Origin: Ischnura elegans
Lineage: Eukaryota > Arthropoda > Insecta > Odonata > Coenagrionidae
DNA length: 64,000 bases
Direction of reading: 5' to 3'
Assembly (NCBI RefSeq): GCF_921293095.1
Contig: NC_060258.1
Location: 3,720,001 to 3,784,000, forward strand
The notes beneath the pieces are model-generated. The model was not told the origin of the DNA, did not search any database, and worked only from the letters and a program-made list of their open reading frames with translations. Numbering within the stretch: position 1 is the stretch's first letter; each line of letters opens with the position of its first letter. This document shows, piece after piece, positions 1-64,000 of this stretch. Both the position numbers and the translations under genes were made by a program.

Positions 1-727
1 GAGAAAATTAGGTCCACGAAATATATATCATCATAGATCTAATCAATTTTTACTTATATAAATTATGAAATTGACGCTATATTTCTTCTTATCTTATTTT
101 AAAAGCATTCAGTGCAGAGCACATCAATTGACAGGCTCTGCCAGTCAGGCCAGGAGTCCACTCTCCGCCTCGATACGTCATTAATATCCAATCCAAGTCC
201 TTCCACCATGTGTATGACCTTCAACAAGAATCCCTCTTATAAACCGTGTGCACCATTTGTAAAAAGCAGTGTTTGAACGGAAGGTATGTTATGGAAAACT
301 CCCTCTGATTTTCTTTCTTATTTAATTGACCAATTCTAATGACTTTCATGAAAATCACATCCACATCGAATGAGCAACATGTTAATAGCTAACGAGATGA
401 TACAAATAAATAAAATACTAAAGAAAATTAGATCCACAGAAAAATATATAAATTCACAGAGCAAATTAATTTTATTGATCCAACTTATAAAATTGACGTT
501 ATTTTCCAAGCAGCCTACTTTTCCTCTCATCCCTTTCTAAAAGGGTGCTGTCCTCCTTTTTTCACCTCGTGGCATCTGGTCTTCCTAGTCACACAAGCAA
601 GGGTGACTACCCGTAGAAATGCATTCAATTACACTGGGCTAAAGCAATTTTGTCTAGCAACATAGTAAATATCAATAAATTAAGGTCGTGTAACAAGTGT
701 TTCACTTTGGATGAGAATAAAACTTAC

Positions 728-895
728 CAACATATTATCTCTGAATTGACGGGAGTCTGGCAGGGGAATGTATATTTCAGTCCTTTGGACTGAATGAGTG
801 AGATGTGAGGTGCCTTGTATCTCATTTTGAATGAAGTCTTTTGTGTCAGCAGGAGTCCCCAGTTTGTCATCAGTTGCCTCATCCCCTTGGATACT
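728..895 (-). CDS. Paralogue exon 3: linker
   Basis: The exon has 56 codons with the CTCCACAG acceptor and GTAAGT donor conserved. The sequence SIQGDEATDDKLGTPADTKD and onward differs from the + strand exon at about a quarter of positions but without a stop or indel. Confidence 0.72.
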
Positions 896-3800
896 CTGTG
901 GAGAAAGTAACTGTGATAAACTCACCTCCTTCAATGTCAAAAAATGAAGCACACTCATAATATTGATGAAATAGGATTATCAATGTGATATCCAAGCATT
1001 TGGGTAAAGATTGACATGTTTCTCTTAGTCCAAAACTCAAAAGCTAAACAGCTACTGAAACCAAATTAGGCAGGAAGATACTTGGTATACTCGGTTCACA
1101 TAGTGGCTGTATTACAACATCCTTGGGGCAAGGGAAGAGGAAAAAAAATGTTTTCAACGATAGTGTTCTAAAACGTGAATCTATCATGTTGTATATGTTT
1201 TTGATTAATTTTAAATGTAATTGAACACCTGTTTCTATGTACTCAAATACCAACCCTAGGAAAGAAGAAATACATCTGATATGCTGTCCACTTTCTGAGG
1301 CCGAAAAGTATGAAATCATCATCTGTCTGATCCTGAATGGGAGTGTTATAGGAAAGTGCTTGAGATGAGGAGAAAATGTTCAAAGTCACAAAACATCAAA
1401 GATGGGACAGCAGCTAGAGATACTTGGGACGAATTTCAATGGGTAAGAGAGCAATGCCTGAACAGCCAATGCACTGAATAGTGTAGGGCACATCAAAGAA
1501 CATAAACAGGAATCTAAGAAATTCTGACAGCTCCACATGAATAGTCTGGTGGATGAAACGTTTAATAATTTAGGAGATTTTTAATTTTCAAATCACATCC
1601 CTTATAAAAGTATGTACAGTTAACCCTAGAACGACGGACTGGGTCCATTGGACCCAGTTGGTAGTTTTGAAAGTTTATAATTATGTCAAAAATGCACGAA
1701 ACTGATTTTGACGCCGTGACTTTTCCTAAATGCATGTCCTCTATAAAATAGCAAGTAATAACGAGAATAGGCTCATTACATTTTACGGTATACTACAAAG
1801 TTACATAGTGGACGGACTGGGTCCATTGGACCCAGTTGACTATTTTCAATGCTATGGGTAATTCATTTCAACTTTTCAGCAATTTTCTTATTTACTTTGT
1901 ATTTCTGGGAGATTCAATGCTTGCGGAGTTATAAACAAAGCCGTAGGCAATACTTATTACCAATTAGTGGGCGATTTTTATGGATGGGCTGGAAGCCTTT
2001 CATATTCTCTTACAACGTCACATTTAGAGTGATACGGTCAGAAACATGTATCCACACCGTTTCGTAATGGGTAGTTTTTGCCACTTTCTCTGGTTTGACG
2101 CACACACAGTGTGAATTATCTACATTCAGTCCAATAATCTATTAGTTTTGTATGTGAGACCGTTCATCTAACGTCTGCAGTGCTTTCGTGGTGGTCAGTC
2201 AGAAGTTACGTTCGCAAACTGGAGTATTCTTGCTGCCTGCCGACATTTGTTTTTATTCCAACTATCTAACTGAAGACATTGAAGAATTTGAATTCCATCA
2301 TTACATTTTGATACCGTACATGGTAAGTACAAACCTTTATGGATTATATAAAAGATTATAGTCTTTCATTCTAATGTACTACTTCAGCATTTACTTCATT
2401 TACCAAATCGTTATTCCTCCGATGGATTAGTTAGATGAAGTGGTGTATTGATTTCCATCTACTATGATATACAGCAATTTTATTATTCCTAACTTTACAG
2501 GATGCTTAGTGGTACCAAATTTTTTGTTGTGAGGTATTGATGTGACTGAATTCATAGAGTGACTATTGATATACTGTGTAGTTGAGGAGCTAAGAAAAGG
2601 CGTCGCCCATTGGATATTACAGTCAAAATAACTATCAAGATATTTTTTAGGTAATAATAAAAAAGCATTGTTTGTAGTTCTTGTAAACATTGGTTGTTCT
2701 ACTATGACTATTGAGCTCTTTGAATTGCTTGATGATATCAGAAACATAATATGAGACAGTGCTTTGCTAATTTTTACCTCAATTCACAACAAAGGATTAG
2801 CACGAACAATGTTATCTTCCATTTATATCTAAGTAAAGTTTGGAATGAAAAATTGATAAATTTCATAGTCACTTTATTCACAGGCTTGCTAATAGTGACA
2901 CATTTAGAGTGGATTCATCTAAAGATTGCAGAAGGACGTGTTCAGCATCTAAACATATAGCGCTGACAGGAGGAGGGTAGTCGTGACTCCAGTGGTGATG
3001 GAGCCTAAAGTGTTGAATAAGGATGGAGTATAACTAAACCTTGGGCGATTTTTTTCTTCATCTTGCTGAGAAAATGATAGAAATACGAAAATGGGGAATT
3101 CTTATCGAGAGAAAATTTTCATTTCACGAAATCTGAAAGAGTGGTAAACAAAACCTCATGCCACTAAAAAGGGTAGAACGCAAAGGCGTAATATTTTGCG
3201 TCATATCCTGTACGCCGTGCGGAATTTTTATTCTGTCTTCTGCTCTTTTGCTAATTTTGCGTCCTAAGATTTTTGATTTTGTTAGAAAATGGACCATTGC
3301 TTCAAGCTTTGTAGAATGAAGAAAATGACTGGAATAAATAAGGTTCTGGGAATACTAGTATTTATTATTTTTACAAGTCAAATACGAAAATGTTTCACAG
3401 CTTTGGAGTAAACTAGACGGGCGACCAATATTCAACAGTATTATGGAGACAAAATAATACTGCATGTTATTCGCTTTGATAATGCCACAGAAATGAGGAA
3501 AAGCAGAGGCGAAGATAAGTTGCAAACTATTAGAGAGATATTTGATGGGCGGAATGAATATTTGAAATATGCATTCGTGCCAGGACCCTGCATGACAGTT
3601 GACATCAGTTATTGATGTTCCGTCGGCACTCTACCATTAGAGAGTTTGTTTCATCAAAACCAGGAAAGTATGGTATTACAACTTTGAATAAAATTGAAAT
3701 TTTGGCTGCAAGTGGTAGTAGTGATTCATACAAATGGAATACCCAAATATACACAGGTAGAGATTATAATATGTAGATGCCAAGAGGTCAATCAAGGAAA

Positions 3801-6800
3801 AAGATTTGTTACAGATATGGTTGAGGGACTAATCAGCCAGAAACATAATATGTGAAAGTAGACCGCTGACTACTTTCCAGAGGGGGTCATTCCATGTCAG
3901 TTCACCCAGGCATGGCACCCACCGACTCGGATTTTAATGAAATTTTTATCACTAGCTACTATCACCTATCTAATGACCCATGTAAAATATTTCCTCTCTC
4001 ACTCTCATAGTTTGCAAGATATGAGGAGTCAAAGTTTGAGATGTTTGCTCAGAAGTGGCATTAGTGGGAGTCAAATTCCAGAGTGCAGGGCACATCGTAA
4101 AAATTCATAACTCAGAAACCACATAATATATTTGAATGAAATTTTGACCCCTTGTCTATCCAAGTGCATAGCTTCCATAGTAATGACTTTTATTCCCCTT
4201 GCATTGTTATGTTAGCCAAAATGATGTCAACAGTTGTTAATTAACCGATTTTTTTAGCTCAAAAACATTACTTCATATTTTCAGAACTATCACCTAAAGG
4301 CAGAGCAGTTAACTCATCCATTTTTTTTTTAATTGAAGGTTAATATGTGCTCCAATATACTGTGAAATAAAAATGGTGGTGTTTTGACTGCCACTATGAG
4401 TATTTCAGGTTTTACTTTTTTTTTCTGCCCCCGTGAGAGGGATTTTGGACACTTACTGTAAGACAATAAATATAAGTGTATCCATAACTTCATGAGGATA
4501 TATTTGAAATATTGGTCAGTAAATCTAAGACCAAACATGTAGTCTAGTGAATGTGGCTCTTGTTCATACATTTTTTTAATAACAATACTTGGCTTGCGGC
4601 AGCTGAGGGGAAAAGAGTCCAAATGGCTCACAAATGTGAAATGATGCTTTTTCCTGGAATTTACCCATTTTTTCAAGTGTTTAGCATAGGGACAAATTGG
4701 TATCAACATACATTAGACTCTTACTGTGCATTAAGAGGATAAATGGAAATACTAATTTAAATAAAAATATGTAAATAATACACTTCAATGTGTTTAAGGC
4801 ATCTCCCGAACATCTCTGGAGGCTCTCTCGGGCAACTAAACGCTTTACAATACCACCAATTCCATCACATGGGGATTTTCCATATGGGTGCATAAATTTC
4901 ACTTTCACATTATGTTCTTCCTCGTGTTTAGAAATCACTAATCCAAAAAACCAGTGGTCATCATAAGCACGTGCAATGTTCAAGTTTGTTAAGATCTGTG
5001 AAAAAGTGATTAAATGAGTCCCTCTGAACTGGAGTTGTACAAAGTTAGCCTCACTTTCACAGAAGAAGTACGGTCTTCCAAACCCTTGGTGATGGAAGAG
5101 CTGGCAGAGCAATTGTATTACTTATAGATATGCAGCAGGTTGTCACCAATATCCACATTCCTTGATGGCAACTGGAGTATTAAATTTCTATTTCACTGGG
5201 AGAGATAATGCTGACATCATGTGCCACATTGTTTTCTCCCCTGCCTCACATATGAATGACATATGATTAGATGACAAACTTGAGAAGGTAATACAATCCC
5301 ACCTATTCAGCCTCACTTTTCAGTGTTATTCCATCTCCCTAAGGAATAAGAGAATTAAGTGCAACCTCTACATTTGGAAGAATATAATGTTACAATGTAT
5401 CACAGTGAGGGCATGATAAATCAAAATAGATTCTAGGGTAACACTTTTAGTCTTCTGCCAAATCTTCTTGTGTGAAGATGCTCCATGGGTGTCCAAGTTT
5501 ATTCTGTGTGTACGATCCGTGTATTTTTACCTGTACTTTAATTGTGTGTGCAATGAGTTAGGCGAAGCTGCTCATTGTGAACTTCAACATTAAAAAAGGT
5601 TGGTGTCTCCACTATGCTTCAAAATGAGCAACTTTTTTAACTGTGCAGCATCGAAAAGTAACTGCATCTGATTGCCTAAAAAAACCTACACACCAGTGGT
5701 GCAACTGAACAAAATTGAGATCATGAGTATACTTGAAAAACAGCTGTTATCTCTCAGAAGTGGTGTACCTGGGGAAGTCCTATCCAATGTCTGCGAACAT
5801 CACAGAATATACTATTTGAAAAAGTATGAAACCTACCAAATATATTGTCTTGATCCTTTTAAGAGCCACAAGAAGAAAATATCAAAATCACTAAGAAATG
5901 TAAGTCTTGAATTTACAGAAAAAGCCTGTAAAATCCCAACTCTTCGGAAATTAGTGCCAGGAATGAAAATATGCCAGCCATGTAGGGAGGAAGAACAGAA
6001 ACACTCCAGGTTTGGAAATGAGCTTTCTGATGTTGAAGAAGTAGATAGTGACAGCAATGATAGTATTTTGAATTTTGAAACAACAGTATCCCAAGAAAAA
6101 TCAAATGAGCTACTTAACAGAATGCAGCAAGATAGAGAGGAGTCACCTTTAAAATTTCATGGCATATCATCTCACAGAAGGTCAACCTACGCTAAAAGGA
6201 AAGTAGAGTCAGCATGCAGTAATTTTAAAAGGAAAGTTAAAAGAGTTCTTGATAAAGAATTATCTCCAGAAAAGGATGACCCAAAACTGCCAAAAGAACT
6301 ACTTCAGAAAGTTCATGATATGGATGTGCTCATAGACTTAATCAAACAAAAAGTTGACTCATCAAGCACTCATCAAGGAAAGGTACATCTGTTATCATTG
6401 GTACCAACTTCATGGAGCAGGAAAAAAGTAATGGAAGAGTTTCATGTGAGTGAGTACACTGCCCGCCAAGCAAGAGAACTTTTCAGAGACAATGGAAAAT
6501 TGGCTGCACCTGAATTGAGAAAAGGGAAGGCAAATATAAAACATTACAATTAGTTAGGACTTTCTATAAAATTGATGAGTACTCCAGAATGATGCCTGGA
6601 AAGAAAGATTCCATTAGTATATCCAAAAATGTACATGTTTAGAAAAGATTATTACTTGCTAACTTGAAGGAATTGTATTCCACTTTTAAATTTGACTTTC
6701 CCAGAATTAAAATTGGCTTTTCTAAATTCTGCAACATAGGTCCAAAATGGTTTGTGGTAGCAGGATCTCCTGGAACGCATTCAGTGTGTGTTTGCACAAT

Positions 6801-9800
6801 TCATTAAAATGTCAACTTACTGCTTAATGCCAGTAATATAGAGGAAACAAGCCAGGACCTAATTGGTTATTTAGTGTGCTCTAGAAAAAATAGGGACTGT
6901 ATACTGCGACATTGCTCTCAGTGTCCTTCACGTGAAAAGTTGAAAAGCTTACTGCTGAAAAAGTTTGAAGAATGTGACCCCGCAGATGAAGTTTCATTCA
7001 GTCAGTGGGATTCCCGTGACAGATCTCAACTGGTGAACTTCACTGTGACATTTGATGAGTACCGATTAACTTTAATGGAAAGAGTGGAAAAACTGGTGCC
7101 CCATTCATTTATTACGAAGGTACAGGCAAACTACCTTAAGCAAATGAAAGAAAATCTTGGACCCCATGAAGCAGTTGTTCTCCTTGACTTCAATGAGAAC
7201 TACTCATATGTTATCAAAGATGAGGCACGAGGGTATCACTGGACAAGTGATAGTTGCACGGTACACCCTGTTGTGATTTATACTCGAGATCACCTGACTA
7301 AACAGCTTATTATTTCCAGTTTATGCATCTTGTCAGATGATTTGGAGCATGATGTAGCTTTTGTTTATGAAACCAAAAGAATAATATTTTGCTTTGTGAA
7401 GAAAAATTTTACTTCAGTCAAAAAATTGAGTTACTTTAGTGATGGTTGTGCAGAACGGTACAAGAACTGCACACATTTCTCAATCTTTGCAAGCATTACC
7501 AGGATTTCTCTTTAATTGCATCATGGACATTCTTTGCTACAAGCCATGTAAAATCCCCATGTGATGGAATTGGTGGTATTGCAAAGCGTTTAGTTGCCCG
7601 AGAGAGCCTCCAGAGATATTCGGGAGATGCCTTAAACACATTGGTGTGTATTATTTACATAATTTTATTTAAATAAGTATTTCCATTTATCCTCTTAATG
7701 CACAGTAATAGTCTAATGTATGTTGATACCAATTTGTCCCTACGCTAAACACTTGAGAAAAATGGGTAAATTCCAGGAAAAAGCATCATTTCACATTTGT
7801 GAGCCATTTGGACTCTTTTCCCCTCAGCTGCTGCAAGCCAAGTATTGTTATTAAAAAAAATGTATGAACAAGAGCCACATTCACTAGACTACATGTTTGG
7901 TCTTAGATTTACTGACCAATATTTCAAATATATCCTCATGAAGGTATGGATACACTTATATTTATTGTCTTACAGTAAGTGTCCAAAATCCCTCTTACGG
8001 GGGCAGAAAAAAAAGTAAAACCTGAAATACTCATAGTGGCAGTCAAAACACCACCATTTTTATTTCACAGTATATTGGAGCACATATTACCTTCAATTAA
8101 AAAAAAATTGGATGAGTTAACTGCTCTGCCTTTTGGTGATAGTTCTGAAAATATGAAGTAATGTTTTTGAGCTAAAGAAAACGGTTAATTAACAACTGTT
8201 GACATCATTTTGGCTAACATAACAATGCAAGGAGAATAAAAGACATTACCATGGAAGCCATGTACTTGGATAGACAAGGGGTCAAAATTTCATTCAAATA
8301 TATTATGTGGTTTCTGAGTTATGAATTTTTACGATGTGCCCTGCACTCTGGAATTTGACTCCCACTAATGCCACTTCTGAGCAAACATCTCAAACTTTGA
8401 CTCCTCATATCTTGCAAACTATGAGAGTGAGAGAGGAAATATTTTACATGGGTCATTAGATAGGTGATAGTAGCTAGTGACAAAAATTTCATAAAAATCC
8501 GAGTCGGTGGGTGTCATTTTGAAAATTTCTGGGTGATTTGATGTGGAATGACCCGAGGTTTAGCGATTTTAGAGATCATGAGGTAAAATAAACGAGGGAT
8601 TCCACCCGAGCTCACGTCTGTAAATTCCATGCAGCCAACAGGGTTTCCTAACAAAGTGGTATCTCATGAATCTCATGGAATCCAAGAGAAAATCAACTAT
8701 CGGAAGAACTTACATCGTGAAAAAGAAAATTATGACAAACTCCTCCCCAACCTTAGCAACCTAGGAAAATAAGTGTCGTAAGTAAAACTACAAAAAGGAT
8801 AGAAAGACACAAACATCATCTTCACGATGTGCGCAAAATATATTCCAAGAGCATTCAGAAATTTTATGCAATCAGTGATTGCAGTAGCATAACGGTTTAT
8901 AATCTTTGTAAATGCATCATAGTTTTGTTTCATTAAATTTGTTACATATCTTATTTAACATGGCCAAATAATCCATTTTGTAATTTGTGTTCATGTAATT
9001 GTGCTAATGAACATACATAAAAATGGGAAAGGTGGAGTGATATTTCTGGTAGAGAGAATAAATTATGCATCGCTGCAGTAATAGCTTCCAACAAAATAAT
9101 TTAATAATAATAATAAATACGAGAAGAAATATGTTAAAGAAATAAATAAGGTGGAAACCATCTCTTAACTCTGCCTAAATTTATCATAAAGTGGTTATAT
9201 TGTGGAAAAAATGTTTCAGGGTCCATTGGACCCAGTCAGGCTACTACGCGATAATTTTTTTTCAGTCTTCCTAGGGTTAACATGCTATTTGAGTTCTAGA
9301 TATATGTGAAAAGTTCTTGGCCAAAGTAATCTGCATAAATTTGAAAGTAAAAAAGAAAAAAAATATATAACATCAAATTCATTCCATTCTGTGCTCAAGA
9401 CTTAATATTTGACAATATAATAATAATTCATTTAACAAAATTTACTTACAAAGTGGAAAAACAATCCATTCCCTGTTCAAAGAAACACTTACAAAAACAT
9501 TTTTCTGGAAAGGTAAACATCTAACAAAATTACCTATCTATAAAAATATTTGGGTTAAAAAAAACTGTCTGCAAAATTTATCATAATTATCAAAATACTC
9601 AGTGCCAATTTTACACAAAAAACTTTCCTGAACAACCCCTAAAATTGAAGGATATGATATTGCAAGCCACAATTGGGAAGACTGTTACAAAGGTTAACCA
9701 CATCAATTATTAAAATATGGTATTTCACCAAATAAGCCATCTTTAGAATCAAATAAATAGAGCACATCACATTCAGTGCATGTCGTAGTTGGTATTCATA

Positions 9801-11412
9801 GAAATAGAACTTAAGAATTTGATAACATGAAAATTTGAAACAGAGAATACAATTTTAACTAATGGATTATCCAAATAACCTTTATTTTTATTCATAAAGA
9901 ATATTAGTTGTAATAGCTGAAATTACACACATTGTTCTAGCTCAACATACTCATATTAATAAAATATTTATGCAAAAATAAAAATGTACATACAATATTG
10001 TATCAAAGTAACTAATAAACACTCTAAACATATTGATACTTAAAAGATACGTCACATCTATCTTCTGATCGTTTTTTTATTTTACGTCGATTGTTTACAA
10101 CGTTTGTAATGATATTCTCGCAACAATCATCTCCAAAGCTCAAACGTAATTTTAAACACTTATGCATTCATTGTACCTCTCCTCTTTCCGCATTATAAGC
10201 CGTGAAAATTGAGAAAATTTTTTGACCATCAGCAGGTATATATTGTTATAAAATAGAGAAAACATCAAGAATTCACATTTTGTGCATGTGCAGTTGAGCC
10301 TGTGATTGGACACCAACTTACAGATCCATTTCAGTTCACCCTTACAAATAGCAGGAAATGGTAAGAGATTTTTTGTTAATTTTAAAATGCTTCGGCTACC
10401 CAAGTGAGTAAATATATTAAAAGGTATTGTTTCATAGCGTAGTGGGTTCATAGCCTTTTATGAGTTGGCGAACTTGAATGCCCCACTTTGTTAGCTATGA
10501 TTGTTTTACAAACACATATTCGAATGAGACAACAAAACCTCTGCGTATCACCACTGAAACATCAACTTCAAGGTAACAAGCACTTGACACGGAGATTGAG
10601 AAACACAGCTTGCGGGAAACTGGGCTAGTTTCACTATTCCGTCAACCATGTACGACTGCCTTTAAAGTTATCCAATATTATCAATTAACAAAAATAATGC
10701 TCTATTTATATTTACTCTCTACTCATAGCACGTTTTAAAATAAAGTTGGTTTTACCACCTTCAAGAAGTCATACAACATTCTTTTTCCTAAGTTATGGCA
10801 TCAAGTGAATAATCAATCACAATTTTGAGTAAATCCAATCAAACAACTGCTATAACAAGTTTAATCCACAAATAATGATTCAACTGGATTTCTCACAGCT
10901 GTCGACACAAAACAAAGACTCTCACTTAGCATTTTCCGAAACATGCCATGCACCAGTCTTCAAAAGAGAATAAACGAAAGTACTCACCCTAAAGCAATTT
11001 CTCCCAGAAAGTTTTCTCAGCTTTGCGTCCGATTGTAAACAAGTCATTTTGAAAACACTGAATTCCGTGAGCTTTTTCAAGCATAGTGGACACAGGGTGG
11101 TGGGCAGGCCATCTCCCACAGCAACCTAAGATAGAAATCAACACGCTATACATTGGAGAAGTGCGAAATGATGCTGATCACATGGAATAACTGAAGCAAT
11201 AAGACAAAGAAAAATAAATAAGTTGTAGATATCGAACCACTTACTTCTAACCCGAGTAAACCATTTATAGCATTCTTCACAGTCATTCTGCAAGCTACGT
11301 TGGAAGTGAATATGTTGTAAAAATAACCATTATTCTTCATGCATAGTCTGCACAAGGTATCCTCAGAATTCCTTTCTGATGAAGTGCTGAAAATCCCGGC
11401 GGTACGATTCAT
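728..11412 (-). CDS. Second ZAD zinc-finger gene (paralogue), partial, runs off left edge
   Basis: This is the head-to-head paralogue of the + strand gene. The exons visible are 11412-11245 (ATG, first half of the ZAD with CRLC), 11125-10988 (second half, CPLC, identical protein to the other copy) and 895-728 (linker exon). All are open, in phase 0, and keep the donors GTAAGT, GTGAGT and GTAAGT. No finger array is visible; any would lie beyond base 1. Intron 2 is about 10 kb here because a piggyBac-type element entered it, against about 2.25 kb in the other copy. It may be a working gene, or a ZAD-only remnant if the downstream exons are missing. The intact exons argue for a recent duplication or continued selection. 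Confidence 0.75.
3300..3880 (+). pseudogene. piggyBac transposase relic of element A
   Basis: Across shifted frames I read segments collinear with DDE_Tnp_1_7 transposases: a LDGRPIFNSIMETK-like block, IRFDNATEMRKSRGEDKLQT, IREIFDGRNEYLKYAFVPGP followed by CMTVD (the PG..TVDE region holding a catalytic Asp), then SSKPGKYGITT and the QIYTGRDYN region. Stops and frameshifts interrupt it, and the nested transposon cuts it at 3883. Any continuation after 8558 is too decayed to align by eye. Confidence 0.8.
3884..4876 (-). repeat. Left long inverted repeat of the 4.67-kb transposon
   Basis: Its reverse complement matches 7549-8554 from the tip through the sequence coding KSPCDGIGG..KRLVARESLQR. 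The left arm thus carries a reversed duplicate of the 3' coding end and non-coding tail of the element. Confidence 0.85.
4750..5112 (-). pseudogene. Rearranged C-terminal fragment of the same transposase family
   Basis: The open frame encodes YDDHWFFGLVISKHEEEHNV, then KVKFMHPYG fused directly to KSPCDGIGGIVKRLVARE. The WFFGLV..VKFMHP block looks like a small C-terminal domain, yet here it sits before the DGIGG block. The join looks like an internal rearrangement at a short homology rather than a normal gene end. Confidence 0.55.
5672..7673 (+). pseudogene. Transposase-like protein of the 4.67-kb element, broken
   Basis: There are three collinear blocks. 5672-6552 is an open frame of 293 residues that starts before a visible ATG and has a basic, coiled middle. 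6553-6873 is readable only through stops and a frameshift (DEYSRMMPGKK, IGFSKFCNIGPKWFVVAG, GTHSVCVCTIH). 6874-7673 contains VLLDFNENYSYVIKDEARGY, YFSDGCAERYKNC and, after a frameshift near 7446-7515, WTFFATSHVKSPCDGIGG. Asp in DFNENY, Asp in SDGCA and an acidic residue in CDGIGG are spaced like a DDE-type nuclease triad (inference). I recognise the protein type as a widespread uncharacterised, transposon-associated family of invertebrates, but not its name. Confidence 0.7.
7549..8554 (+). repeat. Right long inverted repeat of the 4.67-kb transposon
   Basis: It holds the C-terminal coding segment KSPCDGIGGIAKRLVARESL plus about 900 bp to the tip. Similarity with the left arm is high, with small indels and substitutions. 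Confidence 0.85.
9281..10987. other. Intron 2 of the left ZAD paralogue, no gene seen
   Basis: AT-rich sequence matching, inverted, about 13052-14565 of the other arm. The open frames on either strand are not conserved between the arms, so I call none of them. Confidence 0.7.
10988..11125 (-). CDS. Paralogue exon 2: C-terminal ZAD
   Basis: The exon has 46 codons with the LPTTLCPLC signature, an acceptor TAG and a GTGAGT donor. The amino-acid sequence is identical to exon 2 of the + strand gene, which suggests purifying selection or gene conversion. Confidence 0.88.
11245..11412 (-). CDS. Paralogue exon 1: N-terminal ZAD
   Basis: The exon has 56 codons from ATG (11412) to a GTAAGT donor, phase 0. 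It keeps CRLCMKN and DAINGLLGLE-like segments (KNAINGLLGLE here). It differs from the + strand copy by several amino-acid substitutions without stops. Confidence 0.88.
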
Positions 11413-12626
11413 GTTTCAACCTCAATCTCTCATTCAATCTTTAAATATGTTAAATCGTCGATGAAAGTATCAACACACGACAGAATGAGATCTTCAGATT
11501 CGTCACGGGAACTACATACTATTCGATGATATAACCTATATTTAGAATGCTCACGGTAAAAGACAAGTTTAAATTTTAAAATTTAAATAACTCATAAGCA
11601 CCTCAACGGAAAAATACACAACAGCAAAATGGATAAGACGGTTGACCTTGCAGTTCTCTGTAACAATGAATTTATAAGATCATGCAAGCAAAGATTTGTT
11701 TGCTTTCACTGAGTTTTAATTTACATTTTAGCCGCTAGAGGCACATATACATAGCAGGACTCTAATCAAGGCGCGTTCCGAAATTAACCGGCATTAGTAT
11801 GGAAGAAGGAGGATACTTTTCATTTTAGACTATGCAAGCAATATTAATGCTATCGGGACAGAGCATTGTTTCACGGTTTTGATGAGACACATTAAACGAC
11901 TATACAATGGTAGAATTTTTAGAGGCATATGGGTAAAGCAACCACGAAAGAAGTCTTCCATGAAGCAACATTAAAACAAGTCTTCAAAGAGTAGATAAGG
12001 TGAAAACTGTCTCTGTAAATGATACATTATATTTCAATTGATATTTATTCAGAATAATACGTTAATTACACATAATTAACTTTGAAAGAAAGCCTTAGAA
12101 AACAACTTTTTCATTTGAATTTTATAAGTGACGTTTTTGAGTGGAATATTTTATAAAGAGGAAAGGAAGAATAACACTTTAAGTTCCAAGAATATAAAAA
12201 TACAAACAATATTCTATTTATTGGCATACTCAGTCTCATACTTAATATTCACTTCTGCCGGAACGCTCCTTGATTAGAGGCCTGCTATGTATATCTGTCT
12301 CTAGCGGTAGAAATGAAAACTAACACTCAGCGAAAGCAAACTAATCTTTATTGCATGATCTTATATTGACATAGATTATTGCAGTGAAGTAGAAGGTCGA
12401 CCATAATATCAATTTTGCTGTGTATTTTTTCGTTCATGTGATTTTGAGTTATTTAAATATTAAAATTTAAACTTGTCTTTCATCGTAAGCATTCTAAATA
12501 TAGGCTTTATCATCGAATTGTACGTAGATCCCGTGACGAATTTGAAGATCACATTCTGTCGTGTGTTGATACTGTCATCGACGATTTAACATATTTAAAG
12601 ATTGAATGAGAGATTGAAGTTGAAAC
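11413..12626. promoter_or_regulatory. Divergent promoter region shared by the two ZAD genes
   Basis: The start codons face away from each other across 1,214 bp. The flanks (about 11413-11780 and 12255-12626) are inverted copies of each other and so probably carry both 5' UTRs and duplicated core promoters. A non-duplicated spacer of about 475 bp (11781-12254) lies between. I see no clear TATA box in a fixed position. Confidence 0.55.
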
Positions 12627-12794
12627 ATGGATCGTACCGCCGGGATTTTCAGCACTTCATCAGAAAGGAATTATGAGGGTACCTTGTGCAGACTATGCAT
12701 GAAGAATAATGATTATTACTTCAACATATTCACTTCCAACGTTGCTTGCAGAATGACTGTGAAGGATGCTATAAATGGTTTACTCGGGTTAGAA
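12627..12794 (+). CDS. Exon 1: N-terminal half of the ZAD
   Basis: The exon has 56 codons from ATG to a GTAAGT donor at 12795, phase 0. It carries the first zinc-ligand pair CRLC, followed by the NIFTS and amphipathic DAINGLLGLE segments typical of a ZAD. The minus-strand paralogue (11245-11412) differs at only a few residues, for example D2N, Y16S and E18D, and keeps the same donor. Confidence 0.92.
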
Positions 12795-15700
12795 GTAAGT
12801 GGTTCGATATCTACAACTTATTTACTTTTCTTTGTCATATTGCTTCAGTTATTCCATGTGATCAGCATCATTTCGCACTCCTCCAATGTATAGCGTGTTG
12901 ATTTCTATCTTAGGTTGCTGTGGGAGATGGCCTGCCCACCACCCTGTGTCCACTATGTTTGAAAAAGCTCACGGAATTCAGTGTTTTCAAAATGACTTGT
13001 TTACAATCGGACGCAAAGCTGAGAAAACTTTCTGGGAGAAATTGCTTTAGGGTGAGTACTTTCGTTTATTCTCTTTTGAAGACTGGTGCATGGCATGTTT
13101 CGGAAAATGTTAAGTGAGAGTCTTTGTTTTGTGTCGACAGCAGTGAGAAATCAAGTTGAATCATTAGTTGTGGATTAACTCAAAATTGTGATTTATTATT
13201 CACTTGATGCCACAACTTAGGAAATAGAATGATGTATGACTTTTTGAAGGTGGTAAATCCAACTTTATTATAAAAAGTGCTTTGAGTAGAGATTAAAAAT
13301 AAATAGATCATTATTTTTGTTAATTGATAATACTGGACTACTTTCAAGGCCGTCGTATATGGTTGACGGAGTGGTGAAACTATCCCAGTGTCCCGCAAGC
13401 TTTGTTTCTCAATCTCCATGCAATGTGATTTTTACCTTGCAGTTGGTGTTTTTGGTGATGATAAGTAAAGACGTTTTGTTGTCTGATTCAGCTATGTGCT
13501 CGTAAAATAATTATGGCTAACAAAGTGGGGCAATCAAATTCGTCAACTCATAAAAGGCTATGCACCCACAACGCAATGAAACCATCTCTTTAAATATTTT
13601 TGCTCACTTGGGTAACCGAAGCATGTTAAAACGAACGAAAAAATCTCTTACTGGTTCCTGCTAATCGTAATTGTGAACTTAAATTCAGCTGAAAATTAGT
13701 GTCCTATCATAGGCTCAACTACACACACACAAAATGTGAATTCTTGAGGTTTCCTTTATTTTTAATAAAACATACAAGCTGACAGTTCAAAAACTTCTCT
13801 CGATTCTCACGGCTTGTTATGCAAAAAGATTAGAGGTGCAATGTGTATAGAAGTGGCCCAGTTTTTGAAATTAAATTTCAGCTTTGAACTTGATAGTTGC
13901 AAAAAATATCATTACTAACGTTTTACATATATACATAAAATTGAACACAATGAGAAAATGGATGTGATGTATCTTTTGAGTAGCAATTTGTTTAGTTTGT
14001 CGGACAGTTACTTTGTTACAGGGTAATGTTTACATTTTTATTTTAGCAAAAATGTATGTTGATATGAGAACATTATATTTGCTAGAAAAATCTATGTCAC
14101 TTCAGCTATTACAAAATAATTTCGTTTTTGCGTAAAAATAAAGTCGCTTTAAATAATATATTAGTTAAAATTGCATTATGCGTTTGAAATTTTGGTGTTT
14201 GAAATCCCTAGGTTTTTTCTTTGAATACCAATTAAGAAGATCACTGAATCTGATATTCTGCATATTTTTGGGGTTGTTGAGGAAAAATTTTTTGTGCTAA
14301 ATTTACACTGGGTATTTTGATAATTATGATAAATTTTGAAGTCTGTTTTTTATAACTTCAATATTTTATTCATATAAGTAATTTTGTTAGAAATTTAACT
14401 TCTTTAGTGATTCTCTGTGCAGGGAATGGATTGGTGTTCCACTTTGTAAGTAAATTTTGTTTAATGAATTAGTTGTTTTAGAATTTTTTCTGATAAAATT
14501 TCAACTCAATACAGGTTTCTTTGGCGAAGAAATTTTTCACATAAATCTAGAGCTGAAAAAGCATGTTAGCTGTATTTACTTATTGTCTTACAAAGTGATG
14601 AGATTTAAAAATGTAAAAATCTCCTAAATTAGTAAGGTTTCGTCCACCAGATGATTGAAGTGGACTTGTCAGAATTCCCTAGATTCTCATTTGTCTTCTT
14701 TGCTATGCCGTACACTACTCAGTGCATTGGATGTTCAGGCATTGCTCTCTTGCCCGTTGAAATTGGTCCCGTATGTCTCTAACTGCTGTCTCTTCTATGA
14801 TGTTTTGAGTCCTAGAACAATTTTTTCTCCTCTTTACCGCTTTTCTGAAGTCTCCCATCCAATATCAAACTGACGATTCCATACCCTTCTGCCTAAGATA
14901 GTGGCCAAAATATGAGATATATCTCTTCTCTCCCTGGGTTGGTATTTGAGTACATAGAAACAGGAGTTCAATTACAATAGAAATGAATCAAAAACATATT
15001 CCACATCAAAGATTCACATTTAAAGACACACATGTTGAAAAAATTTGTGTATTTTCTTTCTCCCATGCCTCATGTATGTTGTAATACGGCCACTATGTGA
15101 ACTGATTATACCAAGTATTTTCCTGCCTAATTTGGTTTCAGCAGCATAAAAAAGCTTTTGAGTTTTGGATTGAGAGAAACATGTCAATCTTTACAAAAAT
15201 GCTTGGATATCACATTGAAAATCCTATTTCATCAATAGTACGAGTAAGCTTCATTTGTTGACATTGAAAGAGGTGAGTTTATCACAGTTACTTTCTCCAC
15301 AGAGTATCCAATGGGATAAGACAGCTGATGACAAGTTGGGGACTCCTGCTGACACAAAAGACTTCATTCAAGATGAGATAGATGGCACCTCACATCTCAC
15401 TTGCTCAGCCCAAAGGACTGAAATATACATTCCTGTGGAAAACTCCCAACAACTCGGATCTAATATGTTGGTAAGTTTTATTCTCATCCACAGTGAAACC
15501 TGAGTTTAATGACCCTAAGTTGTTGACATTTACTCGGTTGTTTTACATAAGTGGCTTTGTGCTGTGTATATGGATGCATTTCTACAGGAAGTCACCTTCG
15601 CTTGTTGGAATAGGGAGACCAGATGCCATGAGGTGAAAAATGCAGGACAGCTCCCTATTAAATAAGCAATGAGAGTAAAAGTAGGCCAATTGAAAAATAA

Positions 15701-18700
15701 TGACAATTTTATGGTTTGGAACAATGAAATTAATTTGCATTATGATTTTATATATATTTCTGGGTATCTACTTTACTTGAGTAATTTATATATTTGTTTA
15801 AGCTAGCTACCTGTTAACACATTCATTACGGATGCGATTTTCATGAAGGTCATCAGAATCGACCGATAAAATAAGAAAGACAAAGAGGGAGTTTTCCTTA
15901 ACATAACTTCAGTTCAAACAAGGCTATTTACAAAAGGCGCACACGGTTCAAAAAAGTGTTCCTTGCTAGAGGTCATACGCACAATCAAAAAGCTTGGGAA
16001 TGGCTATTAGTTTCTTATGAAGGCAGAGAATGGCCTCCTGGCCCGCCTGGTAGAGCACTTGTATTGACTAGCTAAATGCATTGACTTGGACGGGACTACG
16101 TCAATTGACATGTTCCACACGGAATGTATTAAATATGAGGTAAGAAGAAAGTAGGCAACTTGAAAAATAACGGCAATTTCACAAATTAGAACAGTATAAA
16201 TTAATTAGACATATGATTTTGTAATATTTTGTGGAAAAATTTTTCTCGAGCTATATTTGCATTTTTTACAGCTCGCTAGGTACCTGGTAACAGATTAACT
16301 ATGCACAAAATCATGATTTTCAATAAGAAGGAAAATTTCTCATTTATAAAAAATCCACCTGGATACCAGACGAATATCCCAACTCTACCCAGTGGCAGAT
16401 GTTTTATGAATAAAAATGCCTGTTGGCTCGGCCAGACATCTAGTGAGAAAGGATTAAAAGGAAAGGATGTATGGAGGATAAGCAGGGGACTTGAAACGTA
16501 ATTGTAAATTCATAATTAAGAGCAAAAGAAGTTAATTAGCACTGTGGTTTTGTTTTTGTTTATGGATCTAACTTTTCAAGCAATTTTTGTGTTTTTGACA
16601 ATGCTAAGTTTTTAACTTTTACTGAGGCCATGTTCCAATCCACCGTAAATGCATTTGCACTCTACTCAGCACTTTTTGATGGTCACATTTGGGAAGTGAT
16701 GTTGTCACCTATTGAGATTCCAGTCCACTACGGTCCTGCTCTGCAGAGTGCATAATCGAAGAGCACGAGAGAGGGCAAGGATTCACCCTTACTTGCTCTT
16801 CAACACGTTGGCTATGACCGCTTTCTGTTCATTATGTGAATTCGGATAGAATATGATTTGAGGTGGTGAATTGGTTCTTTAAATTGTTCATAATGAATAG
16901 AGTGGATATTAAATCCAAGTTAATCTAGGTTACATGTGAATCTCTGTGTCCAGTGGTCGGGAAAATCGGGAATTGTGATTGAATTTTAAATGTCTGGAAT
17001 TATGCATGAATTATTCTTGAAAATTTTCTCCATCCTGGCAGTTAAATTCATTTCAGGCATAATTTTTAAAGTTCAACGCCCATTATCTGGTGTAAAAAGT
17101 GTTTGTCATAATCGTAAGTGCAGTAGCTGAGTGGAATTTTTACAGCTGCATCGAACCATTAAAAGTCAGACAAGACTACAGAATCAAAATTCCTAGCACT
17201 ATTGTCTCAAGTAAGATTCAAAAAGTGGTGGAATAGGACAGGTGGCATCAGCATCTAGTTATGATGTTGAAGTAGCTTCTTGACTTGCATTGAATAAATT
17301 GCAATGATTAAATTAAATATGATTATGAAGTGTGTGTTAACTGATCCATTCCTTTGCCTTATAAATTTCTTATATATCACAGAAATCTCGTAACATCAAG
17401 GTGAAAAGTTTCCCTGGAAAAATCACAAATAACAGAAGAATTTTTCTGCTTTGGTTGGCTAGACACCCTAAATTTTTCAACTTACTGCATGTGAAATGTT
17501 GTGATGGGTAGCTATTCACAGTGATTAATATTTTAAATTTTAAGTACGCATTTATTAAATTGTTTTCTGTTTTAAAACCACTTAAATTTTTCTGAACCTT
17601 ATGCTTTACAAAATTGGTGTCCAAAATTAATAAATGTATTGTGAAGTGTAATGTTTACAATTGCATCCACTCCGTATTGTCACTGCTGTATTTTATATGT
17701 TATCACTTCCACATTTACATTTAGTGCAGTAAATATTGCAATAATTAATAGACAACAACAGTAACATTCTCTTAACGCCAAAATTCTCTAGTCAACTTTT
17801 TTCAGCTTTAAAATCGCCACTGTACAGTGGTGGCACCACTTGCAGTCAGAGCAAGAAAGAGCAAAAGAGCCGATAAGAGTGTTAGAGCACAACTACATAG
17901 GGTGCACCCTATGGATTGGAACACGGCCAGAGGCAATGTTTAGTTTGTTTCTCTCGGTGGTCCACTGGGTTGAAATTAGGGAAAATACCCTTTCTGCAGT
18001 TTTATTTTACCGTGGTAAGCTTAAGAAATATTCAGAAATTTTGTTGAGAGTTCTGAGTGGCTATTAACACATTTATATACATATAATAATGATTTTCAAA
18101 AAGAAGGACTCTTCACCATTCTTAAAAAAGCTGCCCAGGCACCGTACCTATAAAGGATGACATGTCTAGACCAACCCAGATGTCTGGTTACCCTATATGA
18201 AGGCGTCATCAGTACATCATTTCATTTCATTTATATACGGGATTACCCATTAACGATATTCTTATGTATAACATCACAGATGATAGACCACAGAAAAGAC
18301 GAAACACACATTTAATGAAACCACTCAATAAAAAATTTAAAAATGTATGAAGAATTCCACATCAATGAACCAAATATATAGGCAGATACAATAATATTAA
18401 TGTTAAGTTATGAAAATGTTCTCGTAGTAGAATTTTTAAAATTGAGATCATGTCCTAATTGACGAGTCCAGATTAATCGGAAAATCTGGTCACCCTGTGT
18501 GTGACCATCAGTTGCACAACATGAGGCAAAAAGTGTAACCGCCCTAATCTACATGGGCATGTGTGTGGATATTAGCTTTCTTATACCACCATTCTTGTGA
18601 GAGAAATGTAACACATCCCATGGAGGAGTCTTATGGTGGACTATCTCAATTCTCCTTCATAGCCTATTGTTTTTGCTACAGCGTAGATGAATCTCAAGAT

Positions 18701-21700
18701 TGCTCTCTTTTTCTTCAATCAATCTTCGTGCTTGACCTCAGCAAAGGAAGTAGCCAGAACCCTCATGTAGCTTTATTATAAGTAAGGGAAGCATAATTGA
18801 GACCCAAATTCAACTTATTCATTCAGTAATTGAATCTACAAAAGATAGGTAGATAAAGCATAAAAATAGTCTTTAATAGTAATTTAAACATGAGGAAGCA
18901 CGTTTCCTTTATGTTGCGTGAGTATGTGTGTCTCTGAACCAAAGAAACTGTTCGACCGTCCCATCAACTCTCACAAAGAGTTTCCTTTGCATTGTGTGCG
19001 TGCTTGTGACTCTACCGATGAAACCCTAGCAAAGCACCTTCATCCATCGCAAACACTTCCTCTGAGCTGAGTGCATGTAATGGGTTTCCGGTTTAGAGGC
19101 TCGTGTTGGTCACTACTATGAATTCTTCCATTCCATCAAACCAACACAGTATTTGTTTTGACCTGCTGCTTGAGCCTAAGGTTATGGTCATAAGAGACTA
19201 TTTTCATGTTTCAGGATTGAAGCTGTAGAGCTCGCTTTAACTTTTCTGTAGCACAATCTGACGAGTGTACGAAAGGTGCAGTCAAAATTGTGTCTTGTAT
19301 AGGATGGAAATGCTAGAACAAATGCGCGAATGCATGGCTGTGAGATGGCAAAATAGCCCTTGTTCTCATGCCATTCATACATATGTTCAGTTCCTTGCCA
19401 TTTTAGAGATAAATGCCATTCCAACCTGAGCAATTCTGTGCCGAGTGTAAAACAGCCTTATCAAAGATTTTGTAGTTTGCAATCTTGAATCACTTGCATT
19501 TTTCTGTCATTGTGCCATGTCAACTACATCGATACCCATAGATGTAAAACAGCCAACAAACAAATCAGTCAATGATCCAGAATGTGGAATTTTTACTGCT
19601 GGAATGGTATATGCTTCTTTCCTGTCACTAAATTTCCTTAACATGACGTTTTTTGTAACATATGTGTAGTTTTTGGTGAGGGATACCTGTAGTAGAATCA
19701 AATATTTGACGAAAAGAATTTTTTCTTCCATGGAATGTCCTGATTTGTACGTATGACGGAAAAAAATACTAGAGTTATTGTTTAGAAGTTGTGTAATAAC
19801 TGACTGAAGGAGACAATGTCATCATAGACTGCTTGAAAATCTGTTTATCCTGAAATGGATTAAGGATGAGGATTTTACTTAACTCCATTGCAAATAATGG
19901 GAAAACACTAATCTCTCTGGACCTATTGTTTTGCTGTGGTAATTTTTTAAAACAAATTATAATGCACTACAAATGACAATATAAATTAAACTTCTATGGG
20001 ATAAAATCGTGTCTCCCTTATGTTATCCCTTTGACTATTATGCTGTTTTCACTCTCTATTGGTAGCATCCAAGCTGCATTCTCATTACTTGAGTAGGAAT
20101 TAAAGTTCAAGGCAGATAACTTCACTGCCTTGATTCCAACATGCATCTCGTGTCTTTATGATAACATTGTAATTTGTTATGCTACTTATGTGATCAAGCA
20201 TTATCACTCTGCATATATTTACTTGCCATAAATCATTCAAGGGTGGCTTTTTCCTTGGCCTCTTATAGGCGAAGAAAGTTAAAAATATTTAGATACATTT
20301 TATATCATTTTATATTGTGGTGAACTTTTCTTCCTAGGCTCATTGATACTTAAATTTTCCACCTAATTACGTACATTAAATGGTTACGTGTGCCTAACAA
20401 AGACCTTGCTGTATGTACTTATTATTGATGCCTACCTTGTACTTACAGCTTCCTTCATGGTATTAGCCTTTGGTAAATCGTAGTTACTATTTTTAGTTAT
20501 TACATTGCAATCATTGCTTTTTGATGGCAATGATGCCATTTTGTGTGTGGGGAAACAAAGCTGTCCATGTTAACAATGCAAGAAACTTATGAATGCCTTT
20601 TTAGAATCTAGATGTCGTTGCTTCAGGCGAAGTGTGTGACAAGGTTTTTTTAAATTTGCTACTTGGGTCAGTGATGGTAGACAAACACAAGTTTCATGAG
20701 ATATTGATCAATGAATTGACATTTCATCTAAAATTTTGTACAGGGTGATAAATCCATATAATTCAAAACATGTCATTGCTAACTATTGTTATCCTAAAAC
20801 CCTATTTCATATTTCGGGAAGAAACTAATAGCTCTGCACTTATCGCCCCTTCATTTAGAAAGGCATATTTAGCCCAAATGTATCCATAATTTGAATAAAA
20901 GCTGAAATATATTTTGAAATTCGTGTAGACATTGAAATGAACTATATCAATAGGCATAAACTAGTTTTTGGTCTTTCACATAACTTAATTTGATGCTTAT
21001 TTCATTCTATGGAAACTTTAGATAATTATACATTTCATCATGCAATTGTTGTGGGACTTTATGTTTACCTATTGGTTATTAATGTCTGACTCACATTCAA
21101 TATCACCTTGATCCATAAAAAGGCCAGTTTACTGGAAAAATAAAGCATCAAATTAATTTTGGATGGTACCTAGTGTGAGATTCATGGGCCAATGCTGGTC
21201 ATTGTTGTTATCAATATGGAGAATAAGGTCTGAACTTGGCTAAATAATCATAAAAATTGGGGTGTGTTTTTTCCATTTCAATTAATAGGAGATGTGCTGT
21301 ATGCTTTTGTTTTGCTCGGTGTTTTAGACATACCAGTGTAAAGTAACTGAACAGTATAGACTGAATCGATGGGTCTCCTAAGTGGTGATCTGCAGTTGAT
21401 CTCTATAGTCTAGAACTGGAAATTTTCACTGCTTTTGAATATCATGTTGCTTAAACTTTCATTGCATTCAAAGTTGTAACCAGAATTTTTCAAAATGTTA
21501 TTTTTTTATGGAATTGCTTTTTGCTATTAGGGTCATCCATTAATTACTTAGCATTTTACTAGTCATTCTTCTTTGAACACATAATGTATCTTTTTTCTCA
21601 GTTTATATTAAAAAACTATTATCCATTACACAGATAAGATTGAGGTTAGTAATTTAATTTTTGGAAATATTATTTGATGCTTTCCCAGCAGATAATGTGG

Positions 21701-24700
21701 GCAAACTTTTCTCAGGACTCCAATCAGGATAATTTATCCATATTAGTCTATATTTCAAGCTCCAACTTGAGGCTTATTCTCAGGGATAAATGTTTTTTTA
21801 TTTGTTTGTGATAACACAATATTCAGCAGCCCTGAGTATGAGCCCCGAGTCAGAGCCTGAAACGTTGGCTAACAAGGATAAATTAACCTGGTGGGAATCC
21901 AGAAAGTAATTGACTCAAGTCAATTACTGTCTGCTTTGCCCCTCATTTGATGTTATTCTGGGAGGTGAAAGTACAAATAATAAAGTGATAAGTCAAGTAA
22001 TAAAGATGTGTGAATGAATAAATGAATTCAAAGGTGAGCTGAATTGGTATTTAAAAAGGAATTCTTCCTTCTCTATTGGTGAATTAATGCAGCCATAAGT
22101 ATGTGTACTAAAATTTTCTTTGTGTTGTATATTTGTGTGTAAAAAAGTGGTGCCCGAATAAATGGGCATTATTATGTCTTGAACATGCATACAGCCTGCT
22201 ACAGCATCCACAGTGCAGCGACTCAACACCTATGTCCGATGCAATAGCTGAAAGTACCCCAGAGAATTTTGTTTTACCAGAGGCCACTCAAGCCGGCTGC
22301 ATGCATGCACCAATGTAATTGGCCACTTATGTTATCCTCTTCATTATAATTATTTACCTTCAAATATAAAGGTGGACTGATATGTGACTACATTGCGTTT
22401 AAGGTATACAAAGATTTCAGAATATTTCTTGGTTTACAGTAGAAACAGAACTATTAACGCTTAGCTCTTGCCCAACATTATGAGAAAACTTTTAGGCCTG
22501 CTTTCCTCGGTCACATGACCGAGCGGTAAGTTGACCATACACATCTGTCATTTCATAACAAGACCTTAGTCATGCCTACTTGATTGGTGGGGGTGATTCC
22601 ATTGCCAAGTTCTCTGAATTGGCTTAAATGATGGTGCAGCACCGCTTTTCCGCTCAGGTTGCATAATGGGACCTAATTATAAAACTAAGGAATGATGTCT
22701 GATAACTTTCAGGTGTATTGTCAGGGCGATGACTCAAGTAAAATAAACAATTGTTATTGTCAGCCAGGTTGTGTCAGTTCATTATTAATCGCCACAAATA
22801 CTTTAATAAGCAGCTAAAAGTAGAGCCATATTGTCTGTAATAACTTCAAAAGTGATCTGTACACGTTAGTGATAGGTACAAGGCAAATAACATCATTGAC
22901 GTAGGAACTTATGTTGCATAATCAAGGTTCGTAATTTTTCAAGGTTTTTCGCTTATACCTTCTGCAGTTCAGTAAATTACTCGTCTAATAGTATTATGAA
23001 AATATGTTTTTTATGATTTTAAGTAAGGTAAACACTGGTTCTTTAAAGGCATGATTAGTGCTTAACATGTAAATATTGTTATATACAGTGGAACCCCGAT
23101 TTATCGTTCCCGCATTCATCGTTCGCCGCTCCTGCTCCCAAATTAAGTTCCATAATGACAATTTAATTTTTTTCCCGCATCTATCGTTCCCCGAAGTATC
23201 GTTTTCCCGCATTTATCGTTTGAAGATCGTGGTCCCGTCGAATAATTTTCCCGCATTCATCGTTTGACAAAAATGAGACGAAGTGTTTACAACGAGTTAT
23301 TTATGGCTAATAACAACAGACACATGGTTTGAACAGGGTTCCCACTCTACTTGAATAATGAAATTTACGGCTTTTTCCAGGTTTTCACGGTTATTTTTCA
23401 GGTTTTCACGTTTTTTTTCAGATTTTCACGGTCTCAATTTCGCTAAATTCACGGTGCGTTAATAAGCCAACAATAAGAAAATCACTGGCCGCACATCAAC
23501 AGAAAATTAACGTACGCGACAAACGCCGTGAATGTTAACGCCGCAATGAAAAGTGATATCTGTTATGACGTGATCTATCGTTTGCAAAATTCAGGGCCGA
23601 CTAAAGGACCAGCCCGACCGCGCTCTTGCCTGGACGCCGAATAACCTTCGGACCTTCATCCGTCCGGACACCCGAGGTCGCCGTACGTGATAGCGAACCA
23701 ATTGCCGATTCCTGCCCAAATTAGTGCCGAACTTCACCTCGCACGAGTGGTTCCGTACTTTCCGGGATGGGTTGACTTGAAACTATATATAGTACGCTAC
23801 AGCGAGTGTTGTCCGTGTGGGTTCAAAAGAGTCCGGTTTCATTTTTATTAGTTTTATTCTTATTCGTCTTCGTACCATGGCCCTTCCGAAGACACAAGTG
23901 AGAACTTTAAAAGATGGATTGAAAATAATTGATGATGAAGAAAAGAATCCGGGCTAGAAATACGTGAAAGCACATGACGGCAGGGGTCGGGGTATAGCGA
24001 GATCCCAGGTGAAAACAAGAAGTGGGATGAAGCCGAGGATCAGGTGGGCGTGCCGCTGACGATTAACGCCACATTGCCTCAATCACATTAAATTTAATTG
24101 CTAGAAAGGAACATTTCAAATAATAAACTATTTTTGGCCTTCTTGATCCATCTCATAACCAATCACTGCGACGGCGAAATCAGTTGCTTGAGGCATAACA
24201 CGCGCATTTCTCTCGTAATTATGTGTACTTGAAATGGCATTTGATGGATAAGAATTTTTACATCAGACAGAAATGCATAATAGCAGTGAAAATTCCGAGT
24301 GGAGTGCAAACATTATTTGCAATCAAAGGTCCTTGTTCCTTTAGGATATTTGAAAGAGAGATGAGTCGAATCAACTATATTTTTCGATAAAGTAATAATC
24401 TTCCTGTAATCATCTAAAATCTTGTTTGAATCTATTAATGAATATCATAATTAGCAAAAAATCCAGCGGCTCATGGGACATAGGCAACCCGGACAAAGAT
24501 TCCCGCATTCATCGTTTTTTCATCCATCCCCCTGAAAAACGACAGATCGAGGTTCCACTGTATTAGCATTAGTAAGGAGCATGCATGCCACTGTTTTAAT
24601 TATTTTATTTTAACCAATTATTTTATTTATTTCACTTGATGGATGTGATGTGGTAGTATAATTACTACTTCGCTGTGTTGCTGTACATTTATAAATAATT

Positions 24701-27700
24701 TATGTGAGCGTTTATCCCTTTTTATTCAGTATAAAATGGATTCTTTAATTGAAATGATTAGTAGGTGACGATTCGCCGCCATGTTTTTTTAGGATGTAAC
24801 GCATACAAGTTTTACGAGCTGTTTAGTTAAAGAAAATTAGCACAAGTAGTCTCGATTATGCACATGTAGGCCAACATCAGTTTAGGCTGGGGCTGATGAT
24901 GTTCCAAGGGTCAGGTGGCCATGCAATGTCAATGAAACAAATGGCCCTTATTTGAAATAAATATAAACAAATGATGACAATGGCTTTATCTTTATTGATT
25001 GATGGAATTCAGGACTTTGTAGTCCTCTCCTACAGTCAAGTTACAGACATGCAAATATTCCAAAGCCTGGATGGGGGAAGGCCACCCATTTGGGATTTGA
25101 ACCTGTAACCTCTGAGCTGGAAGGTGTAGCATTTACCCACTTCTACTGTGGCTAGCACACTGAGAAGCGCTCCACACCAAGGTGTGCGGAGTAAACTGGT
25201 CATGTCTGCCATTTCATTTTAGGTTGTCACTAAAATCTTGTGCAAACCTGATTTCAGCCAGCTTCAGTTGTCCTAGGTGAAAGAGGAGGTTTTATTGTTA
25301 TTATTTACAATTATTTACATTTTTATTTTGCCCCCATTGATTTGCACCCAGCATTATCTTATAGGAAACTGTGAAGGAGGAGAACGAAGACCCTCTCAGG
25401 GAAGATAAATTTCCTGTGATGTACACTCTGGATCCAGATGGAATTTCAAGCAATGCATTGGACTCTTTGGCAACTGATGACTTGGTAAGTTCACTTTTGC
25501 CTTGTAAAGCATAGTTTTTTTTACTTCACAAATTTAGTCCTCCATGGAATAATCCAATATCATTTACCACAATAACGATACCTTTTCCCTTCCTTTGTCA
25601 AATCTGAATTAGTAAATGTTACGTGTGTCGTAAGTCTTTATTAGAACATTCACTGTTACTCATTATGTTGGTTAAAGAAAAACTTCTCCGCTATGTTGAC
25701 GCGCTAATTTTTGTCTACAATCTACGTTTCCTGACCTATTTTAGTTGCTTTTTCAAGGAAGATTAAGGGAATCACAGTGGCTTAAGTTTTGACCCATAGG
25801 CCGAAAAGTTTTTTTTAACCCCTCAAGCGCGGCGGGCATTTAATTAAATCCCATCTCAGCGGCCGGATGAGATTTAAATGACTTCGCCTTTTTGGCATAG
25901 TATCATTCAATAATTTATATCTTTCATAATATACGATCAGTATCATTGAAAGTTTTAGTAAACTTGCGTAATATAATGCGCTACTATATAATAATTTTTC
26001 CAGCGATTTGAAAATATATTTATTGTTTTATGTATGGTATGGTATTTGAAGGAGGCGACCGACAGCTGAGGTCATTTGCGCCATGAGGGAAGGGTGTGGA
26101 AGGAAGGGTGGAGAGAAACCCGGCGTCGGCGTTAGCCTGCTCTTAACGAAAGGCGCCAAGGGGTCAACGGCTTAACGTCCCATCCGACGGACGGAGTATT
26201 GCGCTTGAAATGTCCTCCACACAACATTCAAGCAGGGATCGGGCAGTCTCTGAAAATCCTCTGCCACCGCTGGGATTTGAACCCGAGCCCGCCGGGTGGG
26301 AAGCCAACACTCTAGCCACCACACCAACCCGATCCCCTTGTTTTATGTATCTCATTTTATGAACTAATGAATAAATTTTCAATTTCGAAAGATTTTAATT
26401 TGGTTTCGAATAAGCTACGAGATCTCTAACATTACATGCATTAAAAAATGCAATTACATGATGTAATTTAGTTATTTGTGGTTGAAAATGTCATAACAGA
26501 TTGGATGCTTTCGATAGGATTACCGGTTTCGCCTACTTGAAAATTTACCACTCCGCCCACTTCTCTGACTTTGTTCCATTATTACCGTATCCTTTCACTT
26601 AGGTAATCACGTGTTAATGTTTCAAACGTCAATATTTTAATATTCGAATGATTTTACCTTAGAAAATCTGCTTTGTGTGACTTGATTTGAAGCAATCCAA
26701 ACATAATCCCACTGCACATTTTTCACACCAGTACACGCAGTCTCTTCATTTCCCATATTAGGCACAAACTGCACACCTCCTTTGAGACTTTGATTTCTTC
26801 CCAGCTGCAGGAATTGTCTTTAGGGAATGTATTTCTGTGAGTCTTGGTACTAAATTGTGCAATGAGTGACGGCCATGTCCAAACAGTTCGTATGACGTTG
26901 GATATTTCAAAAATATTACCTCGACCAATGGCACGCGAAATGATAAGTCGAATTTTTATACGTGTTTTTCCTATGATCAACATATGAATTTAGGACTGCC
27001 GCATTCAATAGTCTCCTAGATAACTTCATACACCACTTGTAATGGCGTTTTCTTTCCATTAGTTACGAATGCAATAACAGGTCCTTGAAATTTACCCCAC
27101 CAATGAATTTACTATAACCTAACACACAAACAGGCCTCCGAGTCTCTATTTTGCCTTTCAATACTATTCTAATTTCGTAGGATCCCCAATTATAAAAAAA
27201 ATGCCACTCACAGGGAGTACACCCGATGAGAATTTCAACACACTGCCTGAAAGAACTCCACACAGCATGAATGACTCTAGTGGACTGAAGCTCGTGGTTT
27301 AGAAGCTCCCTCGAGACGAGAAAATATCTCGAAGGGGCCCTGGTATATGCTGACTGTTTAGATGGAATCTTATCTTCGTTGATTACCGTCCAGAAAACAA
27401 AATATAAAAAAATAAATGCAGAGCGAAGCACATGGCCCCTTCGCCTAGGACGCTAAGGACTAACGAGGCGGGCCAAACACACTTGGGGCTCGAGGTGACG
27501 ACAAACAAGGAGAAGACGGAGAGAAGGCATTCAGCTTAGAAGATACCATATCTCAAGCTAAAGTAGCTGACCCTTCTTGACGTCTCTCAAGCAGAATAGG
27601 CGGATTTTTTCATGGTAGAACAGTTGAAGGAAGGCGTTGAGTTTTTGGACCGCAGTCGTCCACGCGCTGGTTTAAAACGGAATTTTATCGAAGCATTGAA

Positions 27701-30700
27701 GGCAAAAAGCCGTTATGAATATTTTATTGGAGAGGAAAAACATTTCTTCAAATGATAGAGTAATTAGTTTTAATTTGACATGCAATATCTGGCGGAGAAA
27801 AAATATTATATACAGTAGGTCAGGAAGCGTACTGGGTACGCATGACGGCGGCATACGAAATTTAAAGGGCGCGTACTGGGTACGCATGACGGCGTTGAGC
27901 GGTTAAGTAACAAAGAGATGTGTTATTCTTGTCGAAATCATTCAAAATGAATGGTTCATTGCACGTACCAGAATTGGGGCATACAGCTGCTCTGATCATA
28001 CACCTTTGCTCATTGAGCAAGTGATGCCATCTTTGGAGAGGGTATTGGATGCTGGCAACCAGGTTGGTTGTTGACAGGAATCAATTATTTTCTGTGAGCT
28101 GATTTTGATGGAGTATGTTATATATTCAACTTTGATAAAAATGAAATGTAATTATTAGTTTTAGATTAGAGAATGTCATGAGACCATCATATCTCAAAAT
28201 ATTGCTGATAAATTTGTTCTTCATTCTTCGGAAGATTTTCCTATGCCTAATTGAAAAGGCAGAGTAACATGGTGGCCCATATTTTGTTGGTCAATAAATT
28301 TATCTTGCCTTCCTCTCTGAGGTCAGAATAGCAATTCAGGGAATTTTTCATTTAAGCATACATTTGATGTATTGGTTGTGATCTTTTGCTTCTCGTACCA
28401 ATTGGTGAAAACCCATGTTAAGGAAGTGTTAATTCTCTTTCTATTAGAGTGGCATGGCAACATGTGGGTCCCCTGGTGTAAAAGCAGATCAGACCGGCGA
28501 TGATGAAGGAGGATGTGTGCACAATTATAGCACGGATGCGGCCACAAATGACTTTGTGGCTGAAGCCTCTGTTCAGGTAATCATAATAATAATATTCAAA
28601 TTGGTCCAGTGATTTGTTTGGACAAATATATGACATGTCAATGAGTATGTAAGATACAAAATCAGTACAAATGAAAAAAGAAAAAAATTATGGGAAGGAA
28701 TTCATCATAGTTATAAATATACTTTTTTGCTCAAACATTTGCTGCATACATAAACACACAAGTGTGAGGTTAGACATCAAACTCGCACGCTCCGCGCGCT
28801 CGTTAAGGGGCTCCGCCCCTTAAAAACCCCGATCCCGGCTTCGCCGTCTACTTTTGTGGTCATTCGAAGACTTTTGAAGTTCGAATAATTACACCTCAGC
28901 TAGGGGCCGGCTTCGCCGGCCAGGGGGTAGGGAGGCGCCCCACTCATTCCTCGCTGAAGGGCGGCTTCGCCGCCCATGGGTTGAGTGTGCCCCCCCGGGG
29001 CTACCCCGCTTAATACTCGGAACGGCTTCGCCGTTCCTCGTCTAAGGTCGCCATAGCCGCCCAGAGGGCGAAGGCATTTCGGAGCTGTTTCACCGTTTTT
29101 CGTTAGAGGGGCGGCTTCGCCGCCCAGAGATGGGGGGAGTCCACAGCTTCTGCGCCGCTTGAACATCGGGGCGGCTTCGCCGCCCGAGGGTTACTGAAGC
29201 TCCTTCTCGCCTACGCCAGTTACTCCTCGGAACGGCTTCGCCGCCTTGGGATTGAGGAGCCCCCCGCGGCTGCTCCGCTTAGTCCTCATTAATGCTCTTC
29301 TCCACCGAGAGGGGTGCCCTGGGGGATTCGGGGGGTTTTAATGTGTTATGCATGCGGTCACCAATCATCCACAGTGATCACGTAGCGATGATTGTAATGG
29401 GTAGTGCAATGCGGAGTAATAGTGGCGACAAGTACCCATAAAAGAAGACTCAATGGCAAGTTTTTCATTTTTTTGCCGGGGGTTCCAACGGAATACCGGG
29501 GGTTTTATACTTGTGTTAAACCAGTGGTCAGAAATCGTTCTCATAAATTCCGTGCCGATAAGTCCTAGGGGTGCGGAACAGTGGTCTGACGATTCTTTTA
29601 CCGGAGAGGCGATTTATTAGGAAATGGTTTTGGGAGGTTTCACGGGCTTATCAGGGGTTTTAATAAGTGGTGGGGGCACTGGTTAAATTGTGACGAAAAC
29701 TACTCGGAAAGGCGACTTTAAATTTTTTAATTTTTTTTTTGGCGATGTTCCAGGAGGTGATCGGGGGTTTTCTGGTATTTTTCCCGTATGGTTTACGGTG
29801 GCTCGCCCTCACCAAATATTTCGGATCTAGAGCTCAGAGGGGACGGGAAGTGCGGCGTAATGTTTGAGAGAAGTTCCCAAATAGGAGACTTAATGGCACA
29901 TTTTACATTTGGGGGGTATTTCAGGGGGATTCCGGGGGTTTATGTGTGTATTCCAGGTGGTCACCATCCGTTCAAATAATTTCCGTGGGGATGAATCGTT
30001 GGGGGCGGTGGTATAGTCACGAAAAGTACCCAAAAAGTAGACTAATATGCAAAATTTTATTTTTAGGGGGGTGTATGTGGGTTTACCGGGGGTTTATAGG
30101 TTTGTCCTACCAGGGGTCATCAGTCGTCCACATCAATACCGTAGTGATGAGTGGCAAGGCTTGGGAAAGTGGCGGAATCGTGACGAAAAATACCCGAAAA
30201 GGCTACTTATATGCAAATTTTAATTTTTAGGGGGTTTCGGGGGGTTTAAAGATGACGATACCATATGGCTACATTCATTTACTGTCATATCTAACAGTAG
30301 TGTGCCCTATGAACTCCATATTTCAGGAGTAATACAAAAAAAAGGAAACCAGTCCCCGAAAAAAGTGAGTAGTGCCCGCCATTTTTATTTTTTCGCGTTT
30401 AAACCCATTAAATCATTTACTAGATGTTTATGTTTTCTGAAAGACAATGCATAGTTGTATGTAACTACAAAGTTTGAAAGAAATCAGTCGAGTAAAAATT
30501 GATAAAACCTTGTGTTAATCTTTTGGAAATCGTAATTTTCGGTGATTTTCGGAATACTTTAATTTTTTTCTGAGTAACCAAGCACGATGAAAGAAAAGTG
30601 TTACCTACATTTCGTAGACGATGTTATCAGCATATATAATAATCATTTTCGTTGTCCAACACCTTAAATTAAGTCGAGGGGAGGGGAAAGTTTGATATTA

Positions 30701-33700
30701 TTTTCGAAAAATCATTTTTTGGACGCCATTTTAGCTGTAATTTTCTCAAATGGAAAGTAATAAATTTACTTAATTACGTGCCTACGTTCATCAGCTTTCA
30801 AAAAATGCATTAACAACTCGTGTGGCACGCACGGTTCGCGCGGAGTAAAATAAAAACCGAAAGACGGTCACCGGAAAAAGCCCGATTTCGGCCATTTTGT
30901 CGTCCTAGCGACGACACGTGGCGGAAACTTCCGGTTTTCGGATTTTTCCTCCGGATCATTTCGGTTTCCCCGCACGCGTGCCAAATTTCAGCTCTCCAGC
31001 ACTTCTAGAAGTGGTCGGGAATTTGTATCCATCAGTGAGTCAGTCACCACGAGGGCTGTATATAGATAGGATTCAAGTAGAATTCACTATTATAAATTGA
31101 CAATACTACATCAATAACATTATTTTCTCTGATAGAAAAAAACAATTAGATGTCATTTTTTTGCGGAGTATGTGAACTTGTTGCTCCTAGGAGACTTTAT
31201 TATCATGTTTTAAAACCCAGAAAAGGAGAACTGAGATTTTGTGAATTTTACATTAGTTTTTGCAGAGATAATTAGTGTAGAGCTGGTTGCATACACCATT
31301 GAGTCACATGAATGGGTAAACTTGAAATTTGGTAAAATTATTAATATTAATGCCTTAAAAAGTTATTTTCGTGTGCTTTAAGTATTACACATTTAAAACA
31401 GTTACTACCGAAGATGCACCCCTAGTAAACCACCAAAAATCAAAATTTTATAATAATAGTATGTTCACGATCGTTTTAGGCTTACTTATTGTAGGTAAAG
31501 AGGTGTTTTATATCCTCTTTACTTGTTCCACTGCCTGTCTTCTGTTAGATAGGCAGTGGAACAAGTAATACTAACTGTTACTGTTTGCATGCAATGAATG
31601 CTTCTTTATACTCCTTAGCTATGTATTGCCTGGCTCACTACAGAATAAAAAGTTGTGCTACACCAACATATGAAATTACAACCCTTTGGATCAGCGTAGT
31701 AACCTTGGTAAAAGCTAAAAAGAATTTTTTAGAGTGGTAAATATAACTAGTGGATAAAATCCACCGAATACAAACACTTCTTGCTTGCATAGAATATTAG
31801 TCAAAGTAAACAATAATAAAGGCAACAATATCTTGAAGTGATTCAAATAACACCTTAGTCTCAGTCACATTGAGGCAATAGACAAATATTGGTTCATACG
31901 GTAGCATTGATCTTTAAATTGTGACTAATCCTAAGCTTTCTTGATAACATGAGGTTTTTTTTTTCTTTTTCGAGTACTATGATAGATTATTGTACAATTT
32001 ATTGCATGTATATGTATAACACAATCGGTTAAGATGCGAATATCTTAGAAGAGTATATTCTGAGGTGGTTTGTAGATATTTATCAATGCTATAAATAGGA
32101 ATCATTGCTTTTATGTGAACTCATAAAGCTTTTTCTACATTTCTGTACCTCTGTCTTTTATGATGCTGATTTTGGACTCATATGCAGGCACAGGCCTCAA
32201 CATCTTCCCAAGGCGAAGAGGTGGATGCTGAAGGCACAAGAGCCGTTGTGATAGACCTTGACACTCTGCTGGTTTTGGCCAAGAACGAACTATCTCCCGA
32301 GGAGACTGATGCCTCTGAGGTATGCACGAAATTCAAATTCAATTAAATTAATGGATGTAAGTGATGTTTGGGAGAAATCCTCAATTTCAAGTACTGTAAA
32401 CTCGGGTACTTGAGCCCAGATTTTGAAACCTTAAAGATGGTTGTTGAAGAAAGAAGAAATAAGTTGGTGGTTGTTTTTGGGAATTGCTGTATAGGCAATA
32501 TTTTCATGCTCAACGTTTCACTCCTATTGTGAGCGTTATCAAAAGGGAAACCATTCTTGTCCCGATCTTTTATATGTTTTGTTTATCTATTATTGACCCG
32601 ATTTTGAATTTTTGCGGAAGGAGATAGCCGTTGGTTATTATATTTGGCCAGGAACCCTCTTCATATGTGGCTGAGGTTATATCCATCCTCCCTATTGAAG
32701 TTGTTTGGCCTTTTAGCTATCTTGACGGATTCACATGTAAGATGCGGATGATATTCTTCCGTCTTCGCCAATACCCTTGTAGCATTAAACATTATTTATT
32801 ATGCAGCAATTCCCAAAAACAACCACCAACATTGATAAAAGAAGCTGTGAAAATCTTCATACAAGACAACCATTATTTTCAAAAATAGGCACATTGTATT
32901 GTAACAAATGCCGCTTGGCATGGTTCATGGGTAACTTTAAATTAGTGTTCACAAGGCAAGGAGAACTGATTCAATATCGTGAGTGATTGTGTTTGTGTGC
33001 GTATACAGTGAAGATTGAATGGAGTGTGGAGTGTTTCCCCCTCTCCCCACAATTCCCCGCTTTCCCTGTTTTGGGGTTTTTTCCCTGATGTGTACATGAC
33101 CTGTGAAAGGTCCACATTTTTCCCAATCCCCTCCTTCCAAACAACATGTGTCAGCAGCGAATAGAGGGTGACAACATCTGCACCCCTTTCCTCTACAAAA
33201 TGAGAAAATGCTTCGGTCATCCCCCCTCCCTGTGGTGAGGATTCTATGAAAACCTGCTTCTTCCTATGTTTCCTCCAGTTGCCCCAACCTCAGAAAACTA
33301 ACACTCTCTGGTTAATGAAATATGAAGGAATTTCAGCTTAAGGAGACATATTGACCCCGCTTCATGCTGCAGCCGAAGGCTATGCCCGACAGCTGATGGT
33401 GTGTTGCCTGTCAGGTGGAGGAGAGGTAGAAAGAGAAGAGAATCATGGAGGTTAGACGGTGAGGTGAAGAGTGGCGAAGAAGGGGAAATAGGAGAACTGA
33501 ACAGTATCTTTCCTATGCCAAGAGGAATAAGGTTAACCCACTACGACTTCAATTATATACTCTCTCAGCCCATGGTGATTGAATGTGCTACAGGAGCCAG
33601 CCAAGGAGGTCATCCCCATCCATGACAGAGAGTTGATATGTGAAACTGTTAATCCACATGAATTCCCACCGAGTTAAGAAGATTCGCGAAGAAATTCCCT

Positions 33701-36700
33701 GTATAATCAAGAATAGAAAGACTAACTCTGAAGAAGACCCGTTGCCCTGCAATATTTGTACCTTGCCTTTTGTTTATTCTTTTGGCCTACCCTTTTTCCC
33801 CAGAAATGAGTGTACATTTTAGTATTTAGGACAGAGTTTATTGGAGAGTGTTCAGGATTAGTGTTGGTGTTGTCACTTCATTTGTTTTTGTATTCACACC
33901 AGAGATTCCCAAGGATTTAATATTTTTGTTTAATTTTTTATCATCTAAGATATGTCATTTTAAAATCTGCTTACTTCCAGCCTATTGTTATGGAGAATGA
34001 GGAGCTGGTTCAAAATCGAACAATGGCCATGGAGTGTATCACGGAGGCTGTGGGTGAGTGCACTTCATTGCTTTGAAAGTGACTCTTCTTAGAAAATATT
34101 TTAAAGTAATTCTGACTAGGCGATGTCCAAAAACTGGAACTCAGAATTCAAAAATTTTTTTGAATTTAGTTTCTTTCGTACTTTCTTTCTACACTCTTTA
34201 AATTACAAAAACTCGTTTTTGTCAATATTTCCATGAAGTTCACTGAATATTTTAATTTTACATGTGGCTCAACCCCGGATCCTCGGCATGACAATTGGGT
34301 ACTTTAACCACTGGACTAACGCACACCCTTGGCAGAGTGGCTCTTATACAGTGGAACCTCGTTAAAACGAGTACAGGCTATAGCGATCCCCCCGAAATTG
34401 CGAGAGAGAGAGAGAGGCGATGCACCGTCAATTTACCCTATAATAAGCATATTAAAAATTCGTTTTTACGAGGCCCTTTTGGTGTTGGCTGTCGCCATAG
34501 CGAGGGTTTCACCACCGGATAAACTTGCATCAAGACTCCTTAACCTCTGTAATTTCTAGTGATCTGTTTGAAATGAAGTTAATGGAGTGCTCTGTCTCAA
34601 ATTTATGTAGTAAACTGTCATTCGATAAATAAGTAGTTAATTTTGGTGAAAACATTGTGGCATTAGCATTCGCGAATGCTTGATCTTCTTTTATTCCACG
34701 GGCGGCAGAAAGCCGTCGGCAGCATACCCGCACGTCCGTGAGTTGCGTGTAAGGAAGCATTTGATGGCAGAAACTTTTGCCAAAAAACACCAAACACGTC
34801 TAAGCGAGAAAATAAAAATAAAGGAGTAATATGAGAGTTTCGAAATTAATTAATCTTCCTATTCGCTCTTCACAATTAAAAAAAAGCGCCCAAGGAATGC
34901 AGACTATGTACAGCAGTAAGGAGCTTTGTTCGGGTGGTTTTGCCCACTCCGATCTGGGGGAACTTCTGAGAAAGGGGCTACGCCTAAGCCTAAAGCGGAG
35001 TATTTCAGGGATAGATTGAATGGAATCGAGAATTTTAAGAGTGCTGAAGGTTGATTATACTAATGCAAAGCACGAAAGCGTTATCTCCCCTTATAATTGC
35101 TGGTGGTACTTACAGTGTAAAACCGAAGTCGTGGAAGAAAGGACTCCGATCATAAGTATCTTAAGAAGTGTATTCCGCGTGATGTAACATAGACGAAACG
35201 GAACTTTTTTACATCCTACTCCCCGAATAAATCCTTGCAGTACGAGGTATTTCATGCAATGGTGCCTCTTAGGATATGTTGTGCGCCTTAGCGATGATGT
35301 AGGATGTACGAAGCAATGATACTCAGCGTGAATTGCCCGGATGGACGTATTTATTCTCCGTTGCGGATTCACAAGGGTGAACTATTCGCGTCAGTGGTCG
35401 GAGTCGTACTGGCGCTCTTTTCCGTCACGTGGGTAGCCGAGCATCCGCTGGTGGCCGCTGGAAGAACTCACAGAACAACTGACTCTCATTTGTAGTGCCG
35501 TGGTAAACTCGGTGTATTATATCAAATGCGTAGCGAGCGTAACACTGAAAAAGGAACTTTTTTAAATACGGCAATTTTAATCACATCATTTTTCAAGTTA
35601 AGCAGACTTTTTACCGTAGATAATGAAGATATTACAGTATCTGATAGAAAAAGTCTTCCAAGGCAGGAACTTTGTACAACCTTCTACCGTTTTCAACTGC
35701 AGAAACAAATGCAATACGTTATTTCACCTCACTGCCGCTTAATGTACAGGAACAATAAGCATACACCAATGGAAACATTTGAGGCAATAAATAACCACTA
35801 TTCAGTTTTATTAGTTAATTTTAGCATTTTCTGTGGAAAATACCAAATTAATAGAATGATTACGTAAATGCACTAATTAAGTGCATAAAAAAATGGCTTC
35901 GACGGTTGTGCATTGGCATTATGATTGACAAAACAATGCTTTGAATGATTTTTATTCAGTGCGGCGCTTATAAATTGTTTAAATAGTTAGTCGTTGTTTG
36001 AGTAAGGGAATTTAATGACGCAAAACCTTTCGTTTGGATTTATGCTTATGTTCATCGGATAGAAATTTATCTGTCGCCACACTACTTCTGTTCTTGTATA
36101 ACTGTTCGCAACAGGTATATTGGCTATTATTTGCTCCACCTCCGGTGAAGCGACAATTCGCTATAGCGAGTGTTTAGTGGTGCACCGTGGGGTGTCGTTT
36201 TATCGAGGTTGCACTGTATATGAATTTATTTGACCTGTAAATGTTTAAATTCATTTCAGTTTAAACTATTTGGTTATATAACCTCATATGGGGTCTGATT
36301 CGAGGACAGCTCCCAATGGACTATGTATAACACAAGGAAATTTGATTGAATTGTGAGACACGGTTTTTGGACACTCCCCTTGTGAAGGATTTAGCATCTG
36401 TATTTGTCATCCATCTCTACAATATTTAGTTTATGATTTGTAGTTCTGATGGATAACGTAATCAGGTCTAGATCTACTAAAACTTCTGTCATGCATCAGT
36501 GACATTCACCAATAAATGCAGTCATATGGGAATTCCAGCATACTTAACCTAACAATTTTTTCTTTAAGACTGGGTCATAGAAAAAAAATCCCATGAAATC
36601 ACTTGTGAAGAATACTTAGCTTAAGATTCCAGTTATTTACCATGTGAATTGTGGCGTCCATGGACAAAATGAACATGGAACTTGTTGAAATGTGCTCAAG

Positions 36701-39700
36701 GGGTTTTTTTTTAGTTTTGAAATTATGGTAAAATTTTGCTTGTTAGACACCCCCAACCAATTCACTGTTTTGTGCTCAAGGCTTTAACTGTGCTCTAATA
36801 GGCCTAACAGTTAATCATGGAAAAGTGTGATAAGGAAAAAAATGATTTGGCTGAAAATAGGCTTAACTCAGTTTCAATGCCTTGTGAGCAGCAGATGTAG
36901 TTCTACAGGGTAATGACAGTGGGTGACTAGGCCATGCTTACTTATTCTCGTTGGCTAAGATTTCAAGGTTATAGCTTCATCCAAATTGTTTAAGGTTTTA
37001 CAGCAATATAAAAGGCATCACCCTCTTTCAGGGTGGATATGAGAAGTTTGAATTAATTGGATGTTATTTTAACTTATATCTGTTGAGTTTATTTTTTATT
37101 ATGATGTTCTAGTGGTATTTTCTACATTTCTTTACATTTTAATTACTTTGAGTTTTGTGAAAATTCATTCTGGACTTATTCTAAATTCAAATATTATTGT
37201 GATGATTGCTTCTAAAAATAGATAAATTATTAAAGAATTTAAGGGAAGAGTGAGGAACTTGGAAAATGGATACATGTAAACAACTTGGATAACAGGTAGC
37301 TTTGCCAATTTTCAGGTTTTTCATGTGAAGTCTATGTACCCACAAAGTGAGAAAATGAAATAGATATTCTTAAAGACTTACTCAAGAACCATGAATCATG
37401 CTTCATAGTGATTGCTTGCCAGACTTAATCCATGGTGAATTCAACCCTGAATACAGGTTCAGACACTGAAACCAGACGATTATAGATGGTCGTAAGATGG
37501 AGTTGGGAAGTAGTGTGGGGGGAGGCTACTGATATGTTACAAAATGTGCTGCCTGCCATTTCGGTGCATCTTTGCATGCAAAGCCTTTTTATCAAAATGT
37601 TAGATTCATTCTGCGAACACGACAATCTTTTTCTCATCTTAAAATTCTGCATAACTGGTGTGTTGTTATGGTTTTATAAACCAATCCATCCGGAACCATC
37701 CATGCTCTCAAACTAAGACTGGCAGAAAGAGATATTAGCGGCAATGTGAGGGCACATTCAAAGAGAGAGTTAGAAGCTTTTCCACTCTTCTCATTTGGGG
37801 TGTACTTTCACTGAAGCCATATAATAAAATTTCGGATCCTGATCCCATGCCTTCGGCAAATTTGGATCCGATGTACCTGATGAAGGGCAATAACTACGGA
37901 TATTTGGATACATGGCATCCCATCTTACCATCCCAATATAATATTTAATGACCTAAGGTATGTGATCATTAATACCCCATGTCTTTATACTTGAAATAAT
38001 TTTATAAATAATGCAGGGTGTAGTGGTTGCGAAAGTTTCTTTAGAATAGAAATGTGCCTCTCAGACAATAATATATTAATTTACTTCTGTTAGTGTTCTT
38101 GTTTACGAACTGCAAATATTTCTTTTTTAATACATTTTGTCCTTGAAGGTAAGTTCTAATAATATGCCATATTGTTACCCATTTATCTTTCTCTCAACGA
38201 TTTATTTAGATAGTAATGATTTTTTGTGAGCTTCAATTACCTTTTGACCCACGTAGTTCCTGTCCATTATTATTTTGCATATTTTTAGCCTTGCATTGCA
38301 AGGAAGTATTTGCATTTAATAATGGGGATAATTGTTTCAGTTCAACATTATGTGTGTGCATGGCATTTGTAAATTCAGTGTATGATTACTTCTGTGCATG
38401 AAAAAGTGCATTGAGATGTTTTCTGGAGTAGATATTTGAGGTTAGTATTCAATATTTTGTTCAATGTCTCTGTGGAGCAGTGCCGCTCAATTTGTGAAGA
38501 AATGTATTGAAACCACCATAAAAAATTAACTGACACCTTGTAATGTGTATAGCATTTAACGGAAGAATCGGTTAAAGTAGCTACCTTGGTATCTGTCTAA
38601 AGGCTGTTATAAATTAGTTCAACGAATCGTAGATTTCATGCCTGACTTACTTATTTTTTATTTGAAATTCTTTTCTAGAGTCCCCAGCTTCTGAACAAGC
38701 CTCAGCCTTGTTTGCAGTCCTTGAACCAAAGATTAGAGCATCACATTCAAGGAAAGGAAAGAAGGTGATTGATAAAGACATTAAAAAATGTGATACCTTG
38801 CTTGCTGATAAAATAACGTTGTGCTCGAATCCTAATGATGCATGGTTACATTCGAAATCTGGATATGCACCTAAAATCATAGGGGATAGAGGAAAAATGA
38901 CTATTGCAGGGAAGAGAGGTTGTTGTAATAATGCAGAAACCAACAAGTTTTTCAGGAGCACTGAGAATGGGAAGAATGGTACTAAGGCAGCCATGCAGGA
39001 AAACAAAGTAAAAAGTACCTGCATGATTGAAAATCCCAGGAAGCGTGCCTGTTCAAGGAAAAAATCTTATCATTGTTTCTATGAATGTGATAAGTCTTTC
39101 TCTCGAAAGAGTAACCTAGTCCGTCACATTCGGACTCATACGAAGGAGAAACCTTATTCTTGCCATGTATGTGATAAGTCTTTCTCTGAAAAGATCACCC
39201 TTCTCCGTCACTTTCGGACTCATACGAAGGAGAAACCTTATTCTTGCAATGAATGTGAAAAGTCTTTCTCTCAAAAGAGTCACCTAGTCCGTCACATTCG
39301 GACTCATACGAAGGAGAAACTTTATTCTTGCCATGTATGTGATAAGTCTTTCTCTGAAAAGATCACCCTTCTCCGTCACATTCGGACTCATACGAAGGAG
39401 AAACCTTATTCTTGCAATGAATGTGAAAAGTCTTTCTCTCAAAAGAGTCACCTTGTCAGTCATATGCGGACTCATACGAAGGAGAAACCTTATTCTTGCC
39501 ATGTATGTGATAAGTCTTTCTCTCGAAAGAGTAACCTAGTCCGTCACATTCAGACTCATACGAAGGAGAAACCTTATTCTTGCCATGTATGTGATAAGTC
39601 TTTCTCTGAAAAGATCACCCTTCTCCGTCACATTTGGACTCATACGAAGGAGAAACCTTATTCTTGCAATGAATGTGAAAAGTCTTTCTCTCAAAAGAGT

Positions 39701-40681
39701 CACCTAGTCCGTCACATTCGGACTCATACGAAGGAGAAACCTTATTCTTGCCATGTATGTGATAAGTCTTTCTCTGAAAAGATCACCCTTCTCCGTCACA
39801 TTCGGACTCATACGAAGGAGAAACCTTATTCTTGCAATGATTGTGAAAAGTCTTTCTCTCAAAAGAGTCACCTTGTCAGTCACATGCGGACTCATACGAA
39901 GGAGAAACCGTATTCTTGCCATGTATGTGATAAGTCCTTTTCTGAAAAGATCACCCTTCTCCGTCACATTCGGACTCATACGAAGGAGAAACCTTATTCT
40001 TGCCATGTATGTGATAAGTCTTTCTCTGAAAAGATCACCCTTCTCCGTCACATTCGGACTCATACGAAGGAGAAACCTTATTCTTGCAATGATTGTGAAA
40101 AGTCTTTCGCTCAAAAGAGTCACCTTGTTAGTCACATGCGGACTCATACGAAGGAGAAACCTTATTCTTGCCATGTATGTGACAAGTCTTTCTCTGAAAA
40201 GATCACCCTTCTCCGTCACATTCGGACTCATACGAAGGAGAAACCTTATTCTTGCAATGATTGTGAAAAGTCTTTCTCTCAAAAGAGTCACGTTGTCAGT
40301 CACATGCGGACTCATGCGAAGGAGAAACCTTATTCTTGCCATGTATGTGATAAGTCTTTTTCTGAAAAGATCACCCTTCTCCGTCACATTCGGACTCATA
40401 CGAAGGAGAAACCTTATTCCTGCAATGAATGTGAAAAGTCTTTCTCTCGAAAGAGTCTCCTTGACATTCACATTCGGACTCATACGAAGGAGAAACCTTA
40501 TTCTTGCAATGAATGTGATAAGTCTTTCTCTCAAAAGATCACCCTTCTCTTTCACATGCGGACTCATACGAAGGAGAAACCTTATTCTTGCGGTGAATGT
40601 GATAAGTCTTTCTCTAGAAAGAGCACCCTTGTCTATCACCTTCGGACACATACGAAGGAGAAACCTTCTTCTTGCAATTAA
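12627..40681 (+). CDS. ZAD-C2H2 zinc-finger protein, eight-exon gene
   Basis: Probable nuclear DNA-binding regulator. Exons join in frame: 12627-12794, 12914-13051, 15303-15470, 25365-25484, 28448-28576, 32188-32319, 33981-34053, 38679-40681 (stop 40679-40681). All introns are GT-AG; the first six are phase 0 and the seventh phase 1, and the sum is about 976 codons. Residues 1-102 form a ZAD with CxxC pairs (CRLC at 21-24, CPLC at 68-71), known in other ZAD proteins to bind zinc and dimerise. A Ser/Asp/Glu-rich linker of about 180 residues follows, then a basic stretch, then 19 C2H2 fingers. ZAD-zinc-finger genes are an expanded arthropod transcription-factor family. The introns are very long (up to about 10 kb) and full of transposons. 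A start upstream of 12627 is unlikely because the ATG directly precedes the ZAD and is conserved in the inverted paralogue. Exon membership of 3-7 is inferred from splice sites and phase and needs RNA evidence. Confidence 0.85.
12914..13051 (+). CDS. Exon 2: C-terminal half of the ZAD
   Basis: The acceptor TAG at 12911-12913 follows a T-rich tract, and the GTGAGT donor is at 13052. The 46 codons begin VAVGDGLPTTLCPLCLKKL, which supplies the second CxxC pair, and continue with the helix EFSVFKMTCLQSDAKL. The LP..LCxxC signature is diagnostic of the ZAD. The encoded protein matches the minus-strand paralogue exactly over this exon. Confidence 0.92.
15303..15470 (+). CDS. Exon 3: linker exon, conserved in both paralogues
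   Basis: The exon has 56 codons between a CTCCACAG acceptor and a GTAAGT donor at 15471, phase 0 on both sides. It encodes an acidic, low-complexity linker (SIQWDKTADDKLGTPADTKD and onward) with no recognised domain. The support is comparative: the inverted copy at 728-895 keeps the open frame, both splice sites and the exact length, while the flanking intron sequence has diverged. Confidence 0.75.
15660..16700 (+). repeat. Decayed tandem/dispersed repeat units, also at 1-535 and 18060-18200
   Basis: A segment beginning AAGTAGGC.A.TTGAAAAATAA and running through a GCTAG.TACCTG.TAACA motif to GATTTTCA.. recurs at about 15672, 16150 and (weaker) 16480. A related piece lies at 18065-18200. The inverted arm shows the same units at 1-120 and 421-535. 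The spacing is about 330-480 bp. There is no coding potential. Confidence 0.6.
16500..23083. other. Long AT-rich intron, decayed repeats, no gene recognised
   Basis: Intron of the + strand ZAD gene. It contains a fragment of the repeat near 18065, an anonymous repeat-like tract around 19190-19450, and a hammerhead-like Penelope-type motif near 21830-21870. Open frames are short and lack recognisable domains. Confidence 0.6.
23086..24560 (+). mobile_element. Non-autonomous pogo/Tigger-type (Tc1/mariner) element
   Basis: The ends are CAGTGGAACCCCGATTTATC and, inverted, CAGTGGAACCTCGATCTGTC, flanked by TA at 23084-23085 and 24561-24562. The phrase CCCGCAT..ATCGTT repeats several times inside both ends as a subterminal repeat. 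A short frame at 23877-23957 (MALPKTQVRTLKDGLKII and onward, good start context ACCATGG) resembles the start of a CENP-B-like helix-turn-helix but stops after 26 codons. No DDE domain remains. Confidence 0.85.
24985..25195 (-). mobile_element. tRNA-derived SINE
   Basis: On the minus strand it carries an RNA polymerase III B box GGTTCAAATCCC (near 25095) with an upstream region about 50 bp away resembling an A box, and ends in a TCAATCAATAAAGATAAA tail. No target-site duplication was found by eye. Confidence 0.6.
25365..25484 (+). CDS. Exon 4: acidic linker exon
   Basis: The exon has 40 codons (starting ETVKEENEDPLREDKF) between an acceptor AG at 25363-25364 and a GTAAGT donor at 25485, phase 0 to 0. 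The composition is acidic, as is common between a ZAD and a finger array. There is no paralogous copy in the window, so the call rests on splice sites, phase and protein-like composition. Alternative splicing of linker exons is possible. Confidence 0.68.
26036..26337 (-). mobile_element. tRNA-derived SINE with 13-bp target-site duplication
   Basis: The minus strand starts GGGGATCGGGTTGGTGTGG, with an A box GTGGCTAGAGTG and B box GGTTCAAATCCC. It is followed by a body with GGGACGTTAAGCCGTTGACC and a 3' end rich in CATACCATACATA. TTGTTTTATGTAT flanks both sides (26023-26035 and 26338-26350). The 302-bp length fits a SINE. The open frame read through it is not a gene. Confidence 0.92.
26655..27431 (-). 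pseudogene. piggyBac transposase relic of element B (C-terminal half)
   Basis: Read on the minus strand across frames: RRPVCVLGYSKFIGGVNFKD, LLLHS, MERKRHYKWCMKLSRRLLNA and AVLNSYVDHRK correspond to the Y...MGGVD..D..L..Y...RK..KW region of DDE_Tnp_1_7. Further on, EVCSLCLIWEMKRLRV followed by WCEKCAVGLCLDCFKSSH is the C-terminal cysteine-rich zinc domain of piggyBac transposases. Stops and frameshifts make it inactive; the N-terminal half is not recognisable. Confidence 0.85.
28448..28576 (+). CDS. Exon 5: linker exon
   Basis: The exon has 43 codons (SGMATCGSPGVKADQTGDDE and onward, ending DFVAEASVQ), phase 0 to 0. The acceptor CTATTAG precedes it and a weaker GTAATC donor follows at 28577. 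It is a Ser/Gly/Asp-rich linker with no domain. Confidence 0.65.
28785..29250. repeat. Array of GC stem-loops with three-base loops
   Basis: Perfect or near-perfect hairpins with TTC or TCC loops lie at 28805-28821 (AAGGGGC stem), 28836-28846, 28905-28921, 28959-28975, 29019-29037, 29109-29125, 29169-29185 and about 29229-29245. The stems differ in sequence but keep the core GGC-TTC-GCC. The stems look compensated rather than copied. Confidence 0.85.
29336..30247 (+). repeat. About six degenerate tandem repeats of about 155 bp ending GGGGGTTT
   Basis: Units end at approximately 29508, 29660, 29770, 29940, 30096 and 30247. Shared parts include a GTGGTCA.CA..CGTCCAC-like block, GGCG..AAGTACCCAAAAAG.AGACT, an AT-rich tract and a closing CCGGGGGTTT. 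The small open frames in it are not conserved from unit to unit. Confidence 0.75.
31081..32187. other. Intron sequence with one perfect hairpin, otherwise nothing seen
   Basis: AT-rich. The only standout is a 17-bp perfect inverted repeat at 31520-31536 and 31551-31567 (TACTTGTTCCACTGCCT and its complement) around a 14-base loop. Confidence 0.6.
32188..32319 (+). CDS. Exon 6: linker exon
   Basis: The exon has 44 codons (AQASTSSQGEEVDAEGTRAV and onward), from a TATGCAG acceptor to a GTATGC donor at 32320, phase 0 to 0. The segment VVIDLDTLLVLAKNELSPEE may form a short helix. A degraded similar stretch lies at 61400-61436, which suggests that this exon type is duplicated elsewhere in the locus. 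Confidence 0.7.
32463..32830 (-). mobile_element. Penelope-like element fragment (endonuclease C-terminus and 3' region)
   Basis: Minus-strand translation around 32667-32737 gives ESVKIAKRPNNFNREDGYNL followed by SHI and a stop, the typical C-terminal segment of Penelope-like (GIY-YIG) proteins. Just downstream on the same strand (32507-32555) is a TTGATAA..stem..GAGTGAAACGTTG motif like the hammerhead regions known in these elements. The whole is bounded by a perfect 27-bp inverted repeat (32463-32489, 32804-32830). It is heavily truncated. Confidence 0.78.
33981..34053 (+). CDS. Exon 7: short linker exon with phase-1 end
   Basis: The exon has 73 bases (PIVMENEELVQNRTMAMECI and onward), with acceptor ACTTCCAG and donor GTGAGT at 34054. 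Its final base completes a Glu codon with the first two bases of exon 8, which puts exon 8 in the finger-array frame. That phase match is the main evidence. Confidence 0.68.
34262..34325 (-). mobile_element. tRNA-like SINE head fragment
   Basis: Minus strand GTGCGTTAGTCCAGTGGTTA with a GGATCCGGGGTTGAGCC segment further on resembles the A- and B-box part of a tRNA-derived SINE. It is short and truncated, close to the Tigger-type element end. Confidence 0.4.
34349..36216 (+). mobile_element. Second non-autonomous pogo/Tigger-type element
   Basis: The left end is CAGTGGAACCTCGTTAAAAC and the right end, inverted, CAGTGCAACCTCGATAAAAC. Both are flanked by TA (34347-34348, 36217-36218). Its length is 1,868 bp. 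It shares the CAGTGGAACC tip with the element at 23086 but the interior is unrelated. No transposase is readable. Confidence 0.85.
36219..38678. other. Last intron of the ZAD gene, no gene recognised
   Basis: AT-rich intron. Around 37828-37935 is a decayed piece of the same GGATCCGA-rich MITE seen complete at 60795-61250. No other feature recognised. Confidence 0.6.
37828..37935 (+). mobile_element. Right-end fragment of a hAT-type MITE
   Basis: The run TTTCGGATCC..GATCCGATGTA..TGATGAAGGGCA..ATATTTGGAT..ACCATCCC matches the right third of the MITE at 60795-61250 with scattered changes. Confidence 0.75.
38679..40681 (+). CDS. Exon 8: basic spacer and 19-finger C2H2 array
   Basis: The acceptor TTTTCTAG ends at 38678; the stop TAA is at 40679-40681. 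A spacer of about 130 residues rich in Lys and Arg (including SRKGKK and ENPRKRACSRKK, possible nuclear-localisation sequences) precedes the fingers. Nineteen C2H2 units of 28 residues span 39068-about 40660, each YSCxxC..SF.....L..H...TH, joined by TKEKP rather than the usual TGEKP. Finger 1 has CxxxC instead of CxxC and may fold poorly. Only a few recognition-helix types occur. Fingers 1-5 and 6-10 repeat the same order, which indicates recent block duplication or gene conversion. The final codons PSSCN stop inside what was finger 20. Confidence 0.92.
39068..40677 (+). repeat. 84-bp coding tandem repeat with five-finger higher-order unit
   Basis: Each 84-bp unit encodes one finger. By helix residues -1,2,3,6 the order is RSNR, EITR, QSHR, EITR, QSHS, then the same five again, then EITR, EITR, QSHS, EITR, QSHS, EITR, RSLI, QITF, RSTY. 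The first ten fingers are therefore a duplicated block of about 420 bp. Long open frames on the opposite strand and in the +1 frame are a by-product of the 84-bp period and are not genes. Confidence 0.9.
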
Positions 40682-40862
40682 TTTGAATAGTCTTTCTCTC
40701 AAAATAGTCACCCTGTTCGTCACATTCCGACTCATATGAAGGAGAAACCATGTTCGTGCAGTGAATGTGGAAAGTCTTACGCCACTTAACAAAACCTTGT
40801 CCTACTCACGCGGGTGCATCGGAAAAAAGCCTTATTCTTGCAATGAATGTGGAATGACTCTT
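40682..40862 (+). pseudogene. Vestigial C-terminal zinc fingers after the stop
   Basis: After the stop at 40679-40681 the same 84-bp periodic sequence continues, with THMKEKP-like and HRKKAL-like linkers, a CSECGKS finger start and further stops and frameshifts. The ancestral array was longer by about two to three fingers and was shortened by a nonsense change. This stretch is now probably 3' UTR. Confidence 0.85.
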
Positions 40863-40948
40863 AATAGATTCACCTTTTCTTTCATTTGCAAGCACACAGG
40901 GTTAAGTTTTAGTTGGCTAGTCATTAGTAATTGTTAGCAATCAAGGAA

Positions 40949-40954
40949 AATAAA
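40949..40954 (+). terminator. Candidate polyadenylation signal
   Basis: AATAAA lies about 270 bp downstream of the stop codon; further AATAAA-like hexamers occur near 40984 and 41051. The placement is plausible for the zinc-finger gene, but which one is used cannot be told from sequence. Confidence 0.45.
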
Positions 40955-42765
40955 TCTTATTATTACAAGAACTGCTTGTATGAAATAAAAAATAATCCCA
41001 TAATGTTGAGAATTATGTAATAATATTCAATTTGGTATGTAACCTAATTTAATAAATGTTCAAGTTATTTCCTGTGCGATATTTTCAAGGACTAAATAAT
41101 TTATTCCTTTATTTTAACTGCTATTTTTTACTGGTAAAAAATTATTTACATTTGAATGTAAGCCATGCATTGCAACACTTTCGATAAAAACTGCAGGCAC
41201 TTTGTCCCAAGAATAATTTTCATTGTTTTGTCAATGTTAATTGTGTGATTGATCAATGTTTAATTGTCTGATCGATGTTAGTTGATGTAGTGCTTCTATG
41301 TAATTTATATGCAAATATCAAGTTAACAATAATACCCGATTGATGGAGAGAGTGTTAAGCTGAATGACTGGTCTGTTTAAATTGTTGATTTACCCGCATG
41401 AAGAATTGCATCAATATTGTGTTTTACTTTGAGTGCCTGCACCACAATTACCATGCAATTCTTTGTACAAATGACAATAATATTTCCCTGCAGTGTATAA
41501 ATAGTTTTTAAAAATTAAAATTGTCGTATTAGACGCGTAGTTTTGCGTGTGAAGATACATCAATTGAGATTATTTAACATGGACAAAATATTTCACTTAA
41601 AAATAGTGGTGAATATGCATATTTTTATTGCAGGGAATGAAAATCCCCGGTTTTCTAAGTCCGCAAAGGCATTGCTATCATGTAGATATTTTGGGAGCGA
41701 AGTCATAAAAATTTACGCATACAACATGTCTGACTGACATTCTGGTGTTAACCTTTCAATAATTTATGTCGATTGATTGATTGATTTATTAAGTCACCGT
41801 AAGCATTTGCATTATGCATGGCTTTGTCAAGGATGTTACATGTATTACACAATATGAATGGAAAAACAATGCTCAAATAACAAAACAATATAAAAATATA
41901 TAAATACATACAGTTTACAATTTTTTTGTGAACACATTTCAATTACACACTTAAATTTTTTACATTAAAAAGTCATCCACACTATAGAATAATTCCCTTA
42001 AAAGTAGTTTTTTCACGGCACACTTAAATTTAAAGGAACTTTTGATATTTTTTACATAGCTTGGCAATTTATTATACACAAGTATTCCCTGATGGTCTAT
42101 GCCTTTAATTGTTTTATTTACTCGGTGCTGACTTACATGGATTTCATTTTGGCTTCTTGTATTATGACTATGAATGTCACAATTTTTAATAATCATGTCT
42201 TGTTTTTTTTAATAAGAGAGACTGTTTCAAGAATATATATACAAGGGAGTGGTAAGATTTCCAATTTTTCAAAAATAGGTTTGCTGGGAGCTCTATTATT
42301 GGAATTAGTTATTATGCGAATAATCTTTTTTTGCATTTTAAATAATTTTGGTAGGAAGATAGAGGAGCCCCAAAATGGAATACCATAATTAAAAAGTGAC
42401 TGCACATAGCCAAAATATATCGTTCTCAATACCTGAATACAAGTGATTTCCTTGAGTACACGGAATGCATAACAGATATGTGCCATTTTTTGAGTTAATT
42501 TATTGATGTGTTCTTCCCATGAAAGATTAGAGTCAATCCAGATACCTAAAAACTTTGTTACCCTAAGTTCTTTTATAGGGTAACTGTTAATTATTGGATT
42601 AAAATTTATTATCTTCTACTTAAGATTGAAATTTAAATAATGGGTTTTACTAACGTTTAAAGATAGCTTATTATCGGTGAGCCAGTTCATCAAATTGTGT
42701 GTAGTTTCTGTTACCTCGTTCATTAGCTGAATGGGATTATGGTTTTTAAAAATTAAGTCAGTATC

Positions 42766-44087
42766 ACGGACTTAGAATAATCAGGACTGGGCACTTAAAG
42801 CTTTATCTGTCGTCGCTATTGTCGCCGACGTGAAATATTCTCATAGATGACAGCACTGTAGCTCACCCGAAACATCTAGGGAGTTTTATGGTGATTGTAC
42901 GGGAGTGATCTTTTTTCAGCAAACTTTCGAATATAGAAGCTACTTAAGAACGATCAATTTTCTTGAGATACCAAGTGCGATATATAAGGAAATGTTTCTC
43001 GATGAAGGTTTTTGACAATTTCGAGGGAAAGGACAAATTCCTTGCAGTAGAATTGACTTCGTTGACATTTCCATATCTATCCCTTAAAATTTTCAGCCTC
43101 AAACGTTTCGACCACAACACAGTGGAAATGCTTAAATTGGAAGCCGCTATTCCCGTTGAAATAGGACTTTTAATAGTATATTAGATAGGATCTTATCATT
43201 TTATCCTGTTCCTTCCGCCTCGATTAGTAAAACAACTATGACGTGCAATTATTTCCAGTCTAGCATTCACTTTCATAGCATCACATATGCTATGAAACGG
43301 AGTTACCTGTTTACCACTTAGAAGCTGAATTTCACTGACAAACTGTTGAGACAAGTATTAACTGTTTATCCATGCATTTTGTTCTTAATTTTACATTGTT
43401 GATTGACCTAATGAAATCCTAGCAGATGATATTTAATGATACACTAAATGCGAAGTTCGGGGGCCTACACTTAGGTTTTTCCACATTTTTATCGCAGGAA
43501 AGAAATAGTGTATTAAAAATGCTATTCAGGGCTTGATTCGATATTTAAAGGTTTTAAATTTGTTGTTTAGAACCACTTTTATAACATACGTTGATAAAAT
43601 ACTATCATCTCTACCTCTTTGGGGGCTGTTTCATAGCATGATGTATCTCCTTGAATCGGAATTACGTGCTTATAACTCAGGAAGTTGAATTCCACTGATA
43701 AGCTGTTGCGATAAGTATTAGCTATAATCCCATTCTGTAGAGTTTTGGCTTGATTGACGCCGTTGATTGATCTGTTTGAAGCCTAGCGGACGAAATGCAA
43801 TGAGGTAGAAAATGTCAAATTCGGGGGCTTATTTCATGGTTCTCCACGCATTTATGTCGTAGAACAAAGATTTTTAATTGTGGAAATAAGTTTCAGTGCT
43901 GAAGTCAGTATTTAAAAGATATAAATCCAAATTTTTCAGAGCCTTTTCCACTAAGTTCTAATAAGGTAAATGAATAGGAGCACACGGGCGAGCTTTGGTG
44001 CTGCCATCTATGTTTGAAACCATCGCCGGGCGACATTAAGAACGACATCGCTTGGCATTACCAGGGTTCGGGAGTTGCACTGGGCTG
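42766..44087. mobile_element. 1.32-kb DNA element inserted in the LINE's FADDT codons
   Basis: GTCAGTATC flanks both sides (42757-42765 and 44088-44096), a 9-bp (or 8-10 bp) target-site duplication inside the LINE's FADDTD motif. Subterminal inverted similarity is visible: TAGATGACAGCAC..AGCTCACCCG near 42843-42875 against TAGATGGCAGCAC..AGCTCGCCCG on the other strand near 43985-44015, and GTCGTCGCTATTGTCGCC against GTCGTTCTTAATGTCGCC. Two internal tandem copies fill most of the body. No coding capacity; superfamily not determined. Confidence 0.78.
43266..43924 (+). repeat. Two decayed tandem copies of about 360 bp
   Basis: The copy at about 43266-43562 and the copy at about 43628-43924 share TTCATAGCAT, GAAGCTGAATT.CACTGA.AA.CTGTTG, TTGATTGA, AA.TTCGGGGGC and TTTAAA blocks in the same order. 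Confidence 0.75.
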
Positions 44088-45290
44088 GTCAGTATCATCA
44101 GCGAATAGTATTGTATTGGAGAGTGGTACATTAGCAGGTAGATCATTTATGAAGACTAAAAATAGTAGTGGTCCAAGAATGGAGCCCTGCGGAACTCCAC
44201 AATTAACAGAAGTTGTACTTGATACAGATGAATTCATTTCCATATATTGTGACCTATTTATTAAATATGATATGAACCAGTCATTTGCATTGCCTCTTAT
44301 GCCATATGTTTCTAATTTTTTTTTTAAAGAATCCCATGATTAACTGTATCAAACGCTTTTTTAAATCAATGAAAAGCCCTGCAATATGGATATTACTATC
44401 TAAGGCATTCCATATATTCCTTGTAAATGAAAAAATGGCATCATTAATGGACTTATTCTTTCTGAAGCCAAATTGATGATTGTCAATGACAGAGGATTTA
44501 TCAAAAAAAGAAATCAATCTCAGATACATGACCTCCAAAATTTTGGAGAAATCTGAAAGTAATGAAATTGGTCTATAGTTCTCGATGTTATCCTTCTCTC
44601 CTTTTTTAAACATAGCTTTAATTTTTGCAACTTTAAATTTGGAGGGGAATTGACCAGCACTTAGCGAAAGATTACAAATCTCAGTCAGTGGTTTAGCAAT
44701 AAAGGTGGCACAACTTTTTATAACAGCATCGGGTATATCATCAGGGCCACATGAATATTTATTTTTTAACTGATTGATTATCCTCAATACTTCATTTTCA
44801 GTAACAGGTTCTAAATATATAGAGGAGGAATTTGTGACCATTTTAGAAGTAACTATGTTAGTGGGTGACTGTTTAGGAGTTAGATTGACACCTACTTGGG
44901 CAAAGTAATCATTGAAAATGTCCAAGATTTTTTGTACACTTGTTATTGTTGTGCCATTATAACATATTTTAGATATTGTATTGCTGTTTATTTTATTTTT
45001 TCCTGTTTCCTGTTTCACTATTTTCCAAATAGTCTTAGATTTATTAGATGATGTTGTTATTAATGAGCTGATATGTAGTTTTTTTGCTAAGGTAATGGTG
45101 GTACTCAAAATTTTTCAGTAATTTTTGTAGTATTTTATTAACTCTGGATCTTTAGAATTAATGCATTGCTTATACAATACTCTTTTTCTATCACAAGAAA
45201 TAATTATTTTTCTTGTTATCCAAGGATTATTTCCAGGTTTACTTTTATTATGCTTGGCAATTTGTTTAAGGGGGAATGCTAAATCATGGT

Positions 45291-45699
45291 AACATCAACA
45301 AAAAGATTGAAGTCGAAGGAATTTCTTCAGAATTTACTTTTATGTTTTACAATTTAAAATTTCAGAGCTCTCTTCACATTACTTATCTTAGTAAATGTAG
45401 TTAATATCTCATATTTTCCATCATACTTCAGTTTTATAGTATTTATAATTTTTGAGTGAATTATTTAGAAAAATTATGAAATCAACGCTGCGGTAATGAT
45501 TCTATGCACTTAAAGGGCAGTTGATATATGCCCATGCATTGCATGAAAGAAATTAGGTTGCTGTGGATTTTGCGTTATAAATGATGAGATATTATGTTGA
45601 CTCGATTTTTAGTGAATTTTTGCCATGTGAAAGAAGAATTGAAAAAAACTTACGAAACGGAAATATAGCTCAGATCTTCAGCTTCTATAGACAGTAATT
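45291..45699. other. No feature recognised
   Basis: AT-rich sequence between two LINE relics; no open frame or repeat that I can support. Confidence 0.5.
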
Positions 45700-46044
45700 T
45701 TTAAAAAGTGTCCCGACAAACAGCAAAACAATGGTTATATATACGACTTAGCAACAGCCTTGGGAAGATAACCTTTTCCAGTTCTCATATTAACCGGGAG
45801 CACCTGAGTATTGTCTGGGCAATTAACAATTTCAAAAATTTGTGTTATTATAGTGCTATAAACACTGCGGTTTTATTGCTGGTGATGCGCCTTACGCCTT
45901 TTCGATTGGTGCTGTGTTGTTTGCTCGCCGAGTCATGTTTTCACCCACAGTACCTCCTAGAAATTTCATTGGTTTGCCTCGCCTGATTCTATAGGTGCCA
46001 TAGTAAATCAGGATTCATGTGGAAGGTTCGTTCTTCCTTGTTAA

Positions 46045-48562
46045 CCTCTTCCCTACGCAGAGCGTGATTTCACGGCCTGAATTTTCTGATACTAAAGAAG
46101 GAAGGCAGGATTTTCACGGCCTGAATTTTTCAAAGCAAATGGCCGAAGGCCGTGTTTTCACGGTTTCGCGGTCAAGAATGCCAAGTGGGTCCCAACCGTC
46201 ATTAGGGTCCCTAGCGCGAGAGGTCCGACCCTTTCCTTTTGTCCGTGTGGGGGTTACCTCGGCCCATTCCGGCTCTCAGTGTCCCACTCAAGGAAGGTGC
46301 TCATGGTCACTTAAAGTTAAAACATCTAAAAATGTTCATGTTGCATTTATTGAAAATCGATGCGAGGAATTATATTCTGTATGTTCTGCTGATTGGTTCC
46401 AAATTTTAAACGGAACTAGCGTTCATATTAACGGAGTTGATCATCAACTAGAACAATTTTTGGAGACGCCAAGGTAAGATGTTTAATTGTTATTTTTATA
46501 ACTCACTAGCAAGTTTATAGGAGCGATGTTGTAATGATTTACATCTAAAAGTATACGTTACTCTGTCAGCTACATTCTAAGTGTACATTTGCGGTGAAAT
46601 TCGATAGAATATCGGATTTAACTTCTATGAAAGAAAGCCCTCGTAATGTAATAAAATATGATTTTCTCAGTTCTTTGTCGTGAGCCAAAATTACAGCGAC
46701 TATTTTCAATAACCTCTTACCAACCTTTGAATACAAAGGTATTATAAACGAATTTCGCTATAAATACTGATTAATGCATATCCTAAAAATTCGTAAATTT
46801 AATGTACCAATAGGGAATGTTTTACGTAGACACATGTTGTGAGAAGCATTCCATACCATTGCAGGAATAAGAACTGCTCTACCCAGGTAATTAGTCTCAT
46901 ATCTTGCTTCTCTGGTCAGGTTACCTTTAGGTGGTCTGCTCTGTACACCTCACAGGCTTACTTCGGGACACATTAGCGCATTAATGTTTTCTTGGAAAAA
47001 CTTATTACCCTCCAACTGGCACATCTAAGAGTAGATTGGTGCAAGTAGCCTCCTACTTAAATCTGTGGAAGAAAATAACCTCACTCTTCTCGGAATAACT
47101 CATTTTCTTTTCAAAAATTTCTTGACGTGTATTCAAATATAGCTGTTAACTCTCCGTTCGCTTTCCGCTACCTATACTAGGGATGGTTTCTACACCCTGC
47201 TGTTCGACGCAGCCCATACCATGAATGGAAAGAGAACTGCTCTACCCAGGTAATTACTTTCATATCTTGGTTCTATGGTCAGGATCCATTAAGGTGGTCT
47301 GCCCTGTGCACCTCACGGGCTTACTTCAGGACACATCAGCGCATTAACGTTTTCTTGGAAAAACTTATTACCCTTCAACTGGCACACCCAAGAGTATATT
47401 GGTGCAAGTATCCTCCTACTGAAATATGTATGTGGAAGATGATAACCTCACCCTTCTTGGAATAGCTCATTTTCTTTTCAAAATTTTCTTGGCGTGTATT
47501 CAAATTTAACCGTAAATGTTCTGTACGCATTCCTTTTCTTACTCCTGCAAGGATTGTCTTTCAAATGATGTTTCGGTGGAATTACATTTTTTCTTGGAAT
47601 TATACAGCCAGGATTTTTTTCTTGAAGTGCCTTTCGATGGTTCCTTAGAGCTTTCGTTAGTTTTGCATACGTTCTCGATGTGTTCAGAGTTACTTGGACG
47701 AGTGGAGCACGAGGCAAATTTGCTGGACGGGAATTTCCTTGCACTGGGAAAATATCCAGCCTAATTACGGATCAATCGATCCTGGAAATACTCACCAGAA
47801 GTGATAATGAAGACGAGGATAGTGACTCTAGAAACAGTGTTTTGTAATTTTTCTTATTTCGTGCGTAATATGAATTTATATTTATCTAAGTGAAATTGCT
47901 TTATAAATACAATTTTTCAATTTCAAACAACAAATTTTTCTGATTCAAGTGGTTTTATGATAATTTTTCGGGAAAATATTCTTCTTAAAAAATTCGAAAT
48001 GTTTCATTCCAATGTTTTCAGAGAACTCGTGGAGAGCAGACGCGAATGATGAGTGTGGATTTGGGCATCATGGATATAAAATATGTTAATATCATAAATC
48101 GTAAATACCTAGAAGTATGCTAGGAACATTGAAAGATTTCATTCCCTTTAAAGTATTTTTTGGTCTATGATCTAATGCCCTTTTGCTGAAAACCCTAAAA
48201 GTAACCGTAGAACTTTGTTTAAAAGTTCTAAAGGCATTGCAAAATTAAAGGTATACATTGATGAACAGACATTTAATGCAATAGTAACAATCTAAAAAAC
48301 TTAAAATCGAACTAGTAACAATATCCTGACCGCAAAAGTACGCCGTGATAGGCTGCCTTCGGGGAAAAGGGTCGAGGATTATGTTTGCCCAGTTGCCGAG
48401 GAAAGGGTCCGGCACCCCGCTAGAAAAGGTCATTAAGTGGAGGGAGCGACTACCTGGACGATTCGTTGCCGAGAAACAACTCCGTACGGGGCGAAAAAGA
48501 AATGCTCAAAGCCTTCGTACAGCCAAAAGCAACTTCCCGTGAAGGAGCCCGGCGCGAAAAGG
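46045..48562 (+). mobile_element. 2.5-kb TTAA-flanked element C (piggyBac-type, non-autonomous)
   Basis: TTAA at 46041-46044 and 48563-48566. The tips CCTCTTCCCTACGC and, inverted, CCTTTTCGCGCCGG are similar only at the outermost bases. The decisive evidence is the clean reunion of LINE coding sequence when it is removed. Inside are a 286-bp tandem duplication and a + strand segment ending ITDQSILEILTRSDNEDEDS, reminiscent of the acidic N-terminus of piggyBac transposases but without any catalytic region. Confidence 0.75.
46867..47515 (+). repeat. 286-bp direct duplication, 364-bp period
   Basis: About 46867-47152 and 47231-47515 both run from GAACTGCTCTACCCAGGTAA through CTGGCACA..CAAGAGTA.ATTGGTGCAAGTA to CGTGTATTCAAAT. 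The similarity is high (roughly nine in ten bases by eye). Confidence 0.85.
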
Positions 48563-48700
48563 TTAAGTGTATCACCTGAGTTTTTTTAGGGTTAAGTTGA
48601 AGCTTCATGGTGGTAATCCAGTCTTCGACGTAGTCCAGGTGTTCTGGGATGCAGTTCACATCCGAGGTTTGGTTGAAGGACGTGCGAAAATGGAGAAGTA

Positions 48701-49680
48701 TTTAGTATGGAGGATAAATGTTAATTCGAGTTAATAGCAGGTCATAAATGAAGTCGTTTGGATCACATTTCCGCAGATGTAGATTGGGGACTGGATTTAT
48801 CGTTGTGGAGCATGGAATGTGATAGGATGTACGTAAAAACGTAAACGGTTTACGGGGAAGAATGGCGTTCGATCTAAAAGTTAACATTGGGGGATTATGA
48901 TGAAATGAATTGGAATAGGAGAGGCGTTCTCAAATGAATCCCTTTCAACACACTCATGTCGTATCCTTTAGACTTTTCTAGAAACACCCCAGTCAAATAT
49001 ATCCTGATATTGAAGACGGACTGCGTTTGTTCTATGGGCCGGGTTATATGGTGTACCGTGGATTGGCCGGCTATGATGCTTGCCTGCCCAAACAAAAAAC
49101 CTGTGCTGTGACGGCACTTAATCTGCACCATAACTGCAAACTACCTGCAAAATGTGTCCAGCAAAATATTTACGTTTCCATGGTTCGGTAACTAAGGAGT
49201 TTCGACCTCATGTTTACTGGACGTATTTAATTTTTTTTCTTCAAGTTTGCATGCTCTAATTTGTGATAGTATATTACGTCAAGTGGATGTCTGTATTCAC
49301 CGCTTTGCAAATATCTTAGTGTCGGCGTCAAGATGATGTGCCGATGTAATTTGCAAATTTATATATGGACCTTATTGCATGCCATAATAATGAATGAAAC
49401 GTCTTTTAAAGGGAATTTAATTTTAAATCCTGATTGTTTTATGAATATTTCAAAATTCAACACACGCGAATGTTAGTTTTGTTATAAAATAACGAAAATG
49501 TACATACACCATCTTGTCGTATGTTCCTAATATTGCATTTTATTTGAATAATGGAAGTATGAGTTCCCAGGATCAGAATGGAGAGGACATTTAATATGAT
49601 TTAACGTTTTCATTAAAACTTAAAGTATTTTTTGTGAAACTATGAACAAGTATTAAATATCAAAATCTAATAATCAAGAA
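48701..49680. other. No gene recognised
   Basis: Two minus-strand open frames of about 61-78 codons lie here but show no domain and no conservation I can test. Probably decayed repeat. Confidence 0.5.
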
Positions 49681-49683
49681 ATA

Positions 49684-49713
49684 TTTGAAAAGACCCTAAA
49701 GGGTCTTTTCAAA
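49684..49713. repeat. Perfect 30-bp palindrome
   Basis: TTTGAAAAGACCCT, then AA, then the exact reverse complement of the first arm. It can form a 14-bp stem with a two-base centre. It adjoins a hammerhead-like motif at 49815-49860. Confidence 0.9.
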
Positions 49714-49814
49714 TTCACACTTATAAAGGGGCGTAAGATTTCACTTTTTCCCGGCGTATGATGGCGGTGAATTCTTCTCGGCTTTCCATCCGGGTGAGCT
49801 CCATCTCCATCGCT

Positions 49815-49860
49815 GCCGACGTTTCGATAGAATCCATTTCTATCGTCATCAGGGCCGATG
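49815..49860 (-). ncRNA. Hammerhead-ribozyme-like motif (Penelope type), probably decayed
   Basis: Minus strand CCCTGATGACGATAG, a 9-base loop, CTATCGAAACGTCGG: the CTGATGA core, a stem and GAAAC occur in the order of a hammerhead. The base pair closing stem II would be C-C rather than G-C, so activity is doubtful. Similar weaker motifs occur at 32507-32555 and 21830-21870. Confidence 0.35.
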
Positions 49861-50052
49861 ATGCCAGTAGGAAAGTGCCAGCTCAGGTAAAAATTTCTCC
49901 CTTGCAACTTGACTGAAACTGGGCTGAAACTACCTTGAAACTCAGTGTCTTGCTTCTATGCTGAAACTGCATTGAACTTGAAACATACCATTGGAGTTTG
50001 GAAGAGGGATGGCAGTGCAGCAGCAGTGCAATAAAGAACTCCAGCTACTTCA

Positions 50053-50200
50053 ATGAAACTCCCTTGGCTTGCTACACTGAAACTCCCTTGGCCACTAACT
50101 AGACTGAAACTCCCTTGGCTACCAGCTAGACTGAAACTCCCTTGGTTACAACCTAGACTGAAACTCCATTGGATAGCTAGGCTGAAACTCCCTTGTTTGG
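50053..50200 (+). repeat. Minisatellite, about six units of about 27 bp
   Basis: The unit is roughly CTGAAACTCCCTTGGCTA..AGCTAGA with varied tails. It encodes repeated LKLPWL in one frame, but this is incidental. It probably acts, if at all, as a subterminal repeat of the host element. Confidence 0.85.
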
Positions 50201-50904
50201 CTGAATGTATTTCCCCTGCCCAATCTATTAAAGCTCCCTTGTCAAATCATATGAAACACAGTAAATTAACAACTTGCGCAACTCAGCCAACAGTGTATGA
50301 TCACATAACAGATTTCTCCCACAATTTTGCATTCATGATAAAAGATTAAGGGTGGACAGGTGATTGCGATCAATAGTAGTTGTAACTGCAATGACCACAA
50401 CATTTTTCAAGGCACAGTTTATTAGAACATGAAAATACATCAATAAATTAATAACTGTTAAACGCACATACAAAAATATTCCAAATAAAAGAATTCATGG
50501 ATGTTAGATGCTCCTGCGATAGAGAAGAAACATGACTGATGAGACTCACAAACGACTTAACTCAAAATCAAATTAGCAAAATTGCACATAAAAAAACTCT
50601 CCTTTACTCGGCTTATTAGTTATATGGTGCATTAATGTGAAGCATTCAAATTATAGAAAGCAAAACTTAAATTATCACTGGGGAAGCATGCGCTTGCATC
50701 ATAGTTCAATGAAAAACGAAGCGATGACTCGTTACTTAGGCTATGTGTGAACTCCAAACGAAAACCACGCAATATTTCAAAACATTCAGCAGTAAATAAT
50801 AAGCAGTAAATATAAATTGCACTATAGCGAAACCCACCTGCATTCCTTATTTCTTCCAAAGCCCGCTCGAGCTCACCGCGTCCGATCCTCCGCAGGATGA
50901 CTAA

Positions 50905-51813
50905 AGCCCGTATGACACTTGCCAATTTATTGGCCAATCCATTGAATATTGGATTGTGGACCCACTGACACACACCAATTTCTAGCCCAATCTCCGTTTC
51001 ACAATATTGGGCACAATTTCTTGGCCAATCTAGATTTTAGAACGGGTTCTATTTTCTCGAGGCCAATCTCCAATCAGAACTCAGTCTTGTCGACTCCTAG
51101 TGGCCAAATCTAGAAGCTGTTTGCAAAACATTTCACCTCGGAATTTTAATATCATATATAAAAACTTTAGAAGCATAGCAACCCATGAAATAGCTCAAAT
51201 AATTAATATGTACTTTGAGAGAACATAAATTCACAAACATCAACTGTCTAAAGTGGGTAATTCGGAAATAACATTTCGGATATTTAATGAATAAAAACGT
51301 CGTGTTTCTCCTCGATAGCGTCTATATTTTGTTTATTTTACAATTATAAAACTATTTTTCATGATTTGAGCGCTAAAGTTTCGGGTGAAAGTCCCAATTG
51401 ATGACACAATCTCTGTTTATTCGATGAACATATTCCAGCCAAAACGAGCCGCTACGTTATCTTGGCTCACCTATGAGATCACAATATTGCCTATCTCTCA
51501 TCATTCAAGGAACTCACCCGAATGATATTTCAAGCAATTCGAGAATATCTTTGCAGCCCCTCGAAATAGTTATTAAATTTACAATTATTATGCCACCTCC
51601 CATTCTGTAGCTCATTGGCAATCATTCTGCGTCTTGAGATGCTCTTTTGTCATTTTGTGTTATGTGGCGTTCTCTAGCGGGATATTAGAACACTATAACG
51701 GCCAATATTGGTGTAAATATTGGTACGTGTCATACCATGCGTAAAGCCCAATATTTTAACCAATATTGCGCGCCGATTTATTGGCTAATAAATTGGCAAG
51801 TGTCATACGGGCT
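50905..51813. mobile_element. Harbinger-type MITE, 909 bp
   Basis: The ends AGCCCGTATGACACTTGCC are identical in inverted orientation and extend with one mismatch to about 34 bp (AATTTATTGGCCAAT). TAA flanks both sides (50902-50904, 51814-51816), the target preference of PIF/Harbinger elements. The interior is full of CCAATATTGG-like palindromes. No coding sequence. Confidence 0.88.
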
Positions 51814-52397
51814 TAACGGACGACGCGGCATCCGCGGCATTGATGACCGGTCGGTAAATTATCCTCCTTGTCCGAGGTATCCATGAGGCAGGAAAAGTGG
51901 ATGGCAGTCGCCAAGGCGTTGAAAGAAGAATTCGTTATTGGCGGCATGAACCCCGAAAAAGGAGCTCGAAATCCTTAAACCTGCCTGAATTAAAACACAA
52001 ATTCAATGTCAACGTACTCATGGCTAAATATGGAAGGAATAAACATGCCATCAGAGAAGTTAAAACGCTTACCTCCAATTTTGACTGCAGTCTCCACCAC
52101 CGACCCCGTTCTCCCCTTCACCTTAATTTCGATTAATTCTTGCCGTTAACAATCGTCGAAGTACCGGGGAAAGAATTATGTCATATTTTCATGCCAAAAC
52201 CCACGCCCACCACTCGTCTTTCGCTCCTAGCAACTTGAGAGAAATAACGGCAACCGACAGCTTTACGCGCGGGAAAAGATATACGTGTTGCCAAAAGCTA
52301 AATAAAAAAATGCATTGCCGCTGAAAACCGGGGTCGCTTATATGTCCAGTAGATTGGTTCCGTACGTTGGCAAAACTTACGAAGGGTAGCACACATG

Positions 52398-52800
52398 CAG
52401 CAAGGGAGTAGCAGTTCAAATTCATGAGGGAGAGAGGATACCCAAATGCTGCAGCAGTTCTGTGGCAGGGCAGTAAAGGCATTCGGCAAGAGAGATTCCG
52501 TGGAGTTATTAAGTTGACCTGGCCTACAAGCCTACCGTCCAGTTTAGTGTCAGTAAAGCTCATGTGCAGCAAGGGAGAAGCAGTTCAAATACTTAGGGAG
52601 AGGGGATACCCAAATGCTGCAGCAGCTCTGTGGCAAGGCAGTAAAGACATGCGGCAAGAGAGATGCAGTGGTGTCATAAATTCGGCCTGGCCTGAGGCTA
52701 TTGTCCAGTTCAGTATCAGTGGAGCACACATGCAGCAAGGGAAAAGCAATGGACTTGCAAGGGAGCATGGCATCAGAGTTTCAGTTGAGTGCCCTTTTTC
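52398..52800 (+). repeat. Tandem repeat of about 168 bp, 2.4 copies
   Basis: Units start at 52398, 52567 and 52733 with CAGCAAGGGA.AAGCA, sharing GGGAGAG.GGATACCCAAATGCTGCAGCAG and GGCAAGAGAGAT. An open frame of 127 codons through it is a consequence of the repeat. Confidence 0.85.
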
Positions 52801-52918
52801 TTGTTGAGGACAAGGCAGTGCAGTGCAGTCACAAGGTTGTTTCAAGGCAGTTTCCACACATTCAGTGGAGTTTCAGCCCAGAATCAGCTTTGTTTCAAGG
52901 GAAAAATTTTTACTTGAG

Positions 52919-54135
52919 TACATTGGTAGATGAACATATTAAATTACTATTTTAGTTCCAACTGTTCTTGTGTGGTATGGTAAAAGTTCTCAATGGCTGT
53001 TTTTGAACTGAATTGTGGTCGTAAATGCCGCATTAAGTTATTCCTGCCCAATGTAAATACTTAGATCGAATATGATGCATGTAACCGAGTGAGTGCGAAA
53101 ATGTTCGATCAAAATCAACCATGGAGCCACAATACGATGTGTAGGAAGTAATAAATTCTTGGTCAAGGCCAAGAGCCTGTTCTAATTTCGTTTGTGAATC
53201 TATTCATAAACTCCTTTTTTTTGTTCATGCTAATATTGTAACAAGGCCATAAAATTATGATAACTGCACCATTTCATGAATGCTAATGTGTATGATGAAT
53301 TAGCCCTCTCTTTCATGGTATCATTTTGAGGCATAATTAACTAATTTGTAACCAAGTATCATTAACGAACTTATTTTGTGAATAATTGTCGCAGCGAAGT
53401 GCTAACAGTAAATATGATTAGTCTCGACAAGGATTCGTGTTAACACAGTTGCACTATGAGATGAGGGAACGAAGCAAAGAAGGCATAGGTTACCCATGGG
53501 AATGGCTCAAAAGGTGTGCATGATACGTACTGTCGTTAGTTTTTCCATCAGATTACTAAAAATTTACTTTAGCACTAAGGCGATTCACTCAGAAGTAAGG
53601 GGATAAAAATAATCGAGTTGATTTGCAGTATCTACAGTATTCCTATGGTTCGTGCCTCAAATACTAACCAAATCTGGCATATATATTGCTTGGGTTTCAC
53701 GGATTTCATGACATATGTATTTCAAGACATTGGTATTTATAATTTCATGGACATTAGAGACCAAAGTCACATAATGTGTATCTTAAGCGATTTGTTATGG
53801 AATATAAGGCACCACATTTTGGTGGAATTAAATTTAATGTTGTCAATTGAACCGTTTGTTCTGTTAAACATGATATTCTCAGGTTCATCATAATTTTCTT
53901 GCTTTCCAAATTTCATTACATATTTTAAGCAATGCAAAATCTGTTAATGAGAAATGTCTGTTTAGTCATGCACAAAAGGACATTTTTATTTTTTGAAGAT
54001 CTTCACCCTCTTGCATGGAAAGGAATCGGTGTCTTAAAATGTTCATGACCTCACTAATATATATTAGTATTATATGCATCTAGCACTCAATAATTGTATT
54101 ATGATGATGTACTATATGGAAATGTAAATTCGCAA
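52919..54135. other. No feature recognised
   Basis: AT-rich, with a 91-codon + strand open frame (53618-53893) without any domain. I see nothing else. Confidence 0.5.
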
Positions 54136-54503
54136 AATTCGCTCATAATTGTGGAATTTTATTCAACAGGTTTATATTGTAGTAAATATGATTCTACCAG
54201 CAACAGAAGTACTTTACGTAGTGATGATGCTAAATAGATTAAAATTTTGAGGGCATAATATTCCCTAACTCTTTATTGGTTTCATGTAACCAATAAAGCT
54301 TCAGCTGGATCATGAGCTCAAGCGATCCCATGGGCTCGCCACTTCCCTAAACTTTTCGTAGCTATTCCAGCGTAATAAAAAGAGGACCAACTACAAATAC
54401 CATTCACTCAGACAAAAAGGCACTATATCTGCTCCACTTAAATTTTTTCGAGGAGTGTATATTGCGTTCCACATCTTGTTGACAGTGTGGGCTCTTATGG
54501 GCC
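54136..54503 (+). repeat. Direct repeat, partner at 62362-62729
   Basis: The 368-bp segment with ACCAGCAACAGAAGTACTT, CCCTAACTCTTTATTGGTT, TGTAACCAATAAAGCT and GTTGACAGTGTGGGCT recurs 8.2 kb downstream in the same orientation at the same length with about 10% differences. The AACCAATAAAGAGT/ATTGGTTACA parts form a small inverted repeat inside it. Confidence 0.9.
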
Positions 54504-54696
54504 TTACTTTCCTAAACTACTAAATGTAACGAGAAACATTTTTTTGCTCGATGGTAAGCGCATTTCTGATGCAAGGAGATGAGGAGGATAATATTTTCTT
54601 TCATCGCATACATGCACGACTTCAATAGCATTATGGTAATCTTTTGATGTAAAGACGACATACTGCTTGCACTACTATTGGGAAAACCCACCGTTG

Positions 54697-54852
54697 ACTT
54701 TTCTTTCATCCGATCCGAAGTGGCAGGAGACCCGTTACTCGAACACCTGCTGTACCCAAGGGATGTGTGAAGCGGTCCTTCGTCGGGACATTCTGCTATT
54801 TCACAATGGTGCACCACCCACATTGACTTGATTGCTACACTAGAGGCAGTTT
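54697..54852 (-). CDS. Candidate orphan exon
   Basis: On the minus strand a strong acceptor (GTGTTTTACTTGCAG, ending at 54853) is followed by an open frame TASSVAIKSMWVVHHCEIAE and onward, to a possible GTGGGT donor after KEKST near 54697. The Ser/Gly/Asp-rich tail resembles the linker exons of the ZAD gene in flavour only. There is no homologue in the window and no neighbouring exon, so it is speculative. Confidence 0.2.
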
Positions 54853-55497
54853 GGCTGCAAGTAAAACACACGTGTTAACACTAGAATGACCGGGGGAAGC
54901 CGCATACCGATAATGACCGCCAGCGGTCAATTGACCGTTCGACCTTTTCTTGCACTCTTTCATTCGTTTTCCCTTCAAATTTTTACGTAACGAGGATAGA
55001 AGTGTTCTGAACAATTTTTCATGTTCTGTTTAGTTTCACGGTCAGATTAAGTGTTTACTTTACAAAAAATATCAATTACATCAAAAACTATTTCTGTAAA
55101 ATAATATTCGTGTCACTTGCATAGTTAAAAAATAATCCATGATGTGTTTCAAAACTCAAGTAGTATTTCAGAACACGCTATTTGCTGAAATTTTCTGGAT
55201 TAAAAATATGTATATTTGAGAAAAAATAAAAAAGAAAGCATTAAAATGAAGCAATAAAAATTTGGTCTCAAGGTATGTATTTCTTAACTCTCTTAGCACG
55301 TTTGCAAATATCTTGATTACGTTCACGGAGTTCAAACATGTATTTATGAAACACTCATAAGAGTTTTAATAAAATAATTTTCCTGAAACGTCGAAAAACA
55401 TTTATTTTTGTCCATGTTAATAGCAAAAACGTTGAATTTTTCTGGGTCATAAAAAGTGGTACAAAGGAGATGCAGCATGCCGATATCGGCACTTTAA

Positions 55498-58093
55498 ACA
55501 CTAGGAATACCGGACTTGACACCCCTCCTAGAACTACCGAATGGAGTCATTTTGACTCCTACCTTATAATTGTTTATGTTTGCAGTTTATGTCTGTTTTT
55601 ATTGATAAATTGTATTAGTTTATCATTTTTGTTCATTATTGCAATATTTCAGAGGTCGTTTTAACAAAAAAATATAATTAAAAAAAAATGCGAAATTTGA
55701 CAGTGTTGCTTTGAAATTCTTTTTTCTTACATGTTATGTTGTTTTAACAGAATGTTAATAGAGGAATTGGATAAAACAGCAAACGTAGACTTTTCAACAC
55801 ATTTTATGATATTGTTTGAATGATCAAAAATATTACTTAGGCTACATGGAAGTTGGGAAGATAATTAAATAAAGCAAAAAAAATTGCTGTTGATACGCCA
55901 CGCATTTGTCTAAGATGCTTTAGAGTTTAAGCATTGTCGTTCATTTTCATTGCCCACACAAAGACTTTTGGCAGGTCATACAATTCCCAACTGATCGATT
56001 ATTTTTGCACTTTGGTTTTGCCTGGAAATACTTATTTTGCAGTAACCCGTCAGAAGAATCTGCGGCATTGGACACGCAACGCTTTTATCTACATCTAACA
56101 TGAGGAGCCAACTCTGTAACAAGCTTTTTCTAAAACGTTTTGGGCGAAATGTTTTAGGTAGTCTCATTGCACACTACCTATGAATACCTGCTAAGTTGGG
56201 AGTATTTTCCAACGAGTGGATAGGCTGTCACTGAGTAGACGTTCTTGTGGTATATTTGTGATTTCATCTCTTTTGGTTCTTCTGTTCTCTTTTATTTACC
56301 TTTCCCACAATGCTAGTACCCTGGATGTTTTGCTGTTCAGCGAGTTTGACTGAGGTAAAGTAATTATACACAGTCACATTTCGCCCTTTTTCAGAAAGGG
56401 TTGCAATAGCTTCAGTACTGCTAAACGGCAATCTGCATGAAGTGAATTACCTTTTCCAACATAAGGGAAGGCAATATATAATATATATGTGTTCCGTCGA
56501 AACGTTAGGCCAAAAAATTCTCACTCGGCTAGAAACCCGAGAAATATTTATAAGTAATAAGGGAAGGCGTTTGCAAGTATTTGCTATCCTTGTCAACAGG
56601 TAGCCAATATTCATGGGCGTATTTGTCCGGATTATAAGGAATGTACAGAGTGAAATATACCTAATTATACTGGGAAAAAGTTGTTCATCAACTATAATGT
56701 ACGGACCAGGTTTGTAACAAGCAATGTAATTCTCTATGAAACTATCGTACACTATTGAAAAGAGGGCAAACTTGACAGTTTTGAGCCGCTGGAATCATAA
56801 GACATTGCAAAATGTTAACAAACCTAGTCGTTCGTTGTAGAAAATGGTATTCTCCAGTCGTTTGACCAAATACTCTCAATAGAGTGATCATTTGTACCTC
56901 ATAATCCACGGGCATAAAATATGTCTATATCGTAATTTTGCCTGCGTGGTTCCACAATTGTACATCCCTTTATGTGAGTCAGTATAAACGAATCGATAAA
57001 TAATCGTAGATAATACCTTTTTTTGTAACTACCTATTAAAGGGGAAGTAAATGTAAATTGCTGCTTATATTTCGCACGCGTTTTGTCTGAATCTTCAGAC
57101 TCGCTAGAAACGTTTTGAGGAATAAAATCCTCGACTTCGTCACAGCCGAAACTATCTTTTGTTTCGCTTTCCGATTCACCTTCCGGTATAGAATGCAACA
57201 TAGATAGGACTCCTTCACGCCTTCGACTACTTCTTCTAGCCATACTGCCAGTCAGGAAGAATGAAATCCTTGCTTCATAGGAGTTTTGCAGTCCACTCGA
57301 GAGTTCACTGGATTCACTAATGCAAAGGACAGCGCACGGTTTTCTTGTGCGGAACCCGGCAGCCAACGCTGTCAGAACGTGATAGGACCATAACTTTATT
57401 TCATTCTAATGATTTATTTTCCTGCTTCATCAATGTGACAATTTTTCTGGGGAATCAGTATATCAAAGGTACTTTTTCATATTTGAAAATCAACTTCCAC
57501 GCAGTCAAGGCTGAAATAATAGTGCTGCAGCGCAATACAAAGTATTAGCGGGCGGCGGCAAAGGTGGGCGGCGAGAAGTAAAGAGTAAGGGAGAAGGGGC
57601 ACAAACGACGGATTCTAAACACATAAATTTGAAAATGCATTGCATAGTCACCACTTTATCGCAAGGTAAAATAATATCAGGACATTCACATAGTTTGTAG
57701 ATCCAAACACAGACCCGTAAAATAAGAAATGCTTTCAAAGCCTCGCAATTATGGGCCAAAAGGAAAATAATTGTATATTCAAGCCATTGATTGATTTCAA
57801 TTAATTATTATTAACATAAAAAGAGATAAACACTTGAATAAATATTACTATTTGGTGAAAAGACAAGCAAAATACATTAGGGAGTCAAAATGACTCCCTT
57901 TGGTAGTCAAAGGTAAATTTTGCAAAACGTGCACTATTTTATTTTCTAGAATTATTTTAATCGCAAAGCCTTATTTTGTGTCAAAAGTGAATAAAAGTCA
58001 CGGAATTTCAGGCCGGAATTCGGAAAATTTTAGACAGGGCAGAGAAATAAAAATGGCGAGGAGTCAAAATGACTCCATCGGTAGTTCTAGTGT
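55498..58093 (-). mobile_element. piggyBac-type element E nested in D
   Basis: TTAA at 55494-55497 and 58094-58097; ends ACACTAGGAATACCG and, inverted, CACTAGAACTACCG. The palindrome GGAGTCATTTTGACTCC lies once at the left (55543-55559) and twice at the right (about 57882 and 58059). It carries a decayed transposase on the minus strand. Its length of 2.6 kb is close to complete. Confidence 0.92.
55960..57366 (-). pseudogene. piggyBac transposase relic of element E
   Basis: Minus strand. An acidic N-terminal region (RRSSRRREGVLSMLHS, CDEVEDFIPQNVSSESEDSD) is typical of piggyBac. Then VYDSFIENYIACYKPGPYII followed by VDEQLFP matches the PG..TVDEQL region. Near 56300-56430, ATLSEKGRNVTVYNYFTSVK aligns to GRNVT.DNFFTS, with Tyr where the catalytic Asp should be. 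The cysteine-rich tail (NCMTCQKSLCGQ) follows near 55970. Several frameshifts and stops; certainly inactive. Confidence 0.9.
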
Positions 58094-59914
58094 TAAAGAC
58101 GCCTAGTAGGATACTGCAGAAACTGTATTCACACTGATAAAAATGCGGTGAAAACTCGAAGCTTCAACGAATCAAGAACGCCACGGTAGACTACAAGACA
58201 GTAAAAGAGACAGCGCTTAGATAATGAGACCTTAGTTGTAGATTGGGACGCGTATTTGAATCTCGAAGAGGTAGAAAAAAAAGCCTTCGGAATGTGGCGT
58301 TTTGCATTTCATTTTATCGTTCCTCTGAGTCTGTGACTAAACTGAAATCTCTTAGTAAGATATCTTCTAGAGACCAAGCGCGAAGGGACAATGGGAGTGG
58401 CATAGGGAGAAAATGATCGACCCATAAATATATTTAAACACGTTCAATGAGAGCGTTGTAGAAAATATCTATGGGACGTGCAGAACGGAGGAATATTGAA
58501 GGAAACCATCAGAAGAAGGGGCGATCAAGGGAAAGCAAGGCGGATTGAAAGCGAACAAGTTGACGGGGAGGTGGTTGGAAGTATCCATAATCGTTTATGT
58601 GACAGGCGGAACGAAACAAGGAATTTCAGCTAAATGATTGTTTATCACTACCCATAGTATGCCTATTAGGCTTGGTTAGTGGTGACTCTTTACGAGGACG
58701 CATACTATGGTATTGCTTGTGTCTCTCCTTCACATAAACTGTAAAATCATACGTAAGGAAATAAGAATCAAACTTGAGTATCATTCGTGTGTGTTAAAGT
58801 GCACGCTATGATATTTGATGAAACTGACACCAAGGATGGGCAAAGTGAGCTAAATTACGGTGTTTAATACAATAACGGCCATTTCATCGCTCACGGTCAT
58901 TCTAAGTAAAAGCTGACATTAATCTGGACATGAATTTTTTCCACTCAAAAAACTTCATTTTCAGGTTATGAGTTCCGAAATATCAGAAGTCAAAAATCTC
59001 AGCGTTTTCGGTCGGAAAACAACAAAATGGTGCGCGAAATAAAACCGCGAAATGTTAATTGACCACCTCCGGTCATTTTAGTGTTAACAGATGTGGTTTT
59101 TACCCTACATGTACTTCCACTTGGATGGGTTAGATTGCAGGTCCGCCGCTAGAATGCAAATCCGCGAAAAATTAAAATACATCACATTTCTTAGTATGCG
59201 GTCCAACCATATCCCTCCAAGTTATACTGGGGAAGACCCAGGTCCCTATGGATTAATTCTCTTTTTTAACTCTTAAAAATTTCGGTCGAAACTGTTTGAA
59301 ACTTTCAGTTGCACGCTTTCTGTCGATGCCCACCACTTATTGACAAGTACTCTATTGGTTATACTTTTTTTGTGATTTGTAGTGATCTCGCAAGGAAGTT
59401 CATGAGTTTGGATAACTATAAATCTTGTTGTTCTGTGACTCAATAATTCCTAGCGACCACAGAAACAACGATTATTCATTTGGCACTTTGGCTTCATTTA
59501 TTTCCGTTTTTAGAAATAGTTTTGAGATGAGGAGAGATACTAAATCGTTCGAGTTTTCCCTTGAATTAAAAATGAAATTTTCCTAGCGTGTAGGCTGTTG
59601 TGTAGCCTTTGCGATCAAGAGATTTTAGGTGTTGATTTTCTCGCGGAGAGTACTGTTGGAAAAATTACAGGAGATAAAAGGGAAAACGTGGACCCACGAA
59701 AAGGGATTTGGAACGAATTTAGAGCCAAGAGATTTTGTTCAAAATATTTAACGATCAATTCTAAGACAAACTCCAATGCAGAAAATTTATAAGGGATTTG
59801 TAAATTTTTACGAGTGCTGTTTGGATGATTTCTTTGATGAGTAAATTGGTTAAAGGCCTAAAAAGTAATTGGAGTGAAATTGTGAGTGCTACTGTGGGAG
59901 TTTATCGGAGTCTT

Positions 59915-59947
59915 CAGGAAGGAATTGTGAGGGTACCCCGTGCAGAC
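59915..59947 (+). pseudogene. Fragment resembling ZAD exon 1
   Basis: GGAATTGTGAGGGTACCCCG and the following TGCAGACTA match exon 1 (GGAATTATGAGGGTACCTTG TGCAGACTA) at 26 of 29 bases, then a stop. It is only a scrap but sits near other ZAD-locus pieces. Confidence 0.5.
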
Positions 59948-60359
59948 TAAATCTCCGACCGAGGTGCACCGTTGCACCTTTCTGCAAAAACTGATTGACA
60001 ACAATTTATATGTTAACTGAAGATCCAATTAAACACATGTTATCATAACCAAAAAGAGTGGCATTAAGACATAATTTCTGTTTCACTGCTTACTGTGAAC
60101 CATTGTAAAAGAATACATTAATAGTTAAGCATAAATACTTTTTGAGGATGTAATTCTTCCTTTAATTTCAAAAATATCAATTATTACTTGCCAGACAAAC
60201 ACAAACTAACAGACTCCTCTTGCGGCAAGGTTATGTTTTTCTGCTCAGATGATCTCTTTTACCAACATCATATTGCTGAGAACATCGTAATTCCTAGGTA
60301 CGCGTAGGTTCAAGGTGCACCGCTCTTTCCTACTGAAATGCATATTATTGTAACCCCTC

Positions 60360-61374
60360 AACAGGCAAGAAAATATCTCGAATGAGTCGTGGCATATGGT
60401 GATTGTTTAGATTGTTCATTTTTGTGGATTGCTGACCAAGATAGAAGAAAAAAGATGCTGAGCGAAGCGCATGGCCTCTTTGAGTGAACTAATGATGTGG
60501 ACCAAACTCACATGGGGCTGGCTCTAGCTGATGAAGCTTGGGAAAGATAGATAAGGCTTTGAACATCTAAGGAAGATATTGTACCTCAAACTCAAGAATC
60601 TGACCATTTTTGACGTTCAAATGATTGTGCAGTTGAATAAAGGCAGTGATTTTGAGAATCAACTTAATAAACTCGCCCGCTTGAAACAGAATTTCATCAA
60701 AAAATTTTAAAAAACCTGAACACACATAAATCATGATGAGATTATATTAGAAAAAAAAACATTCCTTGAAAATAACGAAGTAATCAGTTTTTTTAGGGAT
60801 GGACGGATCCAGGATTTTTAGCGGATTCGAATTGGATCCTTGATTTTCGGAGCCGGATCTTTCGGATTGGATATTTTCGGATTAAAAATGCATTTTTAAA
60901 TTCCTGTCGCTGAGATTCCCCCGATGATTGCTCAACCTCTTGGGAAGAGTCACACTATGTGCCAGTCGCATTTTGCCTTTTTTTATTTTCCACGACTGAA
61001 ATTCTCCTACGTAACCTCTGCGAGAGCTTTCAAACAAAACAGTTCATGTGTAGGACAACAATCGAATGCGACGGCGCATTCGAAGATATAATCGAGAATA
61101 GAATCTATATCCACCCTTACGTGCACTGAAGCTATTATTCAAAATTTCGGATCCATACCCGATGTCATTCGCGTCTTTCGATCCGATGTATCCGATGAAG
61201 GGCAGTATCCGCGGATATTTGGATCCGAGGTATCCGATCCGACCATCCCTAGTTTTAAGTTAAAATACTCTACTCGAAAGAGATAAATTCATGGATACAG
61301 AAGTTCAGGACGCGTACTGAGTACGCTTAACGGTGGCAAATTGAACTAAGAGGTGGCCCACTGGGTACATATGA
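60360..61374 (-). mobile_element. Right-half relic of a piggyBac element related to B
   Basis: GAAAATATCTCGAA..G, AT..TGA.TGTTTAGAT and GCGAAGC.CATGGCC runs match 27320-27440 inside element B. The end region has CGCGTACTGAGTACGCTTAA and CACTGGGTACAT, decayed versions of B's GCGTACTGGGTACGC subterminal palindromes, and a TTAA at 61375-61378. It was later interrupted by a hAT-type MITE. Confidence 0.7.
60795..61250 (+). mobile_element. hAT-type MITE, 456 bp
   Basis: Ends AGGGATGGACGGATCC and, inverted, AGGGATGGTCGGATCGGAT. AGTTTTTTT precedes and AGTTTTAAG follows, consistent with an 8-9 bp duplication. The related piggyBac B (near 27764) retains the uninterrupted AATTAGTTTTAATTTGAC. GGATCCGA is repeated inside. 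A fragment of the same family is at 37828-37935. Confidence 0.82.
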
Positions 61375-61399
61375 TTAATGATTTATCATTTGTGGATTA

Positions 61400-61436
61400 T
61401 GCATCCCTATGCCTCAGCTGCTTCCCAAGGCAAAGA
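61400..61436 (+). pseudogene. Fragment resembling ZAD-gene exon 6
   Basis: GCCTCAGCTGCTTCCCAAGG followed by CAAAGAAGTGGATGCTG matches exon 6 (32188-32319) at about 32 of 37 bases; the similarity then stops. With the exon-1-like scrap at 59915 it suggests a dead ZAD-gene copy. Confidence 0.5.
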
Positions 61437-62361
61437 AGTGGATGCTGGGATTTGATTTTGCCATTCTGATTTCCGAATTTATTCATTTAAACAATTATTG
61501 TAAATATGCTCCTTGCCGCTTTATGTCTGTAGCGATTCCTTTTTCCTTGTGGGTACAAGACCATTCAAGCTGCCTGAAAGCCTGCACTCATGTAATGGAA
61601 CCAAGATTGTCCCTACTTTACCATGCATACTTACTAGCAATTGACAAAATGGAATCTGATATGACTGATAATGGTTCAAGTGAGGTAACATTCTCGGAAA
61701 GTCTTGGAAAACGCCTTAACTAAACCCAATGTCACGTGGCACCTACCAGTCATGTTAGATTATATGAGAATTATTTTATCGCATGGTAAACTTAAATTGA
61801 TGATTTGGAGTGTGCATTCTTGACTTTTTAGTGCAATTTGGCTGCGAGACAAATTCATTCCTTGGTGGAACCATTTATTTACAACTGGACAGAAGCGCAC
61901 CATCTTTTCCCTCACTTGATCAAACGTGAACAAGTACAGTGCAGCTATGTCATTTTATAAACAAATCATTCAAAAGGAACAATTCATTGCAAGAACAAAA
62001 TGGGTGAATACTGCCACACTGGGCGCTCGTCGTATCTCATAGAGCAAGTGAGTGCTCCGACATCACGGGGTTTCCCATTTTTGTGACCGTAGAAACGTAT
62101 TGATCACATCTGATCACCTCGGAGCATAGGGAGGAAAATAAAAGACTTCGTTTTGTTCCATACGGTACGCTCTCATCGAGTGATCATATTAAATTAATTA
62201 ATATACCCAATGATTGGAATCATGAGTTAGAGGTGGAATTATTCATAATGAACAAAATTATTCATGGCGGACGATTAAGCCGAGTCCAGTTGAGTTGGTT
62301 GTGTTCGCTTGCATTGTCAGAGAACCAAGTGATGGAGCTGCTAGCTCAATCCATCGAACAT

Positions 62362-62729
62362 AATTCGCTCCTAATTATGGAATTTTATTCAATAGGCTTA
62401 CATTGTAGTAAAAGTGATTGTACCAGCAACAGAAGTACTTAACGTAGTTATACTTCCTAATAGATTAAAATTTTGTGGGCATAATATTCCCTAACTCTTT
62501 ATTGGTTGCGTGTAACCAATAAAGCTGCAGCTGGCTCATGAGCTCAAGTGAGCCCATGGACTCGCCACTTCCCTAAACTTTCCGTAGCTATTCCAGCGTA
62601 ATAAAAAGAGGACCAACGACGAATATCATTTCTCAGACAAAAAGGCACTGTGTCTGCTCCCCTTTAATTTTTTCGACGAGAGTATACTGCGTTCTACATC
62701 CTGTTGACAGTGTGGGCTATTATGGGGAT
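62362..62729 (+). repeat. Direct repeat, partner at 54136-54503
   Basis: Second copy of the 368-bp segment. The pair brackets the nested piggyBac elements and the ZAD-gene relic, so it could mark a segmental duplication or a dispersed element. Confidence 0.9.
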
Positions 62730-64000
62730 TCGTTTCCCCTGATAATCTCCATAAGGCCAGGAACGCTGTGTTTTCAATAGGAGCATGAAAATTAATACTG
62801 CGCTATGCACCGTGAAACGCTGTATTCTAATCTAGAAAGAGACGCTGCATGCATTGGTGCCAATATTTTTTCGATAAAAATTATAGCAAAGGGCGTATAA
62901 AAACTTTCATAAATTTCCATTACAAAGGTGCGTTTTTTTATTTTATCTTCCTCTCGTAATTGTCGCATAACCGTTGTTTATATTGGATTGAATCTTCTAC
63001 AAAAATTCTTCACACTCTTTTCTCTTTGGAGGTCTTCACTTTTTAAAAACTTACGTTAAAACGTTTTTATATCGACGCTGCACTCTTAAGGACAAGAAAA
63101 TTTGGATTTTTGCTAGGTAAAAAAGTAGTCGCTCCCTTCCGTTTCTTTACGTTATAGATCCCTTTATTTTTCGTATCAAATTGGGGGAAGAGGTGCAAAA
63201 TTTATTTTTAGTGAAACAATCATTAACTTTTATCAATTCTGAACGGAGTTCAAAAGTTTTTAACATGTGAAAAAATATAATATCGCCGCTGGGACGAGAA
63301 GAAATTTTCAAAAGTTGAAATTGTTGCATCTTCGAATCCAGTGAATCGAGATATGTGTTGTGGAGTTGTTTCAAAAAGGAAAAAATATTTTTAATGAGAG
63401 TTGAGGGATCGAAAAGCGTATCAATAATACCATGGGACAGTCTAAAAGATATTGATAGATTGCTTTGAATAAACATAGCAAAAAATTTAAATGGTATAGA
63501 TAATAGTAAATACTCAATTTTTTAATGGCAATTGAGGATTCCCTGCGCTCTCCTCCCCCTAATTCCTTAGATGTGCCTTTATGAATGAGACAAGTCTTTT
63601 GGGAACCATTTTTAACCCTCTGACTGCTGTTGAATCTGCGAAACCCTTCCCCTCACACGCGGCGGAAATTTTAAAATGCGTTTCGTTGGGACATGGAGCA
63701 GGTAATTCAATGATGGGCGTAGTACACCCTCCATAGGGTCGCTAAGCCAGAATCCTTTTCTCAACGAGCTCAACCTCGATGGCCCGTATCAGGGACCCTC
63801 CGAGCATGGGGCATGAAAAGTGACCCTTTTGCTGGTCGCTTAACTATTACTCGTTTAGATGCACGTAATTAGCAGAGGGGGTATTTTCTGGACTTGCATT
63901 CGCTCATTTTGAGTGTTTATACGGGGAAATTATGACGGTAAACATGTTTACGCATCTACTCTGGCGGGAGAATCCATCGTGTAAACACGCTTTTAAACCT
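62730..64000. other. No gene recognised
   Basis: AT-rich. A TTAACCCTCTGACTGC at 63612-63627 could be the left tip of another TTAA element that runs out of the window, but there is no partner end to test. Confidence 0.5.

Follow-up and report, generated by a model that had tools for sequence, protein, structure and literature searches.

Head-to-head ZAD-C2H2 gene pairs on chromosome 13 of Ischnura elegans: copying as a unit and gene conversion at the ZAD exons

Background

How do two genes that face away from each other inside the arms of an inverted duplication come to share nearly identical first exons, and is such a pair unique in its genome? We addressed this question at a locus of Ischnura elegans where two ZAD first exons diverge. 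According to passages of Kasinathan et al. 2020 (PMC7655104), ZAD-ZNF genes of Drosophila combine an N-terminal ZAD, a variable linker and a C-terminal C2H2 array; the family shows lineage-specific gains and fast-changing linkers, and the ZAD is stated for the family to mediate protein-protein interaction. Passages of Willink et al. 2023 (PMC10781644) place the female colour-morph locus of I. elegans, with its zinc-finger-domain genes, on chromosome 13 and describe low recombination over that whole chromosome.

Results and discussion

Two complete ZAD-C2H2 genes diverge from a short gap

The stretch analysed (the window; 64,000 nucleotides, NC_060258.1, positions 3,720,001 to 3,784,000) belongs to the main scaffold of chromosome 13. 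It holds two ZAD-C2H2 genes in the predicted head-to-head order, with 1,214 bp between the ATG codons at 11412 (minus strand) and 12627 (plus strand). Their ZADs score 50.2 and 49.0 bits against Pfam zf-AD (PF07776; cut-off 28), and the best solved chain for the domain is 7pok_A (E 2.3e-4). As modelled, splicing yields eight exons on each side (Table 1), encoding 976 aa in the right gene and 836 aa in the left, each with a single terminal stop and with tandem C2H2 fingers in frame with the ZAD at the C-terminus (recognised by motif in both genes and by Pfam in the right one). GT/AG splice sites agree between the arms, so that the expectation of intact exons and conserved splice sites in both copies held. 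Splicing exon 3 straight to the finger exon was dropped as out of phase, which led to the search that gave exons 4-7.

Whether the left flank carries a finger array had been left as a check; it does, beyond the window edge, with 10 finger motifs, one of them atypical. The right gene has 18 or 19 fingers, according to the motif chosen, and an 84-bp tandem period at 39081-40778 overlies its finger exon. One predicted finger contact type is common to the right gene (7 types) and the left (10).

Table 1. Features of the locus in window coordinates, or in scaffold coordinates where preceded by C13
Feature	Position	Strand	Basis or remark
Right arm of inverted duplication	12259..49677	+	collinear blocks broken by insertions
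Left arm of inverted duplication	1..11780, on to window coordinate -28625 (C13:3,691,375)	-	aligned blocks
Single-copy spacer between arms	11781..12258	.	478 bp
Core, 95% arm-to-arm identity (10861-11623 vs 12416-13178)	10861..13178	.	putative gene-conversion zone
TTAA-flanked insertion, intron 2 of left gene	1622..9279	.	arm alignment, ends
Right gene exon 1 (ATG, first half of ZAD)	12627..12794	+	Pfam, splice sites
Right gene exon 2 (second half of ZAD)	12914..13051	+	Pfam, splice sites
Right gene exon 3 (linker)	15303..15470	+	same exon in I. elegans protein P0005
Right gene exon 4 (linker)	25365..25484	+	gene model
Right gene exon 5 (linker)	28448..28576	+	gene model
Right gene exon 6 (linker)	32188..32319	+	gene model
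Right gene exon 7 (linker, ends in phase 1)	33981..34053	+	gene model
Right gene exon 8 (linker end and C2H2 array)	38679..40681	+	Pfam and motif
Left gene exon 1 (ATG, first half of ZAD)	11245..11412	-	Pfam, splice sites
Left gene exon 2 (second half of ZAD)	10988..11125	-	Pfam, splice sites
Left gene exon 3	728..895	-	gene model; last exon inside window
Left gene exon 4	C13:3,714,097-3,713,978	-	gene model, outside window
Left gene exon 5	C13:3,712,506-3,712,378	-	gene model, outside window
Left gene exon 6	C13:3,710,654-3,710,523	-	gene model, outside window
Left gene exon 7	C13:3,708,230-3,708,158	-	gene model, outside window
Left gene exon 8 (fingers)	C13:3,699,680-3,698,098	-	gene model, outside window

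Long diverged arms enclose a similar core

Inverted arms of at least 4 kb had been proposed around the pair; they are much longer, about 37-40 kb on each side and about 78 kb together. Over 2,055 aligned bases the two arms share 83.8% identity (E = 0), which excludes chance as the source of their likeness. The palindromic layout of inverted arms with a small spacer is present, and near-identity along the full arm length is absent: the arms align as collinear blocks of 72-88% identity (distal blocks 12-28% apart) with insertions between them, one weak block (right 23720-24527) being out of order. Inside the window the left arm consists of aligned blocks at 9424-11780 and up to 1603, and the rest is an insertion that we take, judging by its ends, to be of piggyBac type. 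Further interruptions of the arms were found beyond the window.

Between the two window copies, exon 2 differs at one of 138 bases, silently, so its protein is identical as predicted, and exon 1 differs at nine of 168 bases, changing seven residues. The introns had been described as drifted, which is true of intron 2, where divergence begins some 150 bp in, at 10.7%, and then runs at 12.8-23.8% per bin, but not of intron 1, at 2.5%.

The pair is one of many on chromosome 13

At least 324 ZAD gene starts lie on five scaffolds of chromosome 13, and all 59 neighbours less than 6 kb apart among them are divergent, giving at least 59 tight head-to-head pairs. The original prediction had overlooked these other pairs; the reading as an isolated one-off was dropped. 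Orientation beyond 6 kb is a weak control, neighbours between two divergent pairs being convergent by construction. A pattern for exon 2 returned 451 matches and its reversed form none; among the 100 of 451 listed there are 19 close pairs spaced 1.66-2.85 kb, 13 of which combine two different exon-2 sequence types. Of the 146 scored ZAD matches, themselves the best of a longer list, 134 fall on chromosome 13, whose 73.4 Mb (taking scaffold C16 as the 11.08 Mb contig) amount to about 4% of the genome. All ZAD counts are lower bounds, from the best 150 of 901 and 40 of 670 matches, 150 of 689 for exon 1 and 40 of 152 for finger exons. A B chromosome was considered, since contig order (C19 at least 58.9 Mb) pointed to one, and dropped, the genome note showing an autosome 13 of 21.32 Mb, which matches C13 in length.

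Finger exons accompany these starts: among the best 40 of 152, 26 have an exon-1 match in the same orientation at most 60 kb upstream, against three of 40 with one on the other side, and 14 have no such upstream match within 60 kb among the matches listed. The pairs compared below were picked because both halves were visible (plus one split pair), so the sample gives no estimate of pairing frequency. From 62 matches without a listed partner, 20 were drawn at random and the first six by position examined. A divergent ZAD lies within about 2 kb of three (L039, L041 and L043), degenerate in the latter two, and a divergent match lies at 7.1 and about 16 kb from L042 and L044; L040 has no divergent partner in view.

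A shared bidirectional promoter, as originally proposed, might keep such pairs together, and both the uniform divergence of close neighbours (59/59) and the 1.66-2.85 kb spacing of the 19 close exon-2 pairs among the matches listed would fit it. However, the single-copy spacer is 7.05% apart between units (four of 14 units aligning over just 60-64% of the gap), no better conserved than distal intron 2 at 6.8 and 8.8%, and a constrained shared promoter is thus unsupported. Within its arm each gene moreover has a separate copy of the upstream sequence, about 368 bp long; these inverted copies may blur the per-segment promoter divergence values. The L027/L028 pair keeps exons 1-2 intact across a gap of 16.4 kb. 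We therefore regard a shared promoter as unlikely.

Units were copied whole, and many exchanged sequence at their cores

We compared 15 pairs (30 genes) of the window's subfamily. In distal intron 2 the tree of 27 of the 30 rows (three with at most 800 aligned columns excluded) splits into two clades (support 100/100). Each of the 12 pairs represented by both genes has one gene in either clade, and the A and B clades thus defined branch alike. An old inverted pair copied as a unit accounts for this arrangement. Recent independent inverted duplications, one for each pair, would make partners alike through youth, as their cores are, and would leave a single-copy spacer as the expected remnant. 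Yet partners are 19-22% apart in distal intron 2 in 13 of 15 pairs (10% in L018 and L021), the nearest gene of another unit being only 0.1-8.4% away, and the A and B clades are congruent. With distal halves that do not group by pair, recent duplication is refuted for the sampled subfamily and keeps hardly any probability.

The ZAD core behaves differently. The partner is the nearest relative of 14 of the 30 genes in the core against none of 30 in distal intron 2, the core of the other 16 being nearer to another unit, and the core tree joins several partners that the distal tree splits; exchange is therefore local, and it is not apparent in all pairs. Partner cores are 0-11% apart across units. 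In L016, L019 and L022 exon 1, intron 1 and exon 2 are all 0.0% apart, and divergence climbs to about 17-23% deeper in intron 2. Identical runs of 1,012, 999, 643 and 635 bp within pairs span exon-intron borders, and the edges of the conversion tracts vary from pair to pair. The grouping of cores by pair, together with identical runs that include introns, indicates recent gene conversion between the arms. The same process, suggested earlier for the near-identical exons of the window, is borne out there by an intron 1 about as similar as the exons.

Purifying selection on the ZAD could in principle make the exons alike with no exchange between arms, and exons 1 and 2 do differ less between units (4.6-6.5%) than intron 1 (8.9-11.6%) or distal intron 2 (6.8-8.8%). 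Within some pairs intron 1 also exceeds the exons in divergence, for example 22.9% in L024 and 13.6% in L017, which older exchange explains equally well. Selection alone does not account for an intron 1 as similar as the exons (0.0% in L016, L018, L019, L022 and L023; 2.5% in the window pair), for identity across exon-intron borders with pair-specific edges, or for a core tree that unites partners parted by the distal tree. It is refuted for pairs with identical introns, was dropped as the sole cause of core identity, and is very improbable in general. In another subfamily the L038 partners are 18.7% apart in exon 1 and 31.2% in exon 2; with the 13 of 19 close pairs of mixed type, this indicates that a pair can persist without matching ZADs.

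Inverted repeats can mislead assembly, and identical cores may be collapsed copies; exact ZAD matches among the public proteins compared hit one half per unit (L015, L026, and L014 or its copy L027), and one public protein fits both identical halves of L022. An assembly artefact is nevertheless scarcely credible, though less clearly so for the identical cores: copies of the unit with sequences of their own lie on several scaffolds, their A/B trees are congruent, and the distal blocks of the window arms differ far beyond sequencing error.

We are confident of the pair structure, the copying of whole units, the conversion tracts and the complete open frames. In our reading an ancient inverted duplication created two complete ZAD-C2H2 genes set head to head, one A and one B copy, and this pair then multiplied as one unit, in both orientations, on chromosome 13. 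Inside many units the inverted cores have swapped sequence in tracts that centre on the ZAD exons and range from some hundreds of bases up to about 1 kb. The partners' protein-interaction domains have thus repeatedly become alike, and linkers and finger arrays have remained separate, diverging in the number of fingers and in predicted contacts.

Coding constraint is weak

Coding constraint is weak, near neutral (0.7-1.1). pN/pS of exons 1-2 across units is 0.72, and dN/dS between the arms is 0.83 (0.57-1.31) over exons 3-7 plus the first part of exon 8, and 0.74-1.1 for linker parts. Of the selection once suggested on both copies, only this weak form stands. Exons 1-2 are somewhat constrained, since they diverge less between units than the introns do. 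Their peptide alignments are gap-free in the sampled subfamily although the distance from exon 1 to exon 2 ranges over 282-288 bases, which confines length changes to intron 1. Stops in exons 1-2 occur in three of the 30 genes, two being copies of one another, and 149 of the 150 best exon-1 matches (of 689, a set biased to the best) are stop-free.

These values leave considerable room, though somewhat short of an even chance, for the units being mostly decaying passengers of segmental duplication on a low-recombining, transposon-rich chromosome, with little gene function and with conversion as a passive by-product. The near-neutral linkers, the stops, the degenerate partners at L041 and L043 and the many insertions would all fit this reading, as would the transposon enrichment and reduced recombination of chromosome 13 described in passages of PMC10781644. 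Set against decay are the stop-free exon-1 matches, the gap-free peptides of exons 1-2, the lower divergence of these exons than of introns, and two window models open over 976 and 836 codons.

A functional role is the less probable reading: the genes may be expressed and bind DNA, and near-identical ZADs may let partners dimerise and bring two arrays into one complex. The exon 1 difference of seven residues in the window pair runs counter to it, as do the near-neutral constraint, the stops in three of 30 genes, the pairs with unlike ZADs, the 16 of 30 cores nearer to another unit and the 14 of 40 finger-exon starts that lack an upstream exon-1 match among those listed. Bolder still, and improbable on what we have, chromosome 13 might be a factory of paired transcription factors, in which a palindromic unit is copied and core-only conversion matches dimerisation domains as fingers diversify. 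If true, each unit would yield a heterodimer of its own that recognises a new composite DNA target, and the zinc-finger genes of the colour-morph locus would be offshoots.

Relation to known systems

Sex-chromosome palindromes, such as those of the human Y, have inverted arms, paired genes and arm-to-arm gene conversion. The window resembles them in its inverted arms with paired genes and in exchange that homogenises sequence. It differs in that the homogenised zone spans just about 0.4-1 kb at the ZAD exons, the remainder of the 37-40 kb arms being 12-28% apart, and in that the genome note lists chromosome 13 as an autosome. Mammalian KRAB-zinc-finger clusters consist mainly of tandem copies that share an N-terminal interaction domain and have diversifying arrays. 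The Ischnura genes are likewise many, with a common N-terminal interaction domain and diversifying arrays, but their units are head-to-head palindromes rather than mainly tandem copies. KRAB-zinc-finger genes are likened to ZAD-ZNF genes in a passage of PMC7655104.

As in the Drosophila family, so far as passages of PMC7655104 describe it, the window genes show the ZAD-linker-C2H2 order, lineage-specific gain and fast linkers. Unlike it, Ischnura concentrates its at least 324 ZAD starts on one chromosome, with close neighbours head-to-head and the ZAD core homogenised in inverted pairs; the term 'gene conversion' has no occurrence in the main text of PMC7655104. We take the locus to be a lineage-specific ZAD-ZNF expansion in head-to-head palindromic form on the colour-morph chromosome. 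Among the titles and abstract openings listed in searches of mostly open-access literature, none describes such pairs, and no paper there contained both 'Ischnura' and 'ZAD' as whole words.

The window shares chromosome 13 and zinc-finger-domain genes with the colour-morph locus, as passages of PMC10781644 present it, but lies on the main scaffold, outside that locus; 'ZAD' does not occur in the text of PMC10781644. From the scaffold that we take to carry the locus, one ZAD match was examined (L035, C15:621394); it is diverged, and the 9 kb analysed with it shows no second ZAD. The ZAD pairs give concrete content to a chromosome reported for reduced recombination, transposon load and female colour polymorphism. 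Units with one old A/B split and cores 0-11% apart also form a natural series for measuring local gene conversion in a diverging palindrome.

The public model P0017 matches the left gene from inside exon 2 onward and lacks most of the ZAD, so work relying on that model would miss the paired structure.

Two open genes in long inverted arms

Both genes of the pair encode a ZAD (PF07776) in exons 1 and 2, scoring 50.2 and 49.0 bits against a cut-off of 28, and their ATGs face outward across 1,214 bp. Exons 4-8 were located in both arms by comparison with I. elegans proteins encoded by sister units; splice sites and phases are consistent throughout, and the right (976 aa) and left (836 aa) models each hold a single terminal stop. 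The original prediction had placed a head-to-head pair in a large inverted duplication, and this is borne out by the divergent ATGs and by arms that together cover about 78 kb, collinear across the whole genes and further except for one weak block, and interrupted by insertions. The finger array that it proposed to look for in the left flank is present 20 kb beyond the window, in the open left model. A public I. elegans protein, P0017, begins within exon 2 of the left gene, agrees with that gene from there on and differs at its C-terminal end; owing to its late start it is without most of the ZAD. The exact ZAD of either gene is absent among the 97 proteins compared.

Features of the pair and its surroundings (window coordinates)
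Feature	Position	Strand	Remark
Exon 3, left gene	728-895	-	
Exon 3, right gene	15303-15470	+	
Exon 1, right gene	12627-12794	+	
Right arm	12259-49677		collinear blocks
Left arm	11780 to -28625		collinear blocks
TTAA-flanked insertion	1622-9279		left gene intron 2
Inverted repeat within insertion	3884-4883 vs 7546-8554		about 1 kb, 95.7%
Off-frame open frames	39704-40801	+ and -	343 aa (+), 365 aa (-)
Reverse-transcriptase-like fragment	44284-45114	-	RVT_1 29.5 bits, cut-off 29.6

Divergent ZAD genes across chromosome 13

The genome searched comprises 1,722,721,009 bases in 110 contigs, the window being C13:3,720,001-3,784,000 on the main scaffold of chromosome 13 (C13, 21,320,372 bases). Protein searches with models of both genes matched I. 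elegans exclusively (75/75 and 74/74), and the matching I. elegans proteins lie on contigs equal in length to C13, C14, C15 and C17, with one on an 11,083,892-base contig that is probably C16. Contig order, length and the account of Willink et al. 2023 (PMC10781644) suggest that C14-C17 are unlocalised scaffolds of chromosome 13; if C16 has 11,083,892 bases, C13-C17 together amount to 73.4 Mb.

A ZAD family search, with the best 150 of 901 candidates scored, placed 134 of 146 matches on C13-C17, as did an exon-1 peptide search for all 150 of its best-scored matches. An exon-2 pattern allowing at most one mismatch matched the genome 451 times and its reversed control 0 times. Merging these three match lists with that of a fourth search gives at least 324 distinct ZAD gene starts, among which neighbours less than 6 kb apart are divergent in 59 of 59 cases. 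Neighbours 6-80 kb apart (12 divergent, 37 tandem and 28 convergent among the starts listed) are a weak control, since genes that flank the space from one divergent pair to the next necessarily converge. For finger-exon starts, the best 40 of 152 candidates were scored: for 26, an exon-1 match lies on the same strand 16-58 kb upstream (60 kb allowed), and for 3 one lies on the other side; 14 have no such upstream match within 60 kb among the matches listed. Among these matches, a finger exon is listed on both sides in 6 of 30 pairs.

The layout is not confined to like partners. Among the exon-2 matches listed, 13 of 19 close pairs join two different exon-2 sequence types, and in the subfamily of locus L038 the partners are not homogenised, exon 1 differing by 18.7% and exon 2 by 31.2%. 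A third subfamily (loci L036 and L037) is homotypic, with exons 1 and 2 differing by 2.4-5.8% and intron 1 of L037 by 0.0%. The head-to-head layout thus spans several subfamilies, and probably predates the split between them.

On C13, 69 of 77 listed gene starts fall in the first 8 Mb of 21.3 Mb. On C14, a trio of ZAD gene starts recurs at about 1.20, 2.66 and 7.53 Mb and several equal-scoring exon-1 copies are spread over the scaffold, which points to large segmental duplications.

Units copied whole, many with probable conversion at the centre

We compared 15 pairs of the window's subfamily, or 30 genes: 14 intact loci and L027/L028, which are separated by a 16.4 kb gap. In distal intron 2, 13 pairs have partners 19-22% apart and two have partners 10% apart, and the nearest gene of another unit is 0.1-8.4% away; the partner is the nearest relative in 0 of 30 genes. 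The distal intron-2 tree (27 rows) splits into two fully supported clades of 13 and 14 rows, and each of the 12 pairs represented there by both genes has one in either clade, with like branching in both clades. On these distances and clades, the inverted A/B pair is old and was copied as a whole unit.

In the core around the ZAD exons the partner is the nearest relative for 14 of 30 genes and not for 16. At L016, L019 and L022 the partners show no difference from exon 1 through intron 1 to the end of exon 2, and divergence then climbs to about 17-23% deeper in intron 2. Partner-identical runs reach 1,012, 999, 643 and 635 bp, the last ended by the limit of the compared stretch, and tract edges vary among pairs. 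Core identity, long runs and pair-specific edges are the signature of arm-to-arm gene conversion limited to the centre of the units. L024 and its copy L025, with partners 11% apart in the core, show little exchange.

In the window pair, divergence is 5.4% for exon 1, 2.5% for intron 1 and 0.7% for exon 2, but 12.8-23.8% in intron 2 beyond its first 300 bp, so exchange here is older or partial. The prediction of drifted introns therefore holds for intron 2 and fails for intron 1. The identical exon 2 protein first noted agrees with the near-identity of exon 2, and gene conversion, one of the two causes then proposed, is supported by the sister pairs.

Constraint, finger arrays and spacer

Across exons 1-2, pN/pS is 0.72 (24 distinct sequences of 30), and between the window arms exons 3-7 give a dN/dS of 0.74 and the start of exon 8 one of 1.1, with an overall value of 0.83 (bootstrap 0.57-1.31). 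Stops in exons 1-2 occur in 3 of 30 genes, two being copies of each other. With these values, the genes are mostly open but weakly constrained. Selection on both copies, as first proposed, would be weak; between units, exons 1-2 are less diverged than introns. Right exon 1 carries replacements at residues 2, 16 and 32 unseen in the other 29 genes compared, which suggests relaxed or changed constraint.

By motif-based prediction, the right array has 19 fingers of 7 contact types and the left 10 fingers of 10 types, with 1 type in common. On the right, the fingers repeat in tandem with a regular period of 84 bp (86% matches), and the long off-frame open frames across it are a by-product of this repeat.

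A shared bidirectional promoter had also been proposed. Across 14 units, four aligning over part of the gap alone, the 478-bp spacer diverges by 7.05%, a value near the 6.8 and 8.8% of distal intron 2, and the outer portions of the upstream sequence diverge by 13%; about 368 bp of upstream sequence is present as an own inverted copy at each gene. Since the spacer diverges like distal intron 2, conservation lends no support to a single shared constrained promoter. Coupled transcription of the two genes is possible.

A possible history, and the colour-morph locus

Most likely, an old divergent unit spread by segmental copying within chromosome 13, which PMC10781644 reports as low-recombining and transposon-rich, and the centres of the units would have been repeatedly converted arm to arm. 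ZADs mediate protein-protein contacts, according to PMC7655104. Partner ZADs made alike could stay able to pair while finger arrays diverge; the heterotypic pairs speak against this as a general rule.

PMC10781644 places the morph locus where unlocalised scaffold 2 of chromosome 13 begins, and reports that three genes with zinc-finger domains in it are expressed in two species. We claim no role of the pair in colour. The single ZAD match retrieved from the scaffold taken to carry this locus, L035 (C15:621394), has diverged, and a search of 9 kb there showed no second ZAD.

Other elements

The TTAA-flanked insertion is presumably piggyBac-type. The two open frames between its inverted repeats have no Pfam match, and related sequence is found again 7-8 kb past the right end of the window. 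The reverse-transcriptase-like fragment is probably part of a LINE-type element.
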